Below are positions 1-40,558 of a DNA stretch of 40,558 nt, piece by piece. The notes below the pieces were generated by a model. The model made no database searches. It was not told the DNA's origin and worked only from the letters and a program-made list of their open reading frames with translations. Position 1 is the first letter of the stretch. Each line of letters opens with the position of its first letter. The stretch comes from a virus. The position numbers and the translations under genes were made by a program. The DNA is taken from the IMG/VR virus record IMGVR_UViG_3300009082_000324, positions 1 through 40,558 of that record. One strand, written 5' to 3'.

Positions 1-24
1 CCGCTTCGAGGAACTCTCGAAGAC

Positions 25-273
25 ATGGAAAAAAAATATAATGAGGATTATAAAAACATAAGAACTATTATAATCAGCAAATATAATATGATGTTTAAAA
101 ATAAAAATCATGACCTGGATTTTAATCGGGTTATTGATAAATTACAACAAGCATTAGAATATTTTAATAAAATCGATCCAAAACAAAAAAGTATCCAAGA
201 TTACAGAAGTACCGGGATGTATTTAAGGGATGCTAAACAGTTAATAATTGATCATTTTAGTAAGGAGGAATAG
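25..273 (+). CDS. Hypothetical early protein, open to left edge
   Basis: I do not recognise this 82-residue protein. It is charged and probably helical, with no membrane segment. The frame is open to base 1 and no good ribosome binding site sits before the ATG at 25 (a GAGG lies about 13 nt away), so the real start may lie outside the window. A 7-bp perfect hairpin (4-10 with 16-22, 5-nt loop) covers the bases just before the ATG. Its stop is followed by the next gene after only 2 nt, and the AAGGAGGAA near its 3' end is the next gene's ribosome binding site, so it belongs to an early operon. Confidence 0.6.
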   Translation: MEKKYNEDYKNIRTIIISKYNMMFKNKNHDLDFNRVIDKLQQALEYFNKIDPKQKSIQDYRSTGMYLRDAKQLIIDHFSKEE

Positions 274-275
274 AA

Positions 276-454
276 ATGGCAAGCATTGAAAGAGAAATGA
301 TTGAAAATTATGAAGACATAGCCCGGAGGATTCAAGAATTTCAAGAAGAAAACACAGTATACGAGAATACGACGTATTTTTAGAATTTATTCGCTTGGCT
401 TGTTGGGATAATTATAATTCAGGTGCTAGATATATGGGGTGGACCGATGAATAA
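276..454 (+). pseudogene. Small early gene broken by a one-base deletion
   Basis: A strong site (AAGGAGGAA at 261-269) precedes ATG 276, but that frame stops at 381-383 after 35 residues. From about 365 the coding character continues in another frame, ending with ...LACWDNYNSGARYMGWTDE and a TAA at 452-454. One extra base near 365-368 would join the halves into a protein of about 59 residues. The rejoined end would overlap the next start (447) as usual for packed phage operons. No family was recognised. A sequencing error, real decay or recoding are all possible. Confidence 0.5.
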
Positions 455-622
455 TCATGAATTACTAACTTTATTTTATAAAAAACAATCAGAATTACAT
501 GCAATACAAACGCCATTTTAGAGGCTGAATTAAAAGATTTAATGAAACAACTAGACCAACGGTGTCAGACCGAAGGTCTAGAACATTGGCAATTTGATAA
601 TAAATATAGATATAAAGTATAG
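447..622 (+). pseudogene. Small early gene broken by a one-base deletion
   Basis: ATG 447 overlaps the end of the rejoined upstream gene. Its frame stops at 519-521 after 24 residues. Coding continues in another frame from about 512 (AILEAELKDLMKQLDQRCQT and onwards) to TAG 620-622. One added base near 510-512 would give a protein of about 58 residues with a helical C-terminal half. The final codons AAA GTA TAG lie inside a 32-nt repeat that contains a promoter. No family was recognised. As with its upstream neighbour, the break may be an assembly error. Confidence 0.5.
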
Positions 623-645
623 ACATTTATATTTATATATGGTAT
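614..645 (+). repeat. 32-nt direct repeat, copy 1 (promoter cassette)
   Basis: These 32 bases are identical to 4373-4404. The repeat starts in the last codons of the upstream gene (AAA GTA TAG in both copies) and runs through a -35 element, the spacer and the first half of a -10 element. This suggests a duplicated promoter cassette that carries its own upstream stop codon. Confidence 0.85.
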
Positions 646-648
646 AAT
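620..648 (+). promoter_or_regulatory. Sigma70-type early promoter, copy 1
   Basis: The -35 TAGACA (620-625) and the -10 TATAAT (643-648) are separated by 17 bases, which is ideal for the housekeeping sigma factor. The first three bases of the -35 are the stop codon of the preceding gene. It would drive the gene at 684 and the operon through the DNA polymerase. The same core recurs at 4379-4407. Confidence 0.8.
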
Positions 649-667
649 TTATTTAATGAAATAAATT
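646..667 (+). repeat. 9-bp inverted repeat over the predicted start of transcription
   Basis: AATTTATTT (646-654) and AAATAAATT (659-667) are perfect inverted repeats around a 4-nt centre. They overlap the -10 element and the expected +1 (about 655). This is the right place for a repressor operator, or for a weak 5' hairpin in the mRNA. Copy 2 of the promoter does not carry the same palindrome. Confidence 0.45.
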
Positions 668-683
668 TTTGGAGGAATGAAAG

Positions 684-1046
684 ATGAAATTAACTAGAGT
701 AATGAGTTTTAGTAAATATGATACGGATGAATTAATTAATAAATTTGTAGATGGAGAAATTACCAGCATGAAATTTAAAAAAGGTTCATCATGGTCGGGG
801 ATGAATGGAAACGAAGGATTTGTAAATGAAACCCAATATGGAGTAGAGATTTTTGTATGGTGGAATGAAGTAGATGAAAAATTAGTAAAAAAAGTAACAA
901 CTGAAGATATCGACGAATATGACATAATGGATATTGACATTGAAAAGTATGACGAATACAGAAATTTAGAAGAAGTAAACCTTAAAATTGAAGATATTGC
1001 CGACGGAAGAGAAGACGTTGGATATGTAGAAATATATGTAAAATAA
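684..1046 (+). CDS. Hypothetical acidic early protein
   Basis: This 120-residue protein is rich in Asp and Glu, especially in the segment around residues 75-105, and has no membrane segment or known motif that I recognise. The start is supported by GGAGG 8 nt upstream. It is the first gene after promoter copy 1. A possible short hairpin (GGGG 1059-1062, CCCC 1071-1074) lies between it and the next gene. Acidic early phage proteins sometimes mimic DNA or bind host factors, but nothing here proves that. Confidence 0.75.
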   Translation: MKLTRVMSFSKYDTDELINKFVDGEITSMKFKKGSSWSGMNGNEGFVNETQYGVEIFVWWNEVDEKLVKKVTTEDIDEYDIMDIDIEKYDEYRNLEEVNLKIEDIADGREDVGYVEIYVK

Positions 1047-1094
1047 TTTATAAAATAAGGGGGCACTAGTCCCCGGAAATTGGAGGAATGAAAA

Positions 1095-1403
1095 GTGAAG
1101 CAAACATTTAATATAGGTGATAAAGTGGTGGTAATTGGTAAATGGGAATTTATAGGTGGTGTCATAGCTACGCCACCTGATAGTTGGATAAAAGAATTAT
1201 TTAATAAAGTTTATAAAGTGCATGATATTAAAAATAATTTTATTGGTGAAATTATTAATAAAAATGATCAATATCATATCATTAAAAATTTCACTACTAA
1301 TGAGTTACATCTAATTAACAATCATTATAATGAAATAAGACATTATTATAAAGGCTGTACCGACGATTTAAGAAAAGAAGTGAAAAGGTGGGATGACCAA
1401 TGA
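1095..1403 (+). CDS. Hypothetical early protein (GTG start)
   Basis: This 102-residue protein starts at GTG 1095, which has GGAGG 8 nt upstream. The N-terminal half (FNIGDKVVVIGKWEFIGGVI) has the look of a small SH3-like beta barrel, as in other short phage proteins, and the C-terminal half is polar. That fold guess is weak. Its stop overlaps the next start as ATGA (1400-1403). Confidence 0.7.
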   Translation: MKQTFNIGDKVVVIGKWEFIGGVIATPPDSWIKELFNKVYKVHDIKNNFIGEIINKNDQYHIIKNFTTNELHLINNHYNEIRHYYKGCTDDLRKEVKRWDDQ

Positions 1404-1469
1404 AATGCTAAAGTTGGATGTCGTGAATGTCGAAAACAAGCCATAGAAAGGATTGAAAAAGATGAATGA
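1400..1469 (+). pseudogene. Small cysteine-rich gene broken by a one-base insertion
   Basis: ATG 1400 overlaps the previous stop (ATGA) and has AGGTGG upstream, yet the frame stops after three codons. Removing one base near 1409 gives MKCKVGCRECRKQAIERIEK and a stop at 1467-1469, which overlaps the next start at 1462. The cysteines at 3, 7 and 10 of the restored peptide suggest metal binding. The good start signal and both overlaps support a real gene of about 22 residues with an indel, but it is short. Confidence 0.35.
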
Positions 1470-1728
1470 ACCAAAAGTAAATGGGTTTAGGCTGAATTTT
1501 TCAGCCATGAATAATAAAAACTTCGATTACAGAAGACAACAAATATTATATGAGTTAGACTTTCTTGGTCTACATTTTATATGTGTAGGTTGGGGAAAAA
1601 TAACTAAAAAAGGAACGACCGGGACATTTAAAACGGCAACATATGAGGAAGTCGAAGAAAAGGTAAAAGAATTAAGAAAGGAAGTAAGTAAAAATTATGG
1701 AAATAATAATAACAATGCCAACAAATAA
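1462..1728 (+). CDS. Hypothetical early protein
   Basis: This 88-residue protein starts at ATG 1462 (AAAGGA about 9 nt upstream). A TTG at 1453 in the same frame is a less likely start. It has a mixed alpha/beta look, with a polar Asn-rich C-terminal tail that overlaps the next gene by 32 nt. I do not recognise the family. Confidence 0.65.
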   Translation: MNEPKVNGFRLNFSAMNNKNFDYRRQQILYELDFLGLHFICVGWGKITKKGTTGTFKTATYEEVEEKVKELRKEVSKNYGNNNNNANK

Positions 1729-1909
1729 AAGTTTAGAGGATTTAATTAACCTAACAAAACATTTAACTTCAATACGGTTAAGATATGAAATTCGTGATAT
1801 GAATCGAGTATGTATAACAAAAGCCGCGAACGGTGCGACGGTAAACCTTAAAAGTTTAATTTATGTTTTAAATGAATATAAACTTATGGACTTAACGGAG
1901 GTGGAATAA
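1697..1909 (+). CDS. Hypothetical small protein before DNA polymerase
   Basis: This 70-residue protein ends directly before the DNA polymerase start, so the two are probably translationally coupled. The polymerase's ribosome binding site (GGAGGTGG) lies in its last codons. The start at 1697 has only a weak AAAGGAAG about 12 nt away, and ATG 1715 is an alternative. No family was recognised. Confidence 0.6.
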   Translation: MEIIITMPTNKSLEDLINLTKHLTSIRLRYEIRDMNRVCITKAANGATVNLKSLIYVLNEYKLMDLTEVE

Positions 1910-4381
1910 ATGGATCTTAAATATCTTATAGCTGATATAGAGTGCCTCGAAGATTATTTTTGTCTTCAGGTAAAAGATGAAATCATGGATGATGTAGTTA
2001 TTTGGGAATGTTACACGGATGAAGATTGTATAGAACTTTATAAAAAATTACAAAATATTGATCGCGCTATGTATTTCTATTCAATTGATTATGATCGAAC
2101 CATGATCAATGCATTATGTAAACTGGTAGAAAATGACATTCCTAATATTCTTTATCATTTACGGAAAATCAATGATTTCCTGATTCAAAAAAATATTCAT
2201 TATTTTAAACTTAATCGCGAATATTGGGGTTATCATTATGACGGCCTCGATCCGACCGAACAAATAAAACTCGTACACCCTAACGAATTAGGCATACACG
2301 AGTTTATTGATTCATATCAATTTACATTAGGAAAATCCAAAGTATTTAAGAATTTAATATTAAATGAAATTCCAAAGATACTATTTTATTATAACATAGA
2401 TATCAAAGGAAATATTAAACCTTCGATATCTTTAAAATCTCTTAACCTAATTAAGAAAGGTTATAATATAAAATTTGATTTTTCTAAATATCAAAGTATT
2501 AAAAAAATTAAAATCGACGGATTCTATGATAAATGGATAGAATACTCAAAAAACGATGTTCTATTCCTGGAAGAATTATTTCTTGATAAATGTAAATCCG
2601 ATATTGAAAAAAGATATTGGGCATTTCAAGCCGCTAAATCAATCGATAATACCCTTGAATTATTAGATAGGGATTTATACGCTGAAAATAACACGGGGTT
2701 AATTGTGAGCATTTTAAAGCTTACTGAACCTAATAAAAATATCAAAGTAGATTATACAAAATATATAACTACCCCTTATCCCAAGTTTAATGAATTTGTT
2801 AAATTTGTAAGTGATAACAATGATGTCGAGAAAGACAAAGATTTAAAAAATGGATATTGTGAACACTATAAAAAAGAATACATTGACGATGATATCCGTA
2901 TTGAAAATGATACTTTAATAAATTCCTTTGATGAAATCGAAATCAATGGAACACTGGTTAAGATAGGTTTAGGAGGGGGTCATGCGGCAATTGATCACTA
3001 CATTGGGCAAAATTTGCGCCACCTGGATTATCAAAGTCAATACAGTAGTATTATGTTGCAATACAAAGAATTGTTTTCTAATATTATAAATATCCCCTTG
3101 TACGAGGCGATTTATGATTTAAAAAATATTACATTTAAAAATGAAAAAATTCAATTAGATAATGAAATCGCAGAAATGGAAAATTGGGAATATAGTCCAC
3201 AAATTGATCAAAAAATGGACCGAATAAATGAAATCAATAATTTAGTTGGTGGTATTAAATTAATCCTGAATACCACTTATGGCCTAATAAATTCTAACTT
3301 CACCTTACCAATATCATGTAAAACCCTAGGACGATTCATATGTTTAAAAGGTCAATCTATGCTCTTAAATTTAGCCCACAAATTAACCCAGGACGACCCG
3401 GATCTAAAATTAGTTAACCTTAATACCGACGGAATTATTGTTGAGACTAAATTGCCTATAGCCATTGATAATGATGGTTACTTTATATTGGACAACTCAG
3501 AAATTAAAAACCTGATCCAATTGAATGTTAATTCATACATTAAGGATAAAAAAGTCAAGGGGATGTTTAACATTAAGGTTAAGCAAAATATTAATAAACA
3601 TGGCCGGTTATCAGTAAATACTATAAATGCCATTAGGTTAATCAATGGCGAAGATGTCAAAATATTACCAATATATTTTGATGTAAAAAGAATTGATTTA
3701 CCAGAAAAGCCGTGGTATTTTTCAAACACTGGTAAAATTGCAATTAAACAATTAAAAAAGCCGGAAATACTAAGTCTGAACGGAGAAAAATTTTATTTTA
3801 CTGATGAAAAGGAAAAGGCATGTTTAAACATTTATAAAAAATATGCTGAATTAACTAAACAAAGTATTCTTGATTTTACTTTTATAGACAAGGAAAACGT
3901 AACTCTTAAATATATAGCAAAAGAATTAATATCTGATACTAACGAAAATATAGCAAGTAAAAGAAAAGTAAAAAGGGATCTATATAAAATATTTGGAAAG
4001 GATTTTATAGATGTGAATGTAGATAAATTAGAATATCCATGGTTTACTATGACGCAAATACAGAATAGCACCGTATGTCAAGGATTTAAAATTGAAGGGC
4101 TGAATAAATATTTAATTTTGAAAGTTGAGTGTAAAAATACCAAATGGGATAAAAATATAATTACACAGTTAAAGGAAGCTAAGACCTTTGAAACTTGGGA
4201 AGAAGGTAATCGTTATGATAGAACATTTGTATTTTTTAATCCATTTGTTGATAATTTTAAAGTAAAAAAAGAATATGAGGATTATATAAAAGTTGTTGAT
4301 TCTTCAGCAATTGAAGTATATCAAGGAAATCCTATAGAAATTGATTTAAATTTGTTACAATTAATTTGTGAAAAAGTATAG
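1910..4381 (+). CDS. Family B-type DNA polymerase with 3'-5' exonuclease
   Basis: This 823-residue protein is probably the phage replicative polymerase. The N-terminal exonuclease domain shows IADIE (D9, E11), a YDRT segment near 62 and KNDVLFLEE near 214. The polymerase domain has motif A LDYQSQYSSIM near 371, motif B KLILNTTYGLINS near 449 and motif C NLNTDGIIVE near 503. Motif C has Asn where family B usually has the first Asp of DTD; the second Asp is kept. The start has GGAGGTGGAATAA just upstream. Its stop TAG is the first part of the -35 element of promoter copy 2. No terminal protein gene is seen, so protein priming is not supported. Confidence 0.85.
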   Translation: MDLKYLIADIECLEDYFCLQVKDEIMDDVVIWECYTDEDCIELYKKLQNIDRAMYFYSIDYDRTMINALCKLVENDIPNILYHLRKINDFLIQKNIHYFKLNREYWGYHYDGLDPTEQIKLVHPNELGIHEFIDSYQFTLGKSKVFKNLILNEIPKILFYYNIDIKGNIKPSISLKSLNLIKKGYNIKFDFSKYQSIKKIKIDGFYDKWIEYSKNDVLFLEELFLDKCKSDIEKRYWAFQAAKSIDNTLELLDRDLYAENNTGLIVSILKLTEPNKNIKVDYTKYITTPYPKFNEFVKFVSDNNDVEKDKDLKNGYCEHYKKEYIDDDIRIENDTLINSFDEIEINGTLVKIGLGGGHAAIDHYIGQNLRHLDYQSQYSSIMLQYKELFSNIINIPLYEAIYDLKNITFKNEKIQLDNEIAEMENWEYSPQIDQKMDRINEINNLVGGIKLILNTTYGLINSNFTLPISCKTLGRFICLKGQSMLLNLAHKLTQDDPDLKLVNLNTDGIIVETKLPIAIDNDGYFILDNSEIKNLIQLNVNSYIKDKKVKGMFNIKVKQNINKHGRLSVNTINAIRLINGEDVKILPIYFDVKRIDLPEKPWYFSNTGKIAIKQLKKPEILSLNGEKFYFTDEKEKACLNIYKKYAELTKQSILDFTFIDKENVTLKYIAKELISDTNENIASKRKVKRDLYKIFGKDFIDVNVDKLEYPWFTMTQIQNSTVCQGFKIEGLNKYLILKVECKNTKWDKNIITQLKEAKTFETWEEGNRYDRTFVFFNPFVDNFKVKKEYEDYIKVVDSSAIEVYQGNPIEIDLNLLQLICEKV

Positions 4382-4404
4382 ACATTTATATTTATATATG
4401 GTAT
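4373..4404 (+). repeat. 32-nt direct repeat, copy 2
   Basis: This is a perfect match to 614-645. As in copy 1, it begins with AAA GTA TAG at the end of the preceding gene, here the polymerase, and continues through the promoter core. Confidence 0.85.
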
Positions 4405-4407
4405 TAT
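4379..4407 (+). promoter_or_regulatory. Sigma70-type early promoter, copy 2
   Basis: The -35 TAGACA (4379-4384) and -10 TATTAT (4402-4407) have 17-nt spacing and the same core as 620-648. It would start a second early transcript covering 4440 onward, including the AbrB-like protein and the helicase. The -10 differs at one base from copy 1 (TATTAT versus TATAAT), so it may be slightly weaker. Confidence 0.75.
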
Positions 4408-4439
4408 ATAATTAATGAATGAAATGGAGGTTGACAATA

Positions 4440-4773
4440 ATGGGTTATGCGATGAATACAATTTTCAATATAGAGGAAGTCATAAATATATATGATTTAA
4501 ATTTTGGAAGGATATTGAAACAATATGAAATTTCAACTATTAGGAAAAATTTATCCTCAGAGCCAAAGATTTTAACAAATGAACAAATCGAAAGATTTGA
4601 AAAAAATGAAATTAAAAAAATCTTTGGTAAAAATAAAAATTCCGTAGTATATGGAATAGGGTCACATATCTATTGGAATAGAGGAAAGGAGTTCAGGAAA
4701 TTATTATAAACATATTAGTAAAACCGAGTTAAACAAATGGATAGATTTAATTATGGAAAGGATGGCGGCTTAA
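4440..4773 (+). pseudogene. Early gene with a one-base insertion near its 3' end
   Basis: The start at 4440 has GGAGG 9 nt upstream, and the frame runs 89 residues to TAA 4707-4709. Removing one A at about 4696-4701 would let translation continue through NYYKHISKTELNKWIDLIME and on to TAA 4771-4773, giving about 110 residues. The extended end falls just before the next start at 4775, which fits operon packing, and the added segment looks like natural helical protein. The alternative is that the 89-residue product is the true protein. Confidence 0.5.
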
Positions 4774-4774
4774 A

Positions 4775-4888
4775 GTGCCAGATAAGAAAAAGAAAAAAAC
4801 ACCTAAAGAAAAAAACACCAACGACAACAAAAAAATCGACAAATTAAGTAAAAAACAAAAACCAGATAAAAAAAGTGAGTGGCTTTAG
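4775..4888 (+). CDS. Lysine-rich 37-residue peptide (GTG start)
   Basis: This short ORF starts at GTG 4775, one base after the restored end of the upstream gene, with AAAGGATGG about 10 nt upstream. Roughly 17 of 37 residues are Lys, mixed with Asp, Asn and Gln, so the product is strongly basic and probably disordered, as expected for a nucleic-acid-binding or host-factor-binding peptide. Its last codons form one arm of a hairpin that would work as a terminator on the opposite strand. No family was recognised. Confidence 0.5.
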   Translation: MPDKKKKKTPKEKNTNDNKKIDKLSKKQKPDKKSEWL

Positions 4889-4897
4889 CCCACTCAC
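4868..4897 (-). terminator. Intrinsic terminator facing the minus strand
   Basis: GTGAGTGG (4875-4882) pairs with CCACTCAC (4890-4897) around a 7-nt loop. On the minus strand the hairpin is followed by seven T residues (complement of 4868-4874). On the plus strand no T run follows, so early transcription should pass. It could stop antisense transcripts entering from the late operon. Confidence 0.6.
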
Positions 4898-4915
4898 ATC
4901 CAAGAAGGTGATAGC

Positions 4916-5287
4916 ATGACCCGCGAATTTTGGAACTATTACGAGGACCTTAAAAGGGCCCGTAATTATAATGATTCGTTGATAAAAATTTTAATCGACG
5001 AAAAAATTGAAAAATTAGAAAGGATGATTACAATGAATACAACTTATTTAATGTTAGTTGAAAGCGTAATGCAGGATTGCCCGGCTTTATGTGGTAAATG
5101 TGAATATTGTAATAAGTTAGAGTGGATTATAAATAGGGCCAAACATTATTCAAAAGAATTAAATCTCCCATGGAAAATTATTCTCAATGAATGGGAAAAA
5201 GAGAGAACCTATTGGTATTACTCATTTTACAACGAAGTGAACCAACCAGAAATGATGGAGGAGGTGAAAAAAGAAGATGTCATATAA
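4916..5287 (+). CDS. Hypothetical protein with a four-cysteine motif
   Basis: This 123-residue protein has CPALCGKCEYC around residues 60-70, four closely spaced Cys that could bind zinc or a metal cluster. The rest is charged and helical, with many aromatic residues near the C-terminus. Its start has AAGAAGGTGAT upstream. It overlaps the AbrB-like gene by 11 nt. A nucleic-acid-binding role is plausible but unproven. Confidence 0.7.
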   Translation: MTREFWNYYEDLKRARNYNDSLIKILIDEKIEKLERMITMNTTYLMLVESVMQDCPALCGKCEYCNKLEWIINRAKHYSKELNLPWKIILNEWEKERTYWYYSFYNEVNQPEMMEEVKKEDVI

Positions 5288-5654
5288 AGTTAAAAAAAGT
5301 TACGCCCAGGGCTTAACATCTAGGTCTATAATATTACCAAGAACATTCCTAAAAAAATATGAAATAACTGATAAAGTAAAAATTACTTTGAAAAAAGGAT
5401 ATATTTTAATAACAAAAGCTCATGGCTCCGATTTTTTTCAAATGGGAATAGAATTTAAATCTGTCATTGATGAAAAAGGAAATTATTATAGAGGTTTAAC
5501 GACTTTGACATCAGGGTGTCAAAGTGTAACTATCCCAAAACTTATGTTATCTAAATTATATATAAAAGATGATGATTACATAAAAATAAGTAGTTTATCA
5601 GAGGAGGGGATACAGCTTAGCAAAGCTAAAAAGGAGGATTTATTCAATGAGTAA
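5277..5654 (+). CDS. AbrB/SpoVT-like DNA-binding protein with two tandem repeats
   Basis: This 125-residue protein seems to contain two copies of the swapped-hairpin AbrB-like unit. The first has SRSIILPRTFLKKYEITDKV followed by strands KITLKKGYILITK. The second, near residues 80-118, has SVTIPKLMLSKLYIKDDDYI and a similar tail. AbrB-type proteins usually dimerise to form the DNA-binding fold, so a tandem chain could do this alone. It is a candidate regulator of the early promoters. The start is supported by GGAGGTG about 10 nt upstream. Confidence 0.65.
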   Translation: MSYKVKKSYAQGLTSRSIILPRTFLKKYEITDKVKITLKKGYILITKAHGSDFFQMGIEFKSVIDEKGNYYRGLTTLTSGCQSVTIPKLMLSKLYIKDDDYIKISSLSEEGIQLSKAKKEDLFNE

Positions 5655-5901
5655 ATTTGCATACTTCTATATTAATAACAAAGAAGACTTTACAAAAGAA
5701 TTAAAGTATTTCGATGTAATTAATAGCTTTATAAAGAAAAGAAAAAAGTTGATTTGTGTAATAGAGAGTAACGACGAATACACATATAAAACTATAGCCG
5801 TAAACCTTCGACAATACATAAATCGAATTGAACTCAGTTGGAGTCAAAAGACCGAAATAGAAATCAACAATTTATTATTGAAAGGTGGTGAAAAGGAATG
5901 A
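5647..5901 (+). CDS. Hypothetical early protein
   Basis: This 84-residue basic protein has no motif I recognise. It overlaps the AbrB-like gene by 8 nt, with AAAGGAGG just upstream of its ATG, and it overlaps the next gene by ATGA (5898-5901), so translation is probably coupled. Confidence 0.65.
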   Translation: MSKFAYFYINNKEDFTKELKYFDVINSFIKKRKKLICVIESNDEYTYKTIAVNLRQYINRIELSWSQKTEIEINNLLLKGGEKE

Positions 5902-6098
5902 ATGAAAAACAATGGCAAAAACAAGAAAGAAATCACACAATTTTAGGAATAACATCATTATTAATTAGCTTAGGATTAGGGATTGGATGTTTATCTATGA
6001 ACAAGGTTGTATTTATAGCTTTTTTAATTAGCTGTAGTATATCTTTAATCATAGCTGTTACGGAGGGAGAATCATGTTACCCAGAGAATATCAAGTAG
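5898..6098 (+). CDS. Small membrane protein with two predicted TM segments
   Basis: This 66-residue protein has hydrophobic segments at about residues 15-33 and 37-54, preceded by a polar N-terminus. It is the only clear membrane protein before the helicase gene, whose start lies inside its last codons (25-nt overlap). Its function is unknown. Small phage membrane proteins often act in exclusion or membrane anchoring, but no motif shows this. Confidence 0.65.
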   Translation: MNEKQWQKQERNHTILGITSLLISLGLGIGCLSMNKVVFIAFLISCSISLIIAVTEGESCYPENIK

Positions 6099-8479
6099 AT
6101 TGTTTAAACATAATAAAATCAAAACCCCATGGCAAATATTTAATTGTCATGGGGACAGGATTGGGAAAAAGTTTTACTTTTTCCCGAATCTCGTTTAAAA
6201 AACATATGTTAATTTTATCCCATCGGGAAGAATTAGTAAACCAACCCCGTAAATATTTTGATTGTACTTATGGGGTTGAAATGGGGAAATACACAAGCAA
6301 TGGGGAAAAGGTAATTTCCGCGTGCGTTCCAAGTTTAATCAAGAGGTTAGAGAAATTTCCCAGGGATTACTTTGATGTAATAATAACAGATGAATGTTTT
6401 CCAAGTGGAACAATAATTGATAATAAATCTATTGAAAACATTCACTGTGATGATATAATAACATCATACAATCATATGACAAATGAAATTGAATATAAAA
6501 AAGTAATTAATATTTTTAAATCAATACCTAAATCAATTGTGATTGTAAAATTAAATAATAAGGAGATAATTTGTACTGGTAATCATCCCATTTATACTAA
6601 AAAAGGATATAAACCAGCTATAAATTTAAATGAAAATGATGAAGTGTTTTATATGTCAGCAAGAAATAATAAATCCAACTCGATCACAAAAAGAAACATG
6701 GTACAGAACAAAACATCAACGAATGTATTGTTCAAAAGAATGTTCAAAAGAATATTGCAAAAAAATAAGTTCAGAAACAATGACAAAAACCAACAAAAAA
6801 TATGCATCAGAAAGAATGAAAAAAAACAACCCAATGAAAAATTTAGAATCACGACAAAAAATGTCAAAAAGATTAAAAGAAATTGGGCATTGTCCAAAAA
6901 TAAGATGTGGAAATGGTGCAGGTTTAACAGTTCCACAACAAAATTTATTAATAGCCTTAAAAAACTTAGAACCATATGCCGAATACCCATTAATAACAAA
7001 TATGAAAAGAAATTCAGGGTACCCACAACATTACAAAATAGACATAGCAATAATAAATTATATGATTGCAATAGAAATAGACGGGTCGTCTCATTCTGCA
7101 ATGATAAGAAAAGAACAAGACAAGAAAAAAGAAGATTTTTTAAATGGATTAGGGTGGAAAGTGTTAAGATTCAAAAACAAACAAGTGATGGAACATTTGG
7201 AGGATTGTGTAAAGACGGTTATGTCTACAATTTAGAAATAGAAGATAATAATAATTATTTTGTAAATAATGTTTTAGTACATAATTGCCACCACAGCCCC
7301 TGCGCGTCATATCAAAAGATTTACGAATACTTTCAATATGATTATCATTTTGGCCTAACAGCAACGCCCAACCGGTCCGACAACGTGAGATTAAATAATA
7401 TCTTTGATGAAATAATATTTAATAGAGATCTAAAATGGGGTATCCAAAATAAATATCTATCTGATATTTATGCCATGAGGTTTTACATGGATTATGATTT
7501 ATCCAGGGTAAAAACATCGAATGGAGATTATCAAATAAACCAATTAGAAAAGGCCGTGAATACCACGGAGAACGCCGCGGCAATCGCAGAAATATATAAT
7601 AAACATGCGATGGGATCCACTCTTATTTTTGGGGTTTCGGTGGCCCACTGTGAAGAAATCGCAAAACAAATAAAAAATAGTGTAATAATTACAGCTAAAA
7701 CAAAAAATAGATCCGAAATCATAGACAAATTCACTTCAGGGGAAATTAAATGCCTGGTCAATTGTCAAATTTTCACAGAGGGAACCGATATTCCAAGGGT
7801 TAACACATTAATCATAGCTAGACCCACAAAAAACATCAGTCTTTATACTCAAATGGTTGGCCGGGGACTTCGTCTATATCCCGGTAAAGAAAATTTACGT
7901 TTAATAGATTGTTGTGGGGTATCAGGACTAAATTTGTGTATGGCACCCTCATTATTGGGTTGTGAAATGTACGACCTCGGTAATAAAAAAACCCCTGGGC
8001 GTGATGAATTAATTGAGGGTGATTTGTTTGATCTTCCAGAAAAAATCAAAGAAGCTGAGAACACCCCCGATTATTGGAAAATCAATTATAAAATAGTTGA
8101 TTTGTGGGCTAAAGGTCAAGGATACAACACCCACAATATAAATTTTAGAAAATTATCAAATGGTGATTTGACTCTTGAATTACCGAATATAGAGTTTACA
8201 ATAAATGCCCCGGATGAATTAGGTCAAACCTGGTATCATGGTAAAAAATTACCTATGCAACAAGTTTTAGACTATTGTTATACATATCTTTTAAGTAAAC
8301 AGCAAGAAGCAACGGCGTTATGGGATTTGTCTATTTGTAAAAAATGGGGTAAACATCCCATAACCCAAAAACAAAAAAATATTATTAAACGGTTTTTACC
8401 AAATTATGATTTAAATATGACTAGTCTTGAAGCTAGTCAGATAATCACTAAATTATTAGGAAGGAAAAAAAAGAAATGA
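6074..8479 (+). CDS. SF2 DEAD/DEAH-type helicase interrupted by an intein
   Basis: The 801-residue precursor is a superfamily 2 ATPase/helicase, probably for replication or recombination. It has motif I GTGLGKS near 27-33, motif II split as DE|CHH by the intein, TATP (motif III) after the splice site, TEGTDIP (motif V) and QMVGRGLR (motif VI). The intein spans residues 108-404, between Glu107 and Cys405 of motif II, so the helicase should be inactive until splicing yields a 504-residue product. GGAGG precedes ATG 6074. The middle of the precursor (about residues 195-375) is Lys/Arg/Asn-rich, low complexity and looks like out-of-frame reading of a nested gene. Confidence 0.85.
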   Translation: MLPREYQVDCLNIIKSKPHGKYLIVMGTGLGKSFTFSRISFKKHMLILSHREELVNQPRKYFDCTYGVEMGKYTSNGEKVISACVPSLIKRLEKFPRDYFDVIITDECFPSGTIIDNKSIENIHCDDIITSYNHMTNEIEYKKVINIFKSIPKSIVIVKLNNKEIICTGNHPIYTKKGYKPAINLNENDEVFYMSARNNKSNSITKRNMVQNKTSTNVLFKRMFKRILQKNKFRNNDKNQQKICIRKNEKKQPNEKFRITTKNVKKIKRNWALSKNKMWKWCRFNSSTTKFINSLKKLRTICRIPINNKYEKKFRVPTTLQNRHSNNKLYDCNRNRRVVSFCNDKKRTRQEKRRFFKWIRVESVKIQKQTSDGTFGGLCKDGYVYNLEIEDNNNYFVNNVLVHNCHHSPCASYQKIYEYFQYDYHFGLTATPNRSDNVRLNNIFDEIIFNRDLKWGIQNKYLSDIYAMRFYMDYDLSRVKTSNGDYQINQLEKAVNTTENAAAIAEIYNKHAMGSTLIFGVSVAHCEEIAKQIKNSVIITAKTKNRSEIIDKFTSGEIKCLVNCQIFTEGTDIPRVNTLIIARPTKNISLYTQMVGRGLRLYPGKENLRLIDCCGVSGLNLCMAPSLLGCEMYDLGNKKTPGRDELIEGDLFDLPEKIKEAENTPDYWKINYKIVDLWAKGQGYNTHNINFRKLSNGDLTLELPNIEFTINAPDELGQTWYHGKKLPMQQVLDYCYTYLLSKQQEATALWDLSICKKWGKHPITQKQKNIIKRFLPNYDLNMTSLEASQIITKLLGRKKKK
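6395..7285 (+). other. Intein in helicase motif II
   Basis: The 297-codon insertion begins at Cys (CFPSGTIID, block A), has a GNHPIYT segment (block B with His) and ends YNLEIEDNNNYFVNNVLVHN (blocks F and G) just before Cys405, the +1 nucleophile. All residues expected for protein splicing are present: Cys1, block B His, penultimate His, terminal Asn and Cys+1. Joining the flanks restores DECHH of motif II. Inteins favour such conserved ATPase sites because they are hard to delete. The frame stays open across the internal nested ORF, so a cis-splicing precursor is possible. Confidence 0.9.
6630..7235 (+). CDS. Vsr-like (EDxHD-type) homing endonuclease nested out of frame in the intein
   Basis: This 201-residue ORF lies wholly inside the intein in the +1 frame. 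The N-terminus has a Cys cluster (C6, C9, C34, C38, C43) like a zinc finger. The C-terminus has E118, YKIDIA (D138), AIEIDGSSH (E149, D151, H155), QD (163-164) and GWKVLRFKNKQV, the pattern of Vsr/DUF559-like nucleases. Related endonucleases are known as free-standing genes between the halves of split inteins. Its start overlaps the intein N-half and its stop overlaps the C-half (YVYNL region). There is no strong ribosome binding site, so expression may be weak or coupled. Confidence 0.8.
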   Translation: MKMMKCFICQQEIINPTRSQKETWYRTKHQRMYCSKECSKEYCKKISSETMTKTNKKYASERMKKNNPMKNLESRQKMSKRLKEIGHCPKIRCGNGAGLTVPQQNLLIALKNLEPYAEYPLITNMKRNSGYPQHYKIDIAIINYMIAIEIDGSSHSAMIRKEQDKKKEDFLNGLGWKVLRFKNKQVMEHLEDCVKTVMSTI

Positions 8480-8691
8480 TTAAAAATAATTTATTAAAAT
8501 ACAGAATGTACTATGATATTACTCAAGAAAATTTATCTTATCAATTAAAAATTTCGGTACAATTGATAAGGAAGATTGAAGCTAAACACTATTATCCGAA
8601 ATATCAAATTAGGGCAAAAATATGTAAACGCTTTAATCTATCATACGAACAAATGTTTTATATGGAGGAGGAAAACAATGGTAGACTATAA
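8476..8691 (+). CDS. Cro/CI-type (XRE) helix-turn-helix regulator
   Basis: This 71-residue protein matches the compact XRE HTH: YRMYYDITQENLSYQLKISV contains the first helices and RKIEAKHYYPKYQIRAKICK the recognition part and helix 4. The ending (FNLSYEQMFY) is typical of these regulators. It overlaps the helicase stop by ATGA. Because it lies in the early operon, it may repress early promoters, a Cro-like role. No lysogeny switch is visible around it. Confidence 0.75.
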   Translation: MIKNNLLKYRMYYDITQENLSYQLKISVQLIRKIEAKHYYPKYQIRAKICKRFNLSYEQMFYMEEENNGRL

Positions 8692-8875
8692 CATCGACAC
8701 AATAGAAACTCAATCATCTTTGATGGCTGAATTTGACCCAATATTTGTTGGGACATTTGAAAAATTAAGGCCCTATTTAATTAGGGGTTTATTATATTTA
8801 ATATCAGGGTGTATATATATTTTTATAATGTATATAGCATTATTAACGATTGGAGGCTTGATAAATGAAACATGA
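8678..8875 (+). CDS. Small single-pass membrane protein
   Basis: The start at ATG 8678 is supported by GGAGGAGG just upstream; a longer frame from 8576 overlaps the HTH gene and is unlikely. The 65-residue product has an acidic N-terminus and a hydrophobic segment at about 36-60 (LIRGLLYLISGCIYIFIMYI and onward). It overlaps the next gene by 11 nt. Its role is unknown. Confidence 0.65.
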   Translation: MVDYNIDTIETQSSLMAEFDPIFVGTFEKLRPYLIRGLLYLISGCIYIFIMYIALLTIGGLINET

Positions 8876-9086
8876 CAGTTTTACTATAAACGAATTTAAA
8901 CAACTCTTATCAGAATATGACGGGCGTAAATTTGTTTTTAACAATGAAAAATTTGTAATTTTAAATGAAAAATTGTTTTATGATGATATTCCTATTCCCC
9001 GCCGGTGCATGTGGTATTCGATGGGAACACAATTTTCAAAAAGAATTGAGGTGGTTTTAAATGAATTATCTAGAAAATCAAATTGA
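8865..9086 (+). CDS. Hypothetical early protein
   Basis: This 73-residue protein has a mixed composition and no motif I recognise. GGAGG lies about 9 nt upstream of its ATG. It overlaps the following resolvase-like gene by 26 nt, so the two are probably co-translated. Confidence 0.6.
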   Translation: MKHDSFTINEFKQLLSEYDGRKFVFNNEKFVILNEKLFYDDIPIPRRCMWYSMGTQFSKRIEVVLNELSRKSN

Positions 9087-9459
9087 TAAACTTATAACAT
9101 ATATAAACGAAAATGACCTTGGTTTTGGATGGAAAAACCACCCCGAAAGGACGTTTAGAGGTGAATTCAAAAACGGTGAGCCATTTGATTATACAATATT
9201 TACCAATAAAGGGCGAATAGTTTTTGATGCAAAAGAGACAGACAAAGCAAAATGGGTAATTCTACCCAAGGATAAAAAACAGGGTTTAAACCTGTTTAAA
9301 TGTCAAAAGGTGGGTATTGAAGCGTTTTTCTTAATTTACTTCATTACTTCAAAAAAATTAATGAAGCTAGACATTAAAAAATTTTTTGACACCATGGCGA
9401 CAAGAAAATACATAATGCAATCAGATTGCATTGAATTTAATTTAGAGGAGTTGATATAA
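9061..9459 (+). CDS. RecU-like Holliday junction resolvase
   Basis: This 132-residue protein has the pattern of RecU-type PD-(D/E)xK resolvases: GEPFDYTIF (catalytic Asp near 43), VFDAKETDK (D and K near 58-62), then GLNLFKCQKVGIEAFFLIYF, the Gln/Lys helix and strand found in that family. It would resolve branched DNA before packaging. It is shorter than bacterial RecU (about 200 residues), as usual in phages. GAGG precedes its ATG. Confidence 0.7.
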   Translation: MNYLENQIDKLITYINENDLGFGWKNHPERTFRGEFKNGEPFDYTIFTNKGRIVFDAKETDKAKWVILPKDKKQGLNLFKCQKVGIEAFFLIYFITSKKLMKLDIKKFFDTMATRKYIMQSDCIEFNLEELI

Positions 9460-9460
9460 A

Positions 9461-9619
9461 ATGGAATTACATTCAAAAATAAAAAATGAGTGTAGCATCC
9501 AAGGGTGTACAAAGGAAGCTAAAAATATATGTTCAGTACCCGGATGTAACAATATGGTTTGCAGTGACCACGCGCACGGCTGGGGAAATAAAGTAAAATG
9601 TGAGGAGTGTATAGATTAA
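9461..9619 (+). CDS. Small zinc-finger protein (52 residues)
   Basis: This short ORF has a regular set of metal ligands: C11, C16, C24, C29, C34, H37, H39, C47 and C50, enough for two zinc ions, in a spacing like AN1 or B-box fingers. GAGGAG lies about 11 nt upstream. It ends one base before the next gene. Such mini-proteins may bind nucleic acid or protein; the exact family is uncertain. Confidence 0.65.
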   Translation: MELHSKIKNECSIQGCTKEAKNICSVPGCNNMVCSDHAHGWGNKVKCEECID

Positions 9620-9620
9620 T

Positions 9621-9914
9621 ATGGATGAAGAATTTAAAGAAATTGAAATCCTAGATAGTTTAGGTAATGAATATCACTATTTTAACGTGGAATATTTGTG
9701 TATTAAGGATAAAATTATATTAGAAGATCAAAAAAGAGTATTACAACATTTTAACCTGGATCATATAATTAAATATTCTATAAAAACATATAAAGATAAA
9801 GTAAATAACAAAGATTATACACTTGTTGAAGGCGAACGAGAGACAGATGAAGATAAAGAAGGATTTAACGAATTTATACAAAATTATTTTGATAGTGAGG
9901 AAGAAAAACTATGA
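9621..9914 (+). CDS. Hypothetical acidic early protein
   Basis: This 97-residue acidic protein has no recognised domain. Its C-terminus is rich in Glu and Asp. It overlaps the next gene by ATGA (9911-9914). A GAGGAG motif about 15 nt upstream lies in the end of the zinc-finger gene. Confidence 0.6.
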   Translation: MDEEFKEIEILDSLGNEYHYFNVEYLCIKDKIILEDQKRVLQHFNLDHIIKYSIKTYKDKVNNKDYTLVEGERETDEDKEGFNEFIQNYFDSEEEKL

Positions 9915-10159
9915 TAAAAGCTGAAATTGATTTGTGGGAGGCCGTTAAACTTCTTACTACCGACGACGCTCACGAATTCAAAGAAATAGACATCGACAAA
10001 GATATAATAAGCGAAAGTTATTTATTAAGTAATGAATTAGGATATTCAATACATATTAGACTTATAAAATCTTCCATAGATGATGCTAAGATTATTTATG
10101 AAAAAATTGAAGAAATATCTAAGGAAGATTTTAAAAATCAATTATTCAGAGTGCCTTAA
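9911..10159 (+). CDS. Hypothetical last gene of the early operon
   Basis: This 82-residue protein is acidic with a mixed alpha/beta character and no recognised family. Its stop codon (10157-10159) lies in the loop of the terminator at 10146-10176 and overlaps the stop codon of the convergent fibre gene by two bases. Confidence 0.65.
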   Translation: MIKAEIDLWEAVKLLTTDDAHEFKEIDIDKDIISESYLLSNELGYSIHIRLIKSSIDDAKIIYEKIEEISKEDFKNQLFRVP

Positions 10160-10176
10160 AGCACTCTGATTTTTTT
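10146..10176 (+). terminator. Intrinsic terminator of the early operon
   Basis: A perfect 9-bp stem, TCAGAGTGC (10146-10154) with GCACTCTGA (10161-10169), has a 6-nt loop and is followed by seven T (10170-10176) on the plus strand. The minus strand lacks a T run after the stem, so late transcripts may not stop efficiently here. The loop holds both convergent stop codons. Confidence 0.85.
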
Positions 10177-11892
10177 GACATCCATATAAGTACCATAAGC
10201 GTAAACAATCGTATTACCTACAACGGCCGTAACTTGCGCCCATTGTAATGTAACTGTACCACCAACTGGTCCAGTTTTAACCATTAACTGCTCATGAATA
10301 CTTGATGCATATACCCCATCAGTTCCATAATGTTGCTCAATAGTATAATTGGCTTGTACAGCATTAACATATGTTTCATATGTATTTAAAGTTCCTTGCG
10401 CGGTTGGTCCATAACTACATCTCGGTGCCAGTTCCGAGACATCAGTTGAAAAGTCATATCTACATTTAAAATTAGCACCCGCCGGTCCAGATACACATAT
10501 AACAACATTAATGTTATACATTGAATAAGGATCTAAATAAGCAATTATATCATTATCATTCTGTATTACATTTGAATTATTAACTGTTTCATCAGCTCTT
10601 TTTTTAATAATTTGAGGCATATATTCGGTTTCTAAAGTCAAATCTTTCATTGAATTAGAAACGGTAAAATCTGTTAATAAAGAATATGAATTATTCCCGG
10701 ATTGACCTAGCATGACATCGCCATCAGTATCCGTTGCAATACTTGTTTCATATTCCAGGGATTTCACCGCTTCACCTTTTTTATATAAAATACCCCTGAA
10801 GGTATCAACATTTTTCTCAAAGTAAAATTCAACTCTTTCATCCTTCAATAAATTATTTGTCAATGCCACGGTCGTAGTAGTAGCTACACCGGCCTCATTA
10901 ACTTTTAAACTAAAAGTATTAGATGTAATATATAATTCAGCATAATTATCAGAATCGACATACCAAACCATACTTGTAGTTTCTCCGGCATATTTACAAA
11001 TAAATTCCCACCTGGATATAAAATTGATACAATCTGAATATACTTCTAAATTTGTTGTATAATCGGAACCTACTATTTTCATATATCCTAATTCATAACT
11101 ATAATTTCCCTCGTCTTGATATAATAAATTTAAGGCGTCCCATTGATCAAATGCATAAACCCATCCAGTAGCGGCACCCATGTATTTTTGGAAAGGATTT
11201 GCATAACCCGAATAAATAGGGTCTTGTCTTACCATTTGGATTAAATTCATTAAAATATATTCACCATCCGAATTGACCGCCGATACGGGTGCAACACGAA
11301 TATAGTCGATGCTATTCCAACCACCAGGCGCCCCAATCGTTGTAAAATCTGATTTTTGAGGCCAAAAGCTATTCCAACCTGTAACTACAGCCCCGGTATA
11401 ATTATAGTAATAACAGTTACCGAAATCATCGCCTAATCTAAATTGGATTTCAGGCCATTTTGCAAAATCAGAGACATATAAAACAAAACAAATACAATCA
11501 TCAGTTGTCGAGGTGCTCCCATCGTGAAATTTTGTTAAATCCAAGGTAGATGGTAACGCCCGTGACACACTACAAAAACCCGCGGTGTTATCTAATTCCT
11601 CAATTTTCAATGCTGATTTACCCATTAATTGGTTTGTTGAATCATCGGCGGTCAAAGTAGTGGCCGCGTCTGCTATAGTCCAATCGGTATAATCATCGAA
11701 ATTTTCTACCAATTTACAATTTCTTTGATAAAAATAGTTCTTATATTTTCTAAATTGAATATCTGAGGATCTATAAAATTCATTATCCGCTAACTCTACA
11801 ACCCTTTCGATTTCGTTTAAATTAGTATCATTAATGGCCGGTGCTCCACCATTAACAAATGTTAACTCTGTAAATTTACCCGCTTCTGCCAT
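10156..11892 (-). CDS. Tail fibre or receptor-binding protein
   Basis: This 578-residue protein is the last late gene. Its N-terminus (FVNGGAPAINDTNLNEIERV) matches the attachment end common to phage tail fibre and appendage proteins. The body is beta-rich with many Tyr, Asn and Gly, including segments like laminin-G or carbohydrate-binding jelly rolls around residues 240-420. It is the best candidate in the window for binding the host surface. It overlaps the upstream small gene by 17 nt. Confidence 0.7.
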   Translation of the reverse strand: MAEAGKFTELTFVNGGAPAINDTNLNEIERVVELADNEFYRSSDIQFRKYKNYFYQRNCKLVENFDDYTDWTIADAATTLTADDSTNQLMGKSALKIEELDNTAGFCSVSRALPSTLDLTKFHDGSTSTTDDCICFVLYVSDFAKWPEIQFRLGDDFGNCYYYNYTGAVVTGWNSFWPQKSDFTTIGAPGGWNSIDYIRVAPVSAVNSDGEYILMNLIQMVRQDPIYSGYANPFQKYMGAATGWVYAFDQWDALNLLYQDEGNYSYELGYMKIVGSDYTTNLEVYSDCINFISRWEFICKYAGETTSMVWYVDSDNYAELYITSNTFSLKVNEAGVATTTTVALTNNLLKDERVEFYFEKNVDTFRGILYKKGEAVKSLEYETSIATDTDGDVMLGQSGNNSYSLLTDFTVSNSMKDLTLETEYMPQIIKKRADETVNNSNVIQNDNDIIAYLDPYSMYNINVVICVSGPAGANFKCRYDFSTDVSELAPRCSYGPTAQGTLNTYETYVNAVQANYTIEQHYGTDGVYASSIHEQLMVKTGPVGGTVTLQWAQVTAVVGNTIVYAYGTYMDVKKIRVL

Positions 11893-12121
11893 TCTTTTTC
11901 ACCTCCGGCGTATCCTTACCTACATTCCATTTAGGTTTATCTTTTTTAACAGGCTTTACATGTTCAATTTTTTTATGAATTACAACCATGTCCATACTAA
12001 ACACATTTTCTTCAAATTTATAATTTAACTTATCTCTAATTTGATTGACATAATTTACGCAAAATTTTTGATAAGCCTCGTCTTTATCCATTTTTTCGTC
12101 AAATTCCATTTCAAATTTCAA
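11876..12121 (-). CDS. Hypothetical small protein in the tail module
   Basis: This 81-residue protein has a helical N-terminus (DEAYQKFCVNYVNQIRDKLN) and a basic, Pro/Lys-rich tail. It lies between two appendage genes and overlaps the fibre gene by 17 nt, with coupled translation likely. It might be a small baseplate or fibre-assembly factor; no family was recognised. Confidence 0.65.
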   Translation of the reverse strand: MKFEMEFDEKMDKDEAYQKFCVNYVNQIRDKLNYKFEENVFSMDMVVIHKKIEHVKPVKKDKPKWNVGKDTPEVKKNGRSG

Positions 12122-12126
12122 TTGTA

Positions 12127-12624
12127 TTACCCCCTTATAAATTCGTCGGTCCTAGTTACATCAATTTGCTCATCGTCGGTCTTCCCTTCCGGGGTAGTTA
12201 AAACAATTCTAGATAATAATAGTCCTGTATCTTTTCCAACTCCACTATTCCAAGCCTTCGCGGTGGTACCGACAAACCATCCAATTTCTTTTATTGTCAT
12301 AACACCAACCGTCGCGGTTGGTTCTGTATCCAACAATACACCCTTACTTTGCACTTTACCCGTCCCAGTTCTTAAAAGAGTAATGATTGGGACCCGATAT
12401 AATTCGTTGCCTAATTTAACGTCAGTATTAGTAACGGCCGTGTTGTTGTCTCCAAAAGCTAAATATTTCAATACCATATTAGGATTCGGAAGGTATAACG
12501 CTTTTATTATTTCATCAAAAGCCGCATTCATTATTCTATTATAAATAATATAATCCTTTGTTATTACTCCGTTTTTTCTTTTTATTATATTAACTTTCCC
12601 AATCCACCCATATTTTTCTATCAT
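12127..12624 (-). CDS. Tail appendage/baseplate protein
   Basis: This 165-residue protein resembles small beta-rich phage appendage proteins: NAAFDEIIKALYLPNPNMVL, then KYLAFGDNNTAVTNTDVKLG, which resembles their AFG..T..T..D..LG stretch, and a later IKEIGWFVG strand. It lies directly after the hub gene and probably forms part of the tail tip. Confidence 0.65.
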   Translation of the reverse strand: MIEKYGWIGKVNIIKRKNGVITKDYIIYNRIMNAAFDEIIKALYLPNPNMVLKYLAFGDNNTAVTNTDVKLGNELYRVPIITLLRTGTGKVQSKGVLLDTEPTATVGVMTIKEIGWFVGTTAKAWNSGVGKDTGLLLSRIVLTTPEGKTDDEQIDVTRTDEFIRG

Positions 12625-14154
12625 TTAATCACTCTCCGTAACTGTACTTGTCAGTGTTCCAGGGTATAAATTATTAGCGGGCCATAATGCCGCCCCTGGG
12701 TATAAATCATCAAATGTTTTTATTGTTACATCCCCGTGCCATTCTATTTTTTCACTTTTGGAAATTTGGATCTCGACAACAGCATCGGGGCGAATTATCC
12801 AATCTTTGCCGGGACTTAGCCAATTGCTAAAATAATTAATCCACCCACTCAAAGGTTTACCGTCAATCATTGTAATTTTTGTTTTTAATAAATTACCTAC
12901 ATCAGTAACCGATTTTTCAGTAATTAAATATTGATCACTTATATTCATACTAGGAATATTTACATTTATTAATTGCCCTACTTCCCACTTTATAGTATAT
13001 GTTTCAACTTCAATTATATTTGAAATGTGGGCATATCTATCAAGGAGAGCAAGGGCCTTTTCTTGGGCTATAGTAACATCTTCAATATTACTACCATCTT
13101 CAACATGTGTATAAATCCCGGAACCACCTTCAATGGCTATTCTTGCGGCTATGGCCGCCGCGTCTTGCTCAACTATATCAATGTTAAATTGACCAATATA
13201 TTTTACTACTAAATAAGATCCCGCGGGAATCGTGGGCGTTCCTACCGTTGTATTATCTCTTTGAATCGTATTAGAACCTTTATTCCAATAAAACCATAAT
13301 CCCGAATCTATGCCACCAATGCCAACCTCATGAGGGTCTATCATTTCCCCAGGCAATGGGTTGTCGATATCGGTAGTTATGTATAAAGCCGGTACCTGAT
13401 TAATTGGAAAATTTACAATAAAACTATTATCATTGTCAGGAGTTGGCGTCGCCTTTTCATTTAGTAATAATGTTAAACCATGTACATTTTTTAATACTTG
13501 TGTATTTCTATAATCTTCTCTATTGTCACTTACTTTTAAACTATTAGGTATGTAATTACTAGTATGCTCGGTTAACCCTGGCCCTATCTCCGAGGTCATA
13601 TCATTTAAATAGAATTTTTTATCAGGTCCTATATGCCATTGCCAATTGATCAACCCTGCTATTTCATTAAATGCATCAGAAGCCTTGACATAGGGGCAAT
13701 TTATACTAACATATTGCCCAGGCGTCGCGACTATTGACGTTCCATCATACCATATCCCCTCTATAGCTAAAAAATCATCAATCATATCTTTAAATGTATC
13801 AGAAATTAATTGTTTTTGATAGGATTGATTTATATAACATCTATTAGTTAGGTAATGCCAATCTACACATGTTATTGATTCACCATAAACCGGGTGCTCA
13901 TTGATTTTACGTGTTTTTGGCTCATCTAATTGTCCCCCATAAATTAAAATTCCGTTATGATCCCATAGTTCAATCTTTTGTCCAATTAGAGTAGTCCAGA
14001 TAAAGGGGGTAACACCTGGATTCATATCAATTAAGACGAAGCTAAGAACTGAAATTTCCCCCGCCTTACCTTGATTTATATTCAATGACCCGGATTTTAC
14101 TTTTACGCCCACGGGAAGACTTGCACCATTTATTTTTAAGGTAAAAATACTCAT
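12625..14154 (-). CDS. Baseplate hub / tail-associated protein (gp27-like)
   Basis: This 509-residue protein follows the tape measure and overlaps it by 4 nt. The N-terminal part (FVLIDMNPGVTPFIWTTLIG, QKIELWDHNGILIYGGQLDE) has the hub-type beta barrel pattern of gp27/late-control-D proteins, and a second barrel with YTIKWEVGQLINVNIPSM is near 395-415. It would close the tail tube and carry the appendages. I see no separate distal-tail (Dit) gene, so the tail tip appears simple. Confidence 0.7.
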   Translation of the reverse strand: MSIFTLKINGASLPVGVKVKSGSLNINQGKAGEISVLSFVLIDMNPGVTPFIWTTLIGQKIELWDHNGILIYGGQLDEPKTRKINEHPVYGESITCVDWHYLTNRCYINQSYQKQLISDTFKDMIDDFLAIEGIWYDGTSIVATPGQYVSINCPYVKASDAFNEIAGLINWQWHIGPDKKFYLNDMTSEIGPGLTEHTSNYIPNSLKVSDNREDYRNTQVLKNVHGLTLLLNEKATPTPDNDNSFIVNFPINQVPALYITTDIDNPLPGEMIDPHEVGIGGIDSGLWFYWNKGSNTIQRDNTTVGTPTIPAGSYLVVKYIGQFNIDIVEQDAAAIAARIAIEGGSGIYTHVEDGSNIEDVTIAQEKALALLDRYAHISNIIEVETYTIKWEVGQLINVNIPSMNISDQYLITEKSVTDVGNLLKTKITMIDGKPLSGWINYFSNWLSPGKDWIIRPDAVVEIQISKSEKIEWHGDVTIKTFDDLYPGAALWPANNLYPGTLTSTVTESD

Positions 14155-16394
14155 GAATATTTCCTCCCCGTATATCGTGACACCGTTGATTGCATCTGTT
14201 TTAAAAAGTCAAACATGTCAGTTACACCGTTAAACGTAGGGTTATATAAATTAATTCCGCCAATACCTGTATTTTCATTAACTCCTAAATTTAAACCAGG
14301 GTTAGAAGAAATATTTTTTAAAATTTCATTCCCTAGATTTACCGATGGTAAATTAACTTTAGATTTAGCTAATTGTAAAGCTTTATTGATTGAAGTATAA
14401 AAATCTATTTTATCTAAATCTTTCAATGGTCCATCTTTGGCAGGAGAAAAAGGAAATTTATCTCTTATCTTTTGGGCAATATCACTTGCCGCCGTACCAA
14501 TATTTCCAATCATTGCTCTAATCCCGTTTATTAATGATTGGATTATTTTTCTACCACAATCATATAAATTAATATTACTTGTTATATTTTCAATGATTCC
14601 TTTGATATTACTAAGACTTTCCGATATCTTGCCTTTCATTTCATTCATTTTACTTGATATTATATTTGATATATAATTCCACACCATACTAAATTGAGCT
14701 TTTACAGCATCCCAAGCGGCTCCCCAATCACCTCTAATAATTGCTAAGGCAAATGTGATATAATTCTTCATAGTTTCCATCGCAAATTTAATAATTAATA
14801 ATGTTCGATCCCAAACACCCATTAGATATTTGGTTATCGTTTCACCGTGAGCGGTCCAAAAAGCGGATATCTGAGTAATAGCCCATGTTATCGTTTTCAT
14901 TATTTCAGCAAATATAATAGATGCATTTGCTTTAATATCAGCCCAGGCCGCCAAAACTTTAATTCTAAATTCATCATTAGTCTTCCATAAATATATAAAA
15001 CTTGCTACCAATGCACCAATAACACCAATAACGACGCCAATAATTGCACCTATAATCAAGAAAAACGGCAAAAATCCAGAAGTTAACACTGCGCCAACCG
15101 TGGCACCAATTACCCCTAAACTTGCAATAGTCGCACCTAATCCTACAATTAAGCCACCTATTACTAATAAAACAGGTCCTATCATCGCGGCAACACCAGC
15201 AATAACTAATATAATATTTTGCATTGATGATGATAAACCTTGCCATTTAGCGATTACAAAATCTAATACTGAAATTATAGTATTAAAAACAGGGATTAAT
15301 TTAACTTTTATAGCATCAAATAAAGTTATTGCCATACTTTGGCCTTTTGATAATGTTTGATTCCATTTAAAATCAAGGGTATCACTTGCGGCCTTGAAAG
15401 CATCATCCAACATTCCAGTTGAATTTGTACAAGCATCTATTATTCTTCTATTTTCTTCCGAGTTTAAATTAGCAAGAGATAACGCACCACTAAACGCCCT
15501 AATATTCGGGAACACATCGGCGAGTGCATCATCGCCATATTTTTTAGTTAAAGTATTTAATTCTTGCAAAGTAGCCAATAGGCCCTCTTCTTTTATTTGT
15601 TTTCTTAGTTTCGCCGATGAAGTACCCATATCATTTAGTGCATCTTCGGCACCTTTTGCCGGTTTAATTAATCCAGATAAAATTGATTTAATTTGGGTTG
15701 TACTCTCAGCGGCATCTAAACCATTCCTTGTTAAAACAGCAACGGCCCCCGCAACTTCGGCAAATTTAACACCCATAGTTGACGCTATTGGTAACACTTG
15801 ACCCAACGAAGCGGCAAATTCGGGCGCGTCGGCTTTACCTTCTCTAACGGCGGCAACTAGGATATCGGTGGCTTGTGTTGCATTCATATTAGCCGCACCA
15901 TAAGCATTGATGGCCGATGTTACTAAATTTGCTATTGACTGAGTTTCACCTAAACCCGCCGCGGATGCTTTAGCCGATTGTGTCAAAGCATCCATGGCCG
16001 CGGCACCTTGTAAACCAGAACTTGTAACATAATATAAACCAGCGGCTAATTCTTTTGGAGCCTTGCCCAATTCAGGGGCTAATTTTAAAATATCGGCTCC
16101 CCAGGCATCCACTTGTGTTTTAGCAATACCAACTAAGCCAGTAATATGACTCATTTCACTTTCAAAATCTTTACCTAAATTAAAAACCGCTACACCGGCC
16201 CCAACTAAGGGGAGTGTAAGATATTTAGTTAGTGTAGATCCTAAACTTATTACACCTTTGCCCGCGGCGGTCATAGTATCCCCAATATCAGTGGCGAAAT
16301 TTTGCCCGCTTACACGGGCGTTATTGATATCGCGGGTAAATCTGTTTATATCAGCTACAAGGTTAACAACTAATTCACCAATTACGATAGCCAT
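14151..16394 (-). CDS. Tail tape measure protein (TP901 type)
   Basis: This 747-residue protein sets tail length. The N-terminal third has the TP901-like core (AAGKGVISLGSTLTKYLTLP, then repeats rich in Ala and Gly around residues 100-230), followed by hydrophobic segments at about 380-460. By the usual 1.5 A per residue its length suggests a tail of about 110 nm, which fits a siphovirus. Its ATG overlaps the stop of the frameshifted chaperone product (TAATG). Confidence 0.9.
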   Translation of the reverse strand: MAIVIGELVVNLVADINRFTRDINNARVSGQNFATDIGDTMTAAGKGVISLGSTLTKYLTLPLVGAGVAVFNLGKDFESEMSHITGLVGIAKTQVDAWGADILKLAPELGKAPKELAAGLYYVTSSGLQGAAAMDALTQSAKASAAGLGETQSIANLVTSAINAYGAANMNATQATDILVAAVREGKADAPEFAASLGQVLPIASTMGVKFAEVAGAVAVLTRNGLDAAESTTQIKSILSGLIKPAKGAEDALNDMGTSSAKLRKQIKEEGLLATLQELNTLTKKYGDDALADVFPNIRAFSGALSLANLNSEENRRIIDACTNSTGMLDDAFKAASDTLDFKWNQTLSKGQSMAITLFDAIKVKLIPVFNTIISVLDFVIAKWQGLSSSMQNIILVIAGVAAMIGPVLLVIGGLIVGLGATIASLGVIGATVGAVLTSGFLPFFLIIGAIIGVVIGVIGALVASFIYLWKTNDEFRIKVLAAWADIKANASIIFAEIMKTITWAITQISAFWTAHGETITKYLMGVWDRTLLIIKFAMETMKNYITFALAIIRGDWGAAWDAVKAQFSMVWNYISNIISSKMNEMKGKISESLSNIKGIIENITSNINLYDCGRKIIQSLINGIRAMIGNIGTAASDIAQKIRDKFPFSPAKDGPLKDLDKIDFYTSINKALQLAKSKVNLPSVNLGNEILKNISSNPGLNLGVNENTGIGGINLYNPTFNGVTDMFDFLKQMQSTVSRYTGRKYS

Positions 16395-17025
16395 TATATT
16401 TCCACCTCTTCAAATTCTACAAAATTCCTATTATCTTTATTATTAGCCCAGGCCTTAAAAGCTGAATCATCGGGCAATCCTCGTATAAATACTAAAAATT
16501 TTCTTAATGTCAGAGAAGATTTATTATTTATATCGATTTTATAAAATCTCCAGAAATCAGCTTCTAACGCTCCCCAAGCCCAAATAATTAATCTCGGATC
16601 TAAATTTTTTTTTGAGAAGTTTCTGAATTGTTCGATTGAACATTATAGCCCCATTTAGCTAGAATAGTACCAGCTAATTTATTGAATACTAAATCAATTG
16701 ATACGGCTTTCTTAGATGTTTCTAAAGCGCGAAGCATCTCTTTTCCGAACATTAATTCAATAAATTGCATCATCCTATCCTCTGGCACCTCTAATGTTAC
16801 TTTGTTATTAATTTTTTTATAACAGTATCTGAAGAAAAAAGTCGCAAAACCCAAAGGCATTTCACGGGGCACATCATAGATTTTCCCGTTGAACTTTATC
16901 TTATATGGTTTTTCCGTTGTTTCTTCCACCGCCGCGTCAAAATCAAGAAGTAATTCAGCTTCTTGATTATCTGCTAATATTTTTAATTGGTCATTCAAAT
17001 AACTTTCTCTTTTTTCATTATCCAT
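16394..17025 (-). CDS. Tail assembly chaperone fusion (gpGT type) made by -1 frameshift
   Basis: The upstream gene ends SQKKI then stop, but a -1 shift on the A run continues as NLDPRLIIWAWGALEADFWR and on for about 70 codons to TAA 16394-16396. This extension has the composition of the T domain of tail chaperones and fills the otherwise empty 200-nt gap before the tape measure. The fusion joins the gpG-like part to a part that recruits the tape measure. The ratio of the two products is usually critical for tail length control. Confidence 0.85.
16600..17025 (-). CDS. Tail assembly chaperone, short form (gpG type)
   Basis: This 141-residue protein lies between the tail tube and tape measure, the standard place for the chaperone. 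The central part (FNGKIYDVPREMPLGFATFF) matches the phage tail assembly chaperone family. It is the unshifted product and ends at TAG 16600-16602 just after the slippery run. Confidence 0.85.
   Translation of the reverse strand: MDNEKRESYLNDQLKILADNQEAELLLDFDAAVEETTEKPYKIKFNGKIYDVPREMPLGFATFFFRYCYKKINNKVTLEVPEDRMMQFIELMFGKEMLRALETSKKAVSIDLVFNKLAGTILAKWGYNVQSNNSETSQKKI
16606..16612 (-). promoter_or_regulatory. Programmed -1 ribosomal frameshift site A_AAA_AAA
   Basis: The chaperone gene reads CAA AAA AAA ATT TAG. The heptamer A_AAA_AAA lies in the correct phase for -1 slippage, within a run of nine A, six bases before the stop. No obvious downstream pseudoknot was checked. This is the classic site type for tail chaperone genes. 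Confidence 0.85.
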
Positions 17026-17035
17026 TGATTTCTCC

Positions 17036-17461
17036 TTAACTTGCCGGTGTTATTTCTACTTTAGAATTTATCCTGAATGTTCCTTTATATTTATAAACTT
17101 CGGTCGTACTTCCCGATTCTTCATATTTTGTGAAAAATCCCGTAAATGTATATCCGTAGCCAGTATATCTGGTATATTTCATGCTTACAGTTTCGCCACG
17201 TTCCGCGGCGTCCCTTAATTCACTTTGTCCATCGTCAAGACCTGTCAAGGTCGATTCAATGGCGATACCTTCAACGTCTGCGGTTTCACCGACAGCAATT
17301 GATACAAATTGTTTATGTAATACATCAGTGCCGACAATATAATCCTCTGAACCGGTTGTATCTTCTTCGTCGATTTCAACACTTCTTTTGAAACTTGTCA
17401 CTTTTGCAACGGTTTCACTTTGCACCTGTATAACAGTATTAGCAAATTTAACCTCATTCAT
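17036..17461 (-). CDS. Major tail tube protein
   Basis: The 141-residue protein (start ATG 17461 with GGAGG 7 nt upstream, not 17479) lies between the tail terminator-like gene and the chaperone. Beta-rich segments such as SFKRSVEIDEEDTTGSEDYI and KYKGTFRINSKVEITPA fit siphoviral tail tube subunits. It should form the tail's hexameric rings. Confidence 0.75.
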   Translation of the reverse strand: MNEVKFANTVIQVQSETVAKVTSFKRSVEIDEEDTTGSEDYIVGTDVLHKQFVSIAVGETADVEGIAIESTLTGLDDGQSELRDAAERGETVSMKYTRYTGYGYTFTGFFTKYEESGSTTEVYKYKGTFRINSKVEITPAS

Positions 17462-17462
17462 G

Positions 17463-17876
17463 TTATAACCTCCAATCATTCAAAATTGACGTAGCTCTTA
17501 CATAATAGTGTGAAGTCCATTCACTACGCCCTTTGTCATCCTTACCCAATGAAGTTGGGGAGGTTTCGACGGTAACATATGATATATTATCACCGCCAGC
17601 AATAAGCAATTGCCCACCGAACCCCGCAACTTCTTTATGAACACCATTTATTATTGAATAGCAAGTATCATAATTAGTATTTCTAACCAAAATTTGTATT
17701 CCAAATAAATCAACTTCTAAACAACTTGATTCATCTAGGCCCGGTGCTGATTCATCATAAACAATAATACAATTATCCGGGGTATTTGGTTTAAATCCAT
17801 AAAATAAATCAACGTTTTCCGTACCGTATCCTTGATTATCAAGGTACTTCATTATTTGATTGGCTATACTACCCAA
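17463..17876 (-). CDS. Tail terminator / minor capsid-like protein
   Basis: This 137-residue protein resembles the phage Minor_capsid_3 or tail-terminator family: LFYGFKPNTPDNCIIVYDES followed by a beta-rich body (VDLFGIQILVRN). It sits between the gp10-like completion protein and the tube, where the terminator gene is expected. It would cap the tail at the neck. Confidence 0.65.
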   Translation of the reverse strand: MGSIANQIMKYLDNQGYGTENVDLFYGFKPNTPDNCIIVYDESAPGLDESSCLEVDLFGIQILVRNTNYDTCYSIINGVHKEVAGFGGQLLIAGGDNISYVTVETSPTSLGKDDKGRSEWTSHYYVRATSILNDWRL

Positions 17877-18254
17877 TTACAACACCGCCCTTAATTCTTC
17901 TATTAAACAATTTTGTAATGCGTTAGGCCCTAATCGATTAAAAGGATCTTTTAAATATTTCTTTTTTCTTCCATGCTGAAAATTGGCGTCGTTCTCGTGC
18001 CACCTAATAGCATAGGGAAGTTTAGGAAACCCAGTACCAGCACCACCACCATATGAAATGACAGCCACGGGATTACTACCCTTCCAACGCATTAAAACAA
18101 TTCCCGTCCTAAGTAAAAATCCCTCGTCTAAAGGAACCTCTTGTTTAGTAGCTGGCAATACTACATTTGCCGCTTTTTCACAAGCCTTTCGACATGCTTC
18201 TTTTACTACCCGGTTTATTCGGTCGCCGTCCCACCTTCGCCATCCACTTGCCAT
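17877..18254 (-). CDS. Tail completion protein (HK97 gp10-like)
   Basis: This 125-residue protein has the pattern of gp10-like neck proteins: helix VKEACRKACEKAANVVLPAT, PLDEGFLLRTG, a strand and YAIRWHENDANFQHGRKKKY near the C-terminus. The Leu-Arg-Thr-Gly then His-Glu layout is common in this family. The gene overlaps the upstream one by 1 nt and adjoins the terminator gene. Confidence 0.75.
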   Translation of the reverse strand: MASGWRRWDGDRINRVVKEACRKACEKAANVVLPATKQEVPLDEGFLLRTGIVLMRWKGSNPVAVISYGGGAGTGFPKLPYAIRWHENDANFQHGRKKKYLKDPFNRLGPNALQNCLIEELRAVL

Positions 18255-18595
18255 TATCGTACCTCACATTCAAAATGATGTGTTTTACCAGTTCTTGGAT
18301 CATCAATAGGATCTATTTTCAAAACTTCCATATTAGATCGAGTATAAGGGGCTATTTGATTTATCATCCAGTATTCCCAGTTTATATCAATTCCACAATT
18401 ATTCTGTAAAAACACAATAGCAGTAGCTTTCAAGGTTTCACCTTTGTCATTTGTAATCAAATGATCGCCATATTGAACAAAACCTTTTAAATTAGGTATA
18501 GTCGATACGGTTATAAAATCCCCTGATACATTTCTATTTCGTTTCACAAGATTGATTGTATGTGTACATAAATTAATAAAACTGGCCATACTCAT
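18254..18595 (-). CDS. Head-closure/connector protein
   Basis: This 113-residue protein lies between the adaptor and the completion protein. Segments such as DFITVSTIPNLKGFVQYGDH and ...LKATAIVFLQNN suggest a beta barrel as in head-closure proteins. The gene order supports this more than a motif does. It overlaps the adaptor by 23 nt. Confidence 0.65.
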   Translation of the reverse strand: MSMASFINLCTHTINLVKRNRNVSGDFITVSTIPNLKGFVQYGDHLITNDKGETLKATAIVFLQNNCGIDINWEYWMINQIAPYTRSNMEVLKIDPIDDPRTGKTHHFECEVR

Positions 18596-19022
18596 TACGA
18601 TAAATCCCCCTTGTCGATCTTACTTTTAAATTTATAATTCCAGAACTAACCAATATACTATCGGCAAATCCCATTTCTTCAGGTAATAACGACCCCGAAG
18701 AACTCGTTTTTCCAACGCTAAATCGACCTAACTTCACATTTTGGGAAGTGGTAGGAGGTAGGCCGCCAGAATCTACTAAATAACTTATCATCGTAGCAAC
18801 CCATAATTTTACAGCGTCCTTTTTGGCCGTATTCAATGTAATGTCTAAACCATCGTCCCACACGGTCCAATCAGGGGTAGTTATTTTATATCCCGTGGTA
18901 TCTATTGCATAATTTCCTATACGATTATCCAATAGCTTAGAAGCCATTGTAATTCGTATTGTCGTAGCTTCTGCAATAGGTCTACCAGTTAAAGTAACAT
19001 ATTCAGCCGCCGTAATATACAT
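18573..19022 (-). CDS. Head-tail adaptor (gp6-like connector)
   Basis: The start ATG 19022 follows a strong GGAGGAGGTGG and overlaps the previous stop (TAATG); the longer frame from 19040 is less likely. The 149-residue product starts MYITAAEYVTLTGRPIAEAT, typical of connector complex adaptors that are all-helical at the N-terminus. It would bind the portal. Confidence 0.7.
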   Translation of the reverse strand: MYITAAEYVTLTGRPIAEATTIRITMASKLLDNRIGNYAIDTTGYKITTPDWTVWDDGLDITLNTAKKDAVKLWVATMISYLVDSGGLPPTTSQNVKLGRFSVGKTSSSGSLLPEEMGFADSILVSSGIINLKVRSTRGIYRNEYGQFY

Positions 19023-19213
19023 TATTCCCACCTCCTCCAATTTCCATCGTTGTCCTGTTTATACCCGGCGTTTTTAATTGCGCCCCATGCTATTTTATTC
19101 GCGGATTCCTCACCTTTTGAGTAACTAGCATTAAACGCGGCAATCCAAATTTTTTGGGCTTTCTCAGGTAATTTTTTAATTCGTTCAGGTCTATCATTAA
19201 GACTATAAGGCAT
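19022..19213 (-). CDS. ChaB-like small protein
   Basis: This 63-residue protein matches the ChaB domain: LPEKAQKIWIAAFNASYSKG followed by AWGAIKNAGY. Such proteins often lie near capsid genes in phages of Gram-positive bacteria, with unclear function. It is directly coupled to the adaptor gene by TAATG. Confidence 0.75.
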   Translation of the reverse strand: MPYSLNDRPERIKKLPEKAQKIWIAAFNASYSKGEESANKIAWGAIKNAGYKQDNDGNWRRWE

Positions 19214-19217
19214 AATT

Positions 19218-19397
19218 TTACACCTTCTTTTTTTTACTTCTTGGTTTTTTTATTACATTTTTGGTTTGATTGAATGCTATTCTAACGACATTAGAAAATA
19301 GATAAGCCTTAGAATCCATCATATCCATATCAACAATAGAACCTTTTAAATATTTTCGTCCTTTATACATGCCGTTTTTTAAGAATTCAACTTTCAT
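19218..19397 (-). CDS. Small basic protein after the major capsid gene
   Basis: This 59-residue ORF begins at ATG 19397 (AAGGTGG inside the capsid gene's end as the ribosome binding site). It starts MKVEFLKNGMYKGRKYLKGS, which resembles small phage proteins of the form MKVxFLKxxxYxGxxYxxGDxV, and ends with a Lys/Arg-rich tail (KKPRSKKKKV). It overlaps the capsid stop region by none to a few bases. Confidence 0.7.
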   Translation of the reverse strand: MKVEFLKNGMYKGRKYLKGSIVDMDMMDSKAYLFSNVVRIAFNQTKNVIKKPRSKKKKV

Positions 19398-19399
19398 AT

Positions 19400-20383
19400 T
19401 TATGATCCACCTTGTCCATATACTGCAAATGGGTACCTTGTATCTTCGTCGTCATTGACTCGATTAATTGGGTTTGGTACTTGCCAAGCTATACGCATAC
19501 AAGATCTAAGACCAATCATGTTTTGTTGAGCTAAATTGTATACAATTTCCCCAGTCGTCGGATCTTGAATTACTGCTTGATCAAGAATTTTCCATGTAAT
19601 ATCTTTTCTTATTGCATAGATTAGTTTTTGCCAATCACCCGCAATTATTTGACTACGAGCCGGTACAATTGAACCGTTTCTTGGGAAGATGCAAGGCTCA
19701 CCATCTAACGTATAAATTGTTTTACCCTGGACGCCTTCTTTATTTGTAGATTTAAATATTGGATTTCCGGCGTTATCCCTTAAACCTCTAAGTTTTGCTC
19801 TTACAGTCATTGCACACAAATGACCATTTACTAAATATCCGTCTTCTTCAACTTTAGCTATCAATCCATTTTCGCCCATAATATCATCGTATAAGTCGCC
19901 TAAAGCACCCGCAGTAATAAAATTACCAGCGGCAGTAGCGGCGGCTACGATATTTGTAGGCCAAACATAAGGCGCATTGATACCATATAAAACGGCTTGA
20001 TCAAATGCTAACCCATAAGCTTCAAGCAATAAAGGTTTAACTTCTGCCCAAATATCATAGTCGGCGTCGTCCAAAACAGCCTCGGGGATTGCAACGATAA
20101 CGTTCAATTCTTCGGCATCAAGGTATTTATTTTCCCACATTACTTTGGTTGTTGATTTCCAACCTAGATAATCGGCAGTTGGCTTTGTTGGTCCTGGGTT
20201 TGTAAAATACGCGGTTGGTAATACACTTAAAACTGGAATCCTTTTCTGCGCTCTAGTCATATTAGGCGCACGATAGGCAAGTCCCATAACTGCGCTCATT
20301 TCGGGTACTTCCTGAATAATTTCGCGCATATAATCTTCAGGCATTAAAGCCTCAACGCCTGACCTTGGAATATATGTTGCCAT
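19400..20383 (-). CDS. Major capsid protein (HK97 fold)
   Basis: This 327-residue protein has the order and composition of an HK97-type shell protein: N-terminal ALMPEDYMREIIQEVPEMSA, the E-loop-like VLPTAYFTNPGPTKPTADYL, a peripheral domain with LDDADYDIWAEVKPLLLEAY and a C-terminal conserved segment ending in CMRIAWQVPNPINRVN. AAGGATG precedes its ATG. No protease gene is nearby; a separate scaffold gene is upstream, so assembly may be protease-independent. Confidence 0.85.
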   Translation of the reverse strand: MATYIPRSGVEALMPEDYMREIIQEVPEMSAVMGLAYRAPNMTRAQKRIPVLSVLPTAYFTNPGPTKPTADYLGWKSTTKVMWENKYLDAEELNVIVAIPEAVLDDADYDIWAEVKPLLLEAYGLAFDQAVLYGINAPYVWPTNIVAAATAAGNFITAGALGDLYDDIMGENGLIAKVEEDGYLVNGHLCAMTVRAKLRGLRDNAGNPIFKSTNKEGVQGKTIYTLDGEPCIFPRNGSIVPARSQIIAGDWQKLIYAIRKDITWKILDQAVIQDPTTGEIVYNLAQQNMIGLRSCMRIAWQVPNPINRVNDDEDTRYPFAVYGQGGS

Positions 20384-20405
20384 GTGAACACATCCTTCTT
20401 TTTAA

Positions 20406-21017
20406 TTATCGACCCGTGGCCCGTCTAATTAAATCATTCAAAGACACGGATTTCTTTTTATTATTGCTACCTTGTTGATCATCCCCGGATTTATTCGTGT
20501 CTTCCGAAGATGTTTTTTTAATCAAATAGGGCTTTGCAGTGATTAACGTTTTTATTGCTTCTTCTACTCCTGTAATGTTTCCATCATCATCAATTTCGAT
20601 ATCGTCCTTATCTAATAACTTATAAGCCGCATCGGTATCAATGACCCCTAAATTCGCCGCTTTATTAAGAATTTCAGACTTAACCAAGCGTTGGTTAGCC
20701 TTGACAATTGCCTCGCTTGCTTTGTTCTCAGCTTCGACCTTTTCTGCTTTTAATTTTTCTTCGTTTGTCATTTGGGCCTTGAGTTTTTCATCGTCAACCT
20801 GTTTTTTCCAGGCTTTACGTTCACGACTCAAACGTTTTTCGATTATTTTATCAATTTCTTGTTGTGAAAAAGTTTTCGCTGGCTCTTGTTTTTCTTCGGG
20901 TTCTTCTGGTTTTTCCTCTAGCTCTGGTTCTTCTTCTTTTCCTTCTTCCCCTTCTATGCTAAGAACTGGGAATAATGGACCTAACAACATTATTGTTAGT
21001 AATTTTTTTAATTTCAT
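20406..21017 (-). CDS. Scaffold protein (DUF4355-like)
   Basis: This 203-residue protein (start ATG 21017 with AGAGGT upstream, not 21035) has the DUF4355-type scaffold signature: an acidic N-terminal linker rich in Glu/Pro, then TFSQQEIDKIIEKRLSRERK and a long charged helix, ending in a basic Lys/Arg tail. Position before the major capsid gene fits. The first 20 residues are hydrophobic, which is unusual for a scaffold. Confidence 0.8.
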   Translation of the reverse strand: MKLKKLLTIMLLGPLFPVLSIEGEEGKEEEPELEEKPEEPEEKQEPAKTFSQQEIDKIIEKRLSRERKAWKKQVDDEKLKAQMTNEEKLKAEKVEAENKASEAIVKANQRLVKSEILNKAANLGVIDTDAAYKLLDKDDIEIDDDGNITGVEEAIKTLITAKPYLIKKTSSEDTNKSGDDQQGSNNKKKSVSLNDLIRRATGR

Positions 21018-21061
21018 TTTTAATACCTCTTCCATTTTTTATGTTTGGCAACATAACCGTT

Positions 21062-21087
21062 TGTCAACGTAATTTGATTATAACATA
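21062..21087 (-). promoter_or_regulatory. Candidate promoter(s) for the scaffold-capsid genes
   Basis: On the minus strand, TATGTTATAATC (21087-21076) is a full extended -10, and TTGACA (21067-21062) follows 9 nt later, with a CATAAA-like element about 18 nt further on. The first element overlaps the stop of the Rha-like gene. Either could start a structural-gene transcript after the glycan cassette. No strong -35 is visible for the extended -10. Confidence 0.45.
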
Positions 21088-21341
21088 GATTTAATTGTTT
21101 TAAATTTTAATTTCACGGTTTCGGGAGTATTCTTCAATAAACTTATTAAAAAGTTAATTTGAAGTTGATTTAAATGCTTAACAAAGATTATAGGCCGACC
21201 CCCTTTAGTGTTTTTTCCTGGTAATAGTTTTTTTTCTTTAATCGGCCCTAACTCTTCAAAATAGTTTCGATGTAAACATATTATTCGATAAACTGAAAAA
21301 TGTGACATATTTAATTTTTCAGCTAATTTAATAGAGTTCAT
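21078..21341 (-). CDS. Rha-like phage regulatory protein
   Basis: This 87-residue protein resembles the N-terminal DNA-binding part of Rha-type proteins: KLAEKLNMSHFSVYRIICLH (HTH), then KGGRPIIFVKHLNQLQINFL and NTPETVKLKF. It is the last gene of the glycan cassette, overlapping the glycosyltransferase gene by 14 nt. It may regulate the cassette or the adjacent promoter. Confidence 0.55.
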   Translation of the reverse strand: MNSIKLAEKLNMSHFSVYRIICLHRNYFEELGPIKEKKLLPGKNTKGGRPIIFVKHLNQLQINFLISLLKNTPETVKLKFKTIKSML

Positions 21342-22458
21342 TTAATGCACGGGCGGCGGTTTCACCGCTTTTACCTCTCAATTTATTTGGAAAGATACTT
21401 TCCATTAATTCTATTTCTTGTTGTTGCATTCCATCACTTGCCGCGATTTCAATCATTTTATTTAACTCTTTCATGTTATTAGCATGATAACCTATACTTT
21501 TATTATAAATAATATATTCCAAGTTATTTTTGTCTGTCTTAAAATGTCCTAAAACATCATCTTTACAAATCCAATCTGGGAATACTACAGGTTTACCCAA
21601 GGCCCATGCTTCGTATACAGTACTACCGGCATCAGCAATGACAACATCAGCATCAATTAACAATTGCATAGTGGGGTAATTCTTTTCTTTATTGTGTAAC
21701 TTCGTCGTTGGATGCATACCGTCGACAAACTGATAATCTTTAGGTATTTGATTTACAAAACGACTAAACATAGGAAAACTAGACCGTCCCCGATGTTTAT
21801 TATTGTATCCATGCGTAGGTAACCACGCCACAACTATTTTATTCGTGGAATTTTTCACATATTCACCGTTAAAAAGTGGATCTAATTTAGTATATCCAAC
21901 TTGAAAAATTTCCCCTTTGTACCCTGTTTTTTTCATTCTGTTTTCCCAGGCTGGACCCGGACAAAAGGCGTATTTATAATCTTGAATATGAGGACCTATC
22001 CAATAATTTTTATCACCTATCCCGTGACTTATAAAAATATCTCTCGGTCCAACCGGGGTTTTACCTTGTTGATTAATTCGTAGACTTGAAAAAAACCTAC
22101 AATTTAATCCCTTACCGCCTTTACCGGGAACCGGGCGGCTATAATAGGCCGTTTCTTCTTTTGGCAAATATTTAATTATCGGGTCCGCTAGTGCTTCAAT
22201 AGCGTATTTATAGGCAAATCCAATATTTACGTCGTTATCATCGTAGGCAAAATTAAATTTACTACCCAAGTATAATTTATGTTTCTTAATATACTGAGCA
22301 TTATTTAATTTTCCTACTCTTAAATTTGGATTACCTCGTATCATTTTAAAATCGAAATCCATAGGCCCAACATTTATTATTATTTCTTCGTAAGGTTTAA
22401 ACGTCCATGGACCTATACAAATATTAAAGTGGGCTTTATTCATTACATTTACTAACAT
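21328..22458 (-). CDS. TagF/TarL-like polyol-phosphate transferase
   Basis: This 376-residue protein resembles CDP-glycerol/CDP-ribitol poly(polyol-phosphate) transferases: GYTKLD near residue 194, HPTTKLHN near 248 and the ADAGSTVYEAWALGKPVVFP motif near 275-295. This family adds glycerol- or ribitol-phosphate units to wall polymers. Its N-terminal 50 residues (NICIGPWTFKPYEEIIINVG and more) look like a separate small beta domain, not typical of the family. The cytidylyltransferase and reductase genes are upstream. Confidence 0.75.
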   Translation of the reverse strand: MLVNVMNKAHFNICIGPWTFKPYEEIIINVGPMDFDFKMIRGNPNLRVGKLNNAQYIKKHKLYLGSKFNFAYDDNDVNIGFAYKYAIEALADPIIKYLPKEETAYYSRPVPGKGGKGLNCRFFSSLRINQQGKTPVGPRDIFISHGIGDKNYWIGPHIQDYKYAFCPGPAWENRMKKTGYKGEIFQVGYTKLDPLFNGEYVKNSTNKIVVAWLPTHGYNNKHRGRSSFPMFSRFVNQIPKDYQFVDGMHPTTKLHNKEKNYPTMQLLIDADVVIADAGSTVYEAWALGKPVVFPDWICKDDVLGHFKTDKNNLEYIIYNKSIGYHANNMKELNKMIEIAASDGMQQQEIELMESIFPNKLRGKSGETAARALNELY

Positions 22459-23069
22459 AATTTCACCACCTGACCATCTAAAAATTTTCCGTCTTCTACT
22501 AAGTCCATGATGAATGAAGCTAAGAACGAAGGCTTTAACATATTATCAAAATCGTCATCGGGGGCAATTTGATGCCTCATGTCCGAATCAAAAGCACCCG
22601 GACATAAACAAAAAACTTTTATTCCATATCCTTTTAATTCATGGGATAAGCTTAAACTTAAATTAATAACCGCGGCTTTACTAGCGGCATAAGCTGACCG
22701 TCCAGGCCTAGAGCCTAAACCAGCCGTTGAAGCAATATTAATAATTTTTCCAGGTAATTTATTTTTTATACATAATTCAGCATATAGCTTTGAATTATTA
22801 AAAACGCCATTCAGATTTACATTGATAACTTCTTGCCAATCCTGGACATTCATTTCTAATATAGATCCACCTTTATAAATTCCCGCATTATTTATCAACG
22901 CTTCGGGTAATTCCATTTCTTTATAAAAATTACTTAACGCCTCATAGTCGGTAACATCTATATCGTTCCACCTACAAATTGGATAATAAAAATAACCCCT
23001 TTTACTTGATTCTTTCGCTACTTCTTTACCTAGTCCCCTATTTGATCCTGTTATGACTATTGATTTCAT
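22452..23069 (-). CDS. Short-chain dehydrogenase/reductase
   Basis: This 205-residue SDR has TGSNRGLG (NAD(P) binding, residues 7-14), NNAG (near 79), the Ser of IINIAST and YAASK (catalytic Tyr and Lys near 127-131). It lies directly between the IspD-like cytidylyltransferase and the TagF-like transferase. In the bifunctional Bcs1/Acs1 enzymes of Haemophilus, an SDR reduces ribulose-5-phosphate to ribitol-5-phosphate next to a cytidylyltransferase. This is the most attractive role here but remains inference. Confidence 0.75.
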   Translation of the reverse strand: MKSIVITGSNRGLGKEVAKESSKRGYFYYPICRWNDIDVTDYEALSNFYKEMELPEALINNAGIYKGGSILEMNVQDWQEVINVNLNGVFNNSKLYAELCIKNKLPGKIINIASTAGLGSRPGRSAYAASKAAVINLSLSLSHELKGYGIKVFCLCPGAFDSDMRHQIAPDDDFDNMLKPSFLASFIMDLVEDGKFLDGQVVKLC

Positions 23070-23740
23070 TCTTGTTTTTCTCCTTGTAAATATTTATAAA
23101 TAGCTTCAGCAATATAAACATCAAGAGGGGTAGTTATCTTAATATTTACATCTTCACCTTTTACAATTTTAGGGATTAACCCTAATTCATTAATAATTAA
23201 AGCGGCGTCATCTGTATAATCAAATTTTTCATTTACTCTAGCTTTGACATGTCCATGATTTAATAGTTGGGTATTATATTTTTGGGGCATTTGAACGGGT
23301 CCAATGGTATTCCTATTAAAACTATTTCCACAACAATCTATTACCGAAGCATACATTTGTGTTATTGGAGTTACAAATTCATTTTCGCAATCCAACACCT
23401 TTTTAATTAAATTTAAACTCATAAAGGGCCTAACTGCTTCACAAATCAATACTTCATCAGTGACAACTTCACTTAAACCAAGATAAGTGGAATTTTGACG
23501 AGTATCACCGCCTTGGCATATGATCACATGATCGATATTGTAGTTAAAACAAGCCTTCAATATTTTTTGTCGGTCTTCTTCAGGGCAAGGAATAATAATT
23601 TCCCCTATTTCTTTTATCCTTCTTAATGTTTCTAATCCGTGTATTAATAATGGTTTGCCATGCAAACTTAAAAATTGTTTAGGGTAACCGAGGTTGGCGC
23701 GTTTGCCAACCCCTGCACATAAATAAATTACGTCAATCAT
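23066..23740 (-). CDS. IspD/TarI-like cytidylyltransferase
   Basis: This 224-residue protein has the IspD/TarI nucleotide-binding pattern: YLCAGVGKRANLGYPKQFL at the N-terminus, GGDTRQNS near 77, and a C-terminal region with TDDAALI and VNIKITTPLD. The family joins CTP to methylerythritol phosphate (IspD) or ribitol phosphate (TarI). The SDR and transferase neighbours suggest CDP-ribitol rather than isoprenoid synthesis. It overlaps both neighbours by 4 nt. Confidence 0.75.
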   Translation of the reverse strand: MIDVIYLCAGVGKRANLGYPKQFLSLHGKPLLIHGLETLRRIKEIGEIIIPCPEEDRQKILKACFNYNIDHVIICQGGDTRQNSTYLGLSEVVTDEVLICEAVRPFMSLNLIKKVLDCENEFVTPITQMYASVIDCCGNSFNRNTIGPVQMPQKYNTQLLNHGHVKARVNEKFDYTDDAALIINELGLIPKIVKGEDVNIKITTPLDVYIAEAIYKYLQGEKQE

Positions 23741-24339
23741 TTGACAAATACCTGAGTTACCATTTTAGTTGGACACGGAATGAAATATTTAGTTAATTCT
23801 TCTTTTATTAACATTAAGCCATCTTGCTCAAATATAGCCTTGTAATCTCTGTTTATTAGAGTATCCTCAATGATTATTATCTTATTTGCTATTTTCCTCA
23901 TAATACTAAAAACATAATCTGCTTGTTGTGGGTGGATATGCATTAATACGGCACAAGTAAATATTAAATCAAAATTACCAAGGTCATCAATCACATTTTC
24001 AACCGGGCTATTTACTACTTTATAGTTATCATTTTTATAAAAGTTTTTGCCAAACTCTATGGCGTCCTCATTAATTTCTATACCAGTTAAATTTTTATAT
24101 CCGGCACCTTCTAAATAGTTTAAATTACGGCCACAATTACATCCTATTTCTAATATTTTTGCATCATGTTTAATATCAAAATCTCTAAATTGTTTTAATA
24201 TATACGCTGATCTATCTTCGTGTTTCGCGTACTCCTCAGGTTGATTGGTATTATCTGGATTTCTCCAAAAATCATGGCTTAATTCTTGAGTGTCAAGCCA
24301 CCCATTTCTAGTATGATCAATTCCTAAATATTCTTTCAT
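23737..24339 (-). CDS. Class I SAM-dependent methyltransferase
   Basis: This 200-residue protein has the Rossmann methyltransferase motifs: KILEIGCNCGRNL (motif I, near 62-74), an acidic residue at GIEINED, and FDLIFTCAVLMHIHP (motif IV-like). The LMHIHP form is common in sugar- and glycan-tailoring methylases. Within the cassette it probably methylates a sugar or glycan end. Its exact substrate cannot be told. Confidence 0.75.
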   Translation of the reverse strand: MKEYLGIDHTRNGWLDTQELSHDFWRNPDNTNQPEEYAKHEDRSAYILKQFRDFDIKHDAKILEIGCNCGRNLNYLEGAGYKNLTGIEINEDAIEFGKNFYKNDNYKVVNSPVENVIDDLGNFDLIFTCAVLMHIHPQQADYVFSIMRKIANKIIIIEDTLINRDYKAIFEQDGLMLIKEELTKYFIPCPTKMVTQVFVK

Positions 24340-25169
24340 TTTGTAAAACCTCCTATAATTTCTCTTCCAAGACCCATTTTTCCATAGATCTTGTATAATT
24401 CAATTGTTTGTTTACTTGATATTTTATTAAACAAAACTTCTTCATGACATCTAGCAAAATGACATTCACGTCCCAAACTTTGCGTTTCTAAGTAATTAGT
24501 ATCTTTATGTAAGGCATAAAATTCAGTTAAATAATTACCTAAAATAAATTCTTTTTCAAGGCCAACGGCTTTACATAGATTAATTAAACCATCTTTATTA
24601 AAATAATTAATATGATCCGGGGTAACTACCCAATATTGTTTTTCAACTTTTCGGATTCCCATTACATACTTTTGAAAAACTGAAAAGTCATTTGGCACCT
24701 TGATAATAATCTTTTTAGAACACACCTCGATGCATTTTTCTAAAAGTTTCCTAGGTTCTCGTACATGCTCAAGAACGTTATCAAGATTAATAATGTCAAA
24801 CTTTTCTTTTATGTGTTCCAGGATATCAAAGATATTACCAATATCAATAAACTCTTTCATATCTGGATTATGTTTTAATAATCCTGCATCGCTGTAATCA
24901 ATGCCTTTAACGTTATACCCTTTATCGTGGAAATATTTTAAAGCGAATCCTTCGCCGCAACCAACATCCAAAAAACTTGTGAATGATCCACATAACATGT
25001 GTTTTTGTTGTAATTTAGCCTTAAAAAAATCTAGTTCTAATTGGGTATACTCTTGTTTGTAAGAAGTACTTTTATTATTCTGATAATAATTAGAATAATA
25101 TCGACTTAATTCTTCTTCACTGGGCATATTGGTTAATTCATAATAACCATATTGATTTAGTTTAACCAT
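24336..25169 (-). CDS. Class I SAM-dependent methyltransferase (Methyltransf_23 type)
   Basis: This 277-residue protein shows SFLDVGCGEGFALKYF (motif I), KGIDYSDAG (motif II) and NLDNVLEHVREPRKLLEK (motif IV/post-IV), typical of Methyltransf_11/23 enzymes found in polysaccharide loci. The N-terminus (PSEEELSRYYSNYYQNNKS) is a common lead-in of that group. AGGAATTTAA precedes ATG 25169. Confidence 0.75.
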   Translation of the reverse strand: MVKLNQYGYYELTNMPSEEELSRYYSNYYQNNKSTSYKQEYTQLELDFFKAKLQQKHMLCGSFTSFLDVGCGEGFALKYFHDKGYNVKGIDYSDAGLLKHNPDMKEFIDIGNIFDILEHIKEKFDIINLDNVLEHVREPRKLLEKCIEVCSKKIIIKVPNDFSVFQKYVMGIRKVEKQYWVVTPDHINYFNKDGLINLCKAVGLEKEFILGNYLTEFYALHKDTNYLETQSLGRECHFARCHEEVLFNKISSKQTIELYKIYGKMGLGREIIGGFTK

Positions 25170-26420
25170 TTAAATTCCTATCCTTTCTTTGAATTTAAGT
25201 ATCATAGAGTTGTAATTCAAAGGATGTAAAAATGGCTCTAAACCCTTTAAATATGCCTCTAGTTTTTCCTTGTCAAATTTAAAACTTCTAATTTCTTGAA
25301 TGGCTCTCATTACATCCGGGTATGATCCGACAGAAAAACAACCCGGGAGATATTGATAATAAATATTACCAAACAATAAACAACATTTTCCTTTCAAAAT
25401 GGCCTCCCATCCGGCGGTCCCTGTCACGGTAGCCACCGCAAAGGCTTTATCAATCAATGTATAATGATTAGTTTCCACTGGTATTAAATGAACATTCCTC
25501 ATTTTTGTAAGCCTGTTATAATAAGCTATTGATCGATTTTTTGACATGTGAGGGTGTTCCTTGACGTAAATTGTGTAACCCGTGAAGCTAAGAATTTCAA
25601 TCATTAACAATTGATCAACGAAGACTCCCCCTAATGGACATGTTGACGCCTCATATTGATAGTGGAGGGGAACATAAATAAAAGGCTTATTAATATCAAA
25701 TTTTTTACAACATGCTTTGTAAAAATCAAATAAATCCTTGTATTTAATCCTTACATTCTTTTGAAATTCTACAACACGAGAAACATTGGGAATAGTAATA
25801 GGCTTATAACTTAAAGGCTTATTATATAAATATTCTTCAAATATACTCTTTAATCGGGGATATTTGAAATCACTATAAAGAGGTTCAAATCCCGTCATAG
25901 GATCTTTAATTGATTCAATAAAATAACCCCAATCAGGAAATAAAAAATAATTGGTAAATGTTTTAATCCCTTTAAACTTACACAGATTATAAATAACAAA
26001 ATCATACCCCATATGAGGAACAAAAGCCGCCAAGAATACATCAATTTTATTTACTGCTAAATAATACGACCAATATCGCAGGCAAGCCAAATAATGAGAT
26101 TTACGCGTGTCAAAGCTATCATTAGGCTTAATTGATTTAATACGTTCATACATTTTCATTACTTCGCTTTCGCAATCATGCATACCTTCAATGGTATACT
26201 GATCTAGCGGTGTGACTTTAGTCCAGTCTACAGTTCTAAAGAAATTAAAATTTTTCAATTTTTTGTGGGGATGTAAAGTCATATTTTTATTAATTTGCAA
26301 AAGTTTTTTTTTCATAGGTAATGTTAGCCTATCCCCAACTATACAAAATAATTTATGATCTTTTATGTTTTTCCCTGCTTCTGCAATAAATTTATGATCC
26401 CCTAAAATTAATATGTTCAT
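25170..26420 (-). CDS. Capsule-synthesis-type glycosyltransferase (KpsS/Capsule_synth-like)
   Basis: This 416-residue protein resembles the Capsule_synth family: a central VPLHYQYEASTCPLGGVFVD, YVKEHPHMS, and VATVTGTAGWEAILKGKCCL. These motifs match donor-binding elements of KpsS/KpsC-like enzymes, which transfer acidic sugars such as Kdo. In this cassette it is a candidate to transfer a nucleotide-activated nonulosonic sugar. AAGGGTGAT precedes the ATG. It has no membrane segment, so membrane association would be peripheral. Confidence 0.7.
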   Translation of the reverse strand: MNILILGDHKFIAEAGKNIKDHKLFCIVGDRLTLPMKKKLLQINKNMTLHPHKKLKNFNFFRTVDWTKVTPLDQYTIEGMHDCESEVMKMYERIKSIKPNDSFDTRKSHYLACLRYWSYYLAVNKIDVFLAAFVPHMGYDFVIYNLCKFKGIKTFTNYFLFPDWGYFIESIKDPMTGFEPLYSDFKYPRLKSIFEEYLYNKPLSYKPITIPNVSRVVEFQKNVRIKYKDLFDFYKACCKKFDINKPFIYVPLHYQYEASTCPLGGVFVDQLLMIEILSFTGYTIYVKEHPHMSKNRSIAYYNRLTKMRNVHLIPVETNHYTLIDKAFAVATVTGTAGWEAILKGKCCLLFGNIYYQYLPGCFSVGSYPDVMRAIQEIRSFKFDKEKLEAYLKGLEPFLHPLNYNSMILKFKERIGI

Positions 26421-27037
26421 TTTATCACCCTTACTATTTCAAAAGTTTCACAATAATTTTTTAATACTATACTACCATTTACACTCATTTTATCTTTTAT
26501 AATTTGCCAACTTCGAGGGTGTGGATAACCCCTTAACTCGCTTTTATAACAATCCATGGCTAATATTTTTTGATCGATATCAATTTCAACAAACATTTGA
26601 GGCTTAAACGATGTAAACCCCCATTCGGTACTAGATAATATTTCAAAACTGTATATTTGCTTAACTAAATGAGAATTACAAGGCCTTGCCGCTGTTAATA
26701 CGGCCTCAAATATAAGCCTATGATCTTTGTTTAAATCATGGTTACTATGTGTATAAATGATATCTGGTTTATACACTTTTATATATTGCTCAATACTTTG
26801 TATAATGTCCAAAATAGGCACGGTGTCAAATCGCTGATCCGGCAAATTTTCAAAAGTTAAATGATATCCAATAATCTTTGAAGCTAAGGACGCCTCAGTT
26901 TTTAAATCAACTTCACGGCCGCCCGTGGACATTATAAGAACTAATACTTTATCACCATTTTCAACATGTTTACTAAGTGTTCCACCGCATCCTAAAATTT
27001 CGTCATCGGGGTGGGCAACAATACATAATACGTTCAA
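26417..27037 (-). CDS. PIG-L/LmbE-family deacetylase (TTG start)
   Basis: This 206-residue protein begins with VLCIVAHPDDEILGCGGTL, which holds the zinc-binding HPDD of PIG-L family, and has HSNHDLNKDHR near residue 96-106. The family removes acetyl groups from N-acetylated sugars. The start is a TTG at 27037 with GGAGG upstream. It overlaps the HAD gene by 35 nt. In nonulosonic loci such enzymes can free an amino group for later modification. Confidence 0.8.
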   Translation of the reverse strand: MNVLCIVAHPDDEILGCGGTLSKHVENGDKVLVLIMSTGGREVDLKTEASLASKIIGYHLTFENLPDQRFDTVPILDIIQSIEQYIKVYKPDIIYTHSNHDLNKDHRLIFEAVLTAARPCNSHLVKQIYSFEILSSTEWGFTSFKPQMFVEIDIDQKILAMDCYKSELRGYPHPRSWQIIKDKMSVNGSIVLKNYCETFEIVRVIK

Positions 27038-27524
27038 TAAATTTATCCTCCTTCACATCAATAAAATAGGCGTCGGCGTTTTCAGCGAATCTTCTATCGC
27101 TTTCTCTATCGCCGACATAACACACTTTATCTACTTTTAATACGTCTGACATTATTTGTAATGACGACGGATTAGGTTTATAAAATTTCGGATCATCTAA
27201 AATTATAATATGATCAAAATATTTATGAATACCTAAAATATCGATTTTATTATTTTGTATTTCCTTGTCACCGTTTGTTATCAATCCTACCTGGCAAGTT
27301 AAAATTTTAAATAACGGATTTACCCAAGGATACAAAGTCAATTTAGGTTTAATACCTCTATAAATAGAATTGCCGAATCTATGCATAACTTTATTAGGGT
27401 CAATGTTATAAAAATTTTTAAGCATCTCCACAGATATTTTTTTACAAATTTCTTCAAACCCTGCAAATACAAATTGTTTTGAATCATACAAGGTATCATC
27501 CAAATCAAATACTAACCCGACCAT
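27003..27524 (-). CDS. HAD-family hydrolase
   Basis: This 173-residue protein has VFDLDDTLYD (nucleophile motif, residues 5-14), TNG (motif II, near 84), a Lys in KFYKPNP (motif III) and VGDRESD (motif IV). It is a small HAD phosphatase-like enzyme. The adjacent ATP-grasp gene overlaps it by 13 nt. Such HAD and ATP-grasp pairs are often found in glycan modification loci, where the HAD may hydrolyse a phosphorylated intermediate. Confidence 0.75.
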   Translation of the reverse strand: MVGLVFDLDDTLYDSKQFVFAGFEEICKKISVEMLKNFYNIDPNKVMHRFGNSIYRGIKPKLTLYPWVNPLFKILTCQVGLITNGDKEIQNNKIDILGIHKYFDHIIILDDPKFYKPNPSSLQIMSDVLKVDKVCYVGDRESDRRFAENADAYFIDVKEDKFIERIMYCCPPR

Positions 27525-28360
27525 TCCGTTAAATACCTATACACTTTCTTTTTATCTTGGATATTATAATCTGATTTATAATAATTCCCGGTCCAAATAT
27601 CTATTGAATCCTTTATAATATCAAACCCCGCCATAATACTAAATATAGCTGACCCCGCTAATCTAGGATTTATTTCTATAAGATAGATTTCATTATCCCT
27701 AACTATAACCTGAATATTGATAGGACCCTTGAATTTGATTTTACTTACAATATCTTTTGTAAAATCAATTAAATCCTGTCTCATGTCAATTTCCCCTTGA
27801 AGGGTAACATTTGTAAAACTTACTCGTTTCCGGGGTACACAAAATATAAATTCACCATTCAAGTTAACTAAACAATCAATAGTATACTCTATACCTTGAA
27901 TAAATTTTTGGACTATGTATTTACCATTCAACATATATTGTCTAAAATCCGTTGTTAAAAAGGCCTCTTTGGACCCTCTCGAATAAATACCCCTAACAAA
28001 TCCATACTTATCCATTACACTACTTAAAGCCGGTACTTGTATATCATGGGATATACAATATTGATATAAAAAATGTTTATTTATACATGTCATATTTGTT
28101 TCATGATCGCATTGAATTATTCTTGCGTCATTCATACATAAAAGTAATTCTTCATCGATAAAAGGAAAAAATAAATCATACTCAATATCATTGATATATC
28201 CAGGATGACAAGGGTCCACTTTGTAAAATTTATCACAAAAATGTTTACCTGGAATATCATTATTCATATCAATACCAATCACATAATGACCTAACTTTTG
28301 TAAGTGCTGTATATAGCTTATAGCTACACTTCCACCTACAGCACTAATCATTATTTTCAT
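27512..28360 (-). CDS. ATP-grasp enzyme (carboxylate-amine ligase-like)
   Basis: The start is ATG 28360 (AAGGAGGG upstream), giving 282 residues; a longer frame from 28510 runs antiparallel to other coding and is not supported. The protein has an N-terminal Rossmann-like part (MISAVGGSVAISYIQHL), then the ATP-grasp core with YIVQKFIQGIEYTIDCLVN and EIYLIEINPRLAGSAI (metal-binding Glu/Asn). These enzymes ligate a carboxylate to an amine. A plausible role is adding an amino acid or carboxylate to an amino sugar. Confidence 0.75.
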   Translation of the reverse strand: MKIMISAVGGSVAISYIQHLQKLGHYVIGIDMNNDIPGKHFCDKFYKVDPCHPGYINDIEYDLFFPFIDEELLLCMNDARIIQCDHETNMTCINKHFLYQYCISHDIQVPALSSVMDKYGFVRGIYSRGSKEAFLTTDFRQYMLNGKYIVQKFIQGIEYTIDCLVNLNGEFIFCVPRKRVSFTNVTLQGEIDMRQDLIDFTKDIVSKIKFKGPINIQVIVRDNEIYLIEINPRLAGSAIFSIMAGFDIIKDSIDIWTGNYYKSDYNIQDKKKVYRYLTEWSG

Positions 28361-28847
28361 TGTAACCCTCCTTATTAAAACTAAAATACAACGAATTCCA
28401 ATAATATCCACCGTAATATTTCCGGGCCGGTAAAATTGTTGTATAAGATGGTTCCATCTTTTTCCAAAAATCAATTGAATTATTGCATTCGTAGCATTCA
28501 CCATATACATTTTCTAAATTTAATTCATCAAAAGCATAATCCAGGATTAATTTTAATGCCTCTCTTCCATAGCCTTTACCGGTTTGTATTACAAACATGG
28601 TTATTTCTCCAAGCCTATTTTCCCATTCAATATGTGAAATCCCGGTAGTTCCTACTAATTTCCCATCGGCATTAATCCCAAATATTCTATTATTAGAATT
28701 TCTATTAGATACAACATCATTATAATAATCGTGTTGCATTTCTTTAGTTAATAGAAATGGAGTTCGCCAACTTCCTTTTATTTTGTTTTTTTCTATTCTA
28801 ATATACTCTAAATCCTGCTCATTTAAGACTTCGAGAGTAACGCCCAT
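28344..28847 (-). CDS. GNAT acetyltransferase (PseH-like)
   Basis: This 167-residue protein matches GNAT enzymes of the RimJ/PseH kind: the KLVGTTGISHIEWENRLGEI strand, FVIQTGKGYGREALKLILDY (acetyl-CoA-binding Gly/Arg loop near 92-103) and a later FDELNLENVYGECYECNNSI. PseH acetylates the amino group of the UDP-4-amino sugar in pseudaminic acid synthesis. Placement beside a Pse-type methylase supports it. AGGGGTGAT precedes the ATG. Confidence 0.7.
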   Translation of the reverse strand: MGVTLEVLNEQDLEYIRIEKNKIKGSWRTPFLLTKEMQHDYYNDVVSNRNSNNRIFGINADGKLVGTTGISHIEWENRLGEITMFVIQTGKGYGREALKLILDYAFDELNLENVYGECYECNNSIDFWKKMEPSYTTILPARKYYGGYYWNSLYFSFNKEGYNENND

Positions 28848-29395
28848 ATTAAATCACCCCTGACTTTCCCAGATTTTATCATTTTTAAATTGTACAACTT
28901 TTGAAAATCATTTATAAAATCACCTTTAAAAAAGGCGTTTTCCCTTTCACGATATACCACCGTAAAAGGGTGTTTACTAATATGTTCTATGAGTAATATA
29001 TATTTATTGCTATGCTCATATAAAACCTTGTAGGCCTCGTTTAAATCATCAGGGGATATATGAATGAGTAGGCCATATGTAAATACTAAATCAGCTTTAA
29101 GGTCCAATTTATCAAATATAGATTGATTCCAGGCTGTACATGATTTTTTTAGTTTATCATAAGCCTTTTTGTTTATTTCTACACCATAATATTTGGCTTT
29201 GGGATAACATTGTTTAACCGCAGGAATATTTAAGCCTATATTCGCCCCATATTCAAGTACACTGTTTATATTTAATTTCTTATCTAAAATAGTTCTGAAT
29301 ACCCCAATTTTATACTGAACATATCTTTCCCGGTCGTTATCATCAGTGTAATTATCCCCTAACTTGCCTTTCCATAATTCTTCTTGGTATCTCAT
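28823..29395 (-). CDS. Pseudaminic-acid-associated methylase (TIGR03587-like)
   Basis: This 190-residue protein matches the Pse-associated methylase: EELWKGKLGDNYTDDN at the N-terminus, SVLEYGANIGLNIPAV (motif I), YYGVEINKKAYDKL (motif II), DLVFTYGLLIHISPDDLNEA (motif IV) and the conserved FTVVYRERENAFFKGDF. The start is at 29395, one base after the nucleotidyltransferase stop. The family is found beside pse genes, so it supports a pseudaminic-like product. Confidence 0.8.
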   Translation of the reverse strand: MRYQEELWKGKLGDNYTDDNDRERYVQYKIGVFRTILDKKLNINSVLEYGANIGLNIPAVKQCYPKAKYYGVEINKKAYDKLKKSCTAWNQSIFDKLDLKADLVFTYGLLIHISPDDLNEAYKVLYEHSNKYILLIEHISKHPFTVVYRERENAFFKGDFINDFQKLYNLKMIKSGKVRGDLIWALLSKS

Positions 29396-29396
29396 T

Positions 29397-30026
29397 TCAT
29401 TTTCTCCTTAAAAAATTAAATGCATCCTGGATTTTTTCAAAATCTTCTAAAGTATCCACGGACCACTTTTGATTATAAATATCATAAAAAGTAACTTCAC
29501 CAAATTTAAATCTATCATGATCCCGCATATAAGGGCAAACATGTTCCCTATCCGACCCGGTAGCTTTGTCGTATGTCTTCATTAAAGTATCGAATGTAAA
29601 CACTTCAACATCGAGGCCCGAACAAGTCCCAAAATTACCCCTATTCCAAGTATAATCATTTTTATTTACATTATGGGAGGCTATAGTTGTATCAATGATA
29701 TCAGGATAAAAATACAAAAGAGGGCAATCACTTGTTATCCTTACAATATTTTTAGACTCATATTTACATGCAATATGATAAAACCGACTCAATACATCCT
29801 CAGATTTACATTCTATTTCTTCAACATCCTCAGATTTAAAATAATTTTTAATAGGCGTATTTTCGTATTCTTTAGCAATTCCGATAACGGCCTTATCGAT
29901 ATATAAACTTTTATTAGCCGCCCTTAAAACCCATTCCGTCATAGGAATGCCGTTAATTTCTGCTAAACATTTACCAGGAAATCTGGAAGACGTCATGCGG
30001 GCCGCAATTATACATAAAAAATTCAT
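29397..30026 (-). CDS. SpsF/PseF-like nucleotidyltransferase
   Basis: This 209-residue protein has the SpsF/NeuA-like pattern: IIAARMTSSRFPGKCLAEIN with the Arg/Lys nucleotide loop, VLSRFY, RITSDCPLLYF (metal-binding Asp) and KWSVDTLEDFEKI. The family activates sugars, usually with CTP for nonulosonic acids. It would make the CMP-activated form of the sugar. It overlaps the small upstream gene by 4 nt. Confidence 0.75.
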   Translation of the reverse strand: MNFLCIIAARMTSSRFPGKCLAEINGIPMTEWVLRAANKSLYIDKAVIGIAKEYENTPIKNYFKSEDVEEIECKSEDVLSRFYHIACKYESKNIVRITSDCPLLYFYPDIIDTTIASHNVNKNDYTWNRGNFGTCSGLDVEVFTFDTLMKTYDKATGSDREHVCPYMRDHDRFKFGEVTFYDIYNQKWSVDTLEDFEKIQDAFNFLRRK

Positions 30027-30208
30027 TTATAATTCGCCTCTCTTTTTTGAATTATGCTACATGCCATTTCTAGGCCATTATATAAACCTCGTTGATATTC
30101 TTTTTGATCTTCGGCCGCTTTGATTAATTCAGCATATCGTTTTTTAAATTCCTCAGTAATACTATTTTCAATTGTTTCTAAAAATCCACTTAAATCTAAT
30201 TCTGCCAT
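30023..30208 (-). CDS. Small helical protein in the cassette
   Basis: This 61-residue protein is mainly helical: SITEEFKKRYAELIKAAEDQ, then GLYNGLEMACSII, a segment seen in small phage proteins. It lies between the first HAD and the nucleotidyltransferase gene, overlapping both by 13 and 4 nt. It may be a phage gene trapped in the cassette or a subunit; no function is known to me. Confidence 0.6.
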   Translation of the reverse strand: MAELDLSGFLETIENSITEEFKKRYAELIKAAEDQKEYQRGLYNGLEMACSIIQKREANYK

Positions 30209-30540
30209 GTCTTAAACCTCCTTATTTCTTCCAATGTTTTACCAGGCTCACCATTGAAACAAATAGCTCTATCATCGATTGTTAAAAAGGCCGGAACTTT
30301 AACCGCGGTAAACCCATCAACCTTAATTTTATATTGGTTTAACCAGCCTTTCATTGCTTCGATTCCTTTTTCTTCACAACATCGAGTTGAAAAAATCAAA
30401 ATAATATAATCTTGTTCTCTCAATTCGTTAATCATTTCTCGTATGCCATGGACTGGCTCATCAGGGATAATTTCAACCCCTTTCCACCCTGATTTATAAC
30501 TATGAATTACCCCGTCAAAGTCAATCAATATTGTTTTCAC
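30196..30540 (-). CDS. Small HAD-family hydrolase
   Basis: This 114-residue protein is a minimal HAD: ILIDFDGVIHSY (nucleophile motif, D7/D9), FSTRC (near 51-55), VPAFLTIDDRAICFNG (motif IV Asp near 92-93). It is short, without a clear cap, like small HAD proteins in other phages. It overlaps the NeuB-like gene by 20 nt. A 9-phosphatase role in nonulosonic synthesis is possible but not shown. Confidence 0.7.
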   Translation of the reverse strand: MKTILIDFDGVIHSYKSGWKGVEIIPDEPVHGIREMINELREQDYIILIFSTRCCEEKGIEAMKGWLNQYKIKVDGFTAVKVPAFLTIDDRAICFNGEPGKTLEEIRRFKTWQN

Positions 30541-31144
30541 TAAAAATCACCTCCTGTAATTGTTCGGGCGTCCTGGCAAAACTACCAGAATCAAGCCCGG
30601 TTGAATCCAATAATCTATAATGCCATTCAATCCTTTTCGGTTTATATTTTTTATATAATTGAAAATTATCGGTGTGATCACTGATATTCTCAAAATAATT
30701 AAATTTATTTTCGTAATCCTCAACACTAGCTGGATACTTACTTATACAATTAAATACTACCATGTTAGGCCTTGGATTCATAAAGATACCTGATACATAC
30801 ACCTTAAATTTAGGGGGTATTAAATCAATTAAAAAATACCTGGTATCGTTATTTGATATTTTTACAAATGGGATATCAAAACTAAGTAAATATCTTAATG
30901 ATTCAATATCATTAACCGAACTAGTCACTTCATAACCTAGTTGGCACCCGTAATTATACGCATAGTTGAACGAATTAGGATTTAATGGGGTATTAATCCC
31001 ATCGTCTCTAAAAAGTTGCCATTTAACGATTATCTTATGCTTTCCATTATCAACTTTTTTCAATTCATCATACATTTTTTTAATGTATTTTAAATCGTTT
31101 TTACATGTGTTTCCAGAGCCAAAATCTAATATTATTTCAGACAT
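30521..31144 (-). CDS. NeuB/PseI-like nonulosonic acid synthase, short form
   Basis: This 207-residue protein resembles the TIM-barrel part of NeuB/PseI enzymes, which condense a six-carbon amino sugar with phosphoenolpyruvate. Visible features are IILDFGSGNTCKNDLKYI, KWQLF, SSVNDIESLRYLLSFDIPFV, KYPASVEDYE, ISDHTDNF and IEWHYRLLDSTGLDSGSFA (the usual IEKHFTL region). The family normally has about 340 residues with a C-terminal SAF domain, which is absent, and the barrel is compact. GGGAGAT precedes its ATG. It is a divergent form whose activity is uncertain. Confidence 0.65.
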   Translation of the reverse strand: MSEIILDFGSGNTCKNDLKYIKKMYDELKKVDNGKHKIIVKWQLFRDDGINTPLNPNSFNYAYNYGCQLGYEVTSSVNDIESLRYLLSFDIPFVKISNNDTRYFLIDLIPPKFKVYVSGIFMNPRPNMVVFNCISKYPASVEDYENKFNYFENISDHTDNFQLYKKYKPKRIEWHYRLLDSTGLDSGSFARTPEQLQEVIFSENNID

Positions 31145-32151
31145 TGTTTTATCTCCCTTATAATGTATTCTTGTTCATTCTCAGATAGCCCCGGATATAA
31201 AGGAATACTAAGAATTTTATCTTTTAATTTTTCGGTATTCTCAAAATTACCCTTTAAATCTTTATAATAGTGTAAATCATAGATAGGTTTGTAATGTACT
31301 TGACACCCTATTCCCTTGTATTTTAAATATCCCATTACAACATCACGGTTATCAACCTTGATTACATATAAATGATATGTATGTTGCCGTTTATGTTCGA
31401 TTGTTTCAAAATGTTCATCATATTTCTTAGCAATCTTCGATCTTTCATTTAATTTCTGCTTAATCCTGTTTAATTGAGATATTCCTAAAGCCGCTTGAAT
31501 ATCATTCATTCGATAGTTATATCCAAGACTCACCGTGTCGATACTGACACGTCCGTGATTTCTAAATGATTTTATCATTAAATTAAATATATAGTGATCT
31601 GTAAGACATGCCCCACCTTCGCCGGTTGTGATATGCTTAACTGGATGAAAACTAAAACATGTTATATCAGCCCTCGGGTCTACTTGCATACTATGACAAG
31701 CATCCGAGATTAAATATAGATTATGTAAGCCGCATATATCCTTTATTCGTGGATAATTACAAGCTTGCCCGGCATAATCGACACAAATTACCGCTTTAGT
31801 TTTAGGGGTAATTAAATTCTCAATTTTTTCTGGATCAATACATAGACTGTCATCGACATCACATAGAACAACTGTTCCATGCATATATCTTATACAATTT
31901 GCAGTAGCTACAAAGGTCATTGTAGGGATGATCACCTCATCACCGGGTTTTAAATTAATTGCGAACATAGCCGCGTGTAACGCCGCCGTTCCTGAGCTTA
32001 ACACCCTGCAAAAATTAGAACCCGAATAATTACATAAAGCGTCTTCAAACTCTTCAATCTTAGGGCCTGTAGTTAAATAATCATCTTTTAATACTTGCCC
32101 AATTGCTCTTACATCATCATCGTTTATTTCTTGTCGGCTATAAGATATCAT
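31132..32151 (-). CDS. PseC-like DegT/DnrJ-family aminotransferase
   Basis: This 339-residue PLP enzyme begins MISYSRQEINDDDVRAIGQV, typical of PseC, and has SSGTAALHAAM (phosphate loop near 52-62), SDACHSM near 149-155 and FHPVKHITTGEGG with the internal-aldimine Lys172. The C-terminal half has HVHYKPIY-like QVHYKPIY. It would add the 4-amino group to the keto sugar made by the dehydratase, and the two genes overlap by 14 nt. Confidence 0.85.
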   Translation of the reverse strand: MISYSRQEINDDDVRAIGQVLKDDYLTTGPKIEEFEDALCNYSGSNFCRVLSSGTAALHAAMFAINLKPGDEVIIPTMTFVATANCIRYMHGTVVLCDVDDSLCIDPEKIENLITPKTKAVICVDYAGQACNYPRIKDICGLHNLYLISDACHSMQVDPRADITCFSFHPVKHITTGEGGACLTDHYIFNLMIKSFRNHGRVSIDTVSLGYNYRMNDIQAALGISQLNRIKQKLNERSKIAKKYDEHFETIEHKRQHTYHLYVIKVDNRDVVMGYLKYKGIGCQVHYKPIYDLHYYKDLKGNFENTEKLKDKILSIPLYPGLSENEQEYIIREIKQCLK

Positions 32152-33109
32152 TTAATAAACCTCTCATTTCTTCGACTGTTAACCATTTATCATTAGTATC
32201 AGAGGTATAATCAAAGTTTTCTATTTCTTCACAATCATAGTCATAAGGACCTTTGTTATTCCAGTGATAGTTATTCTCAATAATATAAAAATTCTCAGCT
32301 TCCATTAAAATTCGATCATCCTTGGCAATCAACATTTCATGGATTTTCTCGCCAGGCCTTACCCCAATAACTTTTATCAGAGCATCAGGGGCGATACACT
32401 CGGCCAAATCCGTGATTTTCATTGACGGCATCTTTGGGACAAATATTTCCCCACCTTGCATGATACCCAAAGAATTTAATACAAATTCAACGGCATTTTT
32501 TAAACTAATCCAAAACCTTGTCATTTCAGGATTTGTTATCGAAATAGTACCGACACGCTTTTGTTTTTTAAAGGTTTGCACTACAGACCCACGAGAACCA
32601 ATGACATTACCATATCTACATATCGAAAATTTAATATCTTTATCCCCAACATAGGCATTCCCACCTATAATTAATTTTTCCATGCAAAGTTTAGACGCAC
32701 CATATAAATTCATAGGATTCACGGCCTTATCCGTAGATAATGCAATTACTTTTTTTACATTGTTATATAATGCCGCCTGAATTACATTTTGACTTCCTAA
32801 AACATTTGTTTTGATAGCCTCGAACGGGTTATACTCGCAAGACGGAACATGTTTTAAAGCCGCAGTATGAATTATATAGTCAATTCCATCCGTAGCCATT
32901 TTAAGACGTTCTAAATCCCTCACATCACCAACAAAAAATTGAAGTTCGGAAGAATCTTTTTTAAATTTATTATTCATTATATATTGCTTATATTCATCCC
33001 TGGAATAAATATATACTTTTTTTGGGTCGTATTTTTCAAAGATTTGATTTGTAATTTCTTGGCCAAATGACCCAGTCCCGCCAACAATTAACCATTTTTT
33101 ATTTAGCAT
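32138..33109 (-). CDS. PseB-like UDP-GlcNAc 4,6-dehydratase
   Basis: The true start is ATG 33109 (CGGAGG upstream), giving 323 residues, not 33157. It has WLIVGGTGSFGQEITNQIF (NAD(P) binding), VGDVRDLERL, HTAALKHVPSCEYNPFEAI, STDKAVNPMNLYGASK (catalytic Asp/Lys and Tyr/Lys) and RYGNVIGSRGSVV, all characteristic of PseB/FlaA1/CapD-type dehydratases. It would carry out the first step of pseudaminic-like acid synthesis from UDP-GlcNAc. It is the first gene of the cassette after the terminator. Confidence 0.85.
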   Translation of the reverse strand: MLNKKWLIVGGTGSFGQEITNQIFEKYDPKKVYIYSRDEYKQYIMNNKFKKDSSELQFFVGDVRDLERLKMATDGIDYIIHTAALKHVPSCEYNPFEAIKTNVLGSQNVIQAALYNNVKKVIALSTDKAVNPMNLYGASKLCMEKLIIGGNAYVGDKDIKFSICRYGNVIGSRGSVVQTFKKQKRVGTISITNPEMTRFWISLKNAVEFVLNSLGIMQGGEIFVPKMPSMKITDLAECIAPDALIKVIGVRPGEKIHEMLIAKDDRILMEAENFYIIENNYHWNNKGPYDYDCEEIENFDYTSDTNDKWLTVEEMRGLLNDIL

Positions 33110-33160
33110 TGTAACCTCCGTATTTAATAACTTTATAACAATATAACATAAAAACATATT

Positions 33161-33192
33161 AAAAAAAACCTCATTTTCATTAATGAGGTTTT
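33161..33192 (-). terminator. Intrinsic terminator between LPXTG gene and glycan cassette
   Basis: AAAACCTCATT (33165-33175) pairs perfectly with AATGAGGTTTT (33182-33192) around 6 nt. On the minus strand it ends in a T run (complement of the eight A at 33161-33168). It separates the head genes and LPXTG gene from the cassette, so the cassette likely has its own promoter in 33110-33160, where only a weak extended -10-like TATGTTATATT is visible. Confidence 0.85.
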
Positions 33193-33211
33193 GACATTTA
33201 AATTTAATTTA

Positions 33212-33484
33212 TTATTTGTGCTTCAATTTAAATACACCAAAGCCCGCCCCGATAATAACTACGATTAAACCTAAAATCGGCAATGTCATATTATTAGATT
33301 CTCCAGTTTTTGGAAGTGTATCACTATTATTATTAGTTGGTTGATCCGTTGGAGTATCGGTTATCGACGGGCTTATACTATCGGTTGGAATCGGTGTATA
33401 ACAATTAGCAAATATAATATTATAGCTTCCCATTGATAATGTTAAACAGATTATTATAGTTAAAACTATTATTTTTTTCATCAA
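33212..33484 (-). CDS. Small LPXTG-type cell-wall-anchored protein
   Basis: This 90-residue protein starts MMKKIIVLTIIICLTLSMGS, a signal peptide, followed by a Ser/Thr/Pro-rich linker, the sortase motif LPKTG near 58-62, a hydrophobic segment (LPILGLIVVIIGAGFGVF) and a positive tail (KLKHK). It should be exported and anchored by a host sortase. The mature outer part is only about 30 residues. It overlaps the minor capsid gene by 4 nt, so it is made with the late genes. Confidence 0.85.
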   Translation of the reverse strand: MMKKIIVLTIIICLTLSMGSYNIIFANCYTPIPTDSISPSITDTPTDQPTNNNSDTLPKTGESNNMTLPILGLIVVIIGAGFGVFKLKHK

Positions 33485-34578
33485 TTTACTCCTTCTCTTG
33501 CATATTTACGAGGTAAATATGCATTATTTGATAAATGCTCTCTTTGTCTAGTTTGCCATTCTTTGACTTTCTTATCGGCCTTTTTCTGACTAACTTCATC
33601 CAAGGAGAACATTGATTCCCTTTTATATTTTCTAATTTGCCTTTCGATATACCTTTGTTGTTGCATCGCTTTATAAGCTATTTTCTGAGCTTCCTCATAT
33701 CCGTATTTATTAACTAATGCCGCTTCGCCAGGGTCCAAAGGTGCAATGACTTGCTCTGTTAAACCCTCGAAAAATGGGGATATGTCGTGTTTACAATTAG
33801 GATGGAACAATCCTTGCATTTCAGCATCCCATATTGAAGCATATGTATTAGACATTCCATCTAAACTTAATACAACGCCCTCATATGGGGTGCATAAGTT
33901 ACATGCTCTAAAATGCGCACTAACTACCCCTAAATTCCATCCTTTTTCACAATACCGATTTATTGATGCCTGTAAAGAACACCTTTGTATTAACGTCCTG
34001 GCAAGCATTTCAGTATAAGTATCTAGGCTGTATTTAGCCCCGTTTTTATATGTAATACATTGTAGACCTCGATCGGCGTAATTATTCATTAATCTTTGAC
34101 TTATCAATCGACGAGTTACTACATCACTTTCTCGAAATGATACACTCCCAACTTCAATCGACGCCTGTCTAAATACATCATCGGCCGCCCGTAATATCTG
34201 CAATGTCGGTTTTTTTAAACTCTCCATAGCCGCGGCCCTGAAGACTTCGTAAAACTTTGTTTGATTAGGATAATCTTTGAATTTATCTACAATTTTCTCT
34301 GGCAACATTGGTATTTTATCAGGCTTTTTATGTACCAAAAAAGTACCGTTTTTTATAGAACCTGTCCCACCTTTGGGAACACGGTTTAAACCTGATATAT
34401 ATGCCTCGGTTAAATCATTGTCAATCCATTTTTGCCCACCGATTGCAAAGCCCATAGCGGCTTTTCTTGCTACCATGTCATACTTTTTTTTATTCAGATT
34501 TGATTTTAATTGTGAAGCTAAAGTATTTCCAATAGCAAATACAACACTCTCAGCCTCGTATATTAAATCATCCTGCAT
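33481..34578 (-). CDS. Phage minor capsid protein (Phage_min_cap2 type)
   Basis: This 365-residue protein has the family's core: RRLISQRLMNNYADRGLQCI, YSLDTYTEMLARTLIQRCSL and SAHFRACNLCTPYEGVVLSL, then LFHPNCKHDISPF. These residues are shared with minor head proteins of the MuF-like class, which lie next to the portal and are packaged in the head. The gene overlaps the next two genes slightly. Confidence 0.85.
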   Translation of the reverse strand: MQDDLIYEAESVVFAIGNTLASQLKSNLNKKKYDMVARKAAMGFAIGGQKWIDNDLTEAYISGLNRVPKGGTGSIKNGTFLVHKKPDKIPMLPEKIVDKFKDYPNQTKFYEVFRAAAMESLKKPTLQILRAADDVFRQASIEVGSVSFRESDVVTRRLISQRLMNNYADRGLQCITYKNGAKYSLDTYTEMLARTLIQRCSLQASINRYCEKGWNLGVVSAHFRACNLCTPYEGVVLSLDGMSNTYASIWDAEMQGLFHPNCKHDISPFFEGLTEQVIAPLDPGEAALVNKYGYEEAQKIAYKAMQQQRYIERQIRKYKRESMFSLDEVSQKKADKKVKEWQTRQREHLSNNAYLPRKYAREGVN

Positions 34579-34966
34579 TTTCGATTATCTCCCACATTCT
34601 AGTTTTTGTAACGCCCATCCAGGCGTTACCTTCTTTTATGTATTGACCGGCTTTATACAAAGCATTAACATCAGCTTTTATTTTACCTTCAATCATATAA
34701 TTTATGCCTTTAATATATGCCCTGATACATTCACAAAGTAAATTATGTATTTTAATATATTTTCTAGGTATATTAATACAATCCATATTTTTTAATTCAG
34801 GCTTTAAAACATCTATTAATTTGTCAGGTTTAGCGTTTAAATCCAGCGATACCCTTTCAACTTCTTTTAATGCCGACCTTATCCCATGAGTAACTAGGTC
34901 ATTTATAAATAGCCTGTATTTATATTCCTCGTTTGTTTCCTTTGGTAATTTCATATCATCATTCAT
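34568..34966 (-). CDS. Hypothetical helical protein in the head module
   Basis: This 132-residue protein is mostly helical and charged (TNEEYKYRLFINDLVTHGIR, then KYIKIHNLLCECIRAYIKGI). It lies between the tyrosine recombinase and the minor capsid gene and overlaps both by 8-11 nt. It may belong to the recombinase unit or the head module. I do not recognise it. Confidence 0.65.
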   Translation of the reverse strand: MNDDMKLPKETNEEYKYRLFINDLVTHGIRSALKEVERVSLDLNAKPDKLIDVLKPELKNMDCINIPRKYIKIHNLLCECIRAYIKGINYMIEGKIKADVNALYKAGQYIKEGNAWMGVTKTRMWEIIENAG

Positions 34967-35489
34967 TTGCGCTCAACTCCTTAATTTTTTTAGGATTTAT
35001 TCCTATATAAGTTAAAACATTATTTGTTGATGAATGATTTAATAATCTAGCTGTTTTTTTAATATCACCATCATAATTTATATTAGCATATGTTTTTCTT
35101 AATGTATGAGTTCCTATGTTTTCTTTTAAATTCAATGCTATTTGTACATCTTTCATTATCCTATATGTTTGTTGCCTTGAAATATATGAAACTATATGTT
35201 TTTTCCTTGATGGGAATAAATAATCATCATCATTCATATTTTTAATATATTCATTAATTTGATTTTTAATTGTATTTTTTATAATAATAGGTTTATTATT
35301 TTTATGTTCAATCAACATTATGATATCTTTATTTATATCTTTTACTTTTAAAGATCGAATATCACTATCTCTCAATCCAAATGAATAACCTAAAATCCAA
35401 TAAAATGCATTTCTTTTATTTTTATTTTTTAAATATGTATAAATTCTATCTATACTCTCATAACTACTAATTCCATCCACATATTTCAT
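34959..35489 (-). CDS. Small tyrosine recombinase
   Basis: This 176-residue protein is the catalytic part of a tyrosine recombinase, with R40 (GLRDSD), K63 (EHKNNK), H128 and R131 (HTLRK), H152 (LLNHSS) and Y161 (TYIG), so the full active site is present. It lacks most of the N-terminal arm-binding and core-binding domains, like short FimB-type invertases. It overlaps the GIY-YIG gene by 4 nt. Such enzymes are normally found near lysogeny genes, not between portal and capsid genes, so its job (integration, inversion, homing) is open. Confidence 0.8.
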   Translation of the reverse strand: MKYVDGISSYESIDRIYTYLKNKNKRNAFYWILGYSFGLRDSDIRSLKVKDINKDIIMLIEHKNNKPIIIKNTIKNQINEYIKNMNDDDYLFPSRKKHIVSYISRQQTYRIMKDVQIALNLKENIGTHTLRKTYANINYDGDIKKTARLLNHSSTNNVLTYIGINPKKIKELSANE

Positions 35490-35959
35490 AACAATACCTC
35501 ATAATTCTTTACAATTTTATAAAACGTTGTTTTCTTTACATTTAATTGTTTCATAAATTCTATGGCTGTAATTTTATTTTGTTTCCAGAGATAAAAATTC
35601 ATATTAAATATTTCTTTAGAATAATCAATTGGTTTTCGACCTTTATATTTTCCCTGCTCCTTTGCTTTCCTTATACCTTCTCTTTGAGAAGTATTTGCGT
35701 CTAACACCATATTAATTAAAGGATGCCTTAAACGTATTGAACTTCTTATTGTCATTTTTTCCAACATAAGTGCCATTTCCTCATTTAAACCATCAATTAA
35801 TATTTTTTGTTTAACAAAATTATCTTCAATTATTTCTAAAAATAATTTACTCCTACCGTTTATACTTTTATATCTATCGCCTGTTCCTTTTCCAATATAA
35901 AATATTTGTTCTGTATCACCATAATACCAACAGTAAACATAAAATTTATCATCTTTCAT
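35486..35959 (-). CDS. GIY-YIG-type nuclease fused to a resolvase-like HTH
   Basis: This 157-residue protein has an N-terminal GIY-YIG-like region: FYVYCWYYG (6-14), IFYIGKGTGDR (19-29) with Arg29, a Glu near 67 (LMLEKMT) and Asn83. Residues 90-150 (SQREGIRKAKEQGKYKGRKP, then TAIEFMKQLNVKKTTFYKIV) match the linker and helix-turn-helix of serine recombinases. The fusion fits a site-specific homing-type nuclease. GGAGG precedes ATG 35959. Confidence 0.75.
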   Translation of the reverse strand: MKDDKFYVYCWYYGDTEQIFYIGKGTGDRYKSINGRSKLFLEIIEDNFVKQKILIDGLNEEMALMLEKMTIRSSIRLRHPLINMVLDANTSQREGIRKAKEQGKYKGRKPIDYSKEIFNMNFYLWKQNKITAIEFMKQLNVKKTTFYKIVKNYEVLL

Positions 35960-35984
35960 ATTGCGTCCTCCAATTGTTTGAATT

Positions 35985-36000
35985 CTATATTACGATATAG
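35985..36000. repeat. Perfect 6-bp inverted repeat between portal and GIY-YIG genes
   Basis: CTATAT (35985-35990) and ATATAG (35995-36000) flank a 4-nt centre. They lie in the 53-nt gap between the portal stop and the nuclease gene. It could be an operator, a recombinase or nuclease target, or chance in AT-rich DNA. Confidence 0.35.
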
Positions 36001-36012
36001 TCAAATTATAAA

Positions 36013-37521
36013 CTATGTTTCCGCATTAAACGTATTATTAAACGTTTCTCCTCCCACTCCGCTCTCATCTAATATTTTTATCACTTCTTCATTTATTGCC
36101 TTTTCGTCCCAATCGGGGTGTAAAAGCTTAACCTTTGTAAGTGTAGAAATAGCTTTAGCCTGTTCTAGATTTCTCACTGTTTCGCTCTGTTCCTTCGCAT
36201 CTACAGCGATACTATCTTCCATTTCCACAGTTACAATTTCAGGATCATAAAAAATAGTGTTTACACTATTATCTAATTGTTGCATTTGTAATAATAGGTC
36301 CATTATTACAGGTTGCCAATATCTAGATTTCTTTTCCCTAGTCAACCATGATTTCCTTTCTCTTATTCTTAATGCCGTTCCTGATTCAGCACGACCACCT
36401 TCATCAAAGCCAAAAGTACTAAGACTATAACCGGCCATGCTTATTATCTGTTTACACATGTAGTTACAAGAAGCCATATGTTCATCGACACGCATTTCAA
36501 ACTGAACTATGTCAATGGGTTTCGTATTCGATCCGGCCATTCTATAAGACCCTAAATTTAATTTCAAAAAACACTTTTGAAATTTAGAAAATGAATTTAA
36601 TATACTTTTTTCGGCCCCAAATGCCGTCGTTTCTTCTCGTTGTAATATTTCTTCATCAACAAATATTTGACCCATGCCTAACTCTATATCTCGAATCCAT
36701 GAAGTCCAGGCAAAATCAAGGGAATCCATTAGACTTATACATCCCTGATAATCGTTTATTCCCAACGAAGACCCAGGCACTAATTTATTAGGCCTCATGT
36801 TAGGAATGTAAACGACCCCTAGGCCGTTAACTTTTGTGTGAATGGTATCTTGTAAATTCAGGCTTGCTGTTTCATCAATTGAGTTTAAATCCACGACATG
36901 ACCCAATTTACCCTCAGAACCTCTATATAATCGATATTCAACCATGTACCCGTCGCCCGTCGATGTCCTTTTTCGATTTTCAAACAAGCGGTATATATTA
37001 GATTTATCGGTTTTAACTTCACGATAAAATAAAATTTCCCATAGTCTACCTCTTAAAAACGTTGGAAATGCATTATTAGGGGTAATTACACTCAATAGAG
37101 GAAGCTCAGAAAGTCGCTTATCAACATCAAGTTTTAAAAATGCTCCTGATAAAGACGCGGTTAATTCAGCGGTTTCTAATAATATATTTAAAAATCCGTT
37201 TTCTGTCATAAATGCGTCAATTCGCTCCCCGGCTTTATTATCCTTTTCATAACCAAATCTAGGTGACTCACTAAATAATAAATTACTACTCATACCGGCT
37301 ATATCACCCGCGATTGGGAAATGGATTGCGTCGGCTCTTTCCTGGATGTCCAATTTAGCCCAAAACATATTTGATTCAATATTAAGGTTAGACAATTTAC
37401 AGGAATAATATTTTAATAATTCGTCAGAATCCCCCGAATACCACGAAGCCCATTCAGCATATTTATCATACCAATACGCCCATTCTTCAGGTGGAAAGGT
37501 GCTACCTTCACTAAAAAACAT
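36013..37521 (-). CDS. Portal protein (SPP1 gp6-like)
   Basis: The start is ATG 37521, with AAAGGAGGA upstream, giving 502 residues. The position after the terminase and the motif pattern (NIESNMFWAKLDIQERADAI at the N-terminus, DYQGCISLMDSLDFAWTSWI in the middle and SMAGYSLSTFGFDEGGRAES toward the end) match SPP1-type portals. It forms the ring through which DNA enters the head. The C-terminal GGETFNNTFNAET is a polar tail. Confidence 0.85.
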   Translation of the reverse strand: MFFSEGSTFPPEEWAYWYDKYAEWASWYSGDSDELLKYYSCKLSNLNIESNMFWAKLDIQERADAIHFPIAGDIAGMSSNLLFSESPRFGYEKDNKAGERIDAFMTENGFLNILLETAELTASLSGAFLKLDVDKRLSELPLLSVITPNNAFPTFLRGRLWEILFYREVKTDKSNIYRLFENRKRTSTGDGYMVEYRLYRGSEGKLGHVVDLNSIDETASLNLQDTIHTKVNGLGVVYIPNMRPNKLVPGSSLGINDYQGCISLMDSLDFAWTSWIRDIELGMGQIFVDEEILQREETTAFGAEKSILNSFSKFQKCFLKLNLGSYRMAGSNTKPIDIVQFEMRVDEHMASCNYMCKQIISMAGYSLSTFGFDEGGRAESGTALRIRERKSWLTREKKSRYWQPVIMDLLLQMQQLDNSVNTIFYDPEIVTVEMEDSIAVDAKEQSETVRNLEQAKAISTLTKVKLLHPDWDEKAINEEVIKILDESGVGGETFNNTFNAET

Positions 37522-37523
37522 TT

Positions 37524-37823
37524 TTATTCCTCCTTTAATAAATATTCGAGTAACCATTTATTATCCCTTAGAATCCAAAACAAAGCCGATTCTATTGTTG
37601 ATATTTTATTATGTTCGAGATCTAATTCAAATTGATAATTAATACACTCTATTATTTCATGTAATAATGTTTTTTGTTCTACTTCTAATTTTAAATCATT
37701 ATCGAGTTTAATAATACTATCATTTCCGCAAAAGGTCCCAAGGAAAGTGTAATCCCTTGCATAATTTTTAACTTTCTCGATTTTACAATTCATTCCACAA
37801 ATTCGTAATTCATTTTCCATCAT
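37524..37823 (-). CDS. Small metallopeptidase-like protein
   Basis: The likely start is ATG 37823 (overlap ATGATG with the terminase stop), giving about 99 residues; an upstream ATG at 37871 would add 16. TLLHEIIECINYQFELDLEH has an HExxE core, and the SALFWILRDN segment matches a phage family often placed near head genes, usually described as ImmA/IrrE-like or a putative metallopeptidase. The substrate is unknown. Confidence 0.6.
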   Translation of the reverse strand: MMENELRICGMNCKIEKVKNYARDYTFLGTFCGNDSIIKLDNDLKLEVEQKTLLHEIIECINYQFELDLEHNKISTIESALFWILRDNKWLLEYLLKEE

Positions 37824-39172
37824 TTCACCGCTTTCAATAATGCCAATATTCTCCATCTTGACGCCGCCCATGCGATAATACTATCGGGGTAATGATCATC
37901 TATTTTATCAATTATTCCTTGATCGGCGTTTTTGTAATGATATTTTTTCATTTTATCCTGAAGGATTTTATCTTTAATATTTATTAAATCATTTTCAAGG
38001 TAAAACCTAACCACATCTATTCCCGTGTCTTTCCATTTACTAAAGGCTATAGGCATTACTACAGTTGGAACCCGTTTATTTTTTAATATAGATTTTAAGG
38101 TAATATATGAATCTTTTGGATTGCTATCACAATAAATAACTTGTATCTTTCTTTCAATGCATATCTCGGCAATATCTTTGCACCGCTCATTTAATTCTCT
38201 ATATTCCCACGGGTACGCTTCAGGAACATTTATACTTTCTTTATCATCTTGAATAATACTTAAAACTGTGCAAGTATGGCCCCAATCCAATCCGGCCTCA
38301 ACTGGTATTTTAGGATTAAATTCTATTTTCATTCCTCGTCTATAAGCTTTGTCTACAGTTTCAAAATCCCATATAGAATCCCCGATTTGAGGTCTTTTCA
38401 ATAAATATTCTGCATCCCACATGGCTTTAGTCAATTGGCGTTTTCTTCTTCTTAATTCCTCTACACTCCAAAAGCCAAAAGGTTGTTTGATATCTTCCAC
38501 ACACCATTGATATAACCTTGCCCCTTTTTCGTGTCTTTCGTCGATTACTTTAGTCATAAGCCCGAAAGCGTGATGTAAAGTCGATGATATCAATATATTG
38601 TCTCGAATCCCATGATTTTCCTTGGGCTGACCTAAAGCCGCATCATAGATTTTTTCGTCCATTTCGTCAAGTTCATCAAGGCGCAACTTTTGAGGATGAG
38701 GGCCACGCACAGACTTAGCCGACGCCGCCAAAGCCGTTACCCAAGACCCATTTGTTAATTTATAACCTCTACCCGCTACATTTCCATTAGCTAACATATA
38801 ATTTGGAACACCCGGTAAATTCCACAAATAATCAAGATATCCGACGGCTTTTGTGGATTGTTCCAAACTACCCCCTAAAATGGTTATGCCGCATTGAGGC
38901 TTAAATAGACTTTCCAAATATGACAAGCCGCTTAATGTATAGGTTTTACCTGATCCCCTCATTGCATACCAAATGGAAGAATCAACTTCCTCTGCGTAAG
39001 TATCCCATATAGCATCCAAAATGGAATCGTGATCATTACAACAATTGGGATAAGGAAATCGCATATTTAACACAATTGCACAATATAAATGTAAATGCTC
39101 TTTAGTTTTAGGGGCTATTGTCTCGAAAGTATCGCCGACATCCACGACATTCAATAACTTACACTGGCTCAT
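37820..39172 (-). CDS. Terminase large subunit
   Basis: This 450-residue packaging motor shows Walker A MRGSGKTYTL (71-80), Walker B LRLDELDEMD (163-172) and motif III ILISST. The C-terminal nuclease has AGLDWGHTC, IYCDSN and DHYPDSIIAWAASRW with conserved Asp residues. It overlaps the small subunit by 14 nt. The sequence alone does not tell whether packaging uses cos or headful cutting. Confidence 0.9.
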   Translation of the reverse strand: MSQCKLLNVVDVGDTFETIAPKTKEHLHLYCAIVLNMRFPYPNCCNDHDSILDAIWDTYAEEVDSSIWYAMRGSGKTYTLSGLSYLESLFKPQCGITILGGSLEQSTKAVGYLDYLWNLPGVPNYMLANGNVAGRGYKLTNGSWVTALAASAKSVRGPHPQKLRLDELDEMDEKIYDAALGQPKENHGIRDNILISSTLHHAFGLMTKVIDERHEKGARLYQWCVEDIKQPFGFWSVEELRRRKRQLTKAMWDAEYLLKRPQIGDSIWDFETVDKAYRRGMKIEFNPKIPVEAGLDWGHTCTVLSIIQDDKESINVPEAYPWEYRELNERCKDIAEICIERKIQVIYCDSNPKDSYITLKSILKNKRVPTVVMPIAFSKWKDTGIDVVRFYLENDLINIKDKILQDKMKKYHYKNADQGIIDKIDDHYPDSIIAWAASRWRILALLKAVK

Positions 39173-39659
39173 TCTCTTGCTTCGCCGCCTCTAATGCTTC
39201 CTCATTTAGTACCTGGAAAGCCTTTTTAATTTTTTCGTCGCTAAATTCTCTTTTTAACCCGTCAATGACCTCATTAACAAATTCTTTATCTAATCGTCTA
39301 AAATTATTAGGGTCCAAATTACATAAAGCATAAATTAGTAAACTCGGTTGGCTCCTAGCATACTTTTTAGTTATCTTCTTTTTAGTGCCAAGATAACTTT
39401 CTTCATAGGTTACTTCGTCATATTCAAAGCCCATTGCTTCTTTCCAAAGGCTTTTTTTGAGTTTATTTACCAATTTTGTTTTAGAATGGCTTAATGCGTC
39501 CGCAAAGTCAGAATATCTATTTTGATATTCGTACATTGTAGTTCTACTGATATTTAATTTTAAAGCTATATCATCAATTGATATACCTTGCTCACGCCAC
39601 GCAATGATTTCATCGCGCATAAACTTTATTCGTTTTTCATATTCGGACGGTCTTCCCAT
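39159..39659 (-). CDS. Terminase small subunit
   Basis: This 166-residue protein has an N-terminal helix-turn-helix (IDDIALKLNISRTTMYEYQN) and a middle part (KKKITKKYARSQPSLLIYAL, CNLDPNNFRRLDKE) typical of small terminase subunits. It binds the packaging site and lies directly upstream of the large subunit. It follows the methyltransferase gene by 2 nt. Confidence 0.85.
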   Translation of the reverse strand: MGRPSEYEKRIKFMRDEIIAWREQGISIDDIALKLNISRTTMYEYQNRYSDFADALSHSKTKLVNKLKKSLWKEAMGFEYDEVTYEESYLGTKKKITKKYARSQPSLLIYALCNLDPNNFRRLDKEFVNEVIDGLKREFSDEKIKKAFQVLNEEALEAAKQENEPV

Positions 39660-39661
39660 TT

Positions 39662-40558
39662 TTACTCATCCTTTTTAAATTTATTGTATCTATTGATTAT
39701 AACATCACAATAAGCCGGATCTAACTCCATAATATAGCATTTCCTATTAAGTTGTTCACAAGCAATTAATGTAGAACCTGAACCACCAAATAAATCTAAT
39801 ACTATTCCGTTTTCTTTTGAAGATATTTGTATTCTATTACTAATTAAATCTAAAGGTTTCATTGTTGGATGTAAATCGCCTTCACCTTCTCGACCCTCTT
39901 CTTTTTTCGATATATAATATTTTTTATATATATCAGTAGGTTTTAGAGAGTTATTCCAAATTCTTTTTTTACTATCTGCAAAATATAAAATATATTCAAT
40001 GTCGGGTAAAAAGGTATTGTTACTCCATGGCGTGGGATTTGATTTGCACCAAACTAATATATTAAAATTAAATTCATCAAATATTTTCAAATAATCTTTT
40101 ATCCCATTCTTAGATGTACATATATAAAACGTACCTATATCTAAATTAACAAAATGGGATAACTTATTTACATCAAATTCAATGATGTCATTAGTTCTTT
40201 TTTTCATATTCTTAGTTGATTCTTTAAAACAACCTAAACCACCCATTTGCATATCGTAAGGCGGATCGGTAAACATCATATCTATTTTATTATTATTTAT
40301 TAATTGATTTATTTGATTTATATCAAAACTATTTCCACACATTAAAACATGATTACCAAGTAAAATAATATCACCAAGTTTTGTTTTTATATTTTTTCTA
40401 TCAACAACACCATCGAAATTATCGTCTTTTACTTTGACTTCATTAAATTTATTGGTTAATTGTTCAAATTCTTTAGAATCAAACCCAGTCAAGAAAAAAT
40501 CATTCTCAAAATTTAATTTCAAATCTTCAAGGATAGTATTTAATTTTTCTTCATCCCA
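39662..40558 (-). CDS. DNA adenine/cytosine-N4 methyltransferase, truncated at right edge
   Basis: The frame is open to the right edge (WDEEKLNTILEDLKLNFEND precedes the internal TTG at 40522), so the gene is partial. The visible part has FTDPPYDMQMGG (DPPY, motif IV) and VLDLFGGSGSTLIACEQLN (motif I region) of the permuted group. The lead-in resembles the linker after a ParB-like domain in many phage methyltransferases, so the missing N-terminus probably carries one. It may protect phage DNA or mark it for packaging. Confidence 0.85.
   Translation of the reverse strand, partial: WDEEKLNTILEDLKLNFENDFFLTGFDSKEFEQLTNKFNEVKVKDDNFDGVVDRKNIKTKLGDIILLGNHVLMCGNSFDINQINQLINNNKIDMMFTDPPYDMQMGGLGCFKESTKNMKKRTNDIIEFDVNKLSHFVNLDIGTFYICTSKNGIKDYLKIFDEFNFNILVWCKSNPTPWSNNTFLPDIEYILYFADSKKRIWNNSLKPTDIYKKYYISKKEEGREGEGDLHPTMKPLDLISNRIQISSKENGIVLDLFGGSGSTLIACEQLNRKCYIMELDPAYCDVIINRYNKFKKDE

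Follow-up and report, generated by a model that had tools for sequence, protein, structure and literature searches.

Why does this uncultivated phage carry a run of sugar-pathway genes among the genes of its head, and on what would the product be placed? The window (the whole stretch analysed, 40,558 nucleotides of the viral record IMGVR_UViG_3300009082_000324) holds this run at 21078-33109. The sequence-only reading had counted 18 glycan-type and associated genes there. Profile searches bore out their content, order and coordinates, apart from a missed 61-aa ORF and the ATP-grasp gene, which starts near 28360 rather than 28510; the set itself stands, except that its Rha-like member is not a glycan gene. 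The features are as follows.

33481-34578, minor capsid gene, flank (Phage_min_cap2 profile match)
33212-33484, LPXTG gene, outside the glycan set
33165-33192, minus strand, terminator-like hairpin upstream of PseB (11-bp stem and T-run)
32138-33109, minus strand, PseB-like UDP-GlcNAc 4,6-dehydratase/5-epimerase (TIGR03589, 435.9 bits, above the cut-off of 407.75)
31132-32151, minus strand, PseC-like DegT aminotransferase (PF01041, 328 bits)
30521-31144, minus strand, compact NeuB/PseI-like nonulosonate synthase, 207 aa, no SAF domain (PF03102, 22.3 bits)
30196-30540, minus strand, small HAD-type hydrolase, 114 aa (TIGR01662, 17.6 bits, weak)
30023-30208, minus strand, 61-aa ORF, no function assigned, overlapping its neighbours by 13 and 4 nt
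29397-30026, minus strand, SpsF/NeuA-class cytidylyltransferase (PF02348, CTP_transf_3, 78.8 bits; PDB 6oew, E 4e-17)
28823-29395, minus strand, Pse-associated methyltransferase (TIGR03587, 157.6 bits, above the cut-off of 112)
28344-28847, minus strand, PseH-like GNAT N-acetyltransferase (PF13302, 48.8 bits)
27512-28360, minus strand, ATP-grasp ligase (PF15632, 74.8 bits)
27003-27524, minus strand, HAD_2 phosphatase-like (PF13419, 71.7 bits)
26417-27037, minus strand, PIG-L family deacetylase, TTG start (PF02585, 85 bits)
25170-26420, minus strand, Capsule_synth-type, KpsC-like glycosyltransferase (PF05159, 26.8 bits, above the cut-off of 20)
24336-25169, minus strand, SAM methyltransferase (PF13489, 54 bits)
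23737-24339, minus strand, SAM methyltransferase, kin of the Pse-associated methylase (PF13649, 39.8 bits; TIGR03587, 53 bits, below cut-off)
23066-23740, minus strand, IspD/TarI-like CTP:polyol-phosphate cytidylyltransferase (PF01128, 128 bits)
22452-23069, minus strand, SDR reductase (PF00106, 134 bits; phrog_3142, 136 bits)
21328-22458, minus strand, TarB/TagF-like CDP-polyol phosphotransferase (NF041711 TarB, 26.9 bits, weak; cut-off 500)
21078-21341, minus strand, Rha-like protein, non-glycan, final gene of the overlapping run (PF09669, 24.8 bits, cut-off of 29.9 not reached)
20406-21035, scaffold gene, flank (Phage_scaffold profile match)
19400-20383, capsid gene, flank (Phage_capsid profile match)

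The cassette is an unbroken minus-strand operon running from 33109 to 21078 and, as had been proposed, lies between a minor-capsid gene and a scaffold gene. From PseB through the Rha-like gene the junctions overlap by 4-35 nt, again as proposed, or abut (gaps of 0-1 nt), and the sole apparent gap (30027-30195) is occupied by the 61-aa ORF. Position 33109 is an internal ATG at the onset of PseB homology; the mechanical ORF start is 33157. The terminator claimed ahead of the first gene corresponds to the strong hairpin with its T-run at 33192-33165 on the minus strand. A promoter-like element claimed after the last gene was dropped, since the count of sigma-70-like sites, one of which lies at 21104-21077, is no better than chance (112 observed versus 100 ± 12 in shuffles). 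Misassembly and a host island, which had been named as possible refutations, are both ruled out: the window is contained in a 57,984-bp contig at 99.995% identity, relatives with terminal direct repeats of 40-127 bp have a glycan cassette in the corresponding position, and synteny too speaks for phage ownership. The cassette genes are under purifying selection (dN/dS 0.04-0.19; 0.06 for PseB).

PseB and the Pse-associated methylase exceed their curated cut-offs, which bears out these two assignments. The PseC, PseH-like and SpsF/PseF-like assignments hold at family level but fall below the equivalog cut-offs. PseC (TIGR03588) is the best match of the aminotransferase at 336 bits against 423.5; the acetyltransferase, clearly a GNAT member, reaches 27.6 of 93.1 bits for PseH (TIGR03585); and the cytidylyltransferase scores 20.4 against 205.7 bits for PseF (TIGR03584), the broader CTP_transf_3 family being met. 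By its family, this last enzyme is likely to be a CMP-nonulosonate synthetase. The KpsC-like protein (profile A3 against KpsC 6mgb, E 2.4e-6) is a candidate CMP-nonulosonate transferase. PseG, already unrecognised in the earlier reading, had no match over cut-off in the window or in any of the 42 phage records searched. The TarB-like protein was considered as the missing PseG and rejected; its PseG similarity is just 10-15 bits, and it is present also without a Pse-type module. With PseC, PseH and PseF below their equivalog cut-offs, and with a NeuB-like protein of the compact, 207-aa kind, calling the sugar pseudaminic acid is not justified.

The synthase itself is matched as a family only: its PF03102 score is at the Pfam threshold, and it lacks a SAF domain as well as some of the barrel. 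Its fold nevertheless agrees with the NeuB/PseI-like call. The profile matches PseI (8h2c) at E 5e-6, and for the AF2 model (pLDDT 88.9) the closest solved structures found by Foldseek are PseI (E 2.4e-8) and NeuB (TMq 0.77). The metal-site histidines of PseI/NeuB are kept in the family, with invariant histidine motifs. The same compact family was found in 28 further phage loci with other backbones, usually beside PseB and GNAT genes. In 16 of them terL or portal lies no more than 6 kb away, and 15 have a Maf-type transferase (about 150 bits). The lineage is seemingly phage-specific. In the window's own phage group no Maf/MptE-like transferase was found over cut-off.

The remaining glycan genes are a trio for polyol phosphate. 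The IspD/TarI-like protein matches IspD (5ddt, E 4e-25) and TarI (6xhp, E 2e-21) and misses both the ispD equivalog and the ribitol subfamily cut-offs, its substrate not being fixed by the family. The SDR is a probable polyol-phosphate dehydrogenase. The TarB-like proteins reach the PF04464 cut-off in one of 13 relatives; the AF2 model of the window's protein (pLDDT 86.2) has a GT-B fold, with Foldseek matches to TagF (E 1.5e-8, TM about 0.5) and to TarL with CDP-ribitol (E 1.5e-7). H145 and H249 are invariant in the family, and their equivalence to the TagF histidines was judged by eye.

This trio matches the capsid gene in constancy. Within the ~56-61 kb phage group it is present in 32 of the 34 contigs with enough sequence, and all 11 clustered genomes carry IspD, SDR and TarB-like genes, the same as for capsid. 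Every locus with at least 63% capsid identity and at least 3.1 kb of upstream sequence has the TarB-like gene, and no locus at or below 59% capsid identity has it. A TarB-SDR pair sits between terL and portal in two loci of other backbones (L158 and L163). Clustering had hinted at a methyltransferase as a fourth universal gene, a candidate we rejected when tblastn found none beside the trio in L127, L128, L130 and L150. Upstream of the trio the genes vary among relatives: about 7 of the 11 clustered genomes have a Pse-type module and the rest other carboxylated-sugar modules, the alternatives being full-length NeuB, MurB or pyruvyltransferase modules. The constant part is thus the polyol trio and not the Pse genes, and relatives swap the sugar module upstream of it. 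The product proposed earlier, an activated nonulosonic sugar with polyol-phosphate units, fits the families and folds; the identity of the sugar does not follow, and a view of one phage missed both the constancy and the exchange.

Hydropathy gave no membrane-spanning segments in the cassette enzymes, and no flippase or polyprenyl-phosphate transferase was found among them; they therefore work in the cytosol. With moderate confidence, we read the locus as a phage-encoded, head-linked glycosylation operon, by which cytosolic CMP-nonulosonate and CDP-polyol would be moved onto virion proteins. The CMP-nonulosonate/CDP-polyol pathway is well supported; the target, the exact sugar and the host are what we infer. 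Going by the families, PseB, PseC and the GNAT enzyme would convert host UDP-GlcNAc to a 2,4-diamino-2,4,6-trideoxyhexose. Fold and neighbourhood suggest that the compact synthase then joins PEP to the freed sugar, giving a nonulosonate. At family level, the SpsF/NeuA-class enzyme would form the CMP-sugar, and methyltransferases, the deacetylase and other enzymes would tailor it. The SDR and the IspD/TarI-like enzyme may supply a CDP-polyol (CDP-ribitol-like), as family and fold indicate, and the folds of the KpsC-like transferase and the TarB/TagF-like phosphotransferase point to their placing the units on the acceptor in the cytosol. That acceptor is probably a phage structural protein; virions would then be coated with acidic nonulosonate/polyol-phosphate, and a swap of the upstream module among relatives would alter the coat.

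Several points speak against this reading. PseG is missing, and with three enzymes under equivalog cut-offs the sugar is not proven. Maf-type transferases attach nonulosonates to Ser/Thr of proteins (PMC11339370); the window's group has none over cut-off, and its own transferases are tentatively assigned, solely by distant similarity. The hairpin stands between the cassette and the head genes upstream of it, leaving shared expression hypothetical.

The same enzymes could instead remodel the surface of the host, acting on its wall teichoic acid, its flagellin or an anchored protein while it is infected or lysogenic, so as to block superinfection or change serotype. TagF/TarB-like, IspD and SDR proteins belong to teichoic-acid and capsule chemistry, flagellin is the usual Maf substrate, and directly upstream lies the gene for an LPXTG-anchored Ser/Thr/Pro-rich protein, with a 256-aa form in a near relative. 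That gene, however, lies beyond the hairpin, and more distant relatives did not show it beside the cassette. The cassette also lacks membrane proteins, a flippase and a polyprenyl-phosphate transferase among them. Genes for serotype conversion tend to be accessory, whereas the trio is constant and stays in head clusters. We regard a host-surface target as unlikely, if still worth weighing. It is quite improbable that the pathway ends before the nonulosonate, with the UDP-diamino sugar of PseB and PseC used directly and the compact barrel doing another aldol-type reaction. The absence of PseG from all 42 records and the truncated, threshold-scoring synthase would fit such an ending; the PseI/NeuB fold with its kept histidine motifs argues against it, as do a CMP-sugar-type cytidylyltransferase near the compact synthase in most loci and one relative (G009) whose corresponding position holds an ordinary full-length NeuB (220 bits) and a NeuA-type enzyme. 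Glycan hypermodification of phage DNA was rejected as highly implausible: virus-encoded DNA-modifying glycosyltransferases are known (Pyle 2024, as cited in PMC12619734), but the transferases here resemble capsule, teichoic-acid and protein transferases, and the window's phage group has neither a thymidylate-synthase-like base hydroxymethylase (PF00303) nor a TET/JBP oxygenase (PF12851).

Returning to the virion as target, particles would bear self-made sialic-acid-like or teichoic-acid-like coats, with a bearing on adsorption, antibody and lectin recognition, and phage coevolution. It is conceivable, and we put it forward tentatively, that many unrelated tailed phages with their own compact synthase lineage build acidic particle coats (sialic-acid-like and, here, also teichoic-acid-like polyol phosphate) from exchangeable modules acting as virion serotypes. 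The compact synthases could also provide small nonulosonate synthases for glycoengineering.

Few phages are known to have glycosylated virions. The mycobacteriophages concerned reportedly carry transferases that use host sugars. They are the precedent, with phage enzymes glycosylating capsid and tail-tube proteins and the target shown (Freeman et al. 2023, as cited in PMC12691614 and PMC12619734); the window phage differs in carrying whole predicted nonulosonate and CDP-polyol pathways. With the CMP-pseudaminic/legionaminic pathway and Maf flagellin glycosylation (e.g., in Clostridium, PMC13317340) it shares PseB, PseC-like, GNAT, NeuB-like, cytidylyltransferase and methylase genes, with Maf added in the unrelated phages; unlike that system, it has no PseG, its NeuB is compact, and head rather than flagellar genes adjoin. 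The adjacent IspD/TarI-like, SDR and TagF-fold genes resemble teichoic-acid and capsule polyol-phosphate synthesis (TarI, TagF/TarL). Bcs1-type IspD plus SDR is the capsule counterpart. In contrast to TagF/TarL systems, the phage phosphotransferase forms its own lineage, of low sequence identity, polymer export genes are absent, and the gene order is that of a phage.

No paper on phage-encoded pseudaminic-acid pathways was found in the open-access literature, subscription papers lying outside the scope. Among deposited phages, none with terminase, compact NeuB, SpsF or Maf was found at the thresholds used; matches to IspD and PseB came for the most part from cyanophages or from contigs that lack annotation and are of questionable phage origin. 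Spirochaetes were not accepted as host, the sole close match among genome contigs being a phage-like contig binned in a Spirochaetes MAG, which is no reliable indication. The isolated Thermobifida phage P1312 (KT021004) shares the methyltransferase and the TarB-like transferase (35% identity), which adjoin its tail genes and have nothing annotated as IspD, SDR or a nonulosonate gene near them.

The glycan gene cassette belongs to the phage itself. A 57,984-bp IMG/VR contig contains the window, a virus record of 40,558 bp, at 99.995% identity. Four relatives of 56.6–61.2 kb have terminal direct repeats of 40–127 bp, as expected when circular or permuted genomes are assembled, and carry a glycan cassette at the same position. 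This speaks against the misassembly, or locus confined to hosts, that the sequence-only reading had named as one way to be refuted. The genes named in that reading were confirmed on the minus strand, between two head genes:

33109–21078, minus strand: cassette, PseB first and a Rha-like gene last
33481–34578: Phage_min_cap2, one flank of the cassette
20406–21035: Phage_scaffold, the other flank

The near-continuous overlap it described also holds; every junction from PseB to the Rha-like gene overlaps by 4–35 nt or abuts, and the apparent gap at 30027–30195 is occupied by a 61-aa ORF. Where a terminator was proposed before the first gene, a terminator-like hairpin with a T-run lies upstream of PseB. 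The promoter-like element proposed after the last gene was not sustained, as promoter-like sites are no commoner than chance. The GC content is 0.30–0.34 in the cassette, against 0.36–0.39 for most head and tail genes at 15–21 kb.

Gene content, synteny, constancy, and selection are shown by the analysis. The distance between the minor capsid and capsid matches is mostly 0.7–2.5 kb in relatives without the cassette and approximately 13 kb in the window. Of the viral and MAG loci with a capsid protein identity of 63% or more and no less than 3.1 kb of upstream sequence, all carry the TarB/TagF-like (TarB-like) gene; no locus with a capsid identity of 59% or less has it. The dN/dS ratio is 0.04–0.19 across all cassette genes (window versus two near relatives).

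The constant part of the cassette is a trio of IspD/TarI-like, SDR, and TarB-like genes. Each occurs in 11 of 11 clustered genomes, the same as the capsid. By our own count, both IspD and SDR adjoin the TarB-like gene in 32 of 34 viral contigs (TarB-like match of at least 40%, with about 1 kb or more upstream); SDR is missing beside it in the loci L017 and L151. The upstream PseB-PseC-NeuB-SpsF-GNAT module is exchangeable, and is found in about seven of the 11 clustered genomes. At its position, genome G009 has a full-length NeuB, a NeuA-type enzyme, and a pyruvyltransferase-like protein, G006 has MurB and a pyruvyltransferase, G005 has a MurB–pyruvyltransferase fusion, and G004 has, by clustering, a pyruvyltransferase-like and a GT2-like protein. 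Most of these alternatives would put a carboxylate on a sugar, which may be their shared theme. Phage-encoded MurB was located as follows:

L009 (genome G005), 3462–5264: MurB fused to polysaccharide pyruvyltransferase
L010, 1485–2357: MurB

Folds are shown at the level of model predictions. Solved structures of IspD and TarI are matched by the IspD-like protein, and the SDR falls into the FabG/ribitol-dehydrogenase type; the pair presumably resembles a Bcs1-type CDP-ribitol synthase, with each protein corresponding to one half. Sequence signals for the TarB-like protein are weak. For its model (pLDDT 86.2), the closest structures are TagF, a capsule polymerase, and CDP-ribitol-bound TarL, at moderate TM scores of approximately 0.5. 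The TarB-like profile had no match in 391 Clostridia genomes. On other backbones (L158 and L163), a terL-like gene is followed directly by a TarB-SDR pair and then a portal-like gene (terL and portal identified by eye). Among deposited phages, the only TarB-like relative is in Thermobifida phage P1312, which is cultured and hence a ready test system for the TarB-like step:

L120 (Thermobifida phage P1312), 13845–15774: methyltransferase and TarB-like transferase, after tail genes

The 207-aa compact NeuB scores at the Pfam NeuB threshold, and a nine-sequence profile of it matches C. jejuni PseI (E 5e-6). The best structural matches of its AF2 model (pLDDT 88.9) are PseI (E 2.4e-8, TMq 0.72) and NeuB (TMq up to 0.77). 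H157 (SDH motif) and H175 (EWH motif) are invariant, and both motifs align with the corresponding PseI motifs. The C-terminal SAF domain is absent. A viral scan gave 61 compact-NeuB loci; 28 of those mapped sit on stretches without any marker of the window group (phages of approximately 56–61 kb related to the window). The neighbors in these 28 are GNAT (24), PseB (23), and a Maf-type transferase (15), and terL or portal lies within 6 kb of compact NeuB in 16. In the 391 Clostridia genomes, the profile found only three frames, of 344–355 aa, which is the ordinary NeuB size. Given this limited set of genomes, compact NeuB is only provisionally phage-specific.

The sequence-only reading had recognized no PseG, and none was found in any of the 42 phage records searched. 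Either a host or unrecognized hydrolase acts, or the compact synthase accepts another substrate. For this reason, the most fitting name for the product is a Pse-type nonulosonate, as yet unproven.

Hydropathy indicates that every enzyme of the cassette is soluble, so the glycan product would be made in the cytosol and probably attached there too. The Capsule_synth protein of the cassette is related to KpsC, a β-Kdo transferase with a CMP-sugar as donor, and this kinship makes it the best candidate for CMP-nonulosonate transfer. Given the head linkage of the cassette, virion glycosylation is the best reading and somewhat probable. Its main rival, remodeling of the host surface, appears rather unlikely. 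The reaction products, acceptor, timing, and host are those we infer.

Maf/MptE-like transferases adjoin compact NeuB and PseB in the phage loci L170 (7511–9346), L199, and L208; in L170, terL and portal come after the transferase. The presence of Maf in compact-NeuB phages outside the window group hints directly at O-glycosylation of proteins (PMC11339370).

At 33212–33484, the window encodes a small protein that is secreted and combines an LPKTGE sorting signal with a stalk rich in Ser, Thr, and Pro; its form in L068 has 256 aa, and G004 has another LPKTGE protein, distant from the cassette. This signal suggests a Gram-positive host. A short tyrosine-integrase-like ORF (34959–35489, 176 aa) adjoins the portal gene within the head cluster. 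Between portal and an integrase-like gene lies another ORF (35486–35959), whose N-terminus looks GIY-YIG-like by eye (Pfam gave no match); it is perhaps a homing endonuclease insertion, since it was not found at that place in L068. At 6074–8479, the DEAD-box motif of a RadD-like helicase is split by an intein-like stretch of approximately 275 aa, with weak intein N- and C-terminal matches. The terL match in the G011 contig (46258–48588; 823-aa frame) is divided by approximately 1 kb of in-frame extra sequence, perhaps an intein.
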